NCBI RefSeq assembly: GCF_963855985.1
Contig: NC_087097.1
Location: forward strand, 1,459,001-1,523,000
Origin: Ostrinia nubilalis
Taxonomy: Eukaryota; Arthropoda; Insecta; Lepidoptera; Crambidae
Direction of reading: 5' to 3'
Length of the DNA stretch: 64,000 nucleotides
The translations under genes were made by a program, and so were the position numbers. This document shows, one piece after another, positions 1-64,000 of the stretch; position 1 is the first letter of the stretch; every line of letters starts with the position of its first letter. The notes beneath the pieces are model-generated. The model was not told the origin of the DNA, did not search any database, and saw only the letters and a program-made list of their open reading frames with translations.

Positions 1-1220
1 ACAATGCCAAAGTTACGTTTTATTCTAAGGCTGAACGTTTTATTTTGTTTGTTTGAAAGTATTCGAAAAAACTTATCGCATTTTATTGTCCGATTTGATT
101 ATTTTTCGTTTAGAGTATTGCAGTGCAATGGTGTTGTGACGAGATGTTTTAATGTCTTTATTTAAAATAATTTATCATAAGGTAAGTATCATTTTTTTTT
201 GTTTCAAGAATGAAAATGAGCTGGGAGTATTAGTCTTATGTGAAAATATATATATGTTTGTGGTTTATAATTCACGCGCCCTCACAGAAATCCTTTTTTT
301 AAGGCCGGGTAACAGAGAAAATGGCGAAAATGAGGTTTACATTTTTCATTTTTGAGGTACTAAACAGTAAAATAAAAGGCTAAGATTTTTTTTGGGCATA
401 GTTGAGGATATTTTCTAGGGCTATTAACGGATGGAAACACGATTTGATGAAGTTGACTCGATAGAATAAATTCCCAAAGTTACCTCTATTCGTTTTCTAA
501 TTATGGTTTTATTTTTAAAATAAGCGATTTGAGATTCTGAATCTTTTACTAAACTAAAGTTCAGAAATAACTTGAGGGCTTTTAACGGATGAAATTTTTA
601 TATTGCGTCTTATTTAGTTACTATGTTAAAAAATGTGGAAAAAATCGCCCATGACGGCTTGGACAATCTCAATCAGTCGCGCGGTGGCGCTTACGGAGGA
701 CGGACGCGTGCCAGTTTTTTGGACGTGACAGTTCTCGATTTGTCAATATTTTTGACAATGATGACTTTGATGAGTCACAGTATAATAATACCAGTGTTAC
801 TGGAGAAAGCTAAAATTTTTGATAATTAAGAATTCTGAATTTTGTCTACCTATTGAAATTTAAATCGTTGGCATCCTTTTAAACTAAGACTCTACTCATG
901 ATACATTCCTCAAATATGAGACAAAACCAATGAGTTAAAATTACATTTTAATAGTACCTACATACAATCATCTTCACTCTTTAGAAGAGCACACTGACAC
1001 AAATAAATAATAAAAAATTAGGTCAGTGGGTCAAATATAGGGGCAGCTGCACGTCACTGAAAGATGATTCTGTTTACTCGGCATCTGGGCTGGAGAACAT
1101 GAATCCTTGCTTACAGATGCAGATGTAAATAGAGTTATAATTGAACAAATTTTACATGAAATGTTTAACAGAACTCAGTTAAAAGACTTATACATGGAAT
1201 ACCAATAAGGTTGCGGAGGG
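1..1220. other. Non-coding, AT-rich; no gene seen
   Basis: Only short spurious reading frames are present. A consensus-like splice donor (AAG followed by GTAAGT at 182-187) follows a stretch that could be exonic, but no supporting exon, acceptor or homologous protein is recognisable, so I make no gene call. Confidence 0.4.
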
Positions 1221-1236
1221 AAAGCTACCTATTATA

Positions 1237-1622
1237 AACTAGCGTCCGCCCGCGACTTCGTTCGCGTGGACCTCGTTTTACCCCCGTTAGATAGGTATGA
1301 TGTTTTACCTCATTTTACCCATGTTGATAGATGGCGTTTCACGGTTTCCCCCGAATGAATATTTACGAACGTCATACCGTAGTTTGTCCAGTGCTGTAGA
1401 TTTTAACCAATGACGATAGATGGCGCTTTTAGACACGTCTTATTTATTTATTGAAATTTATTTGCCACATATCATCATAATGTTAATCTGGGTTATAAAC
1501 AATAATACTGTAAAGTTTCAACAAAATCCGTTCAGTAGTTTTTGCGTGAAAGAGTAACAAACATCCAGACATCCAGACATCATGACATCCAAACTTTCGC
1601 CTTTATAATATTAGTAGGATAT
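1237..1622 (+). repeat. Dispersed lepidopteran short repeat (RTE/SINE-like)
   Basis: Begins with the GCCCGCGACTTCG-type head and ends TTTATAATATTAGTAGGAT, preceded by a short CAGACATCC repeat. The same head and tail modules recur at 8200-8375, 40012-40229, 52285-52445, 57975-61375 and 63295-63478. The 'AAAATCCGTTCAGTAGTTTTTGCGTG' type core is typical of abundant non-autonomous LINE-derived repeats in Lepidoptera. The exact class is inferred. Confidence 0.6.
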
Positions 1623-1693
1623 TTCACAATCCAAACTAATATTTACTATTTAGCATTTACTTACAGTAAATATTAGTTTGGATCGTGAAATAT
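1619..1693. repeat. Perfect-stem inverted repeat (hairpin)
   Basis: Two 29-base arms (1619-1647 and 1665-1693) are complementary except for one position, around a 17-base loop. The hairpin sits directly at the end of the preceding repeat. It is probably a small fold-back or a footprint of one. Confidence 0.65.
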
Positions 1694-1744
1694 TTAAAAT
1701 AAAAAAAAGAATAAAACAAAATAGGGTTTCAAATTACCTATCTA

Positions 1745-1945
1745 TAATCGAATATTATAAAGAGGTAAAGTTTGTGTGTTTGTATATTTGTTAAATTGTA
1801 AGGGGTAATCTCGGGATCTACTGAACTGATTTTAAAAAATCTTTCACCAATAGAAAGCCACATTATACATATATGAGTGTAATAATAGGTTATATAAAAA
1901 CCAAAAAATTCCACGCGGGCGAAGCGGCGGGCGGAAAGCTAGTTT
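1745..1945 (-). repeat. Dispersed lepidopteran short repeat, reverse copy
   Basis: Starts with the ATATTATAAAGAGG motif and ends CGCGGGCGAAG...GGGCGGAAAGCTAG, i.e. the reverse complement of the repeat at 1237. It holds no coding sequence. Confidence 0.6.
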
Positions 1946-4340
1946 ATTTATAATTATGTAAGAGCATAATTATTAAAGTCGAAGTCAAACATTCTTTATT
2001 TGTGTGGACCTATATTAACGAGAGATTACAAGGCGTCAAATATTTCAAGAAAAAAATTAAAAACTATTATAAAGCTAAATTTTGCTCTCATGGAGCCTTT
2101 ACCTACTCTGACAAATTAAGACTTAGAGAAGAAACTAATAATAAAACTATTTAACTGTCCTGCAATGAAAAGCTTGATCGGGTACAACACCTCAAGTTAT
2201 TTCAGAACTTGATTTCATTAAAAGACTCCGAATATCAAATCGCTTAGGTATCTAAAGTCAAACGATTCTGAAATGTCAAGTGGACTAATGAATAACCCAT
2301 TAAGATAGTAGCGCCCTCCTGTCAATGACATACCTGGAACGATAGAGTTTTGAACAACTAATAAAAATGCTTTGTCCTAAATGACTGACGGATATCGTAG
2401 AGACCTGAAAGTTGGAAGGTGTGTTCTTTTTATGACGTAGACATCTCATAAGAAAAGAAGGGGGTGAAAAAAGGGGGCAAAGTTTGTATGGGACAAAGTG
2501 ATTCCTTGGTTCAATCTACTTGAAATTTAGTTTAACAATACCTTAATGTAATTCATGAAAGACGTGTGGAACGGGTAGAAAGTAATTTTGGCAGTCATTT
2601 TCTTCGAAGTTGATATCAATACTACTTAGTGCCTTTGATTTAATTACTTTTTATTTTTACAAGTGTTTGAAAACTCCATTTCAGATTGTGTTCAATGTCA
2701 AGTGAAATCTCAAATTGAAATGTCTCAATCTCAATGAGGAGACTCTGTATTTATTCCTAGAATTCCCCAAACACCGTCAAATTACCCTTTCGAATTCAAG
2801 ACAGTGCAGTTTCCCATCAGTCTGCTTCGTAATGACTATAAACAAAGCTCAAAGTCAAACTCTAGGGACCTCTGCTTAAACTCCCATGAGTGCACAGAGG
2901 TACGCAGGTAACCGCGTGTGATGCTCATAGCAATTTTCGATAGGTACAGAACCCCGTACATACGTCATACATATTATAGAAAGAAAACACCCAGACCAAT
3001 ACAAACAAATATATGTTTCTGCAATTTTAGTATGATATTTTTATTTATTAATAAACAAAGAGACTGAACAAAATTGATGCGTACCTATACTGATTAATGT
3101 TATTAACCACATGCAAAGCTTCGTGAATTGCAACAACTATAATTAAATTTATTATCCAAGCTCTAAATAATCGCTACTAAGAGTAACTTATCATAAAAAA
3201 AAATTCCAATCGCTCAAGCTCCCAAGGGCCTACCGATAGGTCGGGTGACGTAATCTTGAAATTCTTTAAGCCGGCGCAGCACTTCCAGAAGGTCGGGCGA
3301 CGCCACGGCCACTTTGAACCGTGTTTACTTCTGCAGTTATATTTTATATTTATTCGATTCTAGAATATATTCCCCAAAAAGTCTGAAAGGTGTTTTAATT
3401 TGTATCACTTAGATATGATTTGTATTAGAAAGTGTTGTGAGTGTGACGCTTGAAGGGAAGGAAGTCAACCTAACCTAACCAACTGCGTATTTCTATACTG
3501 TGTAGCTGGAAATTGTGGCGGGAGCTCTTTGACGCGCTGTTTTCGGCGAAGAATTGCGCGCGCAGATTTTGACAGCGCGAAATACCTACTTTAGAAGAAA
3601 TACCAAGCCTTAATAAAATAGGGACAAATTTAGAATCGACATATGACACTTTTTGTGATTTTTTTAACGATTTGATTAATTTTAACTTATAAAATTGCTT
3701 CTATCGATACTCCGCTTGTAAGAAAAGGATAATAAGTAGTATTTCATGCATATGTGTATTATAATTTTATTTTCTATGTTAGAGAAAACAGAAAGCAAAT
3801 GGCGTCAGATAATATTAATGTTTTAAACTTTCAACTAGTGTCTTTTAATGTTGTCAGTCTTATTATAGTAAAAAGAAAATGGTTAAGTCATTCAACCTAC
3901 ATATAAAATATCTAAGTGATATCTTTAGCATTACTGTAACACTTTTTAGGTATGTTATAATGTTCATTAGGTTTAAACGTCATAAAAATGGATTGCTTTA
4001 GTGTTAATCAGGGTACCGAAACAATAATTTAGAATCCTTTAATCACGTCATGATCCCCTACTCCACGTCTTTCAATTTTATCTGTCTCCAATTAGGTAGG
4101 TACCTAGTTTGACAAGTGTTAAGTATAAAATCATTATCACTACAAATGTAATTTGTAATGAAACACGATATACTCGTAGCTACCTATCTTATTTTTCGCT
4201 CATTGTAATAGTAATAATTTAAAGGAACTTTTTGTAACTATGTAGTTAGTAGTGTTGCTGTAGTCGTTTTTTTAAGGGTATGCGTTATACGGGTAATTAT
4301 TTAGTTTTCAGGTAACTACTTCTCTATTAAGTCATAAATA
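1946..4340. other. Non-coding interval
   Basis: No long reading frame is present. It contains a GC-richer patch around 3460-3600 with CCTAACCTAACC and GCGCGCG runs, and a possible repeat fragment near 3215-3310. Nothing here supports a gene. Confidence 0.4.
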
Positions 4341-4361
4341 AGCTTATTTGTTTTTTTTCAG

Positions 4362-4424
4362 ATGCCTTTTAAAATAGTGCAAACGACCGAAAGGGATGAA
4401 GGAATGTTCTACGGAACTTCTTGA
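4362..4424 (+). pseudogene. Possible orphan coding exon remnant
   Basis: A pyrimidine tract and CAG (4351-4361) sit directly before an ATG that opens 20 codons, MPFKIVQTTERDEGMFYGTS, then a stop. The start resembles the opening of insect proteins that begin with a short FxIVQT-type strand, but the match is too short to name a family. No second exon is visible. It may equally be chance. Confidence 0.2.
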
Positions 4425-4562
4425 CTCACACAACAACCGATTGTACTGTATTTTGTGTATGAGGTGTATCATTTTTTGGAACACGTTTTGCATTTCTTTA
4501 AACCAAATATAAAGTTTGAATATTCCGTCTTTATCTTTCTCTTTACTCCACCTGTTCTCTTA

Positions 4563-4674
4563 GGCTGAGTTGCACCACCTAACTTTGACCGTAACTATGA
4601 CGATAACCGATGTTTTTTGTATGGGGTTTGACAGATTTTTGACGATTGTTAAAGTAAGTTGGTGCAACCCGGCC
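4563..4674. mobile_element. Small MITE, PIF/Harbinger-like (TTA target)
   Basis: A 112-bp element with imperfect terminal inverted repeats starting GGCTGAGTTGCACCACCTAA and ending in its complement GGTGCAACCCGGCC. It is flanked by TTA on both sides (4560-4562, 4675-4677). A second copy at 53966-54082 is flanked by TAA. A 3-bp TWA target duplication is the rule for PIF/Harbinger, which is why I assign it there. Confidence 0.65.
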
Positions 4675-5307
4675 TTAAAAGTCTTTTTCCACTGTTTATT
4701 CATGTCAATAACGTGACACGTTCGACATAAATTTTCTAATGAATATACAGGACCTACTAACGCACAAATGAATATAATCATACGGCTCGTGGTTTTATGG
4801 CCAAATTATGACCTAAAGTAATAAAATATTTTTTTTATTTATCTAAATAGTGCTAAAAGCTTTAAAGTAACAATAAAATAAGAAGATAACAGAGCTAAAA
4901 CTTTAGTAAATGTTTGGCTAATGCTGAGCAGTAAATAAGCATAAGAAAAGATCATAAAAATGCGTTCAATCTGTAAAATGTGTTAATATATCTGAATGCA
5001 CTATAGAATATTTCGACAACGTTTATTTAATGCATTAGGTTTTCTTATTTACTAATATACGGTTTTAACCTTTGTGTTAGTGTAAATGCTGTTAAAGGTG
5101 CTGTATATTAAAAGTAATTAATGTTTTAGTATGATTATAAGCCAATTAACTTAATTTTTTTAGACCATATAATAGCTTCATGCATTGTAAATTTTACCGC
5201 ATTCTACTCAAAAGCATTTAAACTAAGTCAAAACTGATTTAAAGTGATAGTCTGACTTTAAAACGTAAATCAATCTTAACTTCAGTGAATATACAGATTG
5301 CGTGTTA

Positions 5308-5580
5308 CTTGGGACCAGAACGCAGAAATTTTCGTCATCTAGTAAGCTATAATCACATACTTTAAATCCAAAATTTCAAGTCTGTAGGTCATTTAGTTCC
5401 GAAGTTAAGCGAAAGCAAAGTTTCGCATTTACGACACTCACTCACTCACTCACTGATGATCATCAAAATAGAACTAGTACTTCCCATTAACTCAGAGAGC
5501 TGAAATTTGGTACAGAGTTAGGGTTTAATGGCCACATAAAGGGAAAACTATAAAAACTAGGAAAAACGTAGATCTGGAGT
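5308..5580. repeat. Dispersed repeat with CACT tandem tract
   Basis: Contains ACTCACTCACTCACTCACTGATGATCATCAAAAT followed by a GAGAGCTGAAATTTGG-type module. It is related to the repeat modules at about 14760-15120 and 24420-24680, which carry the same CTCACTGA...GATCATCAAAATTC core. Confidence 0.5.
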
Positions 5581-5818
5581 AACCACATTCTTAATCAATA
5601 CTACTCCGACACCGTGGTGTTCGCCTGTATCGCTCACCGCTAGATGGCGCTAGCACTAGCAAGCGGTGTCCAGATTTTTATTCTTTCTAGAGAAAGTCGT
5701 CGATTAAGTTGAATGTTGTGTAATTTGCATTTCGTTGATTTCGTTTATTATACTATAAGGTTCGCTTAGGTTATGTTATTAAAACAATTCTGATTCGTTG
5801 TCCATTTTAAAGGTCGTT

Positions 5819-5960
5819 ATAATAATAATAATAATAATAATAAATACTCTTTATTGTACACCACATAAAAAGAAATAGAAAGAAAAGGAACACATAAGGT
5901 ACAATTAGGCGGTCTTATCGCTATGAAGCGATCTCTTCCAGACAACCTATTGATCGTTGA
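5819..5960 (-). repeat. LINE 3' tail, reverse orientation, with (AAT)n
   Basis: Read on the minus strand it ends ...GTACAATAAAGAGTATT followed by an (ATT)n microsatellite (5819-5848), the usual 3' end of Jockey/CR1-type LINEs. No coding part remains. Confidence 0.5.
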
Positions 5961-6255
5961 GTTTATTTGTGTTTAATATCGTAAAAAAATGTCGATAAAA
6001 CGACGACGTTAAATAACTTTGCCACGTTCTACAAAAAGAAGTGAAATCCCACCAAAAACATTCTGTAAAAAACTAGCCAAGTCTCGATGGAGCTGCTTGT
6101 TTATCTCTAAAAAGTAATGAAATCTAGACAAAGTCGTGCCAAGTCTATGGTTCCTTACTGCGATTTCTTTATTATTATAGTTAATGTTGTGTTATACGAA
6201 ATTTTATCTGCTCTGCGACCGGACTTGAGAAGTAACCTGATCCAAAGCTGTACTA

Positions 6256-7550
6256 CTAGGGCACTATTTAAGTTGTGAGCCTCGACAACATAACGTGTTG
6301 TTAGACGACATCTGATACTTTTAATGAAAAGTTTGACATTTTTGACTACAACCTTATTCAAAACTTTTTATCATTTCAGCACGTTTTGTATTATTAACAT
6401 TGAATTGAAAATTATCTTGACTACAAAAACATGGAATTGACTTGCGGAAATTTTCGCACGAAGATTTATTATGACTTTCGACGTGGTTAATCAATACAAA
6501 ACTGAAGCGGTCAGCTAAATTTCACTTTTGGTGATAAAGATCCGTCCTTTACCATTGTAAAACGCTAGTTTAAGAAGTCTAATAATGTATGTCATTGGCT
6601 CACCAGTGAACTTTGCGAAAGTCGTCCAAAATGACTAATAGTGGCGGAAAACATTGATGTTGTCAGAAAAATGGAAGAGAAACCTCGTCATGTGATATAT
6701 CGTAGGATTGAGATAATCCTAGGCATTAATTCCACTAGCAGTAATAAAATATTGTATGACCATAATTATGGTTAATACGTTTTTTTCTTTACGGATGTCA
6801 CAAAATTTTTCAAACGCTCTATAGGACGCTTGTGTCGTTTAGTCCTTGGAAATGTTTGATAAATACGTTTAAAAAGCTTTAAAAGCCGTTTTTAAAATTG
6901 TGACAGTTGACGAATTAAGGATCTATGCATAATGATCCTGAAAATAAACAGTTATCGACTATGGAGGTGTTTTAAGATGAACCAATTCTAACAAAAGTCC
7001 CATGCGCTCGGAACACTTTGAAACTTACGGTCGCCTATTTTTCCGAAATATCCGATTATATGACAGAAACGTCACTAGAGAAATTTAGAATGGTTAATTC
7101 TTAATAGTAAACAGCCACTTTTTTTCCAAAAGTCTTCAGTTTAATAAGGGAAACTGACCAGCATAGTCGAATCGCCATTCGTGACGAAAATGTGAGCTTT
7201 TACACATCTCGTCAAACAACTGACTATTTGAACACTCAAAATATGAAATAAACAGGTCCAACGCTACAAAATTCTTGCTTGGAATCTAAACACTTCTTTT
7301 GGTACCCATATATTAAAATTAAATGCGTGAACAGCGATTTATGTAGCCAGAAGCAACTGTCGGTGCGGTCAAAAACCATGCTTTGGAGGTGCCTCAAGCT
7401 GAGTGGAAAAAATGCTATGAAAAGTGTTTCGAACACATTAAAAAGTACATAAATCATGAAAGACAATACTAATAAACGCAATCAATACCATTTTAATAAT
7501 AAACTACTTTGTTTTCATAGTTAGGCTCACAACTTAAATAGTGTCCCACG
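6256..7550 (+). mobile_element. Decayed mariner transposon
   Basis: The 1295-bp insertion is flanked by a TA duplication; the empty site is in unit 2 near 15540. The terminal repeats are CTAGGGCACTATTTAAG and the complement of CTTAAATAGTGTCCCACG. On the plus strand, scattered in three frames, are mariner transposase blocks: KIYYDFRRG near 6455, DPENKQLST near 6935, TTDYLN near 7220 and AEWKKCYEKCFEH near 7400. Many stops and frameshifts break it, so it cannot make transposase. It inserted after the tandem duplication, or was lost from the other units. Confidence 0.85.
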
Positions 7551-7689
7551 TATTTACCTATCTATTTATTCTCAGCCCAAATTTTTACAGCATACATCAA
7601 ATATTCGGTAATCCACGTGATTTTGAATTCAAAATTTCAGGAGATCGTTGTAGGAGAGTAACTAAATCTCTCTACAAGGCTTATATGTA

Positions 7690-8096
7690 TAGCAGTTGAA
7701 GACAATGTTCACAAAAATCCAAAATACTTTTGGAAATACATCAATACCTCCTGGGAGGAGTCCGCATTGTTGCAAGAGAGTCCGTTTATCAGTGGTGCCA
7801 GGACAACAAAATGTTTAAATGGGGCAAAATGTCACCATATAACTTTCACAAAAAAAAAGAATCCCTCTTCAGACCTCTTACTCCATAAATGGGTCTCAGA
7901 TTGCCAGGGTTGATGAGATAAGAGATTTGGGTGTCATCCTGGATAAAAAGTTATCATTCATATCGCAATAGGTACAATAACATCGTCATCATCAATCGTG
8001 CTTCCGGTATGCTTGGTTTCCTCAAATGTGCCACAAAAGATTTTCGTCGAATTGACGTTGTTAGATCTATTCTCGAATTCAGCATCGCTATGTCCA
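7690..8096 (+). pseudogene. CR1/Jockey-type reverse transcriptase relic
   Basis: Broken reading frames give KYFWKYINTSWEESALL, then DLGVILDKKLSF and MLGF-K-ATKDFRRID blocks. These are landmarks of Jockey/CR1 LINE reverse transcriptases (the region around and after the palm domain). Frameshifts and stops separate them. The same relic occurs in unit 2 (16610-16985) and, truncated, in unit 3 (24143-24292), so it predates the duplication. Confidence 0.6.
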
Positions 8097-8194
8097 AATA
8101 AAGTGTTCATAAGTATTGTGAGTGTAACTTTATGATTGTTTATTTAAGTATTGAACGTAAATCTAATTATATAAATATAACTCAAAGGTGACTG

Positions 8195-8378
8195 ACTGAC
8201 TGACTGACATAGTGATCTATCAACGCACAGCCCAAACCACTGGACGGATCGGGCTGTAATTTTGACATGTAGGTAGATGTTATAACTTAGGCATCCGCTA
8301 AGAATGGATTTTACGAAACTCCACCCCTAAGGGGGTAAAAAGGGATCCACGCGTACGAAGTCGCGGGCGGCCGCTAGT
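8195..8378 (-). repeat. Dispersed lepidopteran short repeat
   Basis: Starts (GACT)n, then CAACGCACAGCCCAAACC, and ends GGATCCACGCGTACGAAGTCGCGGGCGGCCGCTAG. The same module is seen at 52285-52445 and repeatedly between 57975 and 61310. It is absent from units 2 and 3 at this position, so it is a unit-1 insertion. Confidence 0.6.
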
Positions 8379-8384
8379 ACATAA

Positions 8385-8610
8385 TAAGAGTGCTAATAAA
8401 TTAGAAGCTCTTCCGCGACCTTTACCAGATCGTCAGTCCACCTAGTAGGAGGCCTGCCCACGCTACGTCTTCCAGCCCGTGGTCGCCACTCGAGAACTTT
8501 TCTGCCCCAACGGCCATTGTCTCTACAAGCTATGTGCCCTGCCCACTGCCAATCACTTTAGTTCTCCTGCGATAGAAGAAGTTGAAAATAAGTTTACATA
8601 TAGAATGAGA
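8385..8610 (-). pseudogene. RTE-type LINE C-terminal relic
   Basis: On the minus strand it encodes pieces WAGHIACRDNGRWGRKVLEW and GRRSVGRPPTRWTDDLVK, the C-terminal signature of RTE-type endonuclease/reverse transcriptases. It is short and broken. Counterparts are at 17300-17500 and 25215-25320. Confidence 0.6.
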
Positions 8611-8850
8611 TAGAGAGAGATCTCATAAAAACTGCTGCTCCTTTAGAACATATTTTGAGACATCTAAAATTCTAAATTCTAGTAAATGGTCGAGAAACAA
8701 AGATTTGGAAAACACGATAATTTATTTAGATACTACCTACTCTAGATCGGGAAAGCAAAAAATGTGGACTGAAATCAACACAACGAAAACTTTGCTGTGA
8801 CTAATACAGAGAAAATACCAATACACAGCATAGACTACGTAGAAATCTAA
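8610..8850. other. Shared unit sequence, non-coding
   Basis: Present in all three units (17520-17900 and split around 25320-25378 / 39922-40370 in unit 3). It contains the ACATATTTTGAGACATCT site into which two different LINEs inserted in units 2 and 3. No gene. Confidence 0.5.
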
Positions 8851-8851
8851 T

Positions 8852-9711
8852 TACTTGGATTACTAATGTTTGGCCAAAAAACGTTTCCCAAATTATCACA
8901 TCGCAAACAACGTTTCACAAACTTTTATTTGGCAAATTTTCATTTGGCAAAACTACTTATTGCAAATATTTAATTCGCAAATGTCGTTTTTGGCATATTA
9001 TTGTTTACCAAATTATTTTTTGGCAAAGTATGTTTTGCCAAATGTTTCATTTGGCAAAAATATTTCACGATAAACAATTTACAAAATAATTTGATTGATG
9101 CATAGAATGGAATACAAATAAGCTTGTGGTTATTATTTTGTTTCGTGGGTAGTTAATATAATTTTTTTCTATGCTAATTTTCATATTTCATTCTTTTTAT
9201 CGAAATTTCCAAATGATTCATCAACAATAAAGGTGATTCTAGCGCTCGGCGGCCGCTGCCGCGGCACGCTTCGCTCGCCTTCGCGCGTTAATGGCCACTG
9301 TTCTAACCTAACCTAACCTACTATTCTGCAATACCTACTTTCTGCAACCATACTGTTTTCTGCAATCTCTTTGTTTTACATAAAATTCTTGTGAAAACCA
9401 TGATGTGCATAGGCACACCACCACTTACCCACCGTTACCCACAAATCAAAGCCTATGCTTTGAATTTTGAAAGTATCTGAAGTGTCAATTTGACGAAACA
9501 AATTATTTGGAATATAATATTTGGCACAATAAAACATTTGCTATATAAACATTTGCCAAGTAAAATTTGGCCAAATGATAATTTGACCAAATGAATTAGT
9601 TGCGAAAAGAGCATTTGCTAAAAGTTCATTTGGGAAATGAAACTTTGGCGATAAGTTGTTTGCGAAGTGAAATTTGGCGAAAAGTAATTTGGCCAAACGG
9701 AAGGATACCCT
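8852..9711. mobile_element. Unit-1-specific element with periodic TTTGGCAAA arrays
   Basis: An 860-bp insertion, absent at the matching place in units 2 (near 17885) and 3 (near 40350). Two arrays flank a core. The left array (8869-9058) holds about 13 and the right array (9489-9697) about 14 copies of a TTTGGCAAA-like 9-mer, spaced almost exactly 15 bp apart. The outermost copy on each side is the palindrome TTTGGCCAAA. The core has a GC-rich patch, three CCTAA units and three TTCTGCAA motifs 16-18 bp apart. No transposase is encoded. I infer a non-autonomous DNA element whose arrays bind protein; the superfamily is unknown. Confidence 0.65.
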
Positions 9712-9846
9712 AAATACTTATATTTCGCCTACCGAGATTTTAACGGCAAATTCAATTTTTTACCTTAAACAACTCCTGTTTATGTGTCATAGCAATTACT
9801 TTCATGTTAACAAGTTTACTGCTGCGCAATTGCTATGACATTTATA

Positions 9847-10515
9847 CAGTGTGTCCGGGCTTGTAGTGATCAAACTTTAAGGGCAAAATCTAGGGACAAT
9901 TTTATCGATAAAAATACTTCAAATTTGGGGCCCGACCCATTTCTCGAAAAATTACATCGATTTAAGTTTTTAATTTTTAGTTTACACCTCTTCTTTAAAA
10001 AACAAGTGAAAGCGTGGGTAGCTTAACATTAATAGGCAAATATTTTATATCATGCGATAGCCAATAAAATTATCTATTAGTAGAAGAAGAAAACAGACAC
10101 AAATTTCATACATTTTATGGGAGTAAGAATGGATTTAATTAGAAAAATACATTACATTTTTTTTACTTCTTTTTCAGTTATTTTCAAACACAAGAAAAAC
10201 CAGGTCGTTAAGGTATGTTTTATTTGCAATGTATTTTTAGTATTTGAGCTATTCTACAAAACGAATGTAAATTTATTAGTCTACGTCTATTAGTTTCGAC
10301 GTAATTGTTGAACAAAGATACCCCTTCCCAGCGGTTTCCATAGTAATCGGAATAGGTTGTGTGATTCTTTCAGGCAGTGCATTTTCGCATGTCGCGTGCG
10401 CTATGGAAACCGCTGGGAAGGGGTATCTTTGTTCAACAATTACGTACGTTTTATCGATAAAATTGTTTATAGATTACGCCTTTAAAGTTTGATCACTACA
10501 TGCCCGGACACACTG
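9847..10515. mobile_element. 669-bp MITE with TA target duplication
   Basis: Terminal inverted repeats CAGTGTGTCCGGGCTTGTAG / complement of CTACATGCCCGGACACACTG are flanked by TA on each side. The empty site is intact in unit 2 (near 18035) and unit 3 (near 40490). A second fold-back (about 10299-10445, arms containing CCCCTTCCCAGCGGTTTCCA) is nested inside. The TA target suggests the Tc1/mariner group. No coding sequence. Confidence 0.8.
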
Positions 10516-10529
10516 TATAGTCATTGAAA

Positions 10530-10700
10530 GAGGTTAGAAAACGCAGAGTTGGACGTCAAGGTGGACCGACACGACCTCATAAAGGTAGCAGGAAGGCGCT
10601 GGATACAGGCCACTACCAACCGGGCAATGTGGAAATCATTAGGGAGGCCTACGTTCAGTAGTGGACGTCCGGTGGCTGAAATGATGATGATGATGACGAA
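10530..10700 (+). pseudogene. RTE-type LINE 3' end
   Basis: Encodes KVDRHDLIKVAGRRWIQATT and then MWKSLGRPTFSSGRP before a TGATGATGATGATGA tail. This is the conserved C-terminus and 3' tail of RTE-type LINEs. Copies occur in unit 2 (18048-18215), unit 3 (40510-40680) and, more decayed, at 62884-62985. Confidence 0.6.
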
Positions 10701-10759
10701 TGACGTTTTCAATTGGCTGTTAAACTGGTTTAAAAGATGCATTAAAAAACGAGAAATAG

Positions 10760-11320
10760 AATAATAGAAAAAACTTTATTGACACAATACCACATACAAC
10801 AATGGATATATTTATCGTGACATACTCGAATGTACATGTCAAGAAGGTGGTTTTTATAGGTAGACATATTTTTTGATTAGATAACTAACTACTTACATAT
10901 TTCAAAATATATTTGAAATAAGTAAGTAGTAGAATTGACCATTGAAAAATAAATACGAACAAAGTAGAGCAAAGAACCTCCTCGTGCTTCACAAAAATCC
11001 GTCCGTTGGCCTTTATTGTCTTATCAGCTACATGACAAAAAATTTGTTATTTTACATAAGAACTATTACGATTATACAAATCAACTGTTTGATAAACTTT
11101 TTAATTATACACTAGACACTACATTAATGGATTCACCTAAAACAGTTTAGTTTTTAATTATGTAAATTGATGACTCTACATTTTGGCTTTATGGAACACA
11201 GCAAGTGACAGCTGATTCCTCCACTTTTCAGCGCCGATAATAGGTATGTTAGTTGTCCTGAAATGGTGTTATATTCGGCACGTGTATAAGAGCCCTGAAA
11301 AGGGCCTACATAAATATATC
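10760..11320. other. Shared unit sequence with reverse LINE tail
   Basis: Begins with AAAAAACTTTATTGACACAATACC, the reverse complement of a LINE 3' tail, followed by non-coding sequence conserved in units 2 (18290-18960) and 3 (41420-42610). No gene is seen. Confidence 0.45.
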
Positions 11321-12310
11321 TATACTAATATTATAAAGAGGAAAGATTTGTATTTTTGTATGTTTGTATTGAATAGGATCCGAAACCACTGAAGCGATTT
11401 AAATGAAATTTGGTACACAGTTAGTCTATCAGTCTAGCTAGAGCATTCGAAGTAACATAGGCTATTTTCCAATGCGAAAAAAAGGTTGTAAGGGGTTAAA
11501 AGGGGGGATGAAAGGTTGTACGTAAGTATTGTCATTTTTAAAGCTAGAAACTTGAATCTTATTTTTTAAGCTTTTGATTAAATATTAATAAGTACTTTAT
11601 GACTTTCAAAGTTTGTGAAAGTTAGTGTGGAAATTTGTAATTTTTGAAGATAGAACGATGAAATTTTTTTTCTTTGGTTTTTGATTAGGTATAAATAAAA
11701 ATGACATTTAATGTTTGTAAAAAAATACTCAAGGGTCTTAAATAACAATAGGGAATAGGGGAGGAAAGTGTGTATGGAAATAATAATATGTAAGGTTTAT
11801 GTGGGTCCCGTGGCGCGGCGCGGTTTTCTGGGGAAATACCCTAGTAGTGTGTTTATCTGAACGGGCAGACACGTGAGGCTACATTGCGAATTAATTACAA
11901 ATGCGATATGCTTACACGTTTTTTCCTTAATTTAATTTATTTTCTCCGTGAAATTAGACAGCTTTTAGAGTATTTATAACATAAATGTGAAGTCTTGTTT
12001 GAAATCAAAATGTATATTATTATTACGCGGGTAAAAGTGACTTAGGTCGCGGGTAATAATTAGTCTATACTAATATTATAAAGAGGGAAGATTTGCATTG
12101 TGTATGTTATACTCGTAATAATACGAGTATGTTTGTATTGATTTGGCTCCGAAATTACTAGACTGAATTCAAAAACTCTTTATCCGTTAGACTCCTCTAA
12201 TCTTTTTCTGATGAACATAGGCACATTTTACTCATAATTTTTAATTTTTTTGTTAAATACAAATAATTGTCAAATACTTCTATGAAGCCGGGGTGGGCCG
12301 CTAGGCCCGC
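11320..12310. repeat. Dispersed short repeats between LINE relics and lipase 1
   Basis: Contains two ACTAATATTATAAAGAGG starts (11325, 12065) and the GGGGTGGGCCGCTAGGCCCGC end just before the lipase gene. The same block is in unit 3 (42620-43725); unit 2 keeps only a short version (19060-19290). Confidence 0.5.
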
Positions 12311-12352
12311 TAGTAATTTGTAGTATTTTGAAAGTATATTTAATTGCTCAAG

Positions 12353-13558
12353 TTAGTTGTATTTGTCTATCACTTCTAGTAGGTACGGATAGAAGTTCTC
12401 AGTCATATACCGACCCCAAAAAAAATCGACGTGGTTAAATTTTTTGTATGGGAGCACTTGGTAGTGCACCACGTTGGGCAGCGACGCCCTCAGCAGCTCC
12501 GCGTCTTCCACCGTGCCCAGGAAGTCCTGCTCGCCCACGAACAAGGCTGATTTCATCCTCACCTTCTTTAAATCAAACTCGGGTGGATTCAGTCTTTTAT
12601 AAACTTTCAAATTCTCTAAAGAACCGTAATCAAATCTTGCAAATTTCTTACTCCGAGCCACCTGTATCAAATGATCAAAAACCTTAAGTGATGTGCCTCC
12701 TGGGAAATGGCCATATATTGTCTTTTGGAATTCCGGCTCAAATCCATCGGTATCTTCGCCAACAAGCGAAAATAGTCCTATTTTAATGCACAAAGTGTAA
12801 CCACCGGGGACGAGACATATTGCTTGAAAAAGTGGCGCTGTCTGATTGTAATTTTCAACTTCGTAAATATTCAGTAACTTTAAGCCATCTACCAGCAGCG
12901 GCCCCAAAGCCACTCCCACAGTTGCAACGCCGCGTAAATTTTGTATAAAACTTATAGGAGCCAACGATATGCCAATTTTGATTTTATCGTTATACTCCGG
13001 CAACTCGGCTCCCAGGACGTACAGCATCGTGGTGCCGAGCGAGTGCCCGATGGCCATGAGTTTCGCTTGTCCAGTCTTCTCCAGAATGAAGTCTATGGTG
13101 GATGGAATGTCGTATATGGCTTGTTCATAGAAGCTGAAATCGAAGAACTGACTTGGTTGCGTATCAGGATCTAGAGTGATGTGCTTCCGCGAATACCTGG
13201 AGCCCCGCAAGTTGATCGCCCACACGTCGAACCCTCGCCTGGCGAGAGTGATGGCCAGAGATATATTTCCTCGTTCAATCCAGCTGTCCGCGGTGAGAAT
13301 GTTGCCATGTATGAGCAGCACAGGGCTAGAAACATTCCCAGGGATGTGGAACAGCGACAATATATAACCATCCTCGGTAATGACGTTTTCTTGCTCAGCA
13401 GGAAATCCGTATTTGGCTGCAATTCCAGGAAACGTGAGTCTCCCATCTTCTGATAGTTTGTCAGGCTGAGGTTCCAGTAACAGTGAATTGACTGCTCCAC
13501 TGATGTGTAGTATTATGGTACAAATTATGCCTAACGCAAAACTATTTCGAACACTCAT
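12353..13558 (-). CDS. Secreted acid lipase (lipase 1/3-like), copy 1
   Basis: Single-exon gene for a 401-residue alpha/beta hydrolase of the insect acid-lipase family (triacylglycerol ester hydrolysis, in Lepidoptera typically a secreted midgut enzyme). Residues 1-24 form a signal peptide with a hydrophobic stretch LGIICTIILHIS. The HG oxyanion motif is at LLIHG (82-86). The nucleophile elbow GHSLG puts the catalytic serine at 173; Asp345 in VGEQD and His376 in FNHVD complete the triad. Length matches the family. The start is the first ATG; upstream in-frame sequence has no ATG. A TATA-like box lies 116 bases upstream. Copies at 19314 and 43759 share flanks, so it arose by tandem duplication. 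No intron is seen, which is notable. Confidence 0.9.
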   Translation of the reverse strand: MSVRNSFALGIICTIILHISGAVNSLLLEPQPDKLSEDGRLTFPGIAAKYGFPAEQENVITEDGYILSLFHIPGNVSSPVLLIHGNILTADSWIERGNISLAITLARRGFDVWAINLRGSRYSRKHITLDPDTQPSQFFDFSFYEQAIYDIPSTIDFILEKTGQAKLMAIGHSLGTTMLYVLGAELPEYNDKIKIGISLAPISFIQNLRGVATVGVALGPLLVDGLKLLNIYEVENYNQTAPLFQAICLVPGGYTLCIKIGLFSLVGEDTDGFEPEFQKTIYGHFPGGTSLKVFDHLIQVARSKKFARFDYGSLENLKVYKRLNPPEFDLKKVRMKSALFVGEQDFLGTVEDAELLRASLPNVVHYQVLPYKKFNHVDFFWGRYMTENFYPYLLEVIDKYN

Positions 13559-13673
13559 TGTATTATTGTGTTTTCCGAACAAAATAAAATAAAACAATAT
13601 TATTTTTCCTGAAAGGCAGGCAAACTGTATATGAATACAGTACAAGTATTAAAAAATATGCAGTCTATTGTCG

Positions 13674-13679
13674 TTTATA
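13674..13679 (-). promoter_or_regulatory. TATA-like box of lipase 1
   Basis: TATAAA on the minus strand, 116 bases before the ATG, in the context GCAATATAAACGACAATA. The same hexamer and context are kept in units 2 and 3. The transcription start is not determined. Confidence 0.4.
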
Positions 13680-13699
13680 TTGCAAAAGAATTAGAATGG

Positions 13700-14327
13700 A
13701 GATAATAATCCGTATATTTGGAACTTAACAATTCCGGAAACTCCGGGTTTTGTAGTCATTTTCGTATCCATCTTATAGATCTTCAGTAATAATAGGGCTC
13801 TAAGTTCGGATTCTTTCGTTCTCGAAGATTGTAATCAGATCTCAGAATCAAATTGTAATGAGTGGATGAAAAATTACAATTTCTCGACATACCTTTCGGT
13901 TTCAGTAACACTGTGATACTAAATTGTTATCTCTACGATGAAACAACAAAAAAAAACGAGAAATTCAAACAATCCAGTCGATTTTATACCAACTTTGGTT
14001 TCGTTCGCACTAACCTCTGTAGTTTCACCATAACCTTTGCAATTATCAAGGTAACGTGTAGTAAAAATACAATATTCAAATACTCTGATTTTAAAGAAAA
14101 CGGAACGGAAAAACAAAAATTCCGGATTTCCGTAATTTTGTGCCTTTTGTCATCTCTAAACCTGAAAAAGTGTAATACCTAACTGAATGTGTTGTAGAGT
14201 CAGGTGCATAAATTATCAATATTCATCATGACCCGAAACACTACAGTAATTATCTTCGTCTAATTAATTTAATAAGTAGGTACCTATACGAATAAAAGCA
14301 CATCAGACTATAAGTACAATTTTAGAG
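13700..14327. other. Upstream region of lipase 1, conserved in all three units
   Basis: Non-coding sequence 5' of the gene, matched in units 2 (20660-21285) and 3 (45105-45690), with small indels. It holds no coding frame and is a candidate for shared regulatory sequence. Confidence 0.5.
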
Positions 14328-15304
14328 TAATTCACCAACCCGGACCACAAGCCTACGGCCCATTTGGGACGAGTTGCCGTACCAGACGTTGATATGGTTT
14401 AAAGTTTCACGAAAAAAGCAAATCCCATCAAAAACAATACTTGTCAAAAAAACCAAGTCTCGCAACTCAGTTGTTCTACGGTAAAAAGTTGTGAGATCCA
14501 TGTAATACCAAGTCCAGGCCAGGAAATCTTTAACGTTTTACATAAATATATGGACTTGGCCATCGCACTAAATAATTTAATTTACACGTGTTTTCATGCG
14601 ATGGCCAAGTCAATATATTTATGTAAAACGTTAAAGATTTCCTGGCCTGGACTTGGTATTACATGGATCTCACAACTTTTTACCGTAGAACAACTGAGTT
14701 GCGAGACTTGGTTTTTTTGACAAGTATTGTTTTTGATGGGATCTCATTTCTTTTTGTATTTTGTAGACAGCAGTTATGTATCTAGAAAACTGGACCGAAA
14801 TTGAAAAATTTTACTCGACTTGGCGGTTGCACTACCGTGCCCCCAAATATTTTAGTTTTTCCTTGATTCATACACCAAACACTACTTATATTCCAAATTT
14901 GAAGCTTCTAGGTCTACTAGAAGTGCCTTAGAGTTTTGATGATCGGTGAGTCAGTGAGTCAGTGAGTGACAAAATTAACTAACTTTGACCCGTTATAATT
15001 CCTAAACTACTGGTTCAAATTGAATGAAATTTTAAATATAGGTACCGTGTCTTTACAATGCCTGCATAGCTAATAAAAATTCAGCCTTCTAGTTTTATCC
15101 ACAACGAAGTTACAGGCAGTCGAAAATGGCCTGAATTGCTTCGAGAAAAGGATGGAACGGCCGTGCCGCTTTTTTGCTCGACTTGGTGGGGGCACTGCCG
15201 TGCCCCCAGATGGGACGAGTTGACGAATGAAATATTAAATAATTTTGATTTTCCACAACTCGTCCCTAATGGGCCGTAGGCTTGTGGTCCGAGTTGGAGA
15301 ATTA
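14328..15304. mobile_element. Fold-back MITE carrying nested insertions
   Basis: The outer element has inverted ends TAATTCACCAAC...CGGACCACAAGCCTACGGCC and their complement (15208-15304). The same element in unit 2 (21286-21474) is only 189 bp and uninterrupted, so about 790 bp were inserted here near 14422-15212. The insert consists of a 321-bp palindrome and a repeat ending in the hairpin GGGGGCACTGCCGTGCCCCC. Unit 3 lacks the outer element altogether (empty site near 45690). Confidence 0.75.
14422..14742. repeat. 321-bp near-perfect palindrome
   Basis: Arms begin ATCCCATCAAAAACAATACT and meet around 14575-14595. A second copy of exactly the same length is at 24893-25213 in unit 3. It is probably a fold-back mobile unit. 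Confidence 0.8.
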
Positions 15305-15480
15305 CTCCAATTTTGTTGTAAAATCGCTTCTGTTTCTTAGTAACATAAGATACCACCGTATTTAACTTGATGTGCCGTGGTCATCATTTCATAAATGTTC
15401 TACTAGCTTTTGCCCGCGGCTTCACACAACAGCAATATTATGCGCGCGCGAGCGATAAGGATGGGGTAGCTTGGGGTCAT
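15305..15480. other. Junction between units 1 and 2
   Basis: Non-coding. Contains GCTTTTGCCCGCGGCTTCAC and GCGCGCGCGAGCGATAAGG, shared with the unit 2/3 junction (21545-21660) and partly with the unit 3/4 junction (45740-45898), which fixes the repeat phase. Confidence 0.5.
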
Positions 15481-15676
15481 TATACGAAATTTTATCTGCT
15501 CTGCGACCGGACTTGAGAAGTAACCTGATCCAAAGCTGTACTATTTACCTATCTATTTATTCTCAGCCCAAAGTTTTACAGCATACATAAAAAATTCGGT
15601 AATCCACGTGATTTTGAATTCAAAATTTCAGGAGATCGTTGTAGGAGAGTAACTAAATCTCTCTACAAGGCTTATA

Positions 15677-16608
15677 ATTATTTAGTTTAACCCAATCATC
15701 TATTTTATGTATGTATTTATTTATTGTATATTTTATATATTATTTATGTATACTATACAGGGTGGAAACGATAAGTGATCTCACTCGATTATTTCTAAAC
15801 TATACAAGATATCAAAAAACTAGTTACTGATCCTGAAAGTGCTTCATGAGCTCTATTAAACGGTACCAATAATAGGTTAAAGAATAAACTGGATATATCC
15901 GAAAATTCAATGTTTCCGGCTTCCATACATTTGGTACAGCCTCATAATATTAAAAACTACAAAAGATATCGTAAAACTGGTTACTGATCCTAAAAGTGCT
16001 TCACGAGATCTATCCATTGGTATCAATATTAATTACAGAATAAACTTGATCTATCTAAAAATTCAATGTATCCATCTTCCATACATTTAGTACTATCACA
16101 GATATGGCACTAATTTCTTGATAATATTATAGCAAATATGATAGCAAGTAAAGCCTAAAACTAATGTTTTCCATAAATAATTTTAAATAAGAATGCAATT
16201 TACGAGTTTATTTAAGTTTTAAAAAAATTACACTTCTAATATTGAGTGATTGGCATACATTTAGTATGGAAGCTGGAAACATTGAATTTTCAGATAAATC
16301 CCGTTTATTCTGTAACCTGCTATTGGTACCGTTTGAAAGAGCTCGTGAAGCACTTTCAGGAATAGTAACCAGTTTTTTGATATCTTGTATAGTTTAGAAA
16401 AAATCGTGTGAGATCACTTATCGTTTCCACCCTGTATGTAGCATTATTTGTTTTTTGTTTTTCTTTCCTGCACTAGAAGTACCGCCAAACAAATTTCTTT
16501 TCTGCTCAACCCAAAGGTAAACTGGTCGAGAATGCTTTAGTGTATTAAGTTCGCCTTATGTACAAATTTATTTTGGCATTAAAGTTTAAATAAATAAATA
16601 AATATATA
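15677..16608 (+). mobile_element. LINE 3' fragment interrupted by a MITE
   Basis: Sequence absent from unit 1 (empty near 7685) that ends GGCATTAAAGTTTAAATAAATAAATAAAT, a CR1-like LINE tail. The MITE at 15758-16434 splits it. No coding part remains. Confidence 0.55.
15758..16434. mobile_element. 677-bp MITE with long terminal inverted repeats
   Basis: Ends CAGGGTGGAAACGATAAGTG and its complement, with arms of about 185 bp, flanked by TA. Tc1/mariner-type target. A 96-bp deletion derivative sits at 54639-54734 beside lipase 5. Non-coding. Confidence 0.8.
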
Positions 16609-16609
16609 G

Positions 16610-16985
16610 CAGTTGAAGACAATGTTCACAAAAATCGAAAATACTTTTGGAAATACATTAATACCTCCTGGGAGGAGTCCGCATTGTTGCAAGAGAGTCC
16701 GTTTATCAGTGGTGCCAGGACAACAAAATGTTTAAATGGGGCAAAATGTCACCATATAACTTTCACAAAAAAAAAGAATCCCTCTTCAGACCTCTTACTC
16801 CATAAATGGGTCTCAGATTGCCAGGGTTGATGAGATAAGAGATTTGGGTGTCATCCTGGATAAAAAGTTATCATTCATATCGTAATACAATAACATCGTC
16901 AACCGTGCTTCCCGTATGCTTGGTTTCCTCAAACGTGCCACAAAAGATTTTCGTCGAATTGACGTTGTTAGCTATTCTCGAAGCA
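16610..16985 (+). pseudogene. CR1/Jockey-type reverse transcriptase relic (unit 2)
   Basis: Same relic as at 7690-8096. Here MLGFLKRATKDFRRIDVV is readable at 16916. Stops and shifts elsewhere. Confidence 0.55.
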
Positions 16986-17299
16986 TAGTATGGAATGAGA
17001 ATCATTACGATTTTTTGCAGTATTGTATACAGTCCAAAAATTTTTGTTCAACGACAAAAATTTACGAAGTTATAGCCAAATTACTAAAAAAAAGTTCACT
17101 GACTGACCGCCTGGCGCGTATCGTCACCGTTACCGTATCGCTATGTCCAAAAATCGCATTTTCAATCCATACGCTCATACGATTTGATAGAATGCGGAGA
17201 CGCGGTTGGGGTTGGCAACTTATTCAAATAAAGTGTTCTTAGGTATTGTGAGTGTAACTTTATGATTGTTTATTTAAGTATTGAACGTAAATACATAAT

Positions 17300-17505
17300 A
17301 TGAGTGCTAATAAAGTAGAAGTTCTTCCCGCGACCTGTACCAGATCGTCGGTCCACTTAGTAGGAGGCCTGCCCACGCTACGTCTTCCAGCCGGTGGTCG
17401 CCACTCGAGAACTTTTCTGCCCCAACGGCCATCGTCTCTACAAGCTATGTGCCCCGCCCACTGCCAATCACTTTGGTTCTCCTGCGATAGAAGAAGCTGA
17501 AAATA
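17300..17505 (-). pseudogene. RTE-type LINE C-terminal relic (unit 2)
   Basis: Counterpart of 8385-8610 with the same GRRSVGRPPT and GRWGRKVLEW blocks on the minus strand. Confidence 0.55.
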
Positions 17506-17571
17506 AGTTTACATATAGAATGAGATAGAGAGAGATCTCATAAAAACTGCTGCTCCTTTAGAACATATTTT

Positions 17572-17674
17572 GTGTGTAACTGTGTTTTATGAATTTGTAA
17601 TGTGCTTAATAACTTGTGTCATTGTAATGTTTGTGATGAGAAAATAAAGACTATTTATTATTATTATTATTATT
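17572..17674 (+). mobile_element. Short LINE 3' end with (ATT)n tail
   Basis: A 103-bp insertion ending GAGAAAATAAAGACTATT(ATT)n with an ATATTTT duplication on both sides (17565-17571, 17675-17681). Unit 1 has the empty site. In unit 3 a different LINE entered at nearly the same base. Confidence 0.7.
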
Positions 17675-18047
17675 ATATTTTGAGACATCTAAATTCTAGT
17701 AAATGGTCGAGAAACAAAGATTTGGAAAACACGATAATTTATTTAGATACTACCTACTCTAGATCGGGAAAGCAAAAAATGTGGACTGAAATCAACACAA
17801 CGAAAACTTTGCTGTGACTATAGTACTTATTATTATTCTGTGCTAATACAGAGAAAATACCAATACACAGCATAGACTACGTAGATATCTAAATTCTAAA
17901 TACCTACTTATATTTCGCCTACCGAGATTTTAACGGCAAATTCAATTTTTTACCTTAAACAACTCCTGTTTATATGTCATAGCGATTAAATTACTTTCAT
18001 ATTAACAAGTTTACTGCTGCGCAATTGCTATGACATTTATATAGTCA

Positions 18048-18215
18048 TTGAAAGAGGTTGGAAAACGCAGCGTTGGACGTCAAGGTGGACCGACACGACC
18101 TCATAAAGGCAGCAGGAAAGCGCTGGATACAGGCCACTACCAACCGGGCAATGTGGAAATCATTAGGGAGGCCTATGTTCAGTAGTGGACGTCCGATGGC
18201 TGAAATGATGATGAT
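18048..18215 (+). pseudogene. RTE-type LINE 3' end (unit 2)
   Basis: Same as 10530-10700: KVDRHDLIKAAGKRWIQATT followed by a TGATGATGATGA tail. Confidence 0.55.
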
Positions 18216-18530
18216 GAATGTTGAAAGACGTTTTCAATTGGCTGATAGACTGGTTTCAAAGATGCATTAAAAAACTAGAAATAGAAAAATAGAAAAAACT
18301 TTATTGACACAATACCACATACAAAAATGGATACATTTATAGTGACATACTCGAATGTACATGTCAAGAAGGTGGTTTTTATAGGTAGACATATTTTTTG
18401 ATTAGATAACTACTTACATATTTCAAAATATATTTGATTGACCATTGAAAAATAGATACGAACAAAGTAGGGAAAAGTACCTCCTCGTGCTTCACAAAAA
18501 TTCGTCCATTGGCCTTTTTTGTCTTATCAG

Positions 18531-18710
18531 TGTGCCTACCATGAGTTTACGTTAGGTGTGCTCGCTAGCGACTGCGTAAAAAAATGACATTTAAATGTAT
18601 GACATATTGTGCAGCGCCCCTAGCGGCTACTTTCAAGAAATAAAATCTTCCTAGAATTTTTTGACGTATTCGCTAGCGAGCTCACCTAACGTAAACTCAT
18701 GGTAGGCACA
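18531..18710. mobile_element. 180-bp MITE, unit-2 specific
   Basis: Inverted ends TGTGCCTACCATGAGTTTAC and its complement (arms about 55 bp), flanked by CAG (18528-18530, 18711-18713). Units 1 and 3 are uninterrupted at this place. Superfamily undetermined. Confidence 0.75.
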
Positions 18711-19313
18711 CAGCTACATGACATAATTATTTGGAAAAAAGTGGTTACGATTATACAAGTTAACTGTTTGATAAACTTTTTAAATATGCACTAGACACTA
18801 CATTAAAATGGATTCACCTAAAACAGTCTAGTTTTTAATTAATTTGCGTCAGTAAATTGATGACTCATTACAAACTAATTATGTACATCCGCCATTCCGC
18901 CACTTTTCAGCACCGATATTGTTTCCTGAAATGGTGATTTGGCACATGTACAAGAGCCCTGAAAATGGCCTATCTACACATCTATCTGATATTCTTCTTC
19001 TTGTCGTGTCGACATCAAACCTACACAGCGTCAGCCCAAAACTCCGCCACAAGAATGGTGTTGTATCTTCTGATATTATAAATAGGAAATATTTGTATTT
19101 TTGTATGTTTGTATTGAATAGGCTCCGAAACCACAGAACCGATTTCAAAAACTCTTTCTCCGTTAGACTCCTCTAATTTTTTTCTGATGAACATAGGCAT
19201 ATATTATTCATAATTTGTTAAATGCAAATTATTGTATAAACTAAGTACTTCTATAAGTACCCGAGCGAAGCCGGGGTGGGCCGCTAGTAATTTATAGTAT
19301 TTAATTACTTAAG

Positions 19314-20519
19314 TTAGTTGTATTTGTCTATCACTTCTAGTAGGTACGGATAGAAGTTCTCAGTCATATACCGACCCCAAAAAAAATCGACGTGGTTAAA
19401 TTTTTTGTATGGGAGCACTTGGTAGTGCACCACGTTGGGCAGCGACGCCCTCAGCAGCTCCGCGTCCGCCACCGTGCCCAGGAAGTCCTGCTCGCCCACG
19501 AACAAGGCTGATTTCATCCTCACCTTCTTTAAATCAAACTCGGGTGGATTCAGTCTTTTATAAACTTTCAAATTCTCTAAAAAACCGTAATCATATCTTG
19601 CAAATTTCTTACTCCGAGCCACCTGTATCAAATGATCAAAAACCTTAAGTGATGTGCCTCCTGGGAAATGGCCATATATTGTCTTTTGGAATTCCGGCTC
19701 AAATCCATCGGTATCTTCGCCAACAAGCGAAAATAGTCCTATTTTAATGCACAAAGTGTAACCACCTGGAATGAGACATATTGCTTGAAAAAGTGGCGCT
19801 GTCTGATTGTAATTTTCAACTTCGTAAATATTCAGTAACTTTAAGCCATCTACCAGCAGCGGCCCCAAAGCCACTCCCACAGTTGCAACGCCGCGTAAAT
19901 TTTGTATAAAACTTATAGGAGCCAACGATATGCCAATTTTGATTTTATCGTTATACTCCGGCAACTCGGCTCCCAGGACGTACAGCATCGTGGTGCCGAG
20001 CGAGTGCCCGATGGCCATGAGTTTCGCTTGTCCAGTCTTCTCCAGAATGAAGTCTATGGTGGATGGAATGTCGTATATGGCTTGTTCATAGAAGCTAAAA
20101 TCGAAGAACTGACTTGGTTGCGTGTCAGGATCTAGAGTGATGTGCTTCCGCGAATACCTGGAGCCCCGCAAGTTGATCGCCCACACGTCGAACCCTCGCC
20201 TGGCGAGAGTGATGGCCAGAGATATATTTCCTCGTTCAATCCAGCTGTCCGCGGTGAGAATGTTGCCATGTATGAGCAGCACAGGGCTAGAAACATTCCC
20301 AGGGATGTGGAACAGCGACAATATATAACCATCCTCGGTAATGACGTTTTCTTGCTCAGCAGGAAATCCGTATTTGGCTGCAATTCCAGGAAACGTGAGT
20401 CTCCCATCTTCTGATAGTTTGTCAAGCTGAGGTTCCAGTAGCAGTGAATTGACTACTCCACTGATGTGTAGTATTATGGTACAAATTATGCCTAACGCAA
20501 AACTATTTCGAACACTCAT
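19314..20519 (-). CDS. Secreted acid lipase, copy 2
   Basis: A 401-residue single-exon paralogue of the lipase at 12353, differing at six positions (A22V, P32L, V250I, F309Y, S313F, E351A). Signal peptide, LLIHG oxyanion motif, GHSLG elbow with Ser173, Asp345 and His376 are all kept, so it should be active. The start is the first ATG, and a TATA-like box lies 116 bases upstream as in copy 1. The near identity and shared flanks point to very recent duplication or gene conversion with copy 1. No frameshift or stop is present. E351A lies near the catalytic acid loop and is the only change close to the active site. Confidence 0.9.
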   Translation of the reverse strand: MSVRNSFALGIICTIILHISGVVNSLLLEPQLDKLSEDGRLTFPGIAAKYGFPAEQENVITEDGYILSLFHIPGNVSSPVLLIHGNILTADSWIERGNISLAITLARRGFDVWAINLRGSRYSRKHITLDPDTQPSQFFDFSFYEQAIYDIPSTIDFILEKTGQAKLMAIGHSLGTTMLYVLGAELPEYNDKIKIGISLAPISFIQNLRGVATVGVALGPLLVDGLKLLNIYEVENYNQTAPLFQAICLIPGGYTLCIKIGLFSLVGEDTDGFEPEFQKTIYGHFPGGTSLKVFDHLIQVARSKKFARYDYGFLENLKVYKRLNPPEFDLKKVRMKSALFVGEQDFLGTVADAELLRASLPNVVHYQVLPYKKFNHVDFFWGRYMTENFYPYLLEVIDKYN

Positions 20520-20634
20520 TGTATTATTGTGTTTTCCGAACAAAATAAAATAAAACAATATTATTTTTCCTGAAAGGCAGGCAAACTGTATATGAATACA
20601 GTACAAGTATTAAAAAATATGCAGTCTATTGTCG

Positions 20635-20640
20635 TTTATA
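20635..20640 (-). promoter_or_regulatory. TATA-like box of lipase 2
   Basis: TATAAA on the minus strand at the same spacing and context as for lipase 1. Confidence 0.4.
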
Positions 20641-21285
20641 TTGCAAAAGAATTAGAATGGAGATAATATTCCGTATATTTGGAACTTAACAATTCCGGAA
20701 ACTCCGGGTTTTGTAGTCATTTTCGTATCCATCTTATAGATCTTCAGTAATAATAGGGCTCTAAGTTTGGATTCTTTGGTTCTCGAAGATTGTAATCAGA
20801 TCTCAGATCAAATTCTAATGAGTAGATGAGGAATTACAATTTCTCGACATACCTTTCGGTTTCACTAACACTGTGAGACTAAATATTGTTACCTCTACGA
20901 TGAAACAACAAAAAAAAACGAGAAATTCAAACAATCCAGTCGATTTTATACCAACTTTGGTTTCGTTCGCACTAACCTCTGTAGTTTCGCCATAACCTTT
21001 GCAATTATCTTTTAGTAGGTAACGTAGTAAAAATAATTCAAATACTCTGATTTTAAAGAAAACGGAACGGAAAAACAGGAATTCCGGATTTCCGTAATTT
21101 TGTGCCTTTTGCCATCTCTAAACCTGAAAAAGTGTAATACCTAACTGAATATGTTGTAGAGTCAGGTGCATAAATCATCAATATTCATCATGACCCGAAA
21201 CACTATAGTAATTACCTTCGTCTAATTAATTTAATAAGTACCTACACAAATAAAAGCACATCAGACTATAAGTACAATTTTAGAG

Positions 21286-21474
21286 TAATTCACCAACTCG
21301 GACCACAAGCCTACGGCCCATTTGGGACGAGTTGCTGTAGCAGACGTTGATATGGTTTAAAGTTTCACGAAAAAAGCAAATGGGACGAGTTGACGAATGA
21401 GATATTAAATAATTTTGATTTTCCACAACTCGTCCCTAATGGGCCGTAGGCTTGTGGTCAGAGTTGGTGAATTA
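21286..21474. mobile_element. 189-bp fold-back MITE (uninterrupted form)
   Basis: Inverted ends TAATTCACCAACTCGGACCA and complement, with the AACTCGTCCC arm. It is the intact form of the element at 14328-15304. Confidence 0.7.
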
Positions 21475-21849
21475 GTGCAATTTTGTTATAAAATCGCTTC
21501 TATTTCTTAGTAACATAAGATACCACCCTCAATACCACCGTATTTAACTTGATGTGCCGTGGTCATCATTTCATAAATGTTCTACTAGCTTTTGCCCGCG
21601 GCTTCACACAACAGCAATATTATGCGCGCGCGAGCGATAAGGATGGGGTAGCTTGGGGTCATTGTACGAAATTCTATCTGCTCTGCGACCGGACTTGAGA
21701 AGTAAGAAGTAACCTGATCCAAAGCTGTACTATTTACCTATCTATTTATTCTCAGCCCAAAGTTTTACAGCATACATCAAAAATTCGGTAATCCACGTGA
21801 TTTTGAATTCAAAATTTCAGGAGATCGTTGTAGGAGAGTAACTAAATCT

Positions 21850-22698
21850 TTTAAACCAACTGACATCAGAGAAGCCGAATTAAAACTCAATGAGGATCTG
21901 GTCAGCATCTTTAAATGGGCAGCTAAAAACAATTTAGTACTCAACTCCACGAAATCAAAATTTATGGTCTTAGGTTCGAGACATCAGTGTAGGCAAATAT
22001 GTCAAAATAATCCGGCTATCCTTATTAATGATGAGAGGTTGGAACGCGTAAATGTCGCAAGGAATCTGGGTCTAATGTTGGACTCAGAGATGAGGTTCGT
22101 CGAGCACGTTAGTGCTAAGATTCGTGGCGCGTTCTATCGCCTCAAAATGTTATACCACATTAGAGACTATTTGGCCGTACGGATTAGGATTATACTGGTA
22201 GACTCCTTAATTCTTTCCCAGTTCAACTACTGTGACGTAGTCTATCACCCTCGCATTCTATTTGTGACTGAGATGGCCATTCAGCGTGTTCAAAACGCTT
22301 GCGCTAGATTCTGCTTCCAAATACCAAAACGTTCTCATGTTACACCTTACCTTAATAAGGAACGGGTTCTTAAGATGTCAGCACGACGAGAATTACATTT
22401 TATGACTCTTATGCATAAAATTGTCAAAAGTCATACACCTCATTACCTCTACGAGAATCTTGAGTGGACAAAGAACGCACATGGTCTGAACACTCGTGGC
22501 AGAGTGGGAGATAAATTGTGTATACCCATACACAGGACACAAGGCTTTAAAGGTTCTTTTAAATATGCGGCATCAAAGATCTGGAACAATCTTCCTCCAC
22601 CCATGCGAAGCAAAGATTGTTTGCTAAGTTTTAAAGCTTCCATGAAGGAATCGCTTATTCAAAAACAATTAATTTTGAACGAAGTCGCATATAGGTAA
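21850..22698 (+). pseudogene. LINE reverse transcriptase, C-terminal fragment
   Basis: About 282 codons open from the left junction to the stop, without a start of their own. Visible landmarks are the FKWAAKNNLVLNSTKSKF block, NLGLMLDSEMRF, the thumb-region LSQFNYCDVVYHP, and the C-terminal KSFKYAASKIWNNLPP-like segment. It lacks the endonuclease and the catalytic YADD box, so it is inactive. Its single open frame suggests a young insertion. Confidence 0.8.
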
Positions 22699-23020
22699 TT
22701 ATTCTTCCTTTGTTTTTGATTTTGTTTTAACGAGCTGACGGTGTGACGGTGTGGGAGAGGCTTAGTGATTGGTGATGAAAAATGTGTGGTTTTTTATTTA
22801 AATCTTGTTTCCCTTTTTTATATCACTGCACCTACCTATGTACGCTGTATTACTGTGCAGGAGACTGGCACCGGCTGAAAACCAGCGCTGCATGGACCTA
22901 GTGCCGTACAGCTTACGCTGAGCCGGATGCCCTTGTCACCTTATTTTTAATTGTTAAGCTGTGTTAAAGTTGTATTTTTTTTATTATGGTGACAATAAAG
23001 GTTTATTTATTTTATTTATT
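21850..23020 (+). mobile_element. 5'-truncated CR1/Jockey-type LINE
   Basis: A 1.17-kb insertion with TAAATCT on both sides (21843-21849, 23021-23027) and a (TTTA)n tail. Only the C-terminal third of the reverse transcriptase and the 3' UTR are present, as is usual for abortive target-primed reverse transcription. Confidence 0.85.
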
Positions 23021-23043
23021 TAAATCTCTCTACAAGGCTTATA

Positions 23044-24140
23044 CAGTGTGAGTCACGTTAAAGTGTACATATGAAAGTAGATGAAACTAGAACTATTTTT
23101 ATCGACAAAAAAGATTTGAGATTTTTTTTTTAATTTTTTATCGATTTTTTTTTCTTCCAATTACTTATTGTAAAGAAAACGTAATAACTTTTAAACTAAG
23201 CGGTATATTCTGATAAAACAAAAACAATAATAATGCTAAATAACTGACAATACTAAAAAAATACATAAAATACACAAAAAAGGCCAAAAAATAATAAAAA
23301 AATTTACTTTTTGAAAAATATCTGCTAAAAAATTCGTGTTTTTTTGGTTATTTCATAAATTTCTCCAAAAAATGCCCCTATAACCGGTGGTTTTTATTAC
23401 TTTGTATTATTTTCTATCGTATTACCTTCGTAAAACCAAAAATCGCATGTCTCTATCCCTATCACAACGTTTGCAATGATTGTTTGAACTAAGCCTCTCT
23501 GGGCGCGCCATTCAACGCTTCGTTGACAACGAAACTGAAAATGGCTCTAGATTTGTAATTTTGATAAAGACAAGTTAGATTTCAAATAAAAACAAAAGAT
23601 TTCGAAGTAAAATAAGCATTTTAGTTAAAATTAAAATTGTCTCTACCTGTAGCGGAGAATAATGTTGTGGCAGGCCTTTGTTCAAACGATCATAGCAAAT
23701 GTTGTGATAGGGATAGAGACATGCGATTTTTGGTTTTACAAAGATAATACGATAGAGAATAATACAAAGTAATAAAAACCACCTATTATAGGGGCATTTT
23801 TTTGAGAAATTTATCAAATAACCAAAAAAATACGAATTTTTAAGCAGATTTTTTTCAAAAAGTCTAATTTTTTATTATTTGTTGGTATTTTCTGGATATT
23901 TTATGAATTTTTTCAGTATTGCCTGTTATTAAGCATTATTACTGTTTTTATTTTATCATTTTATTTATACCTCATAGTTTAAAAGTTATTACGTTTTCTT
24001 TACAATAAGTAATTGGAAGAAAAAAAATTCGATAACAAATTAAAAAAAAATCTCAAAAAAAAATTGACCTCTTTTTTATCGATAAAAATAGGTCTAGTTT
24101 TATCTATTTTCATATGTACACTTTAACGTGACTCACACTG
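23044..24140. mobile_element. 1.1-kb palindromic MITE
   Basis: Ends CAGTGTGAGTCACGTTAAAG and complement, flanked by TA (23042-23043, 24141-24142). Nearly the whole element is an inverted repeat: the arms match, with interruptions, for about 450 bases each, and the short centre (about 23500-23660) is single copy. No transposase. Tc1/mariner-type target. Confidence 0.85.
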
Positions 24141-24142
24141 TA

Positions 24143-24292
24143 TAGCAGTTGAAGACAATGTTCACAAAAATCCAAAATACTTTTGGAAATACATTAATAC
24201 CTCCTGGGAGGAGTCCGCATTGTTGCAAGAGAGTCCGTTTATCAGTGGTGCCAGGACAACAAAATGTTTTAAATGGGGCAAAATGTCACCAT
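24143..24292 (+). pseudogene. LINE relic (unit 3, truncated)
   Basis: Start of the relic seen at 7690, cut off near 24292 by the following repeat. Confidence 0.5.
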
Positions 24293-24892
24293 CTGGGGGC
24301 ACGGCAGTGCCCCCACCAAGTCGAGCAAAAAAGCGGCACGGCCGTACCATCCTTTTCTCGAAGCAATTCAGGCCATTTCGACCGCCTGTAACTTCGTTGT
24401 GGATAAAACTAGAAGGCTGAATTTTCATTAGCTATGCAGGCATTGTAAAGACACGGTATATTTAAAATTTCATTCAATTTGAACCAGTAGTTTAAGAATT
24501 ATAACGGGTCAAAGTTACTTAATTTTGTCACTCACTGACTGACTGACTGACTGACTGACTGACTGACTGACTCACCGTCTCACCGATCATCAAAATTCTA
24601 TGGCACTTCTAGCAGACCTAGAAGTTTCAAATTTGGAATATAAGTAGTGTTTGGTGTATGAATCAAGGAAAAACTAAAATATTTGGGGGCACGGTAGTGC
24701 AACCGCCAAGTCGAGTGAAATTTTTCAATTTCGGTCCAGTTTTCTAGATACATAACTGCTGTCTACAAAATACAAAAAGAAATGAGATTTGGGGGCACGG
24801 TAGTGCAACCGCCAAGTCGAGTAAAATTTTTCAATTTCGGTCCAGTTTTCTAGATACATAACTGCTGTCTACAAAATACAAAAAGAAATGAG
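24293..24892. repeat. Hairpin-ended repeat with (GACT)n tract and internal tandem duplication
   Basis: Begins with the hairpin GGGGGCACGGCAGTGCCCCC, contains a (TGAC)n tract (24533-24572), and ends with two direct copies of about 100 bp (24686-24786 and 24789-24892), each starting GGGGGCACGGTAGTGCAACC. It is the reverse-oriented counterpart of the insert at 14743-15212. Confidence 0.65.
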
Positions 24893-25213
24893 ATCCCATC
24901 AAAAACAATACTTGTCAAAAAAACCAAGTCTCGCAACTCAGTTGTTCTACGGTAAAAAGTTGTGAGATCCATGTAATACCAAGTCCAGGCCAGGAAATCT
25001 TTAACGTTTTACATAAATATATTGACTTGGCCATCGCATGAAAACACGTGTAAATTAAATTATTTAGTGCGATGGCCAAGTCAATATATTTATGTAAAAC
25101 GTTAAAGATTTCCTGGCCTGGACTTGGTATTACATGGATCTCACAACTTTTTACCGTAGAACAACTGAGTTGCGAGACTTGGTTTTTTTGACAAGTATTG
25201 TTTTTGATGGGAT
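24893..25213. repeat. 321-bp palindrome, second copy
   Basis: Same length and ends as 14422-14742, here on the other side of the hairpin-ended repeat. Confidence 0.75.
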
Positions 25214-25214
25214 A

Positions 25215-25373
25215 AGTATTGTTTTCTGCCCCAACGGCCATCGTCTCTACAAGCTATGTGCCCCGCCGACTGCCAATCACTTTGGTTCTCCTGCGATAGA
25301 AGAAGCTGAAAATAAGTTTACATATAGAATGAGATAGAGAGAGATCTCATAAAAACTGCTGCTCCTTTAGAAC
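25215..25373 (-). pseudogene. RTE-type LINE C-terminal relic (unit 3, truncated)
   Basis: Keeps the CCAACGGCCATCGTCTCTAC part of the relic seen at 8385 and 17300, up to the LINE insertion site. Confidence 0.5.
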
Positions 25374-25378
25374 ATATT

Positions 25379-26867
25379 AAAACGTTTCAGGCATATTTTG
25401 GTACCTCCCCTTACTTATATTTTTCGCATATGTCTAACGGAGGGAGTTTTCCCTAAATGTCTGAAAAAAGCTGTAGTAATCCCCATACATAAAAATGGCA
25501 GTAAAGTTTTGGTGAACAACTATATACCAATATCGTTACTCCCGTCGATATCCAAAATCCTAGAAAAGCTTATCAACAATAGATTGGTAAACTACCTAGA
25601 AACTCACAAGTTACTCTCAACCCAGCAATTTGGCTTCAGAGCCAAGCGCTCCACTTCCGATGCAGTTCACAGTCTGACTGAATATGTAACTGAGGAACTT
25701 GGTAAAGGCAACAAAACCCTGGGAGTCTTCCTTGACCTAGCCAAAGCATTCGATACTGTATCTGTTCCCATACTCTTAACCAAAATGGAGGCAATGGGCA
25801 TAAGAGGCACACAGCTAAAACTCTTCGAGGACTATTTAAACGACAGATACCAGTGCGTTAGGATAGGAAATATCACAAGTCATGAAGAGAGATGCTCTGG
25901 ATTTGGTGTTCCCCAGGGAAGTATCCTGGGCCCTACCCTGTTCCTGATCTACATTAATGACTTGTGCAACCTCAACATAGGTCATGGTAAACTTGTATCA
26001 TACGCCGACGACACAGCGCTATTGTTCACAGCCAAAACCAGCGCGGAGTTTTATGAGACTGCACAGCTAGGTTTTAACATTGTAACTAACTGGCTTCACT
26101 GCAATTTACTAACACTAAACGCTGACAAGACTAAATTCATACACTTTTCTATGCGCAGCCGACACGAAAATTCAAAGAATGCTTACCTTTATGCACACCA
26201 ATGTCAAACCCCGCCTACCACCACATGTATGTGCCCCACCATCCATGAAACTAACAACCTAAAATATCTCGGGATCATAATTGACGGGACACTCTCCTTC
26301 AGACCTCACATAGAAAATTTAGTTCAAAGGGTACGCAAATTAATATATGTCTTCAAAAAACTTCGAACAATAGCAGACAAAAAACTGATCACAAAAGTGT
26401 ATTTATCGCTCTGCCAATCTATTATCCAGTACTGTATTACTTCCTGGGGTGGAGCACATAAGACTATATTAATTCCACTTGAACGAGCTCAGAGAGCCAT
26501 CTTGAAAGTCGCGATTTCTCTTCCCTTTTTCTACCCTACTCACCTACTATATAGTTCCTGCAATGTGTTAACTGTCCGCCAATTATACATAATGCACACA
26601 TTACTTAAACAACACACCTCGCACTTTTATGTTGCTGACACCACTAATAAAAGACGGAAAGACATAGTCTGCACTTCGCAATCCATCTCCAAATTTATTT
26701 ATACAAATAGATTTTTTACTTTCCTCGGTCCGTTTCTGTACAATAAATTAAATAAGACTCTTAACATATATGCCCTAAATTTATATAACTGTAAAATAGC
26801 CGTATTTAAGTATCTTCAATGTTTGACATATGACTTAACCGAGGAGCTACTTGTAGTACCTATGTAA
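25379..26867 (+). pseudogene. LINE reverse transcriptase lacking endonuclease
   Basis: About 490 open codons from the 5' junction with no own ATG. The reverse transcriptase is nearly whole: AVVIPIHKNGS near the start, FLDLAKAFDTV (motif A), GVPQGSILGPTLFLIYINDL (motif B), SYADDTALLF (motif C), then a Jockey/CR1-type thumb ending in QSIIQYCITSWGGA. The N-terminal endonuclease is missing, so it cannot move by itself. No stop or frameshift was seen in the remainder, suggesting a young copy. Confidence 0.85.
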
Positions 26868-27091
26868 TCTAAGTTTTAACCTAAGTATTCTTAAAAATTT
26901 TATTTAATATAGCAAATTGTTAATTTATTTAATTATTACTTAATTACTATTTTACGTGTGAGCTTTTTTCGCCTGAAACACAGGTTTTTAACCTAGCTCA
27001 GGCTACAAAAGACTATTGAACTATATGTAAACTCTAGCATAATAAGTTCTTATAATGTTCTTATTTTAATGAATAAATTATTATTATTATT
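25379..27091 (+). mobile_element. 5'-truncated LINE with (ATT)n tail; host of the nest
   Basis: Inserted at the ACATATTTTGAGACATCT site of the unit; ATATT lies at both outer ends (25374-25378 and 39922-39926). Its 3' tail is an (ATT)n microsatellite that starts at about 27077 and continues at 39905-39921 after the R4/Dong-like element that split it. Confidence 0.8.
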
Positions 27092-27239
27092 CTCTTTATT
27101 AACTTTGGTTCTTAATTTTAAATATTTTTTTACAATGTAAATTATCAAAAAAATAAAATAAAAATACATTATAAAAAAATACTTAAAAATAGTTATTCCG
27201 CTGGTAGCGGAGCAGGGCCCAAGCTACCGGTGGTCAGGG

Positions 27240-28344
27240 TCACAGGCTGAGGAACCTCCGGACAATGCGTGCCGTGCTGAGGATCACCGCCTTTTGCATC
27301 TGACCCTTGAGCCAACCATCCAGCGAGAGCTTCTTTAGATGTTGGTCGAAGCTCTTCGCTATTAGCCCGTTTGCCGAGACAACTATCGGGACAATGATCG
27401 TCGAGTCAACATCCCACATGGCGGTCACCTCGTGGGCCAAGTCAAGGTATTTGCTTTGCTTTTCCTTCTCGGCCTTCACGAGGTTTTCGTCATGCGGGAT
27501 GGTAATGTCAACGAGCATTGCCCGACGTTGGGATCGGTCAACCACCACAATATCAGGCTTATTACAGACAATAGTCCTGTCTGTGATGATAGAACGATCC
27601 CAATAGAGCAATGCATGACCATTTTCGAGAACTGGCACCGGCTGGTATCGGTAATAAGGCGTCTCAGATTCAAGAAGGCCGTACTGAAGAGCAAGTTGCT
27701 GATGGATGATTCTGGCTACTAGGTTATGCCTGTGCAAGTACTCACCGTTAGCAAGATGCGAACAACCAGAAATTATATGCCTGAGTGACTCTCCGGGACG
27801 GTGGCATGCTCGACAAATGTCGACCGTACCGTCCTTCAGGATATATTTTCGGTAATTGTTCGTCATCATGACCTCGTCAGCAATTGCACAAGCAAAACCC
27901 TCGGTTTCCCCAAAGAGGTCACCGAAGCGTAGCCAGTTCACCGAGGCGAGGAGGTCTACATCAGGACCTGTAAGGGCCCGATAGAACCTCCCGTGCAGCT
28001 CCTTGCTCTTCCATACGTCCTTCCGATCCGCGACGCTCAGGACCTTTGGCTTCCAGTTCTCGTTCGCCAAGGAGAGCGGCGTGAGGCCTTTGTCAACTGC
28101 CACAACATCGCGATGCATTCCGCACTCATTGGCAAGGAAATAATCCCTGAGACTGCACACTTCACGGTTGTGGAGGTTCTTGGCATTTAAAAAGCCTCGA
28201 CCACCCCACTTCCGTGGAATGTACAGTCTCATCACAGATGAACGCGGATGTAACATGCGATGTTGTGTGAGCTGCTGACGTACCTTCCTATCCAGGGCGT
28301 CAAGTTCAGTCTGAGTCCATCTTAGTATGCCGAAGGAGTATATC
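27240..28344 (-). pseudogene. R4/Dong-like LINE ORF, C-terminal part
   Basis: Continuation of the frame at 38032-39904 after the copia insertion; with one copy of the 5-bp target duplication removed the frame is continuous. About 365 codons. Landmarks: RWTQTELDALDRKVR just after the junction, the CCHC knuckle CRACHRPGESLRHIISGC, then the restriction-like endonuclease with KPDIVVVD and MLVDITIPHDENLVKAEKEK. The last few residues are ARIVRRFLSL. Intact in itself, but cut off from its reverse transcriptase. Confidence 0.85.
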
Positions 28345-28549
28345 TGTTGTGATGGAATTAAAAATAACGGATTTACTAACGAAATGTATTTTAATATGTC
28401 CTCGACACACTTTTTATAATATCCAACCCGAGTACAGAAAAACGTCACAGAGACCGGAAGTCTTAAATCTACCATAGACTATTAAACCAGGATACACCTC
28501 TTTTTTTTTTTTTTAAACAGTAGTGATTGCATTGGCTTGGCATTCAACA
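28345..28549 (-). repeat. 3' LTR of outer copia
   Basis: 205 bp, TGTTG...CAACA, matching the LTR at 37828-38031 except for one T in a homopolymer. Confidence 0.95.
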
Positions 28550-28562
28550 CCCCCCCTCAATG
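28550..28562 (-). other. Polypurine tract of outer copia
   Basis: CACCCCCCCTCAA region on the plus strand, i.e. a purine run on the coding strand directly before the 3' LTR. It primes plus-strand DNA synthesis. Confidence 0.7.
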
Positions 28563-28771
28563 TAATTACTACATTTAAAAAAAATTAAACAAAAATAACA
28601 TTTTTTTTTGCTTCTCATAAACTTAAATTCTTAAATTTTCAACTTATATACTTATACTTCTTAAACTTATACTTGTTATACTTATCCTTGTTACACTTAT
28701 ACTTCTTATATTTTATTAATTACTTTAACTGAACTACACTGTATTATTCTCATTACTCTACATTATTAATT

Positions 28772-30008
28772 TTATACATTTATGCCACAGCTTTTAGTAA
28801 ACTTTAAAATTAAATCCCTTCCTAATGGCTTAGTAAACATGTCAGCAATTTGTTCCTCAGTTTTAATATATTCCAAACATATTTGTTTATTTTTAACTAA
28901 CTCCTTAATATAGTGGTAGCGAATATCTATATGTTTTAATCTTTTCAAACTGTCTGTACTAGCAACTGTTATAGCAGACTGGTTATCACACAATATTTTC
29001 ACAGCATAATTTACATTTATATCAAAATCTTTCAATAAATTTTTCAACCAACATGCTTCACTACTTGCCATACTTAAAGCCACATATTCAGATTCAGTTG
29101 AGGATAAACTTACTGAAAGTTGCTTTTTGGAACACCAAGAAATAAGACAATCAGAAAACTTGAAACAGTACCCAGTTGTTGACTTTCTATCTTTTAAGTT
29201 ACCCGCCCAATCAGCATCACAATAACCCAACAATGGTACATTTTCTGGTTTAAGAGTTAACTCATAATTTATAGTATGCTTCACATATCTTAAGACCCTT
29301 TTTAAAGCAGTCAATAAAACATCATTTGCTTGGTTTTGATAACGGCTCAATATAGCAACAGGAATACATAAATCTGGTCTTGTAGCTAAAACTGCATACA
29401 TGAGTGACCCTATCATTTGTCTACACAATCTTTCAACTTCAGGTAAAGGTTTGCAATTTTGGTTATTCAACATTTTACAATTAAAGTTAACATCCATGGG
29501 TGTATTCATTGGCTTACAATTTTCCATTTTATATTTTTTAAGAACATTTAACAGATAACTACTTTGACTTAATGTTGTTACTCCTGTATTTAAGTTTTGT
29601 TTTACATTTATCCCAAGAAAATTAGACACCCTCCCTAGATCTTTCATTTCAAATTCACTGCAAAGCTTTAATTTAAAGTCATTAATCCAATTTTCATCAG
29701 TTCCAAACATGAGCAAATCGTCAACATACAGCAAAACATACATTTTATTACCATTCTGACATTTTGAATACAAGCATGAATCACTTATGGATCTCTTAAA
29801 ACCTTCTTTTTGCATAATTGAGTTAAATTTATCATTCCAGTATTTGGGAGATTTTTTTAAACCGTACAATGACTTATTTAGTTTTACAATCTTATTATTA
29901 TCAGTATAAGCCCCCTCTGGTAGTCTGAGATAAACCTCTTCATCTAGTTCCCCATAAAGGAAAGCCCCAGTTACATCCATCTGATAAACAGGTAACATAA
30001 GTTTAGTT
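28772..30008 (-). pseudogene. Outer copia polyprotein, C-terminal part (RT and RNase H)
   Basis: About 410 codons. It begins inside the reverse transcriptase just before the MDVTGAFL motif-A region and contains the YVDDLLMFG catalytic box. The RNase H follows with YCDADWAGNLKDRKSTTG, SLSSTESEYVAL and the C-terminal ADMFTKPLG. It continues the frame at 34988-37671; the inner copia is the only break seen. Inactive as it stands. Confidence 0.9.
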
Positions 30009-30013
30009 GCAAT
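30009..30013. repeat. Target-site duplication GCAAT, left
   Basis: Matches 34988-34992 and flanks the inner copia element. Confidence 0.9.
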
Positions 30014-30205
30014 TGAAGAAAGTTGAGAAATAATAATATTTTATGTTGGGATCATTGATTTTTATACTGTGTAAATTGTAAATGACAGCTAGAAGACTCG
30101 ATGACATTTGTATGAATATTCCTTCTTCTCTATGGTAACCTGACCTGTGCAAGACGTAATAAAATAAGTTATCTAAATACTCTTTCATTTAAAATAATTC
30201 TAACA
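30014..30205 (+). repeat. 5' LTR of inner copia
   Basis: 192 bp, TGAAG...CTAACA. The primer-binding site GGTTATGGGCTGA follows at 30206; it resembles the internal initiator-Met tRNA complement used by copia. Confidence 0.95.
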
Positions 30206-30220
30206 GGTTATGGGCTGATA
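30206..30220 (+). other. Primer-binding site of inner copia
   Basis: GGTTATGGGCTGATA directly downstream of the 5' LTR, sharing GGTTATGGGC with the outer element's site. Confidence 0.75.
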
Positions 30221-30347
30221 TTAGATTATAAAAGTGATAAAGAGTGTAATTTGCTATTAAGCCAGATGGCACAGGCCGTAGGGAAGCGTTAGTTCTCACA
30301 TTTTTCAGGAGCGTCTTTTCTTTGTTACTATCAAGTCGAACTTAAAG

Positions 30348-33300
30348 ATGGCTACCGGCTCAACAAATTTATTAATGCCTCAACTGACCGATAAATTGAA
30401 CTTTTCCCATTGGAAATTTCGTATAAAAACTCTACTCGAAGAGAGAGGTGTAGTCCAAGCAATTAATTTTGACATATTGAACGAAAAGGACGACAAAAAG
30501 ATCACAGCGTTCCAGATTGAGGACGCCAAGGCGCGGTCAATAATTGTGCAATGCGTATCAGATAAATATATAGATATCATTAAAAAGGCGCAAACTGCAT
30601 CCGAAATGTTACTAAAATTAGAAGAAATTTTCGAAAGAAAATCTGTATTTAATAAATTATATCTAAAGAAGAAATTATTATCACTGAAATGTACAGATAA
30701 CCAAAATCTACAAGACCACTTTCTGGCATTTGACACTGTGATTAGTGACATGGAGGCTGCCGGACATAACATGGAAGAAACGGACAGGGTGGCCCATCTT
30801 TTATTAACTTTACCGGATGTGTATGAAACAGTAATAACAACGCTGGAAACCATGACTGTGGACAAAGAGTTAAACCTAGACTTTGTGAAATCAAGACTGC
30901 TGGATGCGGAATTAAAATTAAAAGGCAAAGAAACTATACATGAAATTAACTTTATGGCATGTTTTAAATGTGGAAAGAAAGGGCACAAAGCCGTTAATTG
31001 TTATACAAATTCGAATCAGAACTACAGAAATTCATTTGGAAACTATAGAGGAAGAGGCCGAAACATGACCAGGGGCCAAGGTCCAAGATACAGAGGCAGA
31101 ACACCACAAAATAATAGACAAAAGTTAGCATTTCTAGCCATGTGTACTGTGGAGAAATTAAATAAATTCATTTTAGATTCAGGAGCCAGTAATCATATGG
31201 TAGCTATGGAGAATGAAAAATTTATGACAGACATACAAGAATTAAAACACCCAATTAAAATACAAATAGCAAATGGAGAAACTTTAATAGCGAAGAAAAA
31301 AGGCAAATTAAACACAAAATATCAAGACATAGAAATAGAATTGGAAGCATTACTAGTAGAGAACTTGTCCTATAATTTATTATCAATAAACAACATAACA
31401 AGAAAAGGATTTCAAGTAATCTTTGATCAAGAAAATGTAACATTAAGAAAAGGTGATATATATTTGAGTGGCACAAAAATGAGTAACATATACACTCTAG
31501 ATTTGGAAATTGTAATAAATAGTGCTCACATTTCAAAAGAAAATGGAAATGATATTTGGCATAAAAGGTTGGGACACATTAATTATGATGATTTGAGAAC
31601 ATTGAATTTACCTGTACCTAATAAAAAGTGTACAACTTGTATAGAAGGAAAAAGTACTCGAAGAAGTTTTCATAATTCAAAGTCGAGACATAGTAAGCAA
31701 ATAGGAGATCTTATTCATTCAGACGTCTGTGGTCCAGTAGAACCTACAACTTTACATGGTCATAATTACTTTCAAGTATTAATAGATGATTTTAGTCATT
31801 ACACTGTGGTTAAACTGTTAAGAAGAAAAAGTGAAGCAGAAAGTAATTTAATAAATTTTATAAAATATATAAAAACACAATTTGGGAAGAAAACAAAAAG
31901 GCTGAGACTAGACAATGGAGGAGAATTCAGTTCGAATATGCTCAAGAATTATTGTATGAATAAAGGAATAGAAATAGAGTATACAACTCCCTACACCCCC
32001 CAACAGAATGGTACCTCGGAGAGGATGAATAGAACATTATTAAACAAAGTGAGGACCAAATTAATTGAAACAAAATTACCAAAAGAACTATGGGGTGAAG
32101 CTTTATTCAGTTCAGCTTATGAATTAAACCGGAGTCCAACTACTGCACTAATTGGGAAGACACCATCTATGTTATGGTATGGTAAAAATAATTTAGAAAA
32201 ATTGAGAGTTTTTGGAAGCAAAGCTTGGTGTGTAACTTTACCAAAACCAAAGAAATTGGAACCAAGAGCTAAACAGATGATTATGGTTGGATATTGTGGA
32301 TCTGGGTATAAACTATGGGATTATGAAGAAAATAAAATAGTTGTTGCTACTGATGTTACATTTGATGAAACAGACATACACTACAGGAAGAATGAAAATG
32401 ACAGTGAAAATATAAATGAACATAAAATAATAATTACCAGTAATGAAGATGAAAATGTTATGGAAGGAAAAACTGAAAAGAAAAACATGATTATAAATAA
32501 GAGTAATGAAGAAGAAAATGATATGAAAATTAATACTAATGAAGAAGTAAATGTTGAAGAAATGAATATGAAAGAACAGGAAGAAAATATTAATGAAGAA
32601 AACAATTGTGATGAAGAATCAGAGAGGCCAATAAGACCTAGAGTTACACCAAAACATCTTGACGACTATGAGTTGTATATGGCATATTGCTTAAGTAGTA
32701 TAGAAAGTCCAAACACATATAAAGAAGCCATTAAAGACAAAGATTGGGAAAATGCAATTAATAAAGAATTTAAGTCTCTACAAGATCTACAAGTATGGAC
32801 AGAAAGTGACTTACCTGAAGGAAAAAAGGCTATCGAAACCAAATGGGTTTTTCGCACAAAACAGGATGGAACTAAAAAGGCGAGGTTAGTCGCAAAAGGG
32901 TTTCAAGTTGATGCAAACACTTCGGAGTTATATTCTCCAGTTGCAAAGACAACAACTATAAGATTAATGCTGTCACAAGCTATGACAAACAATTGGGAAA
33001 TACGACAGCTTGATATACCATCTGCATTCTTAAATGGAGAGTTGGAATCAACAGCAGAAGTATATATAAAAGTTCCTGAAGGGATGAATATTAAAAATGG
33101 AAAAGTACTAAAATTACAAAAAGCCTTATACGGACTTAAAGAAGCACCACGTTGTTGGAATGAAACAATAAACAAATTTTGTGAGTCCATAGAAATGAAG
33201 CGATCTAAATATGATGTGTGTTTATATACTGGAAATGGCATATGGCTTGTTATATTTGTAGATGATATTTTAATAATTGGAGACTCAAAGACAATAGAAA

Positions 33301-34175
33301 CAACTGTACAGAAACTAAAATCCCAATTTAAAGCCAAAGACATGGGTTATGTAAAAAGTTTCCTAGCTATTGACATAGAGAGAAATGAAAACACATTAAC
33401 ATTATCACAAGAAAAGTTTATTGACAAATTGTTACAAAATTTTCATATGGCTGATTGTAATGCAGTTTCTACACCAATGACAAGTAACTTCCAACCTGAA
33501 ACAGAAAACAAGATTATTAATACAGTACCTTATAGAGAATTAATTGGAGGACTTACTTACCTGTCAATGATGACACGGCCCGATATAATCTATGCCACAA
33601 GTTATCTCAGTAGATACTTGGATAAACACACTGAAGAACTGTGGAGAGCAGCAAAGAGAGTGCTCAGATACTTAAAAGGCACCAAGGATCTTAAACTGAC
33701 TTATACCAGAAATGATGTCAATAATATTTCAGCTTTTTCAGATGCAGATTGGGCAGGAGACAAGTCCGATCGAAAGAGCACGAGTGGCATGGCAGTGTTC
33801 CATGGGAACAACCTCATCTCGTGGGCATCCAAGAAGCAACCTGCTGTCGCCTTGTCAACTGCCGAGGCGGAGTATGTCGCCGCAGCACTATGCGCTGCTG
33901 AGCTCCTGTACATCCGAGGACTCGCCAGTGAATTCAATGAATGCAGTGTTGTGTTGTTTGTGGACAATAGTAGTGCAATTAAAATGATATCGAACTATGA
34001 AAACACTAAACGATCGAAACACATTGACATTAAAGTGCATTTTATAAAAGACATCGTAAATAAGAAGTTATTACAAGTGAAATATGTGTCGACAGATGAA
34101 AATATCGCGGACATCATGACAAAACCCTTGTGTCGTGAAAAGTTTCAGAAGTTTAGGGAAAATTTGATCAAGTAA
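30348..34175 (+). CDS. Copia gag-pol polyprotein (intact)
   Basis: 1275 codons from ATG to stop, without breaks. Order (approximate residues): Gag with LNFSHWKFRIKTLLEERG (15-35); zinc knuckle CFKCGKKGHKAVNC (about 205); aspartic protease FILDSGASNHMV (about 275); integrase with HKRLGHINYDDL and CTTCIEGK zinc residues, then HSDVCGP, RLDNGGEF and NGTSERMNR giving the D,D,E triad (about 405-560); an acidic, N- and E-rich linker (about 680-770); reverse transcriptase with TKWVFRTK, QLDIPSAFLNGE and the FVDDILIIG box (about 830-975); RNase H with SDADWAGDKSDRKSTSG and STAEAEYVA, ending ADIMTKPLC. Frame, LTRs and flanks are all consistent with a currently or recently mobile element. FVDD replaces the usual YVDD and is known among copia elements. 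Confidence 0.95.
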   Translation: MATGSTNLLMPQLTDKLNFSHWKFRIKTLLEERGVVQAINFDILNEKDDKKITAFQIEDAKARSIIVQCVSDKYIDIIKKAQTASEMLLKLEEIFERKSVFNKLYLKKKLLSLKCTDNQNLQDHFLAFDTVISDMEAAGHNMEETDRVAHLLLTLPDVYETVITTLETMTVDKELNLDFVKSRLLDAELKLKGKETIHEINFMACFKCGKKGHKAVNCYTNSNQNYRNSFGNYRGRGRNMTRGQGPRYRGRTPQNNRQKLAFLAMCTVEKLNKFILDSGASNHMVAMENEKFMTDIQELKHPIKIQIANGETLIAKKKGKLNTKYQDIEIELEALLVENLSYNLLSINNITRKGFQVIFDQENVTLRKGDIYLSGTKMSNIYTLDLEIVINSAHISKENGNDIWHKRLGHINYDDLRTLNLPVPNKKCTTCIEGKSTRRSFHNSKSRHSKQIGDLIHSDVCGPVEPTTLHGHNYFQVLIDDFSHYTVVKLLRRKSEAESNLINFIKYIKTQFGKKTKRLRLDNGGEFSSNMLKNYCMNKGIEIEYTTPYTPQQNGTSERMNRTLLNKVRTKLIETKLPKELWGEALFSSAYELNRSPTTALIGKTPSMLWYGKNNLEKLRVFGSKAWCVTLPKPKKLEPRAKQMIMVGYCGSGYKLWDYEENKIVVATDVTFDETDIHYRKNENDSENINEHKIIITSNEDENVMEGKTEKKNMIINKSNEEENDMKINTNEEVNVEEMNMKEQEENINEENNCDEESERPIRPRVTPKHLDDYELYMAYCLSSIESPNTYKEAIKDKDWENAINKEFKSLQDLQVWTESDLPEGKKAIETKWVFRTKQDGTKKARLVAKGFQVDANTSELYSPVAKTTTIRLMLSQAMTNNWEIRQLDIPSAFLNGELESTAEVYIKVPEGMNIKNGKVLKLQKALYGLKEAPRCWNETINKFCESIEMKRSKYDVCLYTGNGIWLVIFVDDILIIGDSKTIETTVQKLKSQFKAKDMGYVKSFLAIDIERNENTLTLSQEKFIDKLLQNFHMADCNAVSTPMTSNFQPETENKIINTVPYRELIGGLTYLSMMTRPDIIYATSYLSRYLDKHTEELWRAAKRVLRYLKGTKDLKLTYTRNDVNNISAFSDADWAGDKSDRKSTSGMAVFHGNNLISWASKKQPAVALSTAEAEYVAAALCAAELLYIRGLASEFNECSVVLFVDNSSAIKMISNYENTKRSKHIDIKVHFIKDIVNKKLLQVKYVSTDENIADIMTKPLCREKFQKFRENLIK

Positions 34176-34795
34176 GGTTTTATTTTTTTAATTTAGGTTA
34201 TTTTTTGTTTGACAGTTGACAATCACTGACATTTCAACACATGACATTTGACGTTTGTAGTATGACCAGTAATAAAAATGTGTCAATTTCAAGTCCGAAT
34301 TGTAGACTGAATAAAAATTTGTACTTTAGTTTAAAACTTGCTTAAACGGAAACTTGAAATTGCAGGCGGGTATAAGATATAGTGTAAAATAGGCTTAACT
34401 AAAATATCCTACATGTTGCTGATATATGTAAATTAATATTATTATCACTTTATACTTACACTTAAAAGAAAAATGTTAATGTTATTTAATTAAGTTGCCA
34501 AAGCTGACAAGTGTGAAATAAAACTTAATTATTATTTAACTTTTAATAAATTGTCATAAAAATTGATTTTTGATGTTACTAACTTCTAAGATTTGTAAAA
34601 GGATCTTTATCTTGATTTCTTTTTTAAATGTTTATGTTAAAATAACTAATAACATAACTAATGTTGTGTATTAAAGTGTAAAAGTTTTGTTTTTAAATGA
34701 GGATTCTAATACTTTATTTGATAAGTTGATTTGTATTATTTAGCGATTTAAACTTAACAATACTTGTATTTTATAAGGTCTAAATCGAGGGGTCG
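34176..34795 (+). other. 3' untranslated part of inner copia
   Basis: 620 bp between the stop codon and the 3' LTR, AT-rich, no frame. A short purine run CGAGGGGTCG precedes the LTR and is the likely polypurine tract. Confidence 0.6.
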
Positions 34796-34987
34796 TGAAG
34801 AAAGTTGAGAAATAATAATATTTTATGTTGGGATCATTGATTTTTATACTGTGTAAATTGTAAATGACAGCTAGAAGACTCGATGACATTTGTATGAATA
34901 TTCCTTCTTCTCTATGGTAACCTGACCTGTGCAAGACGTAATAAAATAAGTTATCTAAATACTCTTTCATTTAAAATAATTCTAACA
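34796..34987 (+). repeat. 3' LTR of inner copia
   Basis: 192 bp, read as identical to 30014-30205; followed by GCAAT at 34988-34992. Confidence 0.95.
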
Positions 34988-37671
34988 GCAATTACCATGA
35001 ACAAACGAAAAGTTGTCAACTTTGCTACTGGAGCATAGAGCTCATTAATATCTAAAATATCTGACTGTTCAAAGCCCCGAGCTACCAGACGTGCTTTATA
35101 CTGATGTTTACCATCGCTAATTTGTTTAATTTTAAAAACCCATTTGCTACTCACAATGTCTTTGTCCACAGGATACTCACAGACTGTCCACGTGTTGTTG
35201 TCTTTCAATGTCTGCAGCTCTTTACTTACAGCCTCACTCCATTTGCTGGAATCACTCCTTTTCATAGCCTGCTCATAGGTTGTTGGCTCATTTTCTTCGC
35301 TGTAGACATTATGGCAGCAGTAAAATTTGTTCTGCTTTCTGATCCGCCTGCTCCTATCACGACGTACCTCTCTTTCATCCACCAACTCCATTGAACTATC
35401 ACCTTCATCAATACATGGCTCATATTCACTCACTTCAGTTTCATTCTCAATCTCTGTGTCTTCTCCTGTACTTATTTCAACATCACTTCGAGGTTCACAT
35501 GCTCCATCATCTTCCTGTTCCTCATCCTCCACATTGCAATCCAAATCCAACTTTACCACTGGCTCTCTGCTTTCACTCTGTACTTCTTCTTCTAAGAAAA
35601 CCACATCTCTCTTTATTTCTACTATATTTTTCTCTGCAAAATAGACTCTGTAGCCTTTCACGTTTTCGCCATAACCAACCATGTATCCCTTTTCGCCTTT
35701 CTTGTCCCATTTCCTTCGTCTTTCCTTTGGTATGTGCACATAAGCCGGTGTGCCGAAAGCCTTCAATAGATGGATATCGAAACTCTTGCCAGTCCACAGC
35801 TCATATGGGGTTTTCTCACTATTTTTGCTCTTCCCCGTTCTATTGAGCACAAATGCAGCTGTATGGACCGCCTCCGCCCACAGTTTCTTCGGCATGTTCT
35901 TGGCATAGAGCATGGTTCGTGCTGCCTCCACCAGTGTTCTGTTTTCCCGCTCAGCCTTGCCATTTTGTTCTGGACAATAAGGTGTGCTTGTTTGGTGAGT
36001 TATTCCATGCTTTGAAAACAATTCCTTGACTTCTTTATTGACAAACTCAAGCCCGTTGTCACTTCTAAAAGTTTTCACTTTATTACCAGTTGTGTTCTCA
36101 GCTTTATTTATGAAATCAGCTATGCAGTTCTTAATCTCGTGCTTATTCTTGACAAAGTATACGTGTCTATAACTTGAGAAGTCGTCCTTCAAGACCACAA
36201 AGTATCTTGACCCTCCAACAGATGTTTCCTCCATGGGGCCACATGTATCCGCATGGATCAGTTCACAGGTTCTAGTGCTGACACTCTCGCTGTTATGGAA
36301 CGATAATCTATGTATCTTCCCTTGAAGACAACCTTCGCACTTGGGCAACGAAGTTGTGTTCACATTGATGTCGTTTTTCGTAAGTAACTTTTTCACATGT
36401 TCGAAGTTTTGGTGCGCTAACCTTTCGTGCCACTGATAGAGATTATTGTCCACTGCTTTTGCAACACTAGCCACTTGGTTTTTGTAGCGAAAAACCATGT
36501 AATATGAGTTCCCATGTCGTTTAGCAATCGCACAGACATTGTTGTTTTTGATGAACCTACACGATCTGTCATCTGTCACCATGACATAACCTTTGTCAGA
36601 CGCACAGTTTACCGCAAAGAGATTGGTTTTAAGGTCCGGAACGTATAACACATTGTCCATGGTGGTATCAATCCATTCTTTCCCGTTATGAACTTGTACA
36701 GCCACTAGTCCACATCCTAACACACTAATTGAGTCACCATTTCCTAGTATCACTGATTTTTGAGTAGCGCTTGTCAGAGATGTAAACAAAGCGCGGTCAC
36801 AGCACATGTGTTCACTGGCTCCGGAGTCCACTAGCCATTCTGATTTCTGATAATGTCCTGAAGCTGACACTACAAACGCATTACTTTTCTTATTGTCACT
36901 GTTTTTCCTAAACCAACACTGCGCTTTTTTATGTCCCATTTTACCACAATAGAAACACTTGTTATTGTTATTATTTGAGTTCCCTTCACTGTTATTGTTC
37001 ACCCTACATTCACTTTTGTAATGTCCAAGTTTGTTACACTTGTAACACTTCACGTTCTTCTTAGATTTAACCAGGAATGCCGACGAATTAGATGTAGTAA
37101 CTTCTTCATTTTTCTCATTTATTCTTTCTTCCTCTATTAATAACCGAGCAACCAGATTGTCTACTGTTTGTTTTTCTTCAGGGGCTGACTCCCACGCCGA
37201 AACGAAGTGTTTGTACTCGTCAGGCAGCGACATCAGGATTTTTGTAATGGTGAACTTATCAGATACTGGCTCTCCCATCTGTTTCAATGTGTTTTGCATC
37301 TCCTGTATTTTAGAAAGGAAAACTGCCATTTCTGTACCTCTTTCAAATTTGAATTGAAAGAATCTCTGTTGCAATATATGTATACTTGTCTCCGATTTCT
37401 GCTCGTATACACTCATCAGCTTGGTCCACATTGCTGCGGATGTACTGCATGTTAAGATGTGCAGCATCGCCTTCTCGGTCATCCTGGACACTATTATCGA
37501 CTGTGCTTTGGCGTCTTTGGCATCTGACTTAGCCCTGCCTTCCTCCGCGTCCGACCGTCCCTCAACGATGTCCATCAATCCTTGGCTTCTCAATAGCACC
37601 TGTGTCTGGAACTTCCACACGTTCCAATTGTTGGATCCTTCCAATCTAATAGAATTGTGATTCCCTTCCAT
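34988..37671 (-). pseudogene. Outer copia polyprotein, N-terminal part
   Basis: About 895 codons from a good ATG (37671) to the inner insertion. Gag starts with NNWNVWKFQTQVLLRSQG; two zinc knuckles follow, CYKCNKLGHYKSEC and CFYCGKMGHKKAQC; protease WLVDSGASEHMC; integrase with WHERLAHQNFEH, CEGCLQGK, HADTCGP, RSDNGLEF and NGKAERENR; an acidic linker; and the start of the reverse transcriptase (SSKWVFKIK, KARLVARGF). It is cut just before motif A. No other stop or shift was seen, so it was probably functional until the insertion. Confidence 0.92.
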
Positions 37672-37810
37672 TTCGTTATTGTTATCGTCCTGTCTTGTCC
37701 GATCTTAACAAGATGTTTCACGACTTCACGTGCAAGCCGGCAACCCGTTACCGAAGCGAGAAATACTAATACTATTGCGATCACTTTAACTTTCTCACTA
37801 CACAGATATG

Positions 37811-37827
37811 TGCCTGGGCCCATAACC
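37811..37827 (-). other. Primer-binding site of outer copia
   Basis: GGTTATGGGCCCAGGCA on the minus strand, directly after the 5' LTR; copia-type initiator-Met tRNA site. Confidence 0.8.
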
Positions 37828-38031
37828 TGTTGTGATGGAATTAAAAATAACGGATTTACTAACGAAATGTATTTTAATATGTCCTCGACACACTTTTTAT
37901 AATATCCAACCCGAGTACAGAAAAACGTCACAGAGACCGGAAGTCTTAAATCTACCATAGACTATTAAACCAGGATACACCTCTTTTTTTTTTTTTAAAC
38001 AGTAGTGATTGCATTGGCTTGGCATTCAACA
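37828..38031 (-). repeat. 5' LTR of outer copia
   Basis: 204 bp, TGTTG...CAACA, followed by the target duplication ATATC at 38032-38036. Confidence 0.95.
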
Positions 38032-39904
38032 ATATCAATAGAGGCATCACCCAACCGTTGAAAGCTCTTACTTTGTTGCCGCCAGACAAAAGACTATTAA
38101 GAACTTTTGTCAGTCGGCTACAAAAGCGTTCTTTCACCGATTTTTTGATGTCTTCTACCGATATACCTAACGATTCTGACATACCAAGATACTTATAGGT
38201 CTCAGTTTCGGAGAGAGATTTGAGTATCATTGTCTCAGAAAGCTGTAAATTCGGGGAATTCACAACTTTTCCCCGCTCTACATGTAAGACCGCACACTTG
38301 TCTACACCAAACTCCATCCTGATGGCGTTGCTAAATACCTGTGTGGTTTTTAGCAACTTCACCAGGTCTTGTCGTTTTGGTGCAAACAACTTGAGATCAT
38401 CCATGTAGAGCAGGTGACTAATGACCTCACCCCCTCTTCGAAGCCGATAACCAAGCCCTGAATCCTTTAACAGAGTGCTAAGAGGATTCAGTGCTAGGCA
38501 GAACCATAAGGGACTCAAACTGTCACCCTGGAAAATGCCTCGCTCAATCCTTATGAAGTTCAATGGATCAGGAGACCTCTCACTACCACCTGGTTGCCGA
38601 AGGACTGTAGTCCACTGCCCCATGCATGAGCTTAAAAAGGATCTCAGAGTTGCATCTACCTTATACAACTCTAAAATCCTCTCTAGCCATGAATGAGGCA
38701 CCGAATCATAGGCCTTCTTATAGTCAATCCAGGCAGCAGAGAGAGCTTTCCTGCTCCGTCGAACTTGTTGGCTAATGGTCATGTCTATGAGGAGGAGCTC
38801 TTTAGTACCACGAGACCCAACCTTACATCCATTCTGAGCAGGGGCCAAGATATTGTTCGCGACAATATGCGTATTAATTTTTGTGGTCAGAATAGATGTA
38901 AGGAGCTTGTAGATGGTAGGCAAGCATGTAATCGGTCTGTAGTTCTTTGGGTCCATGGTACTACCAGATTTGTAGAGCAAGGTGGTGACACCGGTAGTCA
39001 TGAAGGCTGGAAGGGAACCGAGCTCGAGGGCTTCTTGGAATTGTGTCGCTAAACGGTCATGTGAGCATCGAATCCACTTAATCCAAAAGTTGTGCAATCC
39101 GTCCGGCCCAGGGCTTTTCCAGTTCTGGGCCGTGCTGATTGCACTACTAACGTCTTCGGGATCTATAACAATAGACCCCATGGATTCGATGGACTCACAT
39201 TCACGCTCAATTACACGCATCCAATCACCCTCAGTGTGCTCAACGGGCATCGACCAAATGCCACGCCAGAAATCAATCATGGTATTGACATCTGGCAGCT
39301 GCCCGTCGCTCACACGTTGATCAGCTCCCTCCCATCTCCGGTACACCTTCCTCTGGTCACTTTGGAAGACACGATTTTGCCAGTATCTGTTCACGCGCTC
39401 TTTGTAGCGACGAATACGGTTTGCCCATGCATAGACTTTTTGCTTTAGGTAGTCAATGCGTTCTGTGACACAAGCCATGTAGTCCTGAGGTAGAACGCCA
39501 GTCCCAGCAAAGGCTTGCGTCACAAACCGCATGACTCGGGGACGATTATTTCCCCGTCTAAAACAAATTAGCTTTGCAATGAGAGTCCTGAATGCATTAA
39601 TACGCCGCTCGATCCGTATTTGCCACGCGGGTGTCATCCCGGCAGGACGCGTTGCTCTGTCCGAGTCTGGGAACTGGACACCAGCAACACGGCAAACCGC
39701 AATGGCACCACAATACAGGATCGAGTGGGTATCAAATAAATTTGTGCTAGTCCGCATATACGGAATTAGCAATGCATTTAGAGCTCCCATTAACGCCAAA
39801 TTACGTCTATGAGTGGGCAAACGCGGTAGTCGAGGCCTTGAATCTGACGTGAACCGATACTGACCAATAGTGTCCTCCAAAGCCCTCCTCAATCGCTCAC
39901 TCAC
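38032..39904 (-). pseudogene. R4/Dong-like LINE ORF, N-terminal and RT part
   Basis: About 624 codons. No ATG at the left limit; microsatellite TAA stops lie directly upstream, so the true N-terminus (usually carrying zinc fingers) is missing. Reverse transcriptase landmarks: NWKSPGPDGLHNFWIK, NYRPITCLPTIYKLLTSIL, AAWIDYKKAYDSVPHSW (motif A), IFQGDSLSPLWFCLALNPLS (motif B) and HLLYMDDLKLFA (motif C). The frame then runs into the outer copia at the ATATC duplication and resumes at 28339. Confidence 0.88.
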
Positions 39905-39921
39905 TTATTATTATTATTATT
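39905..39921. repeat. Right part of the split (ATT)n microsatellite
   Basis: (TTA)n continuing the tail that ends at 27091; together they show insertion of the R4/Dong-like element inside the tail of the older LINE. Confidence 0.8.
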
Positions 39922-40011
39922 ATATTTTGAGACATCTAAAATTCTAAATTCTAGTAAATGGTCGAGAAACAAAGATTTGGAAAACACGATAATTTATTTA
40001 GATAAGCTTTC

Positions 40012-40229
40012 CGCCCGCGGCTTCGCCCGCGTGGAATTTTGTCTGTCACAGAAAAACTTTATCGCGCGCGTCCCTGTTTCAAAAACCGGGATAAAAACTA
40101 TCCTATGTTCTTTCCCGGGACTCAAACTATCTCTATGCCAAATTTCATCAAAATCGGTTGCGAGGTTTAAGCGGGAAAGCGTAACAGACAGACAGACAGA
40201 CAGAGTTACTTTCGCATTTATAATATTAG
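40012..40229 (+). mobile_element. Short dispersed repeat, unit-3 specific
   Basis: AGCTTTCCGCCCGCGGCTTC...GCATTTATAATATTAGTTGG with CAGACAGACAGACAG, inserted in shared unit sequence (units 1 and 2 uninterrupted near 8740 and 17750). Reverse-oriented relative at 63295-63478. SINE-like or LINE-tail-derived. Confidence 0.7.
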
Positions 40230-40509
40230 TTGGGACTACCTACTCTAGATCGGGAAAGCAAAAAATGTGGACTGAAATCAACACAACGAAAACTTTGCTG
40301 TGACTAATACAGAGAAAATACCAATACACAGCATAGACTACGTAGATATCTAAATTCTAAATACTTATATTTCGCCTACCGAGATTTTAACGGCAAATTC
40401 AATTTTTTACCTTAATCAACTCCTGTTTATATGTCATAGCAATTACTTTCATATTAACAAGTTTACTGCTGCGCAATTGCTATGACATTTATATAGTTAT
40501 TGAAAGAGG

Positions 40510-40690
40510 TTGGAAAACGCAGCGTTGGACGTCAAGGTGGACCGACACGACCTCATAAAGGTAGCAGGAAGGCGCTGGCTGGATACAGGCGACTGCCAAC
40601 CGAACAATGTGGAAATCATTGGGGAGGCATATGTTCAGTAGTGGACGTCCGGTGGCTGAAATGATGTAGATGAATGATGAAAGACGTTTT
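40510..40690 (+). pseudogene. RTE-type LINE 3' end (unit 3)
   Basis: Third copy of the relic at 10530 and 18048. Confidence 0.5.
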
Positions 40691-40725
40691 CAATGGACTG
40701 TTAAACTGGTTTCAAAGATGCATTA

Positions 40726-41177
40726 TTGCGTATTATATATGCATATGCGTTATTTTCTGGGGGAATTCTACTGACAAAGAAATTATTTTTAAAATGCAGA
40801 AACGTTGTATACGAGCAATGTTTGGAATGAAAGCGGCTGATAGTTGTAAGCCAGTTTTCAAAAAACATAAAATTTTAACATTTCCGTCAATATATATTTT
40901 AGAAATAGTACTGTTTGTTAAGGCCAATCCGTCACTTTTTATTCGTTTAGAGGATGTTGTCAGTCGCAACCGACGCGACTACTCAAGACTACGGATGCCC
41001 CCCTCAAATTCAGCTCTTATGAGTAAAAGTATATTATGTATGGCACCTAGAATTTACAATAACATCCCCTTAACAATAAAAAAATTAGAATTGTATGAAT
41101 TTAAAATGAAGGTTAAAAATTTATTAATTGAAAAATGTTATTATAATCTGACGGACTTCCTAAGTGACAAATTTTGA
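40726..41177 (+). pseudogene. LINE reverse transcriptase C-terminus
   Basis: About 150 open codons: VIFWGNSTDKEIIFKMQKRC, then ILTFPSIYILEIVLFV and MAPRIYNNIPLTIKKL, all typical of the CR1/Jockey thumb and C-terminal domain. No catalytic motifs remain, so this is a dead fragment. Confidence 0.75.
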
Positions 41178-41404
41178 TTTACTTCTTAATTATTTTTTTT
41201 CCATTTAATCTGATTATGCAACATTGACTTTAACTTTAATTTGATTTGATTATGCAGTATTATTGTAATTGATATTTTATTTTTAATTTAATTTGTACAC
41301 CGCAAAGGTACGACATGTTGATACCATTTTAAATGCTGACTTAACACCTTATGTACACATGTTTGAACAAATAAATGTATCTTTATCTTTATCTTTATCT
41401 TTAT
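40726..41404 (+). mobile_element. 5'-truncated CR1/Jockey LINE with (CTTTAT)n tail
   Basis: Insertion after GATGCATTA of the shared sequence (empty in units 1 and 2), ending AAATGTATCTTTATCTTTAT. It contains the last 150 or so codons of a reverse transcriptase and the 3' UTR. Confidence 0.8.
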
Positions 41405-41580
41405 TAAAAAACGAGAAATAGAATAATAGAAAAAACTTTATTGACACAATACCACATACGAGTACAACAATGGATACATCGACATACTCAAATGTAGATG
41501 TCAAGGTGGTTTTTATAGGTAGACACCTATTTTTTGATTAGATAACTACTTACATATTGATTAACCATTGAAAAATAAAT

Positions 41581-41796
41581 TCAAATTCAAATTGTGTTTA
41601 TTGTGAACTCACAGGTACATAAGTCAGGTCATAAAATTTGTATGATTCGTACGAGTAGATCAACTGTTCCGCCGCATGGTAAGATACATGATTGGTCAAA
41701 TTACATTTTAAGAAATTTATAGGTAGTAAAATCTATAACGCAATAAATGATACAATTCAAATACAAGTCAATGATTAATAATAATAATAATAAGTT
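41581..41796 (-). mobile_element. LINE 3' tail, reverse, with (AAT)n
   Basis: CAAATTCAAATTGTGTTTATTGTGAACTCAC...(AAT)n inserted in shared sequence with AAAT on both sides. A related tail is at 52523-52640. Confidence 0.65.
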
Positions 41797-41974
41797 AAAT
41801 ACGAACAAAGTTTAGGGCAAAGTACCTCTTCGTGCTTTACAAAAATCCGTCCATTGGCCTTTATTGTCTTATCAGCTACATGACATAATTATTTGGAAAA
41901 AAGTGGTTATTTTACAGAAAAACTAATTACGATTATACCTACAAATCAACTGTTTGATAAACTTTTTAAATATA

Positions 41975-42429
41975 TGTTACGGTTAATGTGATAAATTGAA
42001 AATTATTAATAATAACCGGTTATTATGAATAATTACCGACAGTCGCGGTAAAAGTGATAAATTAATCACATTTAAAAGTGATTATTTAATAATTCAACCT
42101 TAATACTAACAAATTTCATAAAAGAGAACAACATCTTGTGTAGGTACGTGCTCGTGTACAGCCAAACTTTTGAACGTTTTGATATCATATTAATAAAATT
42201 TGGCATAATGAGTTTGGAATGTTTCTTGCATAATATTACTTTTCCATGATGCCTATAACATAATGTTTTGATTTAAAGTGAAAAATAGGTTAAGGTGCTA
42301 AGCCGCCTATTTAGTTTTATACACACATGAATGACCTCATATTAATCACATTTACCAAATCATGCGGTAATTATTCATAATAACCGGAGATTATTCATAA
42401 TTTTCACATTTATCACTTTGACCGTAACA
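41975..42429. mobile_element. 455-bp MITE, unit-3 specific
   Basis: Ends TGTTACGGTTAATGTGATAA and the complement of TATCACTTTGACCGTAACA, flanked by TA. Subterminal parts are rich in ATTATTCATAATAACCGG-type palindromes. Units 1 and 2 carry the empty site. Tc1/mariner-type target. Confidence 0.8.
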
Positions 42430-42619
42430 TAAACACTAGACACTATATTAAAATGGATTTACCTAAAACAGTTTAGTTTTTAATTAATTTGCGTCAGTAA
42501 ATTGATGACTCATTATACATTTGGCTTTATGAATCACGTGATAGCTGATTCCGCCACTTTTCAGCACCGATATGTTGTCCTGAAATGGTGTTATTTTAGC
42601 CTATGTACATCTATATCTA

Positions 42620-43725
42620 TACTTCTATACATACTAATATTATAAAGAGGAAAGATTTGTATGTCTGTATTGAATAGGAACCGAAACCACTAAATCGATT
42701 TAATACCGATGTACACAGAAATAGTCTAGCAGTCTAGCTAGAGCCTCAGAAGTAACATAGGCTATTTTCCAATTCGAAAAAAGGGTTGTAAGGGGTTAAA
42801 AGGGGGGATGAAAGGTTGTACGGAAGTATTGTCATTTTTAAAACTAGAAACTTGAATCTTATTTTTTTAAGCTTTTGATTAAATATTAATAAGTAGGTAC
42901 TTTATGACTTTCAAAGTTTGTGAAAGTTAGTGTGGAAATTTGTAATTTTTGAAGCTAGAACGATGAAATTTTTTTCTTTGGTTTTGGATTAGGTATAAAT
43001 AAAAATGACATTTAATGTTTGTAAAAAAAAATACTCAAGGGTCTTAAATAACAATAGGGAATAGGGGATGAAAGTGTGTATGGAAATAATAATATGTAAG
43101 GTTTATGTGGGTCCCGTAGCGCGGCGCGGTTTTCTGGGGAAATACCCTAGTGTGCTTATCTGAACGGGCAGACACGTGAGGCTACATTGCGAATTAATTA
43201 CAAATGCGATATGCTTACACGTTTTTTTCCTTAATTTAATTAATTTTCTCCGTGAAATTAGACAGCTTTTAGAGTATTTATTAACATAAATGTGAAGTCT
43301 TGTTTGAAATCAAAATAGTATGTTATTATTACGCGGGTAAAAGTGACTTAGGTCGCGGGTAATAATCTATACTAATATTATAAAGAGGGAAGATTTGCAT
43401 TTTGTATGTTATATACGAGTATGTTTGTATTGATTAGGCTCCGATATTACTGGACCGATTTCAAAAACTCTTTCTCCGTTAGAATCCTCTAATCTTTTTC
43501 TGATTGATGAATTTAAATAAAAATAGTTTAAATTTAGCTAAACAAGATGGCGACATAGAGCGATTTGTCTATTAACTAGAGACGTTACTACATACTAGTG
43601 TAGATCTGCTGACCGATGAACATGATGAGGCATATATTATTCATATATTTTTTTTTTGTTAAATACAAATAATTGTCAAATACTTCTGCGAAGCCGGGGT
43701 GGGCCGCTAGGCCCGCTAGTAATTT
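42620..43725. repeat. Dispersed short repeats upstream of lipase 3's 3' end
   Basis: Same block as 11320-12310, with an extra segment around 43505-43620. No gene. Confidence 0.45.
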
Positions 43726-43758
43726 GTAGTATTTTGTAAGTATATTTAATTACTCAAG

Positions 43759-44964
43759 TTAGTTGTATTTGTCTATCACTTCTAGTAGGTACGGATAGAA
43801 GTTTTCAGTCATATACCGACCCCAAAAAAAATCGACGTGGTTAAATTTTTTGTATGGGAGCACTTGGTAGTGCACCACGTTGGGCAGCGACGCCCTCAGT
43901 AGCTCCGCATCCTCCACCGTGCCCAGGAAGTCCTGCTCGCCCACGAACAAGGCTGTTTTCATCCTCACCTTCTTTAAATCAAACTCGGGTGGATTCAGTC
44001 TTTTATAAACTTTCAAATTCTCTAAAGAACCGTAATCATATCTTGCAAATTTCTTACTCCGAGCCACCTGCATCAAATGCTCTAAAACCTTAAGTGATGT
44101 GCCTCCCGGGAAATGGCCAAATATTGTATTCTGGAATTCCGGCTCTAATCCATCGGTATCTTCGCCAGTAAGCGAAAATAGTCCTATTTTAATGCACAAA
44201 GTGTAACCACCAGGGACTAGACATATTGCTTGAAAAAGTGGCGCTGTCTGATTGTAATTTTCAACTTCGTAAATATTCAGTAACTTTAAGCCATCTACCA
44301 GCAGCGGCCCCAAAGCCACTCCCACAGCTGCAGCGCCGCGTAAATTTTGTACAAAACTTATAGGAGCCAACGATATGCCAATTTTGATTTTATCGTTATA
44401 CTCCGGCAACTCGGCTCCCAGGACGTACAGCATCGTGGTGCCGACCGAGATCCCGATGGCCATGAGTTTCGCCTGTCCGGTCTTCTCCAGAATGAAGTCT
44501 ATGGTGGGTGGAAGGTCGTATATGGCTTGTTCATAGAAGCTGAAATCGAAGAACTGACTTGGTTGCGTGTCAGGATCTAGAGTGACGTGCTTCCGCGAGT
44601 ACCTGGAGCCCCGCAAGTTGATCGCCCACACGTCGAACCCTCGCCTGGCGAGAGTGATGGCCAGAGATGTATTTCCTCGATCAATCCAGCTGTCCGCGGT
44701 GAGCGTGTTGCCATGTATGAGCAGGACAGGGCTAGAGACATTCCCAGGGATGTGGAACAGCGACAATATATAACCATCCTCGGTGATGATGTTTTCTTGC
44801 TCAGCAGGAAATCCGTATTTGGTTGCAATTTCAGGAAACGTGAGTCTCCCATCTTCTGATAGTTTGTCAAGCTGAGGTTCCAGTAGCAGTGAATTGACTG
44901 TTCCACTGATGTGTAGTATTATGGTACAAATTATGCCTAACGCCAAACTATTTCGAACACCCAT
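43759..44964 (-). CDS. Secreted acid lipase, copy 3 (altered nucleophile elbow)
   Basis: A 401-residue single-exon member of the first lipase subfamily, differing from copy 1 at about 25 positions, so the oldest of the three. The signal peptide, LLIHG, Asp345 and His376 are present. The elbow reads GISVG instead of GHSLG: Ser173 remains but the preceding His and following Leu are replaced. G-x-S-x-G is still satisfied, so activity is possible, with changed substrate or rate. Start chosen as the first ATG; a TATA-like box lies at 45075-45080. No stop or frameshift. Confidence 0.88.
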   Translation of the reverse strand: MGVRNSLALGIICTIILHISGTVNSLLLEPQLDKLSEDGRLTFPEIATKYGFPAEQENIITEDGYILSLFHIPGNVSSPVLLIHGNTLTADSWIDRGNTSLAITLARRGFDVWAINLRGSRYSRKHVTLDPDTQPSQFFDFSFYEQAIYDLPPTIDFILEKTGQAKLMAIGISVGTTMLYVLGAELPEYNDKIKIGISLAPISFVQNLRGAAAVGVALGPLLVDGLKLLNIYEVENYNQTAPLFQAICLVPGGYTLCIKIGLFSLTGEDTDGLEPEFQNTIFGHFPGGTSLKVLEHLMQVARSKKFARYDYGSLENLKVYKRLNPPEFDLKKVRMKTALFVGEQDFLGTVEDAELLRASLPNVVHYQVLPYKKFNHVDFFWGRYMTENFYPYLLEVIDKYN

Positions 44965-45074
44965 TGTATTATTGTATGTTTTCCGAACAAAATAAAATAT
45001 ATTTTTTTCTGAAAGGCAGTCAACTGTATAATGAATACAGTACAAGTAAAAAAAAATATTCAGCTATATTGTCG

Positions 45075-45080
45075 TTTATA
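45075..45080 (-). promoter_or_regulatory. TATA-like box of lipase 3
   Basis: TATAAA on the minus strand in the context shared with lipases 1 and 2. Confidence 0.4.
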
Positions 45081-45898
45081 TTGCAAAAGAATTAGAATGG
45101 AGATAATAATCCGTATATTTGGAACTGAACAAATCCGGACATTCCGGTTTTGTAGTCATTTTGGTATCCATCATAAAGATCTTCAGTAGTAGTAGGGCTA
45201 TTAAGTTTGGATTCTTTTCTAATGTTCTCGAAAATTGTAATCAGACCTCAGAATTTGATTCTAACGAATGGATGAGGAATTAACATTTCTCGACATACCT
45301 TTCAGGTTCAGAAACACTGTGAGATTAAATTTCTATCTCTTCGATGAAACAACAAAAAACAACGAGAAATTCAAACAATCCAGTCGATTTATATCAACTT
45401 CAGTTTCGTTCGCTATAACCTTTGCAATTATCTTTTCAGTAGGTAGGTAACCTACTAAAAATAAAATATTCAAATACTTTAAACTTTTTTTAAAGAAAAC
45501 GAAACGGAAAAACAGAAATTCCGGATTTCCGTAATTTTGTGCCTTTTGCCATCCCTAAACCTGAAAAAGTATAATAGGTATCGGAATGTGTTGTAGAGTC
45601 AGGTGCGTTCATCATCAATATTCATCATGACCTGAAACACAATAGTAATTATCTTCGTCTAATTCTTACAAAAATAACAGCACATCAGAAAATCGCTTCT
45701 ATTTCTTAGCACATAAGATACCACCGTATAAAGCTTCATGTGCCGTGGTCATCATTTCATAAATATGTTTTATTATGGTAGCTAATTGTTTCGAATGAGG
45801 TTAAGGACCTTATTTATTTACCTTAACCAAGGTACCGTCGCACAGTCGCGACAGCAATTTAATTACGCGCGAGCGATAAGGATGCAGTAGCTTGGGGT

Positions 45899-46012
45899 CA
45901 TTGTACGAAATTCTATCTGCTCTGCGACCGGACTTTAGAAGTAAGAAGTAACCTCATCTAAAGCTGTACTATTTACTTACCTATTTATTCTCAGCCCACA
46001 GCTTTACAGCAG
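45899..46012. repeat. Start of a fourth duplication unit
   Basis: ACGAAATTCTATCTGCTCTGCG...TTATTCTCAGCCCA matches the beginnings of units 2 and 3, then similarity stops near 46012. It marks the right edge of the tandem array. Confidence 0.7.
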
Positions 46013-47880
46013 TCATCTACTACAAAATACCCGTTGTTCCCATCCCAATAGGCGTGCCCCCACAGATGGGAATTTAATTATATATTTTTATATTTTTTTA
46101 TACTCCCATTGTCCCCACCGGCCAGAGGAATAGCGACGGTGAAAAAAAATTATTTTAATCCCGTTAACCCCTCTTTACTTTCCCCAAGACTCAAGTCTGT
46201 ATTCGTTCCGGAATTCGTTTCGTTCCGTTTAGGTACCGAACAAAATGAACAATTACTAAATCCTTTGTTATTCGGTGCTTAAGATCTATTAAATTGATTT
46301 TTGTTTTCTCTACTGTATAAGTACCCTAACCTTGCAAATAGAAAGGCTGTGTATATCTGTAATTGAATTCATTTACGCATCACGTGTTAACCATGTTAAA
46401 ATGTATGAACTGTATGTGACTTTGTTGGTGTACCTAATAAATAAATAAATAAAATTAAACGCGATTAGACAATATTTAGACAGAAAACAAGCAAAACCTC
46501 GGACGGACAGACAGACATGATGAAACTATAAGGGTTCCTTGTCAGGACTACGGAACCCTAAAAAAGGAAATATTAGGGTCTTATTTAATTTAATTATTTT
46601 GAGTTTGCCTGTGACTGACGCTGCAACGGCTGAAATTTCAGACATAAGACGTTCAAATATTTCATTGTTATCTAATCGGATATTGCTTTTAATTTCCTTT
46701 TATTGTGTTAATTAAATAATGCAATGTAACTATTAAAAGTAATTATTGCTCTTTTAGGGTTCTGTACCCAAAATGATGCCCACGAGACCCTATTAATATG
46801 ACTCCTTCAGCTGTCTTTCTGTCAAAACAGCTGAATAACTTGTGAATATTGTTTGTAGATTTAGGTACAAATTGAATAGTTCATTCAACCTTGCGTAAAA
46901 ATTTTCAATGTTTTTTTGTGTAACTCATAATTAAATTGGGTTTGCTCGTTGAAATGTTGGTTAGGTACTTCTTAATAAATCAGAAAACCCTTCATGATTC
47001 AGACTTTCAAGCGATAGAAACAATAAAGCTTTTATGTCATAAGTTTTTTTTATAATAAACTATACGTTTAATTTTACATTAAAATAAAAAGGTTATTTTT
47101 AAAAATTATTTTTGTTCGAACTAAGCATGATCAATTTTATTACGAAGCGAATAGTTATAAACAAAATATTTATGGATTTTTCAGGCTATTTTTTATGTTT
47201 TAATTGAAATAATGTAACCCTTTGATTGAATGGAAATTCAGTCTCTTTAGACTGATTTTTTTGAAGTTTACATCCATGTTTTGTGGTTTATTGCTCAATA
47301 CGAATCAAATTAAATTAGAAATATCATTGTTCAAATTATATTAATCCAAAACAACCATCATTAACAGCAAGCAACTATTAGTACTAACAATAGCTACTGG
47401 CTACCCAATACCCATATTTCTCAGACCTAGGTTGAGAGTCCATAATTTTTTTATTGCAAGTACCTACGAATAGGTACTTGCTTCCAAAAATTAAGTCTAA
47501 GACCTTAGACTCCAGATACTGGCTTTGGCAACCTCACCTCACCATATTTTCCAGAGACCTCGCTAAACTACACCGTAATACTGCGGCGTAGTCTTTAATG
47601 GAAAAAAAAAACTTTGATATCGCGTTTTAAAATCGTAATACCAGAACGCCAAACGCCATCTGCCAGTAATGATTCGTAACGTAAATGGGCGTGCTTTTTG
47701 CATAATTCTACGGTCGACTGGAGAGTCGAATAAGAAATATTACTCGAAACTTGCTGCAGAGAGCGCTACTAGCTCAAACAATGTAAAGCCACAACGAATT
47801 CGTTATGTCGTATCGTATTTACTCGCAGTCGCAATAAATTCTCTGCGAAAACGCATAAAATTATAACCAGCTATCCATTA
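46013..47880. other. Non-coding interval with LINE tails
   Basis: Contains a LINE 3' tail ending (AATA)n at about 46380-46457 and, at 46495-46830, two facing copies of the widespread AGGGTTCCGTA...CTGTCTGTC repeat module (reverse at 46497-46560, forward at 46757-46825). No gene is seen. Confidence 0.5.
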
Positions 47881-48638
47881 TTAATGATAGATCGCCCGGT
47901 GCTTTGTCCTGCTGGAAGCTCTTCTGGAAGGACTGGTCTTTTGTTCTAAACGTCCTGCCAGAAGATTATCGCAAGTCCTGCCCGCAGTACGCAATTTGTA
48001 CGTGTTTGCTTGCTGGTCCTTCCAGCAGTACGGTGACCTTCAAATTTGAACTCATCCTCACCAGAAGTAGTAAACACTTGGTTAGTGTTTATTAAATAAA
48101 AAGTCATGTCGTAGAATCATTTTGTTTAACCAGTATTTTACTTTTCTTAATATATTATAAACTTGTTTATCTTCTTTCAACTTAACTAATAGGAACTATA
48201 ATAAGGAACTTTAAATTAATTACTTTGGTACGTCACTTTGTATTAGAAATTACACCTATCACTTACAAATACACTACAAATTAAAAACAAAAACAAGAAA
48301 TAAATTATAAATGTTTGATTAGGCTGGAATACTTCACATTCATTATAATATTATCGCCAAAATGTTGCCGACTCCACGCCCGGCGCGTCAAAATGTGTCG
48401 CGCGAGCGCGAACGCGCTGCCCCCGTGTATACTCGTGCGCCATCGGGCTCCGACTAACGGTTAGTCGCGTTTTTCGATCTTGGGCACTATTGGGTGAAAG
48501 AGAGAGAAACACTCTATTTTTTCGTGTAAATTTGAAATTTGTACAATGTATACTTACGAAACTGTGATCTTTTAATTTTGCGTCCTACCGGAAGTACTTT
48601 AAGTCCTGCTGGCAGGACTCCGGGCGATCTATCATTAA
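47881..48638. mobile_element. 758-bp element with iterated GTCCTGC palindromes
   Basis: Inverted ends TTAATGATAGATCGCCCGG (47881-47899) and complement (48620-48638). Inside the ends lie repeated, variable copies of a palindrome close to GTCCTGCYRGMAGKAC: five on the left (47905-48031) and two on the right (48580-48618). The centre is GC-rich around 48360-48480. It encodes nothing recognisable. I infer a non-autonomous DNA element with subterminal binding sites. Confidence 0.65.
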
Positions 48639-48639
48639 A

Positions 48640-49130
48640 ATACTATCTTTACTACTAGATACTTGCAATATTATTCACTCCATTTATCAAAAAACTTTTT
48701 GCGCTCGTGCTGCTCTCTGGCGGCAGAGCATTGAAGTAATACACGCCCTGTCTGAGAACATGTAGAGCAGCTGGTATATTAATGAATTTTATGAAAATTA
48801 TTCGAAACAGTTAAAAATATTGAATGTTTTATTCCCGTGAAATGTTATTTGGGTGTTTTAGCTTCAGTTCAAGGCGTTATTTCTGGTATTATGGTTTCAG
48901 TTTTTATGAATAAGAGAAACAAATCTATAGTAGCTACTGTATATCATCTATATTTTCAGAAAAATCTGAAATATCGTCGTCAATCAGGTATTGTAACTAT
49001 TTTTGACAACTTTTAAAAAATAAGAGGAGTAGGCTCATTAGAAACTATATTTAATAAATTAAAGTATCAGGCGTTACATCGCTCTATTAATAAATTACAG
49101 ATTTGATTATTTAAGATTTTATTTCCAATC
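48640..49130. other. Non-coding interval before lipase 4's 3' end
   Basis: No reading frame or repeat that I recognise. Confidence 0.4.
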
Positions 49131-49135
49131 CATCA

Positions 49136-50290
49136 TCAGGAGAACTTGCTCAGTAAATCATCCAAAATGGGCATCAAGTATTCTGGTATATGTTTTCCCC
49201 ACACGAAGTCTATGTGGCTGAACGTCTTTCGCTCCATCACATGGTAGTCCGCTACGTTGGGAAGCACGTCCCTCAGTCGCTCTGCATCCTCCTCCACGGC
49301 GAAGTTATCGTTCTGCCCCACCAGGAGAGCAACGGGCATTGTCACATTCGCCAAATCATATTCAGGGGGTGAAATTGATTTATACAGTATTCTGTTTTTA
49401 ATTAAGCCATAATCATACTGCGCAAAGCCGCTACTTCTGGTAATTTGGACTAAATGGTTGAGGTTTTTGCGTGATGTACCGGCTGGGAAATATTCCACGG
49501 CGCGTTTCAGAAAATCAGGTTCAATCTCGTCTTTGTCACACCCGACCACCGCACCGATGCCTATGACGCACGCCTCGTAGCCCAGCAGGCCCCGGTTGCA
49601 GACAAATCGCGCTAACTCAGCCGAAGCCGACCGATCAGGCAGGACCTCCTCAGTAAATGTGATTTTGTAAAATCCATTTACTACCGGCCACACCGCAATT
49701 AGATCAGATGCAAATGGCTTAGCATGATGGAAATATGCAATAGGCCCTAGAGCTATCATAACTGACACCTTTTCATTGTACTCCGGCATCAACGATCCCA
49801 GAACGTAGAAAATGGTATTACCTTCTGAATGTCCGATTGCGGATAATTTAGCTTTACCAGTTTTCTCTAAAATGAAGTCGATAGTAGCGGGTAGATCGTA
49901 TATTCCCATTTCATGCAGACTGTAATCCCAGAAAGCCTTATCAAGGTCGGGTGACAGTTTAACGTGTCTCCGAGAGTACTTGTTACCTCTGCAATTGGCT
50001 ATCCACACGTCGTAGCCTGCCTCGGCCAGGTTCAGAGCTACGGAATCATTGCCTCTGATTACAAAAGTATCGGCTGAGTCAAGGACTCCGTGCACCAGCA
50101 GGACAGGCTGCTTGGACTCATTGCCCGTGATGCGGAACAGTTTAAGGATGTATCCGTCATCTGTAACAACGTCAAAGTCTTCACTTTCTCGGCCATATTT
50201 GACAATCAGCTGGTTGAAATCTTCCGGTGTGTTCGCACTTGCAGCCGAATTTGATATTAATGATAGACACGATAGCAGAATCAGAATCAT
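49136..50290 (-). CDS. Secreted acid lipase, copy 4
   Basis: A 384-residue single-exon alpha/beta hydrolase of the second lipase subfamily (with 54778 and 61537). The signal peptide is residues 1-19 (MILILLSCLSLISNSAASA). Oxyanion motif LLVHG (64-68); elbow GHSEG with Ser155; Asp328 in VGQND; His359 in FSHID. The usual GHSQG is GHSEG here. ATG at 50290 is the first in frame. An 18-bp element (50372-50389) is shared with the promoter of copy 5. No intron, stop or shift. Likely a secreted digestive triacylglycerol lipase; the substrate is inferred from the family only. Confidence 0.9.
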   Translation of the reverse strand: MILILLSCLSLISNSAASANTPEDFNQLIVKYGRESEDFDVVTDDGYILKLFRITGNESKQPVLLVHGVLDSADTFVIRGNDSVALNLAEAGYDVWIANCRGNKYSRRHVKLSPDLDKAFWDYSLHEMGIYDLPATIDFILEKTGKAKLSAIGHSEGNTIFYVLGSLMPEYNEKVSVMIALGPIAYFHHAKPFASDLIAVWPVVNGFYKITFTEEVLPDRSASAELARFVCNRGLLGYEACVIGIGAVVGCDKDEIEPDFLKRAVEYFPAGTSRKNLNHLVQITRSSGFAQYDYGLIKNRILYKSISPPEYDLANVTMPVALLVGQNDNFAVEEDAERLRDVLPNVADYHVMERKTFSHIDFVWGKHIPEYLMPILDDLLSKFS

Positions 50291-50371
50291 TTTTTCGCAT
50301 TGATAGGTTGATGGCAGCGCAAGAGGTCTAACACGGCCTTATGTAGGCAAAAACATGTGAGTGAGTGTAAA

Positions 50372-50389
50372 CAGGTGTGAACCTTGTGG
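50372..50389 (-). promoter_or_regulatory. Conserved upstream element of lipase 4
   Basis: CCACAAGGTTCACACCTG on the minus strand, 82 bases before the ATG, preceded by an AATATACTT TATA-like stretch. Lipase 5 has CCACAAGTTTCGCACCTG at 55995-56012, also after a TAAAATAAA stretch. Conservation in otherwise diverged flanks suggests the core promoter or start region. Confidence 0.45.
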
Positions 50390-50419
50390 CTTAAGTATAT
50401 TTTTCGCGAATGTTTCAAA

Positions 50420-51560
50420 TTATCAAATACATGGTGACCAAAAAAAAAAGTTTGTCTATATTTTGATAAGCCTTCTAACCTTCGAATGGATCAAGGTAGA
50501 GACCAAAATTTTTGAAAATGTTTACTCTTAACCTTTTGAGGCTGAAGGTATTGCCATACCTACTTATCACATCCCAAACACAATGTAGTTAATAAATGCC
50601 AATATGATAAAAGGGGGCTGAAAGGCGTTTGAAGGACTACGCAAATAATTGTAAAAGATAACTATTCTCAAAAAAACCCATAAAAATGTAGTTACAATGT
50701 TATAATCTGTAAACCTTCAATTTATAAATTAAGTTTAATTTATTCGCATTGTCATTAAGTAAAAAGATAAAAATAAGGTCCACCGGTATTCTCAAAATGT
50801 AACTAGGGTTATAGTGACGGTTTAGTGTCTATCTAAGTGATTTTTAGTATGAAAAAAAGTAAAATTCATGCGCTGGCGCCGGCACTGTGCCAGAGGTTTA
50901 TCTGTTTGAAAGCTCATTTATATACGTCGTGTAGAGATTCACACGCGTTGCCTAATAAATAACCTTAAAATAATAAGGCCGTGACTTTATAGTTATATTT
51001 TGACCTTACCTCTACTCTGTTATCCAAATTACGAGTAAATAAGATTCATCATCATCATCATCTGCGTAAAGCAGTCCACTTCTGGACACGTGGACAGGGA
51101 TCCCCTTTTAAGTGCCATTTCACTCTGTCATCGGCAGGTCGCATGCAGTTTCTTTAAATAGATCGTATGTCTCTGACTGATGACTCCATCTAGCTAGAGT
51201 CACAAAATAAGCTAGAGATCTATTTAAGACCTGGAGGATTCCAGAACTTGTCTACCCCAGCTATTATCCGTTCTACGGCAGACATAATGCTTTTTTTAAA
51301 GAATATTTTTAATTTGTATTGCACAAATTACTAATCGTCTCATTAGACCCTCATGGTAAGCTAAATATGCTTGTGTTACGAGTGGGTTCAATATTCAAAT
51401 TCAATAAATAGTCGAGCGTCGGCAGGGTTCGAACCCGCTTTCCTTGCTTCTTCGGCTTGCTAACTTGGTGTGCTATCGGTGCTATGTCGATGACCGTTCA
51501 ATGTTGTCTAACTTCGTTACGACTTTATCTTACAAAAATATTAATCTACGAAGCTGAATA
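50420..51560. other. Non-coding interval
   Basis: No gene seen. At 51425-51440 a GGTTCGAACCC palindrome looks like a tRNA T-arm, but no cloverleaf surrounds it. Confidence 0.4.
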
Positions 51561-51569
51561 TGAATTCTG

Positions 51570-52020
51570 TTTATCTATACTTATTAATATTATAAAGCTG
51601 AAGAGTTTGTTTGTTTACTTGAACGTACTAATATCCGGAACTACTGGTCCGATTTGAAAAATTCTTTCAGTGTTAGATAGCCCATTTATCGAGAAAGGCT
51701 ATAGGCTATACGACATTACGCTGCCATCAATGTGAGCAGAGCAACAATGAAAAATGTTGCGAAAAAGTTGATTAATATGTGTACGAGTATATTATTTTAT
51801 TTTCCAAACACCATGTATTGCTGTGTAGGTACGTGGTCACAAAACGTGTTATAACATTCAGCACGACTATCAATAAATGAGACTAGTTATATTAAAATTC
51901 ATGGATTCATGAACAACGTTTAATTCAGAACCTAGCAAAAAAACTTAACTAGAAAAACCTAAAAATACCGCGGAACTACATACATTGTGTGGTAGGTACA
52001 CGATCTAGATTAAAGTTATA
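51570..52020. repeat. Dispersed short repeat head and flank
   Basis: ATTAATATTATAAAGCTGAAG and GGTCCGATTTGAAAAATTC match the head of the common short repeat family; the rest is unassigned. Confidence 0.45.
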
Positions 52021-52079
52021 ATAGTGGTGGGTAAGCACAGTATTTGCTGTGGTAATATTAGTCTCTCAATTAATTAGTG

Positions 52080-52194
52080 TGTTAATTCTCTGTTTTGTTT
52101 AATTTTCTTGTTAGCTGGAAGAGAATGCCACATGGCATTAAGCTCGCTGTATTTTTATGTGTGCAATAAAGATTTTAAATAAATAAATAGTCTT
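52080..52194 (+). repeat. CR1-like LINE 3' tail
   Basis: GGCATTAAGCTCGC...GTGCAATAAAGATTTTAAATAAATAAAT: the common lepidopteran LINE end, without coding part. Confidence 0.55.
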
Positions 52195-52284
52195 AGGACT
52201 TGCTTTGTTTGTTTAGTTTCAGCTTTCGTTGTACCTTCATGTGAACATCTATCGAGTTTTTAGCTATCTTATTGGTAAATAGCG

Positions 52285-52445
52285 GCCACCCGAACTTCGT
52301 ACGCGTGGATCCCGTTTTACCCCCTTAGGGGTGGAGTTTCGTAAAATCCTTACATAGCATGCCTTTCAACCCGATCTGTCCAGTGGCTTGGGCTGTGCGT
52401 TGATAGATGACTATGTCGGTAAGTCAGTCAGTCAGTCACCTTTGA
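52285..52445 (+). repeat. Dispersed short repeat
   Basis: GCGGCCACCCGAACTTCGTACGCGTGG...GGCTGTGCGTTGAT...(CAGT)n, the reverse orientation of 8195-8378. Confidence 0.6.
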
Positions 52446-52522
52446 GTTTAATATATTTAGATCTAAAATATTTATTTTATCTAAAGTACTTACCTACTCA
52501 TTTAATTTTAGTTAATCCGACT

Positions 52523-52640
52523 TTTTTCAAATTCAAATTGTCTTTATTGTGAAATCACAGGATATGTTAGATCATAAAGATGAAGTCATCAAATTAACTT
52601 AGCCATTAACGGTTACATTTTACAGGTTGTTAAGCCCTTC
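52523..52640 (-). repeat. LINE 3' tail, reverse
   Basis: CAAATTCAAATTGTCTTTATTGTGAAATCACAGG, the same family as 41581-41796. Confidence 0.5.
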
Positions 52641-52649
52641 GGTTCAAGC

Positions 52650-53285
52650 GTTCAAAAAACAGTAACGCACCTGGCTCGGAGGACCGCGAACTATTTTTGG
52701 TAGTAGACATTAAAACATGTATGTACACACACGATGGCACATAGAGCTAAACATAGGTTCTATTTAGTTCTAATAGAAGCGTTTTTGCAACAAAATTGTA
52801 ATCATATTATGTGCTGTCTTGTCTGTACATACCTACTGTTTTATGAACCGGAACTTTATCTCACCTTGTCTTCTTACTTCAACAAAAAGTTCGTGTCTTC
52901 TTTTTGTCCCGAAAACTTGAAGGGGATGAAAATATGGTCTCGGACTAGGGTTGCCAGGTCCAAAAACACAAAAGCCGGACTCGGTGCCTAACTTGGCCGG
53001 ACATACCTTTTTTTAATAGCTGTAACATGTACTTACATGCAGCTCATGTCTGAGTTCTATCATCTTCGAATCGGTAGCCCATCATCCTGATACGCACATG
53101 TGTGCTCGATATTATTCTGCGGGTCAACTTTCGCCTGGCGCGGCAGTCACATAAAATGCCTAATAAAAGCCGGACAGGCCGGACGAGTCCGTAAAAAGCC
53201 AAACATGCCCTGGTACCCGGACACCTGCAAACCTATCTCGGACCCGTTTGCCCCGTAAGTTTCGCCACTCATAACTCATACTACA
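52650..53285. other. Non-coding interval
   Basis: No gene seen. It contains related CCGGAC/GCCGGAC words (52974-53225) such as AAAGCCGGACTCGG and AAAGCCGGACAGGCCGGACG, another small family of iterated motifs, with no clear ends. Confidence 0.35.
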
Positions 53286-53288
53286 TTG

Positions 53289-53572
53289 TCGGCCGTTTGG
53301 TGTAGTGGTTCAGAACGGACTACTATGCCGAGAGGTCCCGGGTACGATTCCCGGCCGGGCAGAAATTGAAATGATGAATTTTAATTTCTGTGACGGGTCT
53401 GGGTGTGACTATGTATAATATGTATGTATTTAAAAAAAAAAGTATATAAGTAGTATATCCGTTAAGCTAGCACCCATAACACAAGCATTAAGTTGCTTGC
53501 TTTGGGGCTAGCTGGCGCTGTGTGAAATTGTCCAAAGATTTATTTATTTATTATTTATTTATACTACAAGGT
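53289..53572 (+). mobile_element. tRNA-derived SINE
   Basis: The 5' part has a pol III A box (TTGGTGTAGTGGTTC) and B box (GGTACGATTCC) in tRNA-like spacing. It is followed by a body and a 3' LINE-like tail TTGTCCAAAGATTTATTTATT(ATTT)n. About 284 bp. No intact tRNA cloverleaf, so not a tRNA gene. Confidence 0.75.
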
Positions 53573-53689
53573 TCGCAAGGTATTTTTAGGCAAAGGGGTG
53601 AAAGGTACGGGGAAAACAGGTGCGAGTTCGGGGAATGAAAATGATGCATCAATCTATGAGAACCATTTTTGAGTTTCTGATAGGAATAT

Positions 53690-53900
53690 AAATAAAAAAA
53701 ACTTTATTGACATACAGTATTTAATATTTTAACAGTTGCAGTATAATATTAAAATAGGTTGGTCAACAATGCGCCAACAGGCCTTGTATGTAGGTAAATA
53801 ATACAAGATTTATTCACATAATTCAACGTAATACATAGTTATTAAGTTTTTACAGAAGTAGCTTAATATTGTAAACCAACTTAGGTATCTTGGAATTAAT
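53690..53900 (-). repeat. LINE 3' tail, reverse
   Basis: AATAAAAAAAACTTTATTGACATACAG, related to the tail at 10760 in the duplication units. Confidence 0.5.
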
Positions 53901-53965
53901 TTATTTATTAGAGAATAAATTTTATAATAATAGGTACATTAACTTAAAATGACTTAAAAGTTTAA

Positions 53966-54082
53966 GGCTGAGTTGCACCACCTAACTTTGACCGTAACTA
54001 TAACGATAACCGGTGCTTTTGTGTAGAGTTTGACAGATTTTTGACGTTTGTCAAAGTTAAAGTAAGATGGAGCAACCCAGCC
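53966..54082. mobile_element. Small PIF/Harbinger-like MITE, second copy
   Basis: 117 bp, ends GGCTGAGTTGCACC and complement of GGAGCAACCCAGCC, flanked by TAA. Sister of 4563-4674. Confidence 0.65.
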
Positions 54083-54638
54083 TAAGAGTAATAAACTGAA
54101 TTTCGCTAGTTTCAATAATAATGATAAATTAATCATCTAAAATAGGTACATTGGTAAGGATTGTTTATCCAAGTCACTATGCAATTTGAGAAGCAAAGTA
54201 AAATAAAATTCCTTCATTGCGCAATATGCGTAGACACATCACAAATAAAGATACAAAATCAATAAAAAATTGTAAGTATAATAAAAAGTAATAAAAACGT
54301 TTGGACCATCTTAACTATCAGTCCCAAACAAGCTCTAAGAGTATAGATTTCTCATACAAATTAGAAGCCGAACAAATCATAGGCTGACAAAAAATCTGTA
54401 GTTTGCGTGGAAGTCTTGACTCTACGGCCTCAGATTCGGGCGTATGGGTCTTGGCGTATTCGTGTTCACAGTGTGAATCAAAATAATTTATAGAACGCGC
54501 AATCACCTAACAGTCGCTATATTATCACTGTAAAAGTACGGGCGGACCGAGCCTCTAGACATCACCCGCGTCCGCGTTTGTCACAAGTGGACGCGCGGCT
54601 TGCAGGAGCACTGTGAAAACAACTGGCGTCCATGTATA

Positions 54639-54734
54639 CAGGGTGGAAAGCACTTTCAGGATCAGTAACCAGTTTTTCGATATCTTGTATAGTTTAGAAA
54701 TAATTGAGTGAGATCACTTATCGTTTCCACCCTG
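54639..54734. mobile_element. 96-bp deletion derivative of the CAGGGTGG MITE
   Basis: Keeps the first 11 bases of the left end joined directly to the last 85 or so bases of the right arm of the element at 15758-16434, flanked by TA (54637-54638, 54735-54736). It ends 43 bases from the stop codon of lipase 5, within or next to its 3' UTR. Confidence 0.75.
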
Positions 54735-54777
54735 TATTTTGATTTATACACGCGCCCGCCTCCACTCTGAAATTAGC

Positions 54778-55938
54778 CTATGAGAACTTATTAAGTAAAT
54801 CTTTTACAACAGGAACTATGTAATCCTGCATATGTCTTCCCCATACGAAGTCTGCGTGGTTAAGTCTATCCAAGACGTGGTAGTACACTACATTTGGAAG
54901 CTCGTGTTTTAGGCGTTTGACGTCGGGAATCGTAGACTGTAAGTCATTATTCCCCACCAAGAGAGCCACGGGCATTGTCACATTGGGTATCTTATACTTC
55001 GGGGGCGATGATGATTTATACAATCGTCTGTTTTTTATCATACCATAGTCAAGTTGGGCAAAGGGACCCATTAATATTTGATAAAAATGCTCTACGTTTT
55101 TACGCGATGTGCCACACGGAAAGTGCTCTAGCGCAACGTTTAGGAAATCAGCCTCTAATTCTTCTGGATCATCACCAATAATGGCGCCTATAACATTAAT
55201 GCAGAACTCGTAGCCGAACATTTCCTGTTTGCAAATAAATTTTACTAACTCAACTAGGGCAGATCGATTCGGTAGTACCTCTTCAACTCCTAGACCTTCG
55301 TACCAAGCGCTTATTAGTGGCCACAGCGTAGCAGTCATGGTGTAATATTGTGGAAAATGTTTTAAATGTACACAAGGTGCTAAAGCCATTAAAATAGATA
55401 TCTTTTTATTGTATTCCGGCTTCAATGATCCGAGTATGAAAAAAATCATATTACCTTGAGAATGTCCAATGGCGGATAATTGATCTTTACTGGTTTTCTC
55501 TAAGATGAAGTCGATAGTAGCGGGTAGATCCAATGTTCCCATTTCGTGAAAACTGAAATCCCAAAATTCCTTCTTATCGAGATCGGGTGACAGTTTGACG
55601 TGCCGCCGACAGTACTTGTTTCCTCTGGAGTTGCCGACCCACACGTCGTAGCCTGCCTCGGCCAGGCTCAGAGCTAGGGACGACTTGCCTCTGATGACGA
55701 ATGTGTCGGCCGAATCGAAGAGCCCATGCATCAGCAGGACAGGCTGCTTGGACTCATTGCCTGTGATGTGGAACAGTTTAAGGATGTATCCATCATCTGT
55801 AACAACGTCAAATTCTTCAATTTCACGTCCATATTGGACAACAATCTGGTTGAAGTCTTGCGGTATGTTGCGAGGACACAAGGCACTTCCAGGCGAATTT
55901 GGTATTAACAATAGACACGATAGAAATATCAGAATCAT
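54778..55938 (-). CDS. Secreted acid lipase, copy 5
   Basis: 386 residues, single exon, second lipase subfamily. Signal peptide in residues 1-19 (MILIFLSCLLLIPNSPGSA), very like copy 4. LLMHG at 68-72; canonical elbow GHSQG with Ser160; Asp332 in VGNND; His361 in LNHAD. The region after the signal peptide has an extra Cys (CPRN). ATG at 55938 is the first in frame. Closest to copy 6: both share NSRGNKYCR, FPCGTSRKN and GNNDLQSTIPD. A MITE remnant lies just past the stop. No damage seen. Confidence 0.9.
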   Translation of the reverse strand: MILIFLSCLLLIPNSPGSALCPRNIPQDFNQIVVQYGREIEEFDVVTDDGYILKLFHITGNESKQPVLLMHGLFDSADTFVIRGKSSLALSLAEAGYDVWVGNSRGNKYCRRHVKLSPDLDKKEFWDFSFHEMGTLDLPATIDFILEKTSKDQLSAIGHSQGNMIFFILGSLKPEYNKKISILMALAPCVHLKHFPQYYTMTATLWPLISAWYEGLGVEEVLPNRSALVELVKFICKQEMFGYEFCINVIGAIIGDDPEELEADFLNVALEHFPCGTSRKNVEHFYQILMGPFAQLDYGMIKNRRLYKSSSPPKYKIPNVTMPVALLVGNNDLQSTIPDVKRLKHELPNVVYYHVLDRLNHADFVWGRHMQDYIVPVVKDLLNKFS

Positions 55939-55994
55939 TTTTTCGCAAATTGGACCGCTAAAATGTCTTTGAGGAACAAGCTCTTCTCTCGTAA

Positions 55995-56012
55995 GCAGGT
56001 GCGAAACTTGTG
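55995..56012 (-). promoter_or_regulatory. Conserved upstream element of lipase 5
   Basis: CCACAAGTTTCGCACCTG on the minus strand, 57 bases before the ATG; counterpart of 50372-50389. Confidence 0.45.
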
Positions 56013-56088
56013 GTTTATTTTAGCGGCTGTTTAAAATTATCACATTGTAGTGGACAAAAAACATGTGTGCTTATACTTTTAAAGCTTC

Positions 56089-56187
56089 AGCCAAAACAAC
56101 GCGTGCAGATCGCGTCGGCGATGGCGATCACTGCATAGGCCAATGACAGGATACGCGATCTGCACGCGTTGGTTTGGCTAAAGCATA
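56089..56187. repeat. Inverted repeat about 100 bp
   Basis: Arms AGCCAAAACAACGCGTGCAG and complement of CTGCACGCGTTGGTTTGGCT, spaced by about 40 bp. Small fold-back, class unknown. Confidence 0.6.
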
Positions 56188-56769
56188 AAGCATTCTGACC
56201 TTCGTCCAGATCAAGGTTAATAGGCTAATATTTTTTTATTGTTTTGACCCTTGACCATCTTGAGGATGAAGTTATTGCACTGGTAATATTATCATCATAT
56301 GAGTAGTATTATGTTCTTCCTCTCCATTTCATTCCAAGCCCCTTAACAAAAATAATTGACTTTGAAAATCCAAAATATTGACTATCATAAAAACCCGCAG
56401 AATATTCAATATTTTTTTCTTAAAATAGAAAAGAGCAGAAATTTTTTTCTTCTATTTGTACACATTTGTGTAAGACTCTGTAGTTATGTACACATTTTTC
56501 TGTATCATGTTTTTAGACAAAGCTGTTGAATTTCTAAATGAAGAAATACCTAAAAAATAAAAACACGCGGGGGTGACTTTGGGATCTAAGGATCATGTCA
56601 ATGAAATGAACATTTCATTATGTATTTATTTTATGCTTACAATAACTTATTGAGTAGGTAAGTACTAAGCTTTTGCCTGCGGCTTCTTCCTTGTGATATT
56701 TTGACAAATTTGTACAGAAACACTTCCAATATCCAGGATAAAAACTATGTCCTTTCTCTATATACTTAC

Positions 56770-57886
56770 TAGAAATGGGGAGACTAGTCGCCGACTAGTC
56801 AGGAAAGCTGACTATTCGGCATAATTTGTAGTCGGCCGACTAGTGACGACTATATTTAATTTTGCAATGCGCCGATTATAATCGGCAATTTTGACGACGA
56901 TTCGGCAAAATATGCCGATTATAATCGGCGCATTGCAAAATTAAATATGTAAATGACATAAAGCTCTTAATCACTAAGATGATTATGAGGTTGACCAAGG
57001 GCGTTTATCTAAACCACTTTTGACTGCAAAAACAGTCAAAAGTGGTTTCATCTGATTTAAAATTTTGGCAATCAGTCTAAATTCATACAAAGTTAAGATT
57101 AATTCAAAATACCAGGAAATCATCACAAATGTTATGCAATTTGTCCATATAAAAATTATAACACTTTTTTTTTGGGAAAAATATGCATGGAATTGCATAC
57201 CTACACTGCGGGGACGTGGTGGATTATGTGGGGCTCCTCTCATCGGAAGGATGAGGAATACCCACAATCCACATAAATAACGCCTGAGCTCCATCGATCG
57301 CCTTAGTGTGAAGAACTATGGGAATCCGGACAAAACCATCAACCATCACAGTCCGTCCCGGCAATTGCCCACCTGTATGGCGGGCCCTGCCTATCCGACG
57401 GTGGTGGTAGTCCGTGCTATGCAGGCGGGGGTACCCCCATGCCCTCAGCTCGCTGACCATCACCGTGGAGTGTGGAGAGGAATCAGTGGGCCTAGGATGC
57501 GCGCCGCGATAAGCGGTCATCATGCCATTTTATCAATTTTTCCCATACATTTTGACGTCGATAAGAATATCAAGACGCGCGTCCCAGCCCAGCAGGAGGC
57601 GATCATATTGTCACCTCCCCTGACCCCTCCGCTGTCGAAAATTATGACATCTACCTTAGGTACTGTTAGGTGATTGTAATGTTGCTTTTTATTTTTTCTC
57701 ATATTAAAGAAATCTTATTTCTCTAGAAGCTAAATTTTATATTTCTTAAGAAATCTAGATATTCTTATTTCTTTGAGAAATCTAGATATTATTCTTCGGA
57801 CAAGTAGGTAGGTATTAGAATGATCGGCATTGCCGATTAGTCGGCTAGTCGGTTAGTCGGCAAAGACCATAGTCGGCCCATCACTA
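56770..57886. mobile_element. hAT-like non-autonomous element
   Basis: 1117 bp flanked by the 8-bp duplication ATACTTAC (56762-56769, 57887-57894). Ends TAGAAATGGG and complement of CCCATCACTA, fitting hAT termini. Subterminal regions carry repeated CGACTAGTC-like words and the palindrome GCCGATTATAATCGGC. The middle holds a GC-rich foreign-looking stretch (57200-57490) and a nested copy of the GGATGCGCGCCG element (about 57496-57590). No transposase. Confidence 0.8.
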
Positions 57887-57974
57887 ATACTTACCAAATT
57901 TAATCAAAATCGGTTCAGTGGCTTAGGCGTGAAAGCGTAACAGAAATACAGAGTTACTTTCACATTTATTTTAG

Positions 57975-60900
57975 ACTAGCGGCCGCCCGCGACTTCGTAC
58001 GCGTGGATCCCGTTCTTACCCCTTCATCTATCTTACGCGGTTTAGATTTTTTCATACAAATGTTTTTTCCCGCTAACTCCCGTTCTCGTTGGAATTTCGC
58101 AATATCCTGTTGTGACTAAGCTTTAAGTTTACTAAGGGACCTGCATGCCAAATTTCAAGCGTCTAACTTAAGCGGTTTAGATTTTTCATACAAAAGGATT
58201 TTCCCGGTAATTCCTGTTCCTGTGGGAATTTCGGGAATTCCTTTCTTAGTGCACCTCTACGGTACCTAAGCTACGTCCCTTATAAATTTCAAGTGCCTAC
58301 GTTTAGCCGTTTAGGCTGTGCGCGCTTGAAATGTGGCATGCAGGTACCTTAGTAAACTTAAAGCTTAGTTACAACAGGATATTGCAAAATTCCTACGGGA
58401 AGGGGAGTTAACCGCTGAAGATAGATGAAGGGGGTAAAACGGGCCGCTAGCTATCATCTATCTATCTATATAAATAAAAATGAATTGATGTTCGTTAGTC
58501 TGATTATAACTCGAGAACGACTGGGCCGATTGAGCTGATTTTGGTTTTAAAATGTTTGTCGTAGTCCAGGTCTAAACGGTGAGTAAATACGCGCGCGATA
58601 TTGTTTTTCTGTGACAGACAAAATTCCACGCGGGCGAAGCCGCGGGCGGAAAGCTAGTCTTCTAAATATATAAAAGGAGAAACTGACTGACTGACTGACA
58701 GATCAACGCACAGCCTAAACGGCTAAACGTAGGCACTTGAAATTTGGAAGGGACGTAGTTTAGGTACCGTAGAGGTGCACTAAGAAAGGAATTCCCGAAA
58801 TTCCCACGGGAACGGGAATTAGCGGAAAAATCCTTTTGTATGAAAAATCTAAACCGCTTAAGTTAGATGCTTGAAATTTGGTGTGCAGGTACCTTAGTAA
58901 ACTAAAAGCTTAGGTACAACAGGATATCGTAAAATTCCCACGGGAACGGGAGTTAGCGGGAAAAAACATATGTATGAAAAAATCTAAACTGCGTAAGATA
59001 GACGCTTGAAATGTGGCATGCAGGTACCTTAGTAAACTTAAAGCTTAGTTACAACAGGATATTGCAAAATTCCTACGGGAAGGGGAGTTAACCGCTGAAG
59101 ATAGATGAAGGGGGTAAAACGGGATCCACGCGTACGAAGTCGCGGGCGGCCGCTAGCTATCATCTATCTATCTATATAAATAAAAATGAATAAATTGATG
59201 TTCGTTAGTCTGATTATAACTCGAGAACGACTGGGCCGATTGAGCTGATTTTGGTTTTAAAATGTTTGTCGTAGTCCAGGTCTAAACGGTGAGTAAATAC
59301 GCGCGCGATATTGTTTTTCTGTGACAGACAAAATTCCACGCGGGCGAAGCCGCGGGCGGAAAGCTAGTTTATTATAAGTATAGATTATTACTTTCGCATT
59401 TATTTTAGATTATTATTAGGGATTAGAAGGGAAGAAGGGTTTAGGGATTTACCTAAAATGTTCGACGTCGCTAGAAGAAAAAGTATCCAGTGACTTGGCC
59501 CATGGACCAAGCTAAAAGTGGGCCAAGTCACTGGACGACTCACGCATAGGACCTATTTATTTATTTTGTTTTAGCTTCATGTCTTGTTCCTAAGTGGAGT
59601 TGATATACTACACACCAATCAAGTTTTTATCTAGATAACTAACCATAATATTTGAAACAGTTAATTTTGTGTCCATAATTTTTAGCTCTATTAAAGACAG
59701 GGGGACTCATTTACTGAAAAGTAGTAGTAAGTAGTGCTGCCAGCACGAGAAATAAAAATAATAAAAGTCGGAGACAGACCATAATACAAAGAGGCAATAT
59801 CCAAAAAAAATAAACTACACGTCACATTCATTTGTAATACGAAATAAAAAAAGAAAGAAAAATAATTTATTCGGCACACATCTAAATATATAAAAGGAGA
59901 AACTGACTGACTGACTGACAGATCAACGCACAGCCTAAACGGCTAAACGTAGGCACTTGAAATTTGGAAGGGACGTAGTTTAGGTACCGTAGAGGTGCAC
60001 TAAGAAAGGAATTCCCGAAATTCCCACGGGAACGGGAATTAGCGGAAAAATCCTTTTGTATGAAAAATCTAAACCGCTTAAGTTAGATGCTTGAAATTTG
60101 GTGTGCAGGTACCTTAGTAAACTAAAAGCTTAGGTACAACAGGATATCGTAAAATTCCCACGGGAAGGGGAGTTAACCGCTGAAGATAGATGAAGGGGGT
60201 AAAACGGGATCCACGCGTACGAAGTCGCGGGCGGCCGCTAGCTATCATCTATCTATCTATATAAATAAAAATGAATAAATTGATGTTCGTTAGTCTGATT
60301 ATAACTCGAGAACGACTGGGCCGATTGAGCTGATTTTGGTTTTAAAATGTTTGTCGTAGTCCAGGTCTAAACGGTGAGTAAATACGCGCGCGATATTGTT
60401 TTTCTGTGACAGACAAAATTCCACGCGGGCGAAGCCGCGGGCGGAAAGCTAGTTAAATCTATACTTACTAATATTATAAAGAGGAAAGATTTGTACCTAT
60501 TTTTGTATGTTTGTAATGAATAGGCTCAAAAACCGCTGAACGGATTTTGATGAAACTTTACAGTATTATTGTTCATAATCCAGAATAACATATAAGCTAC
60601 TAGCTTTCCGCCCGCGGCTTCGCCCGCGTGGAATTTTGTCTGTCACAGAAAAACAATATCGCGCGCGTATTTACTCACCGTTTAGACCTGGACTACGACA
60701 AACATTTTAAAACCAAAATCAGCTCAATCGGCCCAGTCGTTCTCGAGTTATAATCAGACTAACGAACATCAATTTATTCATTTTTATTTATATAGATAGA
60801 TAGATGATAGCTAGCGGCCGCCCGCGACTTCGTACGCGTGGATCCCGTTTTACCCCCTTCATCTATCTTCAGCGGTTAACTCCCCTTCCCGTAGGAATTT

Positions 60901-61375
60901 TGCAATATCCTGTTGTAACTAAGCTTTAAGTTTACTAAGGTACCTGCATGCCACATTTCAAGCGTCTATCTTACGCAGTTTAGATTTTTTCATACATATG
61001 TTTTTTCCCGCTAACTCCCGTTCCCGTGGGAATTTTACGATATCCTGTTGTACCTAAGCTTTTAGTTTACTAAGGTACCTGCACACCAAATTTCAAGCAT
61101 CTAACTTAAGCGGTTTAGATTTTTCATACAAAAGGATTTTTCCGCTAATTCCCGTTCCCGTGGGAATTTCGGGAATTCCTTTCTTAGTGCACCTCTACGG
61201 TACCTAAACTACGTCCCTTCCAAATTTCAAGTGCCTACGTTTAGCCGTTTAGGCTGTGCGTTGATCTGTCAGTCAGTCAGTCAGTTTCTCCTTTTATATA
61301 TTTAGATAATTTATGACGATCTGTGACAAACGAAATTTCACGCGTGTGAAGCCGCGGGCGGAAAGCTAGTCTAGT
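57975..61375. repeat. Mosaic of direct and inverted composite repeats
   Basis: A composite of two short-repeat modules, TATATAAAAGGAGAAACTGA...GTCGCGGGCGGCCGCTAG and AAATTGATGTTCGTTAGTCTG...CGCGGGCGGAAAGCTAG, occurs at about 58667-59368 and 59881-60452 in direct orientation and at 60600-61308 inverted, with a rearranged partial copy at 57975-58660. A reverse LINE tail lies at 59680-59880 and a small inverted repeat at 59488-59534. No gene. Confidence 0.7.
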
Positions 61376-61459
61376 AAGAAATAAAAGAGGTATAAAAAAC
61401 AAAATGCAAATATAAAAAGCTTTGCCCCACCTAAGTGTCATACCAGTGTCAAACTAGCT

Positions 61460-61504
61460 CTAAGAAAACTCATGCAGTATATCTTCTACAGTGGGCATTA
61501 AGTA
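61460..61504 (-). pseudogene. Displaced native C-terminus of lipase 6
   Basis: On the minus strand it encodes LMPTVEDILHEFS and a stop, matching the ends of copies 4 and 5 (for example LMPILDDLLSKFS). It is separated from the gene by the 40-bp insertion at 61505-61544 and is out of frame, so it is no longer translated as part of the enzyme. Confidence 0.8.
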
Positions 61505-61544
61505 GAATAGAATAGAATAGAAAGTATTTATTTGTCTCAAAAAA
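61505..61544 (-). mobile_element. 40-bp LINE-tail insertion in lipase 6
   Basis: On the minus strand it reads TTTTTTGAGACAAATAAATA followed by CTTTC and (TATTC)n. It is flanked by AGTA (61501-61504, 61545-61548). It looks like the extreme 3' end of a LINE, inserted by truncated target-primed reverse transcription. Confidence 0.75.
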
Positions 61545-62685
61545 AGTAATCCTGCAAATGTTTTCCCCATACAAAGTCTGCGTGGTTCATCTGCTTTCTC
61601 TCCAAGACTTGGTAGTACACTACATTCGAAAGCTCGCGTTTTAGGCGCTTCGTGTCGGGAATCGTAGACTGTAAGTCATTGTTCCCCACCACGAGAGCCA
61701 CGGGCATTGTCACATCAGCTAACTTATATTTTAGGGGCGATGATGATTTATACAATCGTTGATTTTTTATCCAGCCATAATCATATTGGGCAAAGGGACC
61801 CTTTAATATTTGATAATAATGGTCTACGTTTTTACGAGACGTGCCACACGGAAAGTGCTCTAGCGCAACTTCCAGAAAATCAGGCTCCAATTCTTCAGGA
61901 TCATGACCAACAATGCTGCCTATCCCACGAATACACAGCTCGTAGCCCAGCTCTCCCTGCTTGCAGGTTAATTTCAGCAACTCAACAAAAGCAGCTCGAT
62001 TTGGTAATATCTCTTCAACTCCTAGAATAGCATACTTAGCTCTTAATATTGGCCACAACAGCTCAGCAGTAATAGTTGAATACGGTGGAAAATGTTTTAA
62101 ATGTGCAACAGGTGCTAAAGCTATTATAACAGATATCTTCTCATTGTATTCCGGCTTCACTGATCCAAGTATGTAAAAAATCATATTACCTTGAGAATGT
62201 CCAATTGCGGATAATTGATCTTTACCGGTTTTCTCTAAGATGAAGTCGATAGTAGCGGATAGATCGAACTTTCCCATTTCGTGAAAACTAAAATCCCAAA
62301 AATGCTTTTTATCTAGATCGGGTGACAGTTTGACGTGTTGCCGACAGTACTTGTTTCCTCTGGAGTTGCCGACCCACACGTCGTAGCCTGCCTCGGCCAG
62401 GCTCAGAGCTATGGACGACTTCCCTCTGATGACGAATGTGTCGGCCGAATCGAGGAGCCCGTGCATCAGCAGGACTGGCTGCTTGGACTCATTGCCCATG
62501 ATGTGGAATAATTTGAGAATGTATCTGTCTTCTGTGACAACTTCAAATTCTTCACTTTCTCTTCCATATTTGATAACGATCTGAGTAAAGTTAAGGAGCC
62601 CATCTTCTGGAACGTTATCATGAAGGATGGAACCTCTACTCGATACTGATATTAACAGCACGTTTAATAATACAGCCAAATACAT
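61537..62685 (-). CDS. Secreted acid lipase, copy 6 (C-terminus replaced)
   Basis: 382 residues, single exon, second lipase subfamily, closest to copy 5. Signal peptide within residues 1-18 (MYLAVLLNVLLISVSSRG). LLMHG at 72-76, GHSQG with Ser164, Asp337 in VGNND, His368 in MNHAD. A LINE-tail insertion after Tyr380 replaces the last 13 native residues by FF and a stop. The triad is complete, but the lost helix packs on the fold in this family, so stability may suffer. Start chosen as the first ATG (62685). Also TEDRY where paralogues have TDDGY, an unusual Arg at a conserved Gly. Confidence 0.85.
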   Translation of the reverse strand: MYLAVLLNVLLISVSSRGSILHDNVPEDGLLNFTQIVIKYGRESEEFEVVTEDRYILKLFHIMGNESKQPVLLMHGLLDSADTFVIRGKSSIALSLAEAGYDVWVGNSRGNKYCRQHVKLSPDLDKKHFWDFSFHEMGKFDLSATIDFILEKTGKDQLSAIGHSQGNMIFYILGSVKPEYNEKISVIIALAPVAHLKHFPPYSTITAELLWPILRAKYAILGVEEILPNRAAFVELLKLTCKQGELGYELCIRGIGSIVGHDPEELEPDFLEVALEHFPCGTSRKNVDHYYQILKGPFAQYDYGWIKNQRLYKSSSPLKYKLADVTMPVALVVGNNDLQSTIPDTKRLKRELSNVVYYQVLERKQMNHADFVWGKHLQDYFF

Positions 62686-62883
62686 TTTATATTCCGCGAT
62701 AAAATACAGCAATCTGTAGATACTTCTTTAGGTGTCCAGAGAATTAAGTCAAATGTGAATGAATAAGGGCAAACCTTCGTCTTGTATCATCTGCACCAGC
62801 TGTGTCTAATTCTGATTAAATAAGAACTTTTCCAATAGTACAGTCAAACAGAGTAAAAACAAAAAAAAATCTAAAACTTGGAA

Positions 62884-62990
62884 TGGAAGGAAGGAAGGCG
62901 CTGGATGCTGGCCGCTATCAACCACTCATAATGGAAATCATTGAGGGTCCCAGTGGACGTCCTATGGCTGAAATGAAACCAACCCATTGA
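62884..62990 (+). pseudogene. Decayed RTE-type LINE 3' end
   Basis: GGAAGGCGCTGGATGCTGGC...GTGGACGTCCTATGGCTGAAATGA resembles 10530-10700. Short and broken. Confidence 0.45.
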
Positions 62991-63196
62991 AATAGGGAAT
63001 AGAAGCTTGTTTGAGACTTTTGCAAATGATGGGACTCCTTGTCATCAAATATTTTACCTTTTAAAGGACGGCCCTGGCCTGTCAACTGGCCACTGTGCAC
63101 ACCCGCACTAGTACGAGTAGGTATTTGCTGTCATCGCAAGCAGACGACACGAAACCGTAGAGGGTAGTTGATCAGAAAGCATGTGTCCAGCTGGGT

Positions 63197-63290
63197 TAGG
63201 ATGCGCGCCGTGATATACTCTTATCGACGTCAAAATGTATGGGCAAAATCGATAAAATGGCGCTATAACCGCTTATCGCGGCGCGCATCC
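63197..63290. mobile_element. 94-bp fold-back element
   Basis: Ends GGATGCGCGCCG and complement CGGCGCGCATCC, with partly palindromic interior. A reverse relative is nested in the hAT-like element near 57496-57590. Confidence 0.6.
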
Positions 63291-63294
63291 TCTG

Positions 63295-63478
63295 TCTGTC
63301 TGTCTTGCTTTCACGCCTAAACCACGGAACCGATTTTGATGAAATTTGGCATAGAGATAGTTTGAGTCCCGGGAAAGGACATAGGATAGTTTTTATCCCG
63401 GTTTTTGAACAGGAACGCGCGCGATAAAGTTTTTCTGTGACAGACAAAATTTCACGCGGGCGAAGCCGCGGGCGGAAA
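63295..63478 (-). repeat. Dispersed short repeat, reverse
   Basis: (CTGT)n, then CTAAACCACGGAACCGATTTTG...GCGAAGCCGCGGGCGGAAAG; reverse orientation of 40012-40229 with high similarity. Confidence 0.65.
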
Positions 63479-64000
63479 GGTGAAATGAAGTGATAATTAT
63501 AAATATAGTTCCAATATGCTGAACTGTCCTATCCATGACATTGACAGCGGGGCGCCACCGTCAATACCGAATCGCTGGTTCCAATTTTTGCCATGTTGGA
63601 AACCATATAGTTGAACGATGGTAGCGCCTTCCTGTCATTGAGTTTGGTGGGACAGTTAAGCGTGGGTCATCTTTACCTACACTTCTACTTCTTCTTCTTC
63701 TTTTATTTTGGCCGCAACTTGGTTTTAAGAACCATGATTTCGCCAATGTCACGTAATCAGCTTTGACAAAGTTTACAGGGTTTATAAGATTCAAAAATGT
63801 TTATGTTTAAAATGTTAAGCTAAATTATTTGTGCGAGTACCTAAAACCTTACACTTCTAATTTGAAGGCGTATCGAGTGTTGAGTTGTCGAATGAATAAC
63901 CCGCTTTGGATCCGATAGAGTTTTGAAACCTGCTTACGGAAATACTTATCTACTTATATTAACTAAAACACCCATATTCCATTGTAAGGATATATCAAAT
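63479..64000. other. Non-coding end of window
   Basis: Contains a short (TTC)n tract near 63685-63705. No gene seen. Confidence 0.4.

Follow-up and report, generated by a model that had tools for sequence, protein, structure and literature searches.

A tandem-repeat block with inverted arms in an Ostrinia nubilalis lipase cluster is probably a non-autonomous Mutator-like Foldback element

Results

Genomic context of the repeat block

The window analysed here, a stretch of 64,000 nucleotides from contig NC_087097.1 of Ostrinia nubilalis, contains six lipase-like frames on the minus strand (12353-13648, 19314-20609, 43759-45063, 49136-50338, 54778-56019 and 61537-62727). One frame was called as a lipase by homology and the other five by eye, and the protein of 12353-13648 is 99% identical to 'lipase 1-like' of Ostrinia furnacalis. 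Three of the six frames are near-identical copies, and the duplicated segments around them supplied the empty sites described below. The window also holds other repeats. Nested retrotransposons occupy 27240-39904, where a copia element on the plus strand (30282-34175) keeps a single 1297-codon open frame and splits the RVT_2 domain of a second copia on the minus strand (34951-37704 and 28772-30040), the profile ending at 73 and resuming at 64. The minus-strand copia in turn seems to lie between pieces of a LINE on the same strand (37952-39904 and 27240-28478); the LINE pieces were joined by eye, and a Pfam search of the putative piece at 27240-28478 gave no match. At 8158-8399, a GACT microsatellite adjoins a repeat that is partially matched near 1.2, 52.3, 58.0, 58.6, 59.1, 59.9, 60.2, 60.8 and 61.3 kb, an arrangement that we take to resemble the GTCY-microsatellite MITEs of moths. 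A 135-bp unit forms two arrays, with 2.2 copies each, at 58798-59090 and 60877-61169, apparently in opposite orientation as judged by eye.

The block studied in this work consists of two repeat arrays on either side of a core:

8869-9058, plus strand: left arm, 13 units at a mean step of 15.06 bp, CAAA facing inward
8869-8878, unstranded: outermost left unit, perfect palindrome TTTGGCCAAA
9059-9488, unstranded: core without evident coding capacity, with a 70% GC stretch (9232-9300), AACCT x3 (9305-9319) and TTCTGCAA x3
9489-9697, minus strand: right arm, 14 units at a mean step of 15.32 bp, CAAA inward as the reverse complement
9688-9697, unstranded: outermost right unit, perfect palindrome TTTGGCCAAA

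Two arrays with a pitch of about 15 bp

The initial annotation had described about 27 variable copies of a 9-mer in two arrays with a strict 15-bp period and perfect palindromes as terminal copies. The count agrees with ours, which gives 27 units in total (13 left and 14 right), each a TTTGGCAAA-like 9-mer. The arrays and their period were also confirmed by autocorrelation, where lag 15 is the peak in both arrays with an identity of 0.54 (z 7.1 left and 7.3 right, with 300 dinucleotide shuffles as the reference). The word 'strict' does not hold, however, as the steps between units range from 14 to 16 bp in the left arm and from 14 to 17 bp in the right. Throughout both arms, the unit positions deviate from a linear fit by at most 1.5 bp. 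When non-overlapping 9-mers with at most two mismatches from TTTGGCAAA or TTTGCCAAA were counted, 12 were found in the left array and 14 in the right. Shuffles (n=500) averaged 3.1 for the left and 2.6 for the right and never exceeded 8 and 7, respectively; at 8899, one left unit (CATCGCAAA) differs from the motif at three positions. The perfect palindrome TTTGGCCAAA occurs at 8869, 9566 (an inner copy) and 9688, and these are all three occurrences in the whole window. Both terminal copies are among them, as had been claimed.

The core, of about 430 bp, is largely non-repetitive. Its autocorrelation places lag 15 outside the eight best lags, and lags 14, 16 and 17 reach z 2.5-3.1. The third motif, said to recur in the core at a step of 16-18 bp, was indeed present there as TTCTGCAA at 9324, 9340 and 9358, with steps of 16 and 18, and the plus strand of the whole window carries four occurrences of it. 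Directly after the GC stretch, AACCT x3 (9305-9319) is the sole such triplet on either strand of the window, and we take it to represent the telomere unit of insects, which reads TTAGG on the opposite strand.

The inward CAAA is the constant part of the repeat

The repeat is directional, and its constant part is CAAA read inward. In the motif register, CAAA is kept at 105 of 108 letters (50/52 left and 55/56 right). It is perfect in 24 of the 27 units when these are read inward, compared with 7 of 27 for TTTG, and on this basis a strict palindrome was rejected as the repeat unit; the register follows the 9-mer and undercounts the 10-bp palindromes. Because the motif register is drawn from the motif itself, we added a recount on a linear lattice. 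With a shift of up to 2 bp in either direction for each unit, CAAA was kept at 98%, while non-overlapping windows reached 0.77-0.83. Considering that shuffles on the same lattice and with the same shift reached at most 0.78 (n=200), the spacers stand at or just above the highest shuffle. A shift of up to 3 bp gave 0.81-0.86 for the windows other than CAAA. At zero shift, CAAA (0.68) and TTTG (0.67) did not contrast; the pitch is approximate, and its wobble of 1-2 bp accounts for this. Counts on the plus strand that use no register gave CAAA/TTTG as 12/7 in the left array and 4/13 in the right (Fisher p 0.023), and GCAA/TTGC as 7/2 and 0/5, respectively, whereas CCAA/TTGG, at 4/6 and 4/7, had no direction.

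These results bear on two origins that had been put forward for the arrays, namely selection for evenly spaced protein contacts and generation by slippage. The persistence of CAAA through the divergence of the units, as read from the sequence, favours selection on a contact over recent slippage. Tandem duplication or slippage may have built the arrays in the first place, but slippage alone does not explain why CAAA outlasted the rest of the unit. Of the first proposal, the conserved element stands at 98%, the even spacing holds only approximately, and the contacts are putative. A distance of 15 bp corresponds to about 1.4 helical turns, which places successive sites on different faces of the DNA.

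We also scanned viral contigs and genome contigs with an array pattern requiring three exact 9-mers in a row, and it matched 13 loci (1 + 12), which belong to prokaryotic genomes or a viral contig. The spacers of the first listed match were identical in 11 of the 13 loci; those of L010 and L012 differed, and L011 had an overlapping second match with differing spacers. Since a requirement for three exact copies selects young arrays, the contrast between their spacers and those of the moth arrays is weak. No pattern locus aligned with the element over more than 41 columns by blastn. A pattern for the GC stretch of the core matched three viral contigs (62-67% GC) over 21-24 bp, along with a weak 26-bp match (E 0.8); we took these matches as chance. 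Two further pattern scans of viral contigs gave no match.

The two arms and the core form a single block

The two arrays and the core are one block and not two separate arrays. The arms are mutually inverted, with 8868-8975 aligned to 9698-9590 at 74.5% by blastn, and a local alignment of arm to arm spanned 197 columns, with identity at 139 of 171 aligned letters. Four inverted pairs (I1-I4) were detected between the arrays. When 8857-9710 was folded as single-strand DNA, its stability corresponded to z -7.1, and 0 of 20 shuffles were equally stable. Compared unit by unit, the spacers of one arm matched those of the other at 0.519 in register and at 0.371-0.517 at six other shifts, so the spacers of the two arms are not clearly most alike in register. 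The longest stop-to-stop frame overlapping the block has 94 codons and enters from the flank, and a Pfam search of this frame, the only block frame submitted, gave no match. One copy of the element was seen within the window. The Foldback type is defined by mobility and by long inverted repeats at the ends that consist of short tandem units, and such repeats are present in this block.

Empty sites and the ends of the element

The extent of the element and the sites compared with it are as follows:

8848-8856, unstranded: TAATTACTT, left copy in the likely 9-bp target site duplication, sharing 8 of 9 positions with the right copy
8857-9710, unstranded: whole element in the likely parse, 854 bp, probably Foldback-type and non-autonomous, as suggested by its absence from paralogous sites B and C, its fold and its lack of a long frame
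8857-8868, plus strand: left tip GGATTACTAATG, from end-to-end alignment, a poor match to the other tip
9698-9710, minus strand: right tip, inward GGGTATCCTTCCG, from end alignment; the letters GGGTATCC read as an imperfect palindrome
9711-9719, unstranded: TAAATACTT, right copy in the likely duplication, with the same letters as empty site C (40358-40366)
17897-17905, unstranded: empty site B, in one of the duplicated segments of the lipase cluster, with a 4-bp insertion of its own
40358-40366, unstranded: empty site C in the second duplicated segment, with TAAATACTT once

The flanks of the block match sites B (about 17.9 kb) and C (about 40.36 kb), where they are joined without the block. 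Counting substitutions only, the left flank is identical to B at 83 of 84 letters and to C at 106 of 107, and the right flank at 133 of 136 and 136 of 140, respectively, so that the flanks diverge from B and C by 1-3%; with gaps counted, the identity of the left flank to B is lower, at 85% over 226 columns. Because B and C are almost the same sequence, with 230 of 231 aligned letters shared, they may be a single witness. As for the mobility expected of a Foldback-type element, there are two paralogous sites without the block, perhaps reflecting one event. The simplest reading of these sequences would be an insertion into the A copy once it had separated from B and C; alternatively, the common ancestor of B and C may have lost the block by precise excision.

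A second insertion, at 9847-10515, adjoins the element and is likewise absent from B and C. Its ends, CAGTGTGTCCGGGC...GCCCGGACACACTG, have TA on both sides, with end points set by eye; the inverted ends are 90% identical over 71 columns, and the inner part at 10299-10445 is an imperfect palindrome.

The likely parse of the block is TAATTACTT / GGATTAC...GATACCC / TAAATACTT, with GG at both ends, while the two ends are poorly matched over their outer 12-13 bp. For this parse to hold, one of the two TCTAAAT (7-bp) units that B and C carry must have been lost from the left flank. The flanks can also be joined at 8852/9709, a parse without a duplication that fits the empty sites at the cost of one 1-bp gap. 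The figure obtained for a 9-bp pair matching at 8 of 9 positions or better, 2.6e-4, is too favourable, because the site holds a tandem repeat of TCTAAAT, which makes part of the match automatic and leaves about ACTT alone as independent. For this reason, a 9-bp target site duplication TAATTACTT/TAAATACTT is taken here as likely but not as shown. The initial annotation had left the terminal inverted repeats and the target duplication to be defined; the inverted arms were found, and the likely 9-bp duplication competes with the parse that gives none.

Assignment to Mutator-like elements

We consider it probable that 8857-9710 is a Foldback-type DNA transposon, Mutator-like and non-autonomous, with the 27 inward repeats as putative transposase sites. 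The inverted arms, the directional CAAA with less conserved spacers, the two sites without the block and the lack of a long frame are all seen at the locus. From these, we infer a 9-bp duplication, cut-and-paste in trans, docking of several subunits with pairing of the ends, and a Mutator (Phantom/Muta) type. Among the traits of Phantom/Muta elements, a duplication of 8-11 bp corresponds here to 9 bp at 8 of 9 matches, although the alternative parse without a duplication also fits. Subterminal tandem repeats of 9-15 bp, a common but not universal trait, are present at a pitch of about 15 bp. The third trait is a transposase with a MULE domain, usually accompanied by a FLYWCH zinc finger and encoded by the element or by an autonomous partner, and the element itself has no long frame. 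A fourth is a set of dispersed copies with common ends, of which the 64-kb window shows one. The superfamily assignment is likely on the grounds of architecture, as seen in the one copy examined.

The P superfamily, including Galileo, has a THAP-domain transposase and target duplications of 7-8 bp; the block itself has no long frame, and the imperfect duplication here leaves room for 8 bp. It is conceivable, though we think it unlikely, that the block is a Foldback-like non-autonomous element driven by a superfamily other than Mutator (P/Galileo with a THAP domain, hAT or Merlin), in which case its mechanism would be alike but it would not be related to Mutator. In the passages compared, Galileo has Foldback-like arms, and binding of its THAP-domain transposase was shown in the tandem terminal repeats (PMC3688188), while the Tm1 paper notes that Foldback-like elements are not all related (PMC3169594). 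On the other hand, an 8-bp parse makes the ends unsymmetrical, and 9 bp is the better parse. The 9 bp, the GG ends and the unit of about 15 bp are best matched by Mutator-type insect families.

The age of the block also bears on its nature. The arms differ at about 19% of aligned letters, compared with 1-3% for the flanks, which suggests that the units diverged before insertion if the insertion postdates the split of B and C. If a minisatellite had instead expanded locally, in inverted form, within a single copy of the lipase cluster, this would suit the parse without a duplication and the single copy seen within the 64-kb window. We regard such an event as very improbable, since the largely non-repetitive core of 430 bp and the two arms are missing jointly from both paralogs, and since the divergence of the arms argues against formation of the arrays in place, provided that the block postdates the duplications. 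A host regulatory array, in which evenly spaced transcription-factor sites serve near the lipase genes, deserves hardly any credence: despite the conserved short site on a regular pitch and a nearest lipase frame (12353-13648) about 2.6 kb away, the block occupies only one of three paralogous sites, is inverted symmetrically around its core and has transposon-like ends.

If the block is a Mutator-like Foldback element, a full-length relative at another place in the moth genome would supply its transposase. On each arm, several transposase subunits would dock on the units that bear CAAA, and subunits on opposite arms would pair the two ends, after which the element would be excised and reinserted with a staggered cut of about 9 bp. 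The palindromic outermost units (8869 and 9688) could seat a pair of subunits beside the cut. A bolder proposal, which we put forward only tentatively and hold to be doubtful as it stands, is that of a new moth Mutator-type family with a docking rail of 13-14 sites per end. Its oligomeric transposase would contact CAAA on a pitch of about 15 bp, with loosely constrained spacers, and the outermost palindromic double sites would mark the pairing of the ends. If true, the docking-rail reading would answer whether the tandem repeats of Foldback/Phantom elements are binding sites, a function called untested in 2013 in the passages compared (PMC3688188). The diverged arms of the moth element show which bases persisted, and thus a concrete 4-bp contact and a pitch can be proposed.

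Discussion

The initial annotation knew of no named family with this design, a claim that fails since the published Muta1, Muta5 and Tm1 already have it. Long inverted repeats with 15-bp tandem units in the outer domain, along with 8-bp duplications, also characterize the TU elements of sea urchin, where foldback elements were reportedly treated by Lieberman et al. in 1983. The literature searched, with most subscription journals outside its scope, gave no published moth Foldback with this motif among the matches listed. Of 656 papers containing one or more of three motif strings, the 20 listed appear unrelated, judging by their titles. A paper on moth MITEs (PMC9033116) mentions neither foldback, tandem repeat, MULE, 9 bp nor Phantom, and one on monarch transposable elements (PMC8848866) has foldback in its reference list only. 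According to the part of another source that was compared, MULEs are rare in animals, with a median number of 0 in 100 genomes (PMC8277862).

Drosophila Foldback elements FB4 and Tetris are described in the compared parts of two papers as having long inverted arms, duplications of 8-10 bp and no transposase of their own (PMC8277862, PMC4079207). Long inverted arms are common to these and the moth element, and those of Tetris are repetitive. However, the Tetris units are about 220 bp and the FB4 arms about 700 bp, whereas the moth units are about 15 bp. Galileo, as far as the passages compared go, shares Foldback-like arms of tandem repeats with the moth element but has a P-type transposase and much longer arms. 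In the part compared of a further source, the Phantom duplications are 8-10 bp, and Rehavkus has a 9-bp duplication together with a minisatellite (PMC6446971, Table 1). The same source gives Rehavkus terminal inverted repeats of 26-400 bp, a minisatellite before the 3' repeat and a PHD-finger transposase (PMC6446971); the moth element, by contrast, carries its repeats in both arms.

The MULEs of Aedes are closer in design. In the passages compared, duplications of 8-9 bp occur in 14 of 14 families, and subterminal tandem repeats of 9-15 bp in 10 of the 12 families with long terminal inverted repeats, while derived copies that are non-autonomous vary in unit number and are heterogeneous in the core (PMC5225508). 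Muta1 of Aedes aegypti is called a type 2 Foldback, with a 145-bp terminal inverted repeat of 9 tandem units of 12 bp separated by spacers of 3-4 bp, a 10-bp terminal motif and a 504-aa transposase. Muta5 of the same species has a 151-bp terminal inverted repeat of 9 units of 15 bp, an 8-bp terminal motif and a 554-aa transposase (both PMC5225508). Muta1, Muta5 and the moth element have in common terminal inverted repeats of short tandem units, and the likely parse of the moth site would add a duplication in the 8-9 bp range. The two mosquito elements carry transposases, whereas the moth element has none, more units (13 and 14) and asymmetric tips. This likeness is one of architecture, the letters of the repeats being absent from the passages compared.

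Tm1, a Mutator/Foldback element of the root-knot nematode, has asymmetric 7-bp tips inside 9-bp duplications and a Phantom-like transposase; in the passages compared, 45 of 53 duplications are 8-10 bp, mostly 9 bp (PMC3169594). Its arms hold a variable and unequal number of tandem units of 13-15 bp, and it includes a MITE-like non-autonomous class (PMC3169594). Asymmetric tips, unequal arms and units of the 15-bp class are therefore found in both Tm1 and the moth element, as far as these passages go. They differ in the unit, which is CGATTCAGTATCCGC in Tm1 and TTTGGCAAA in the moth, in the tips (7 bp and 12-13 bp, respectively) and in the identity of the arms, which averages 93% in Tm1 and is about 81% of aligned letters in the moth. 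The moth element is thus best read as an added member of an architecture already known from mosquitoes and nematodes.
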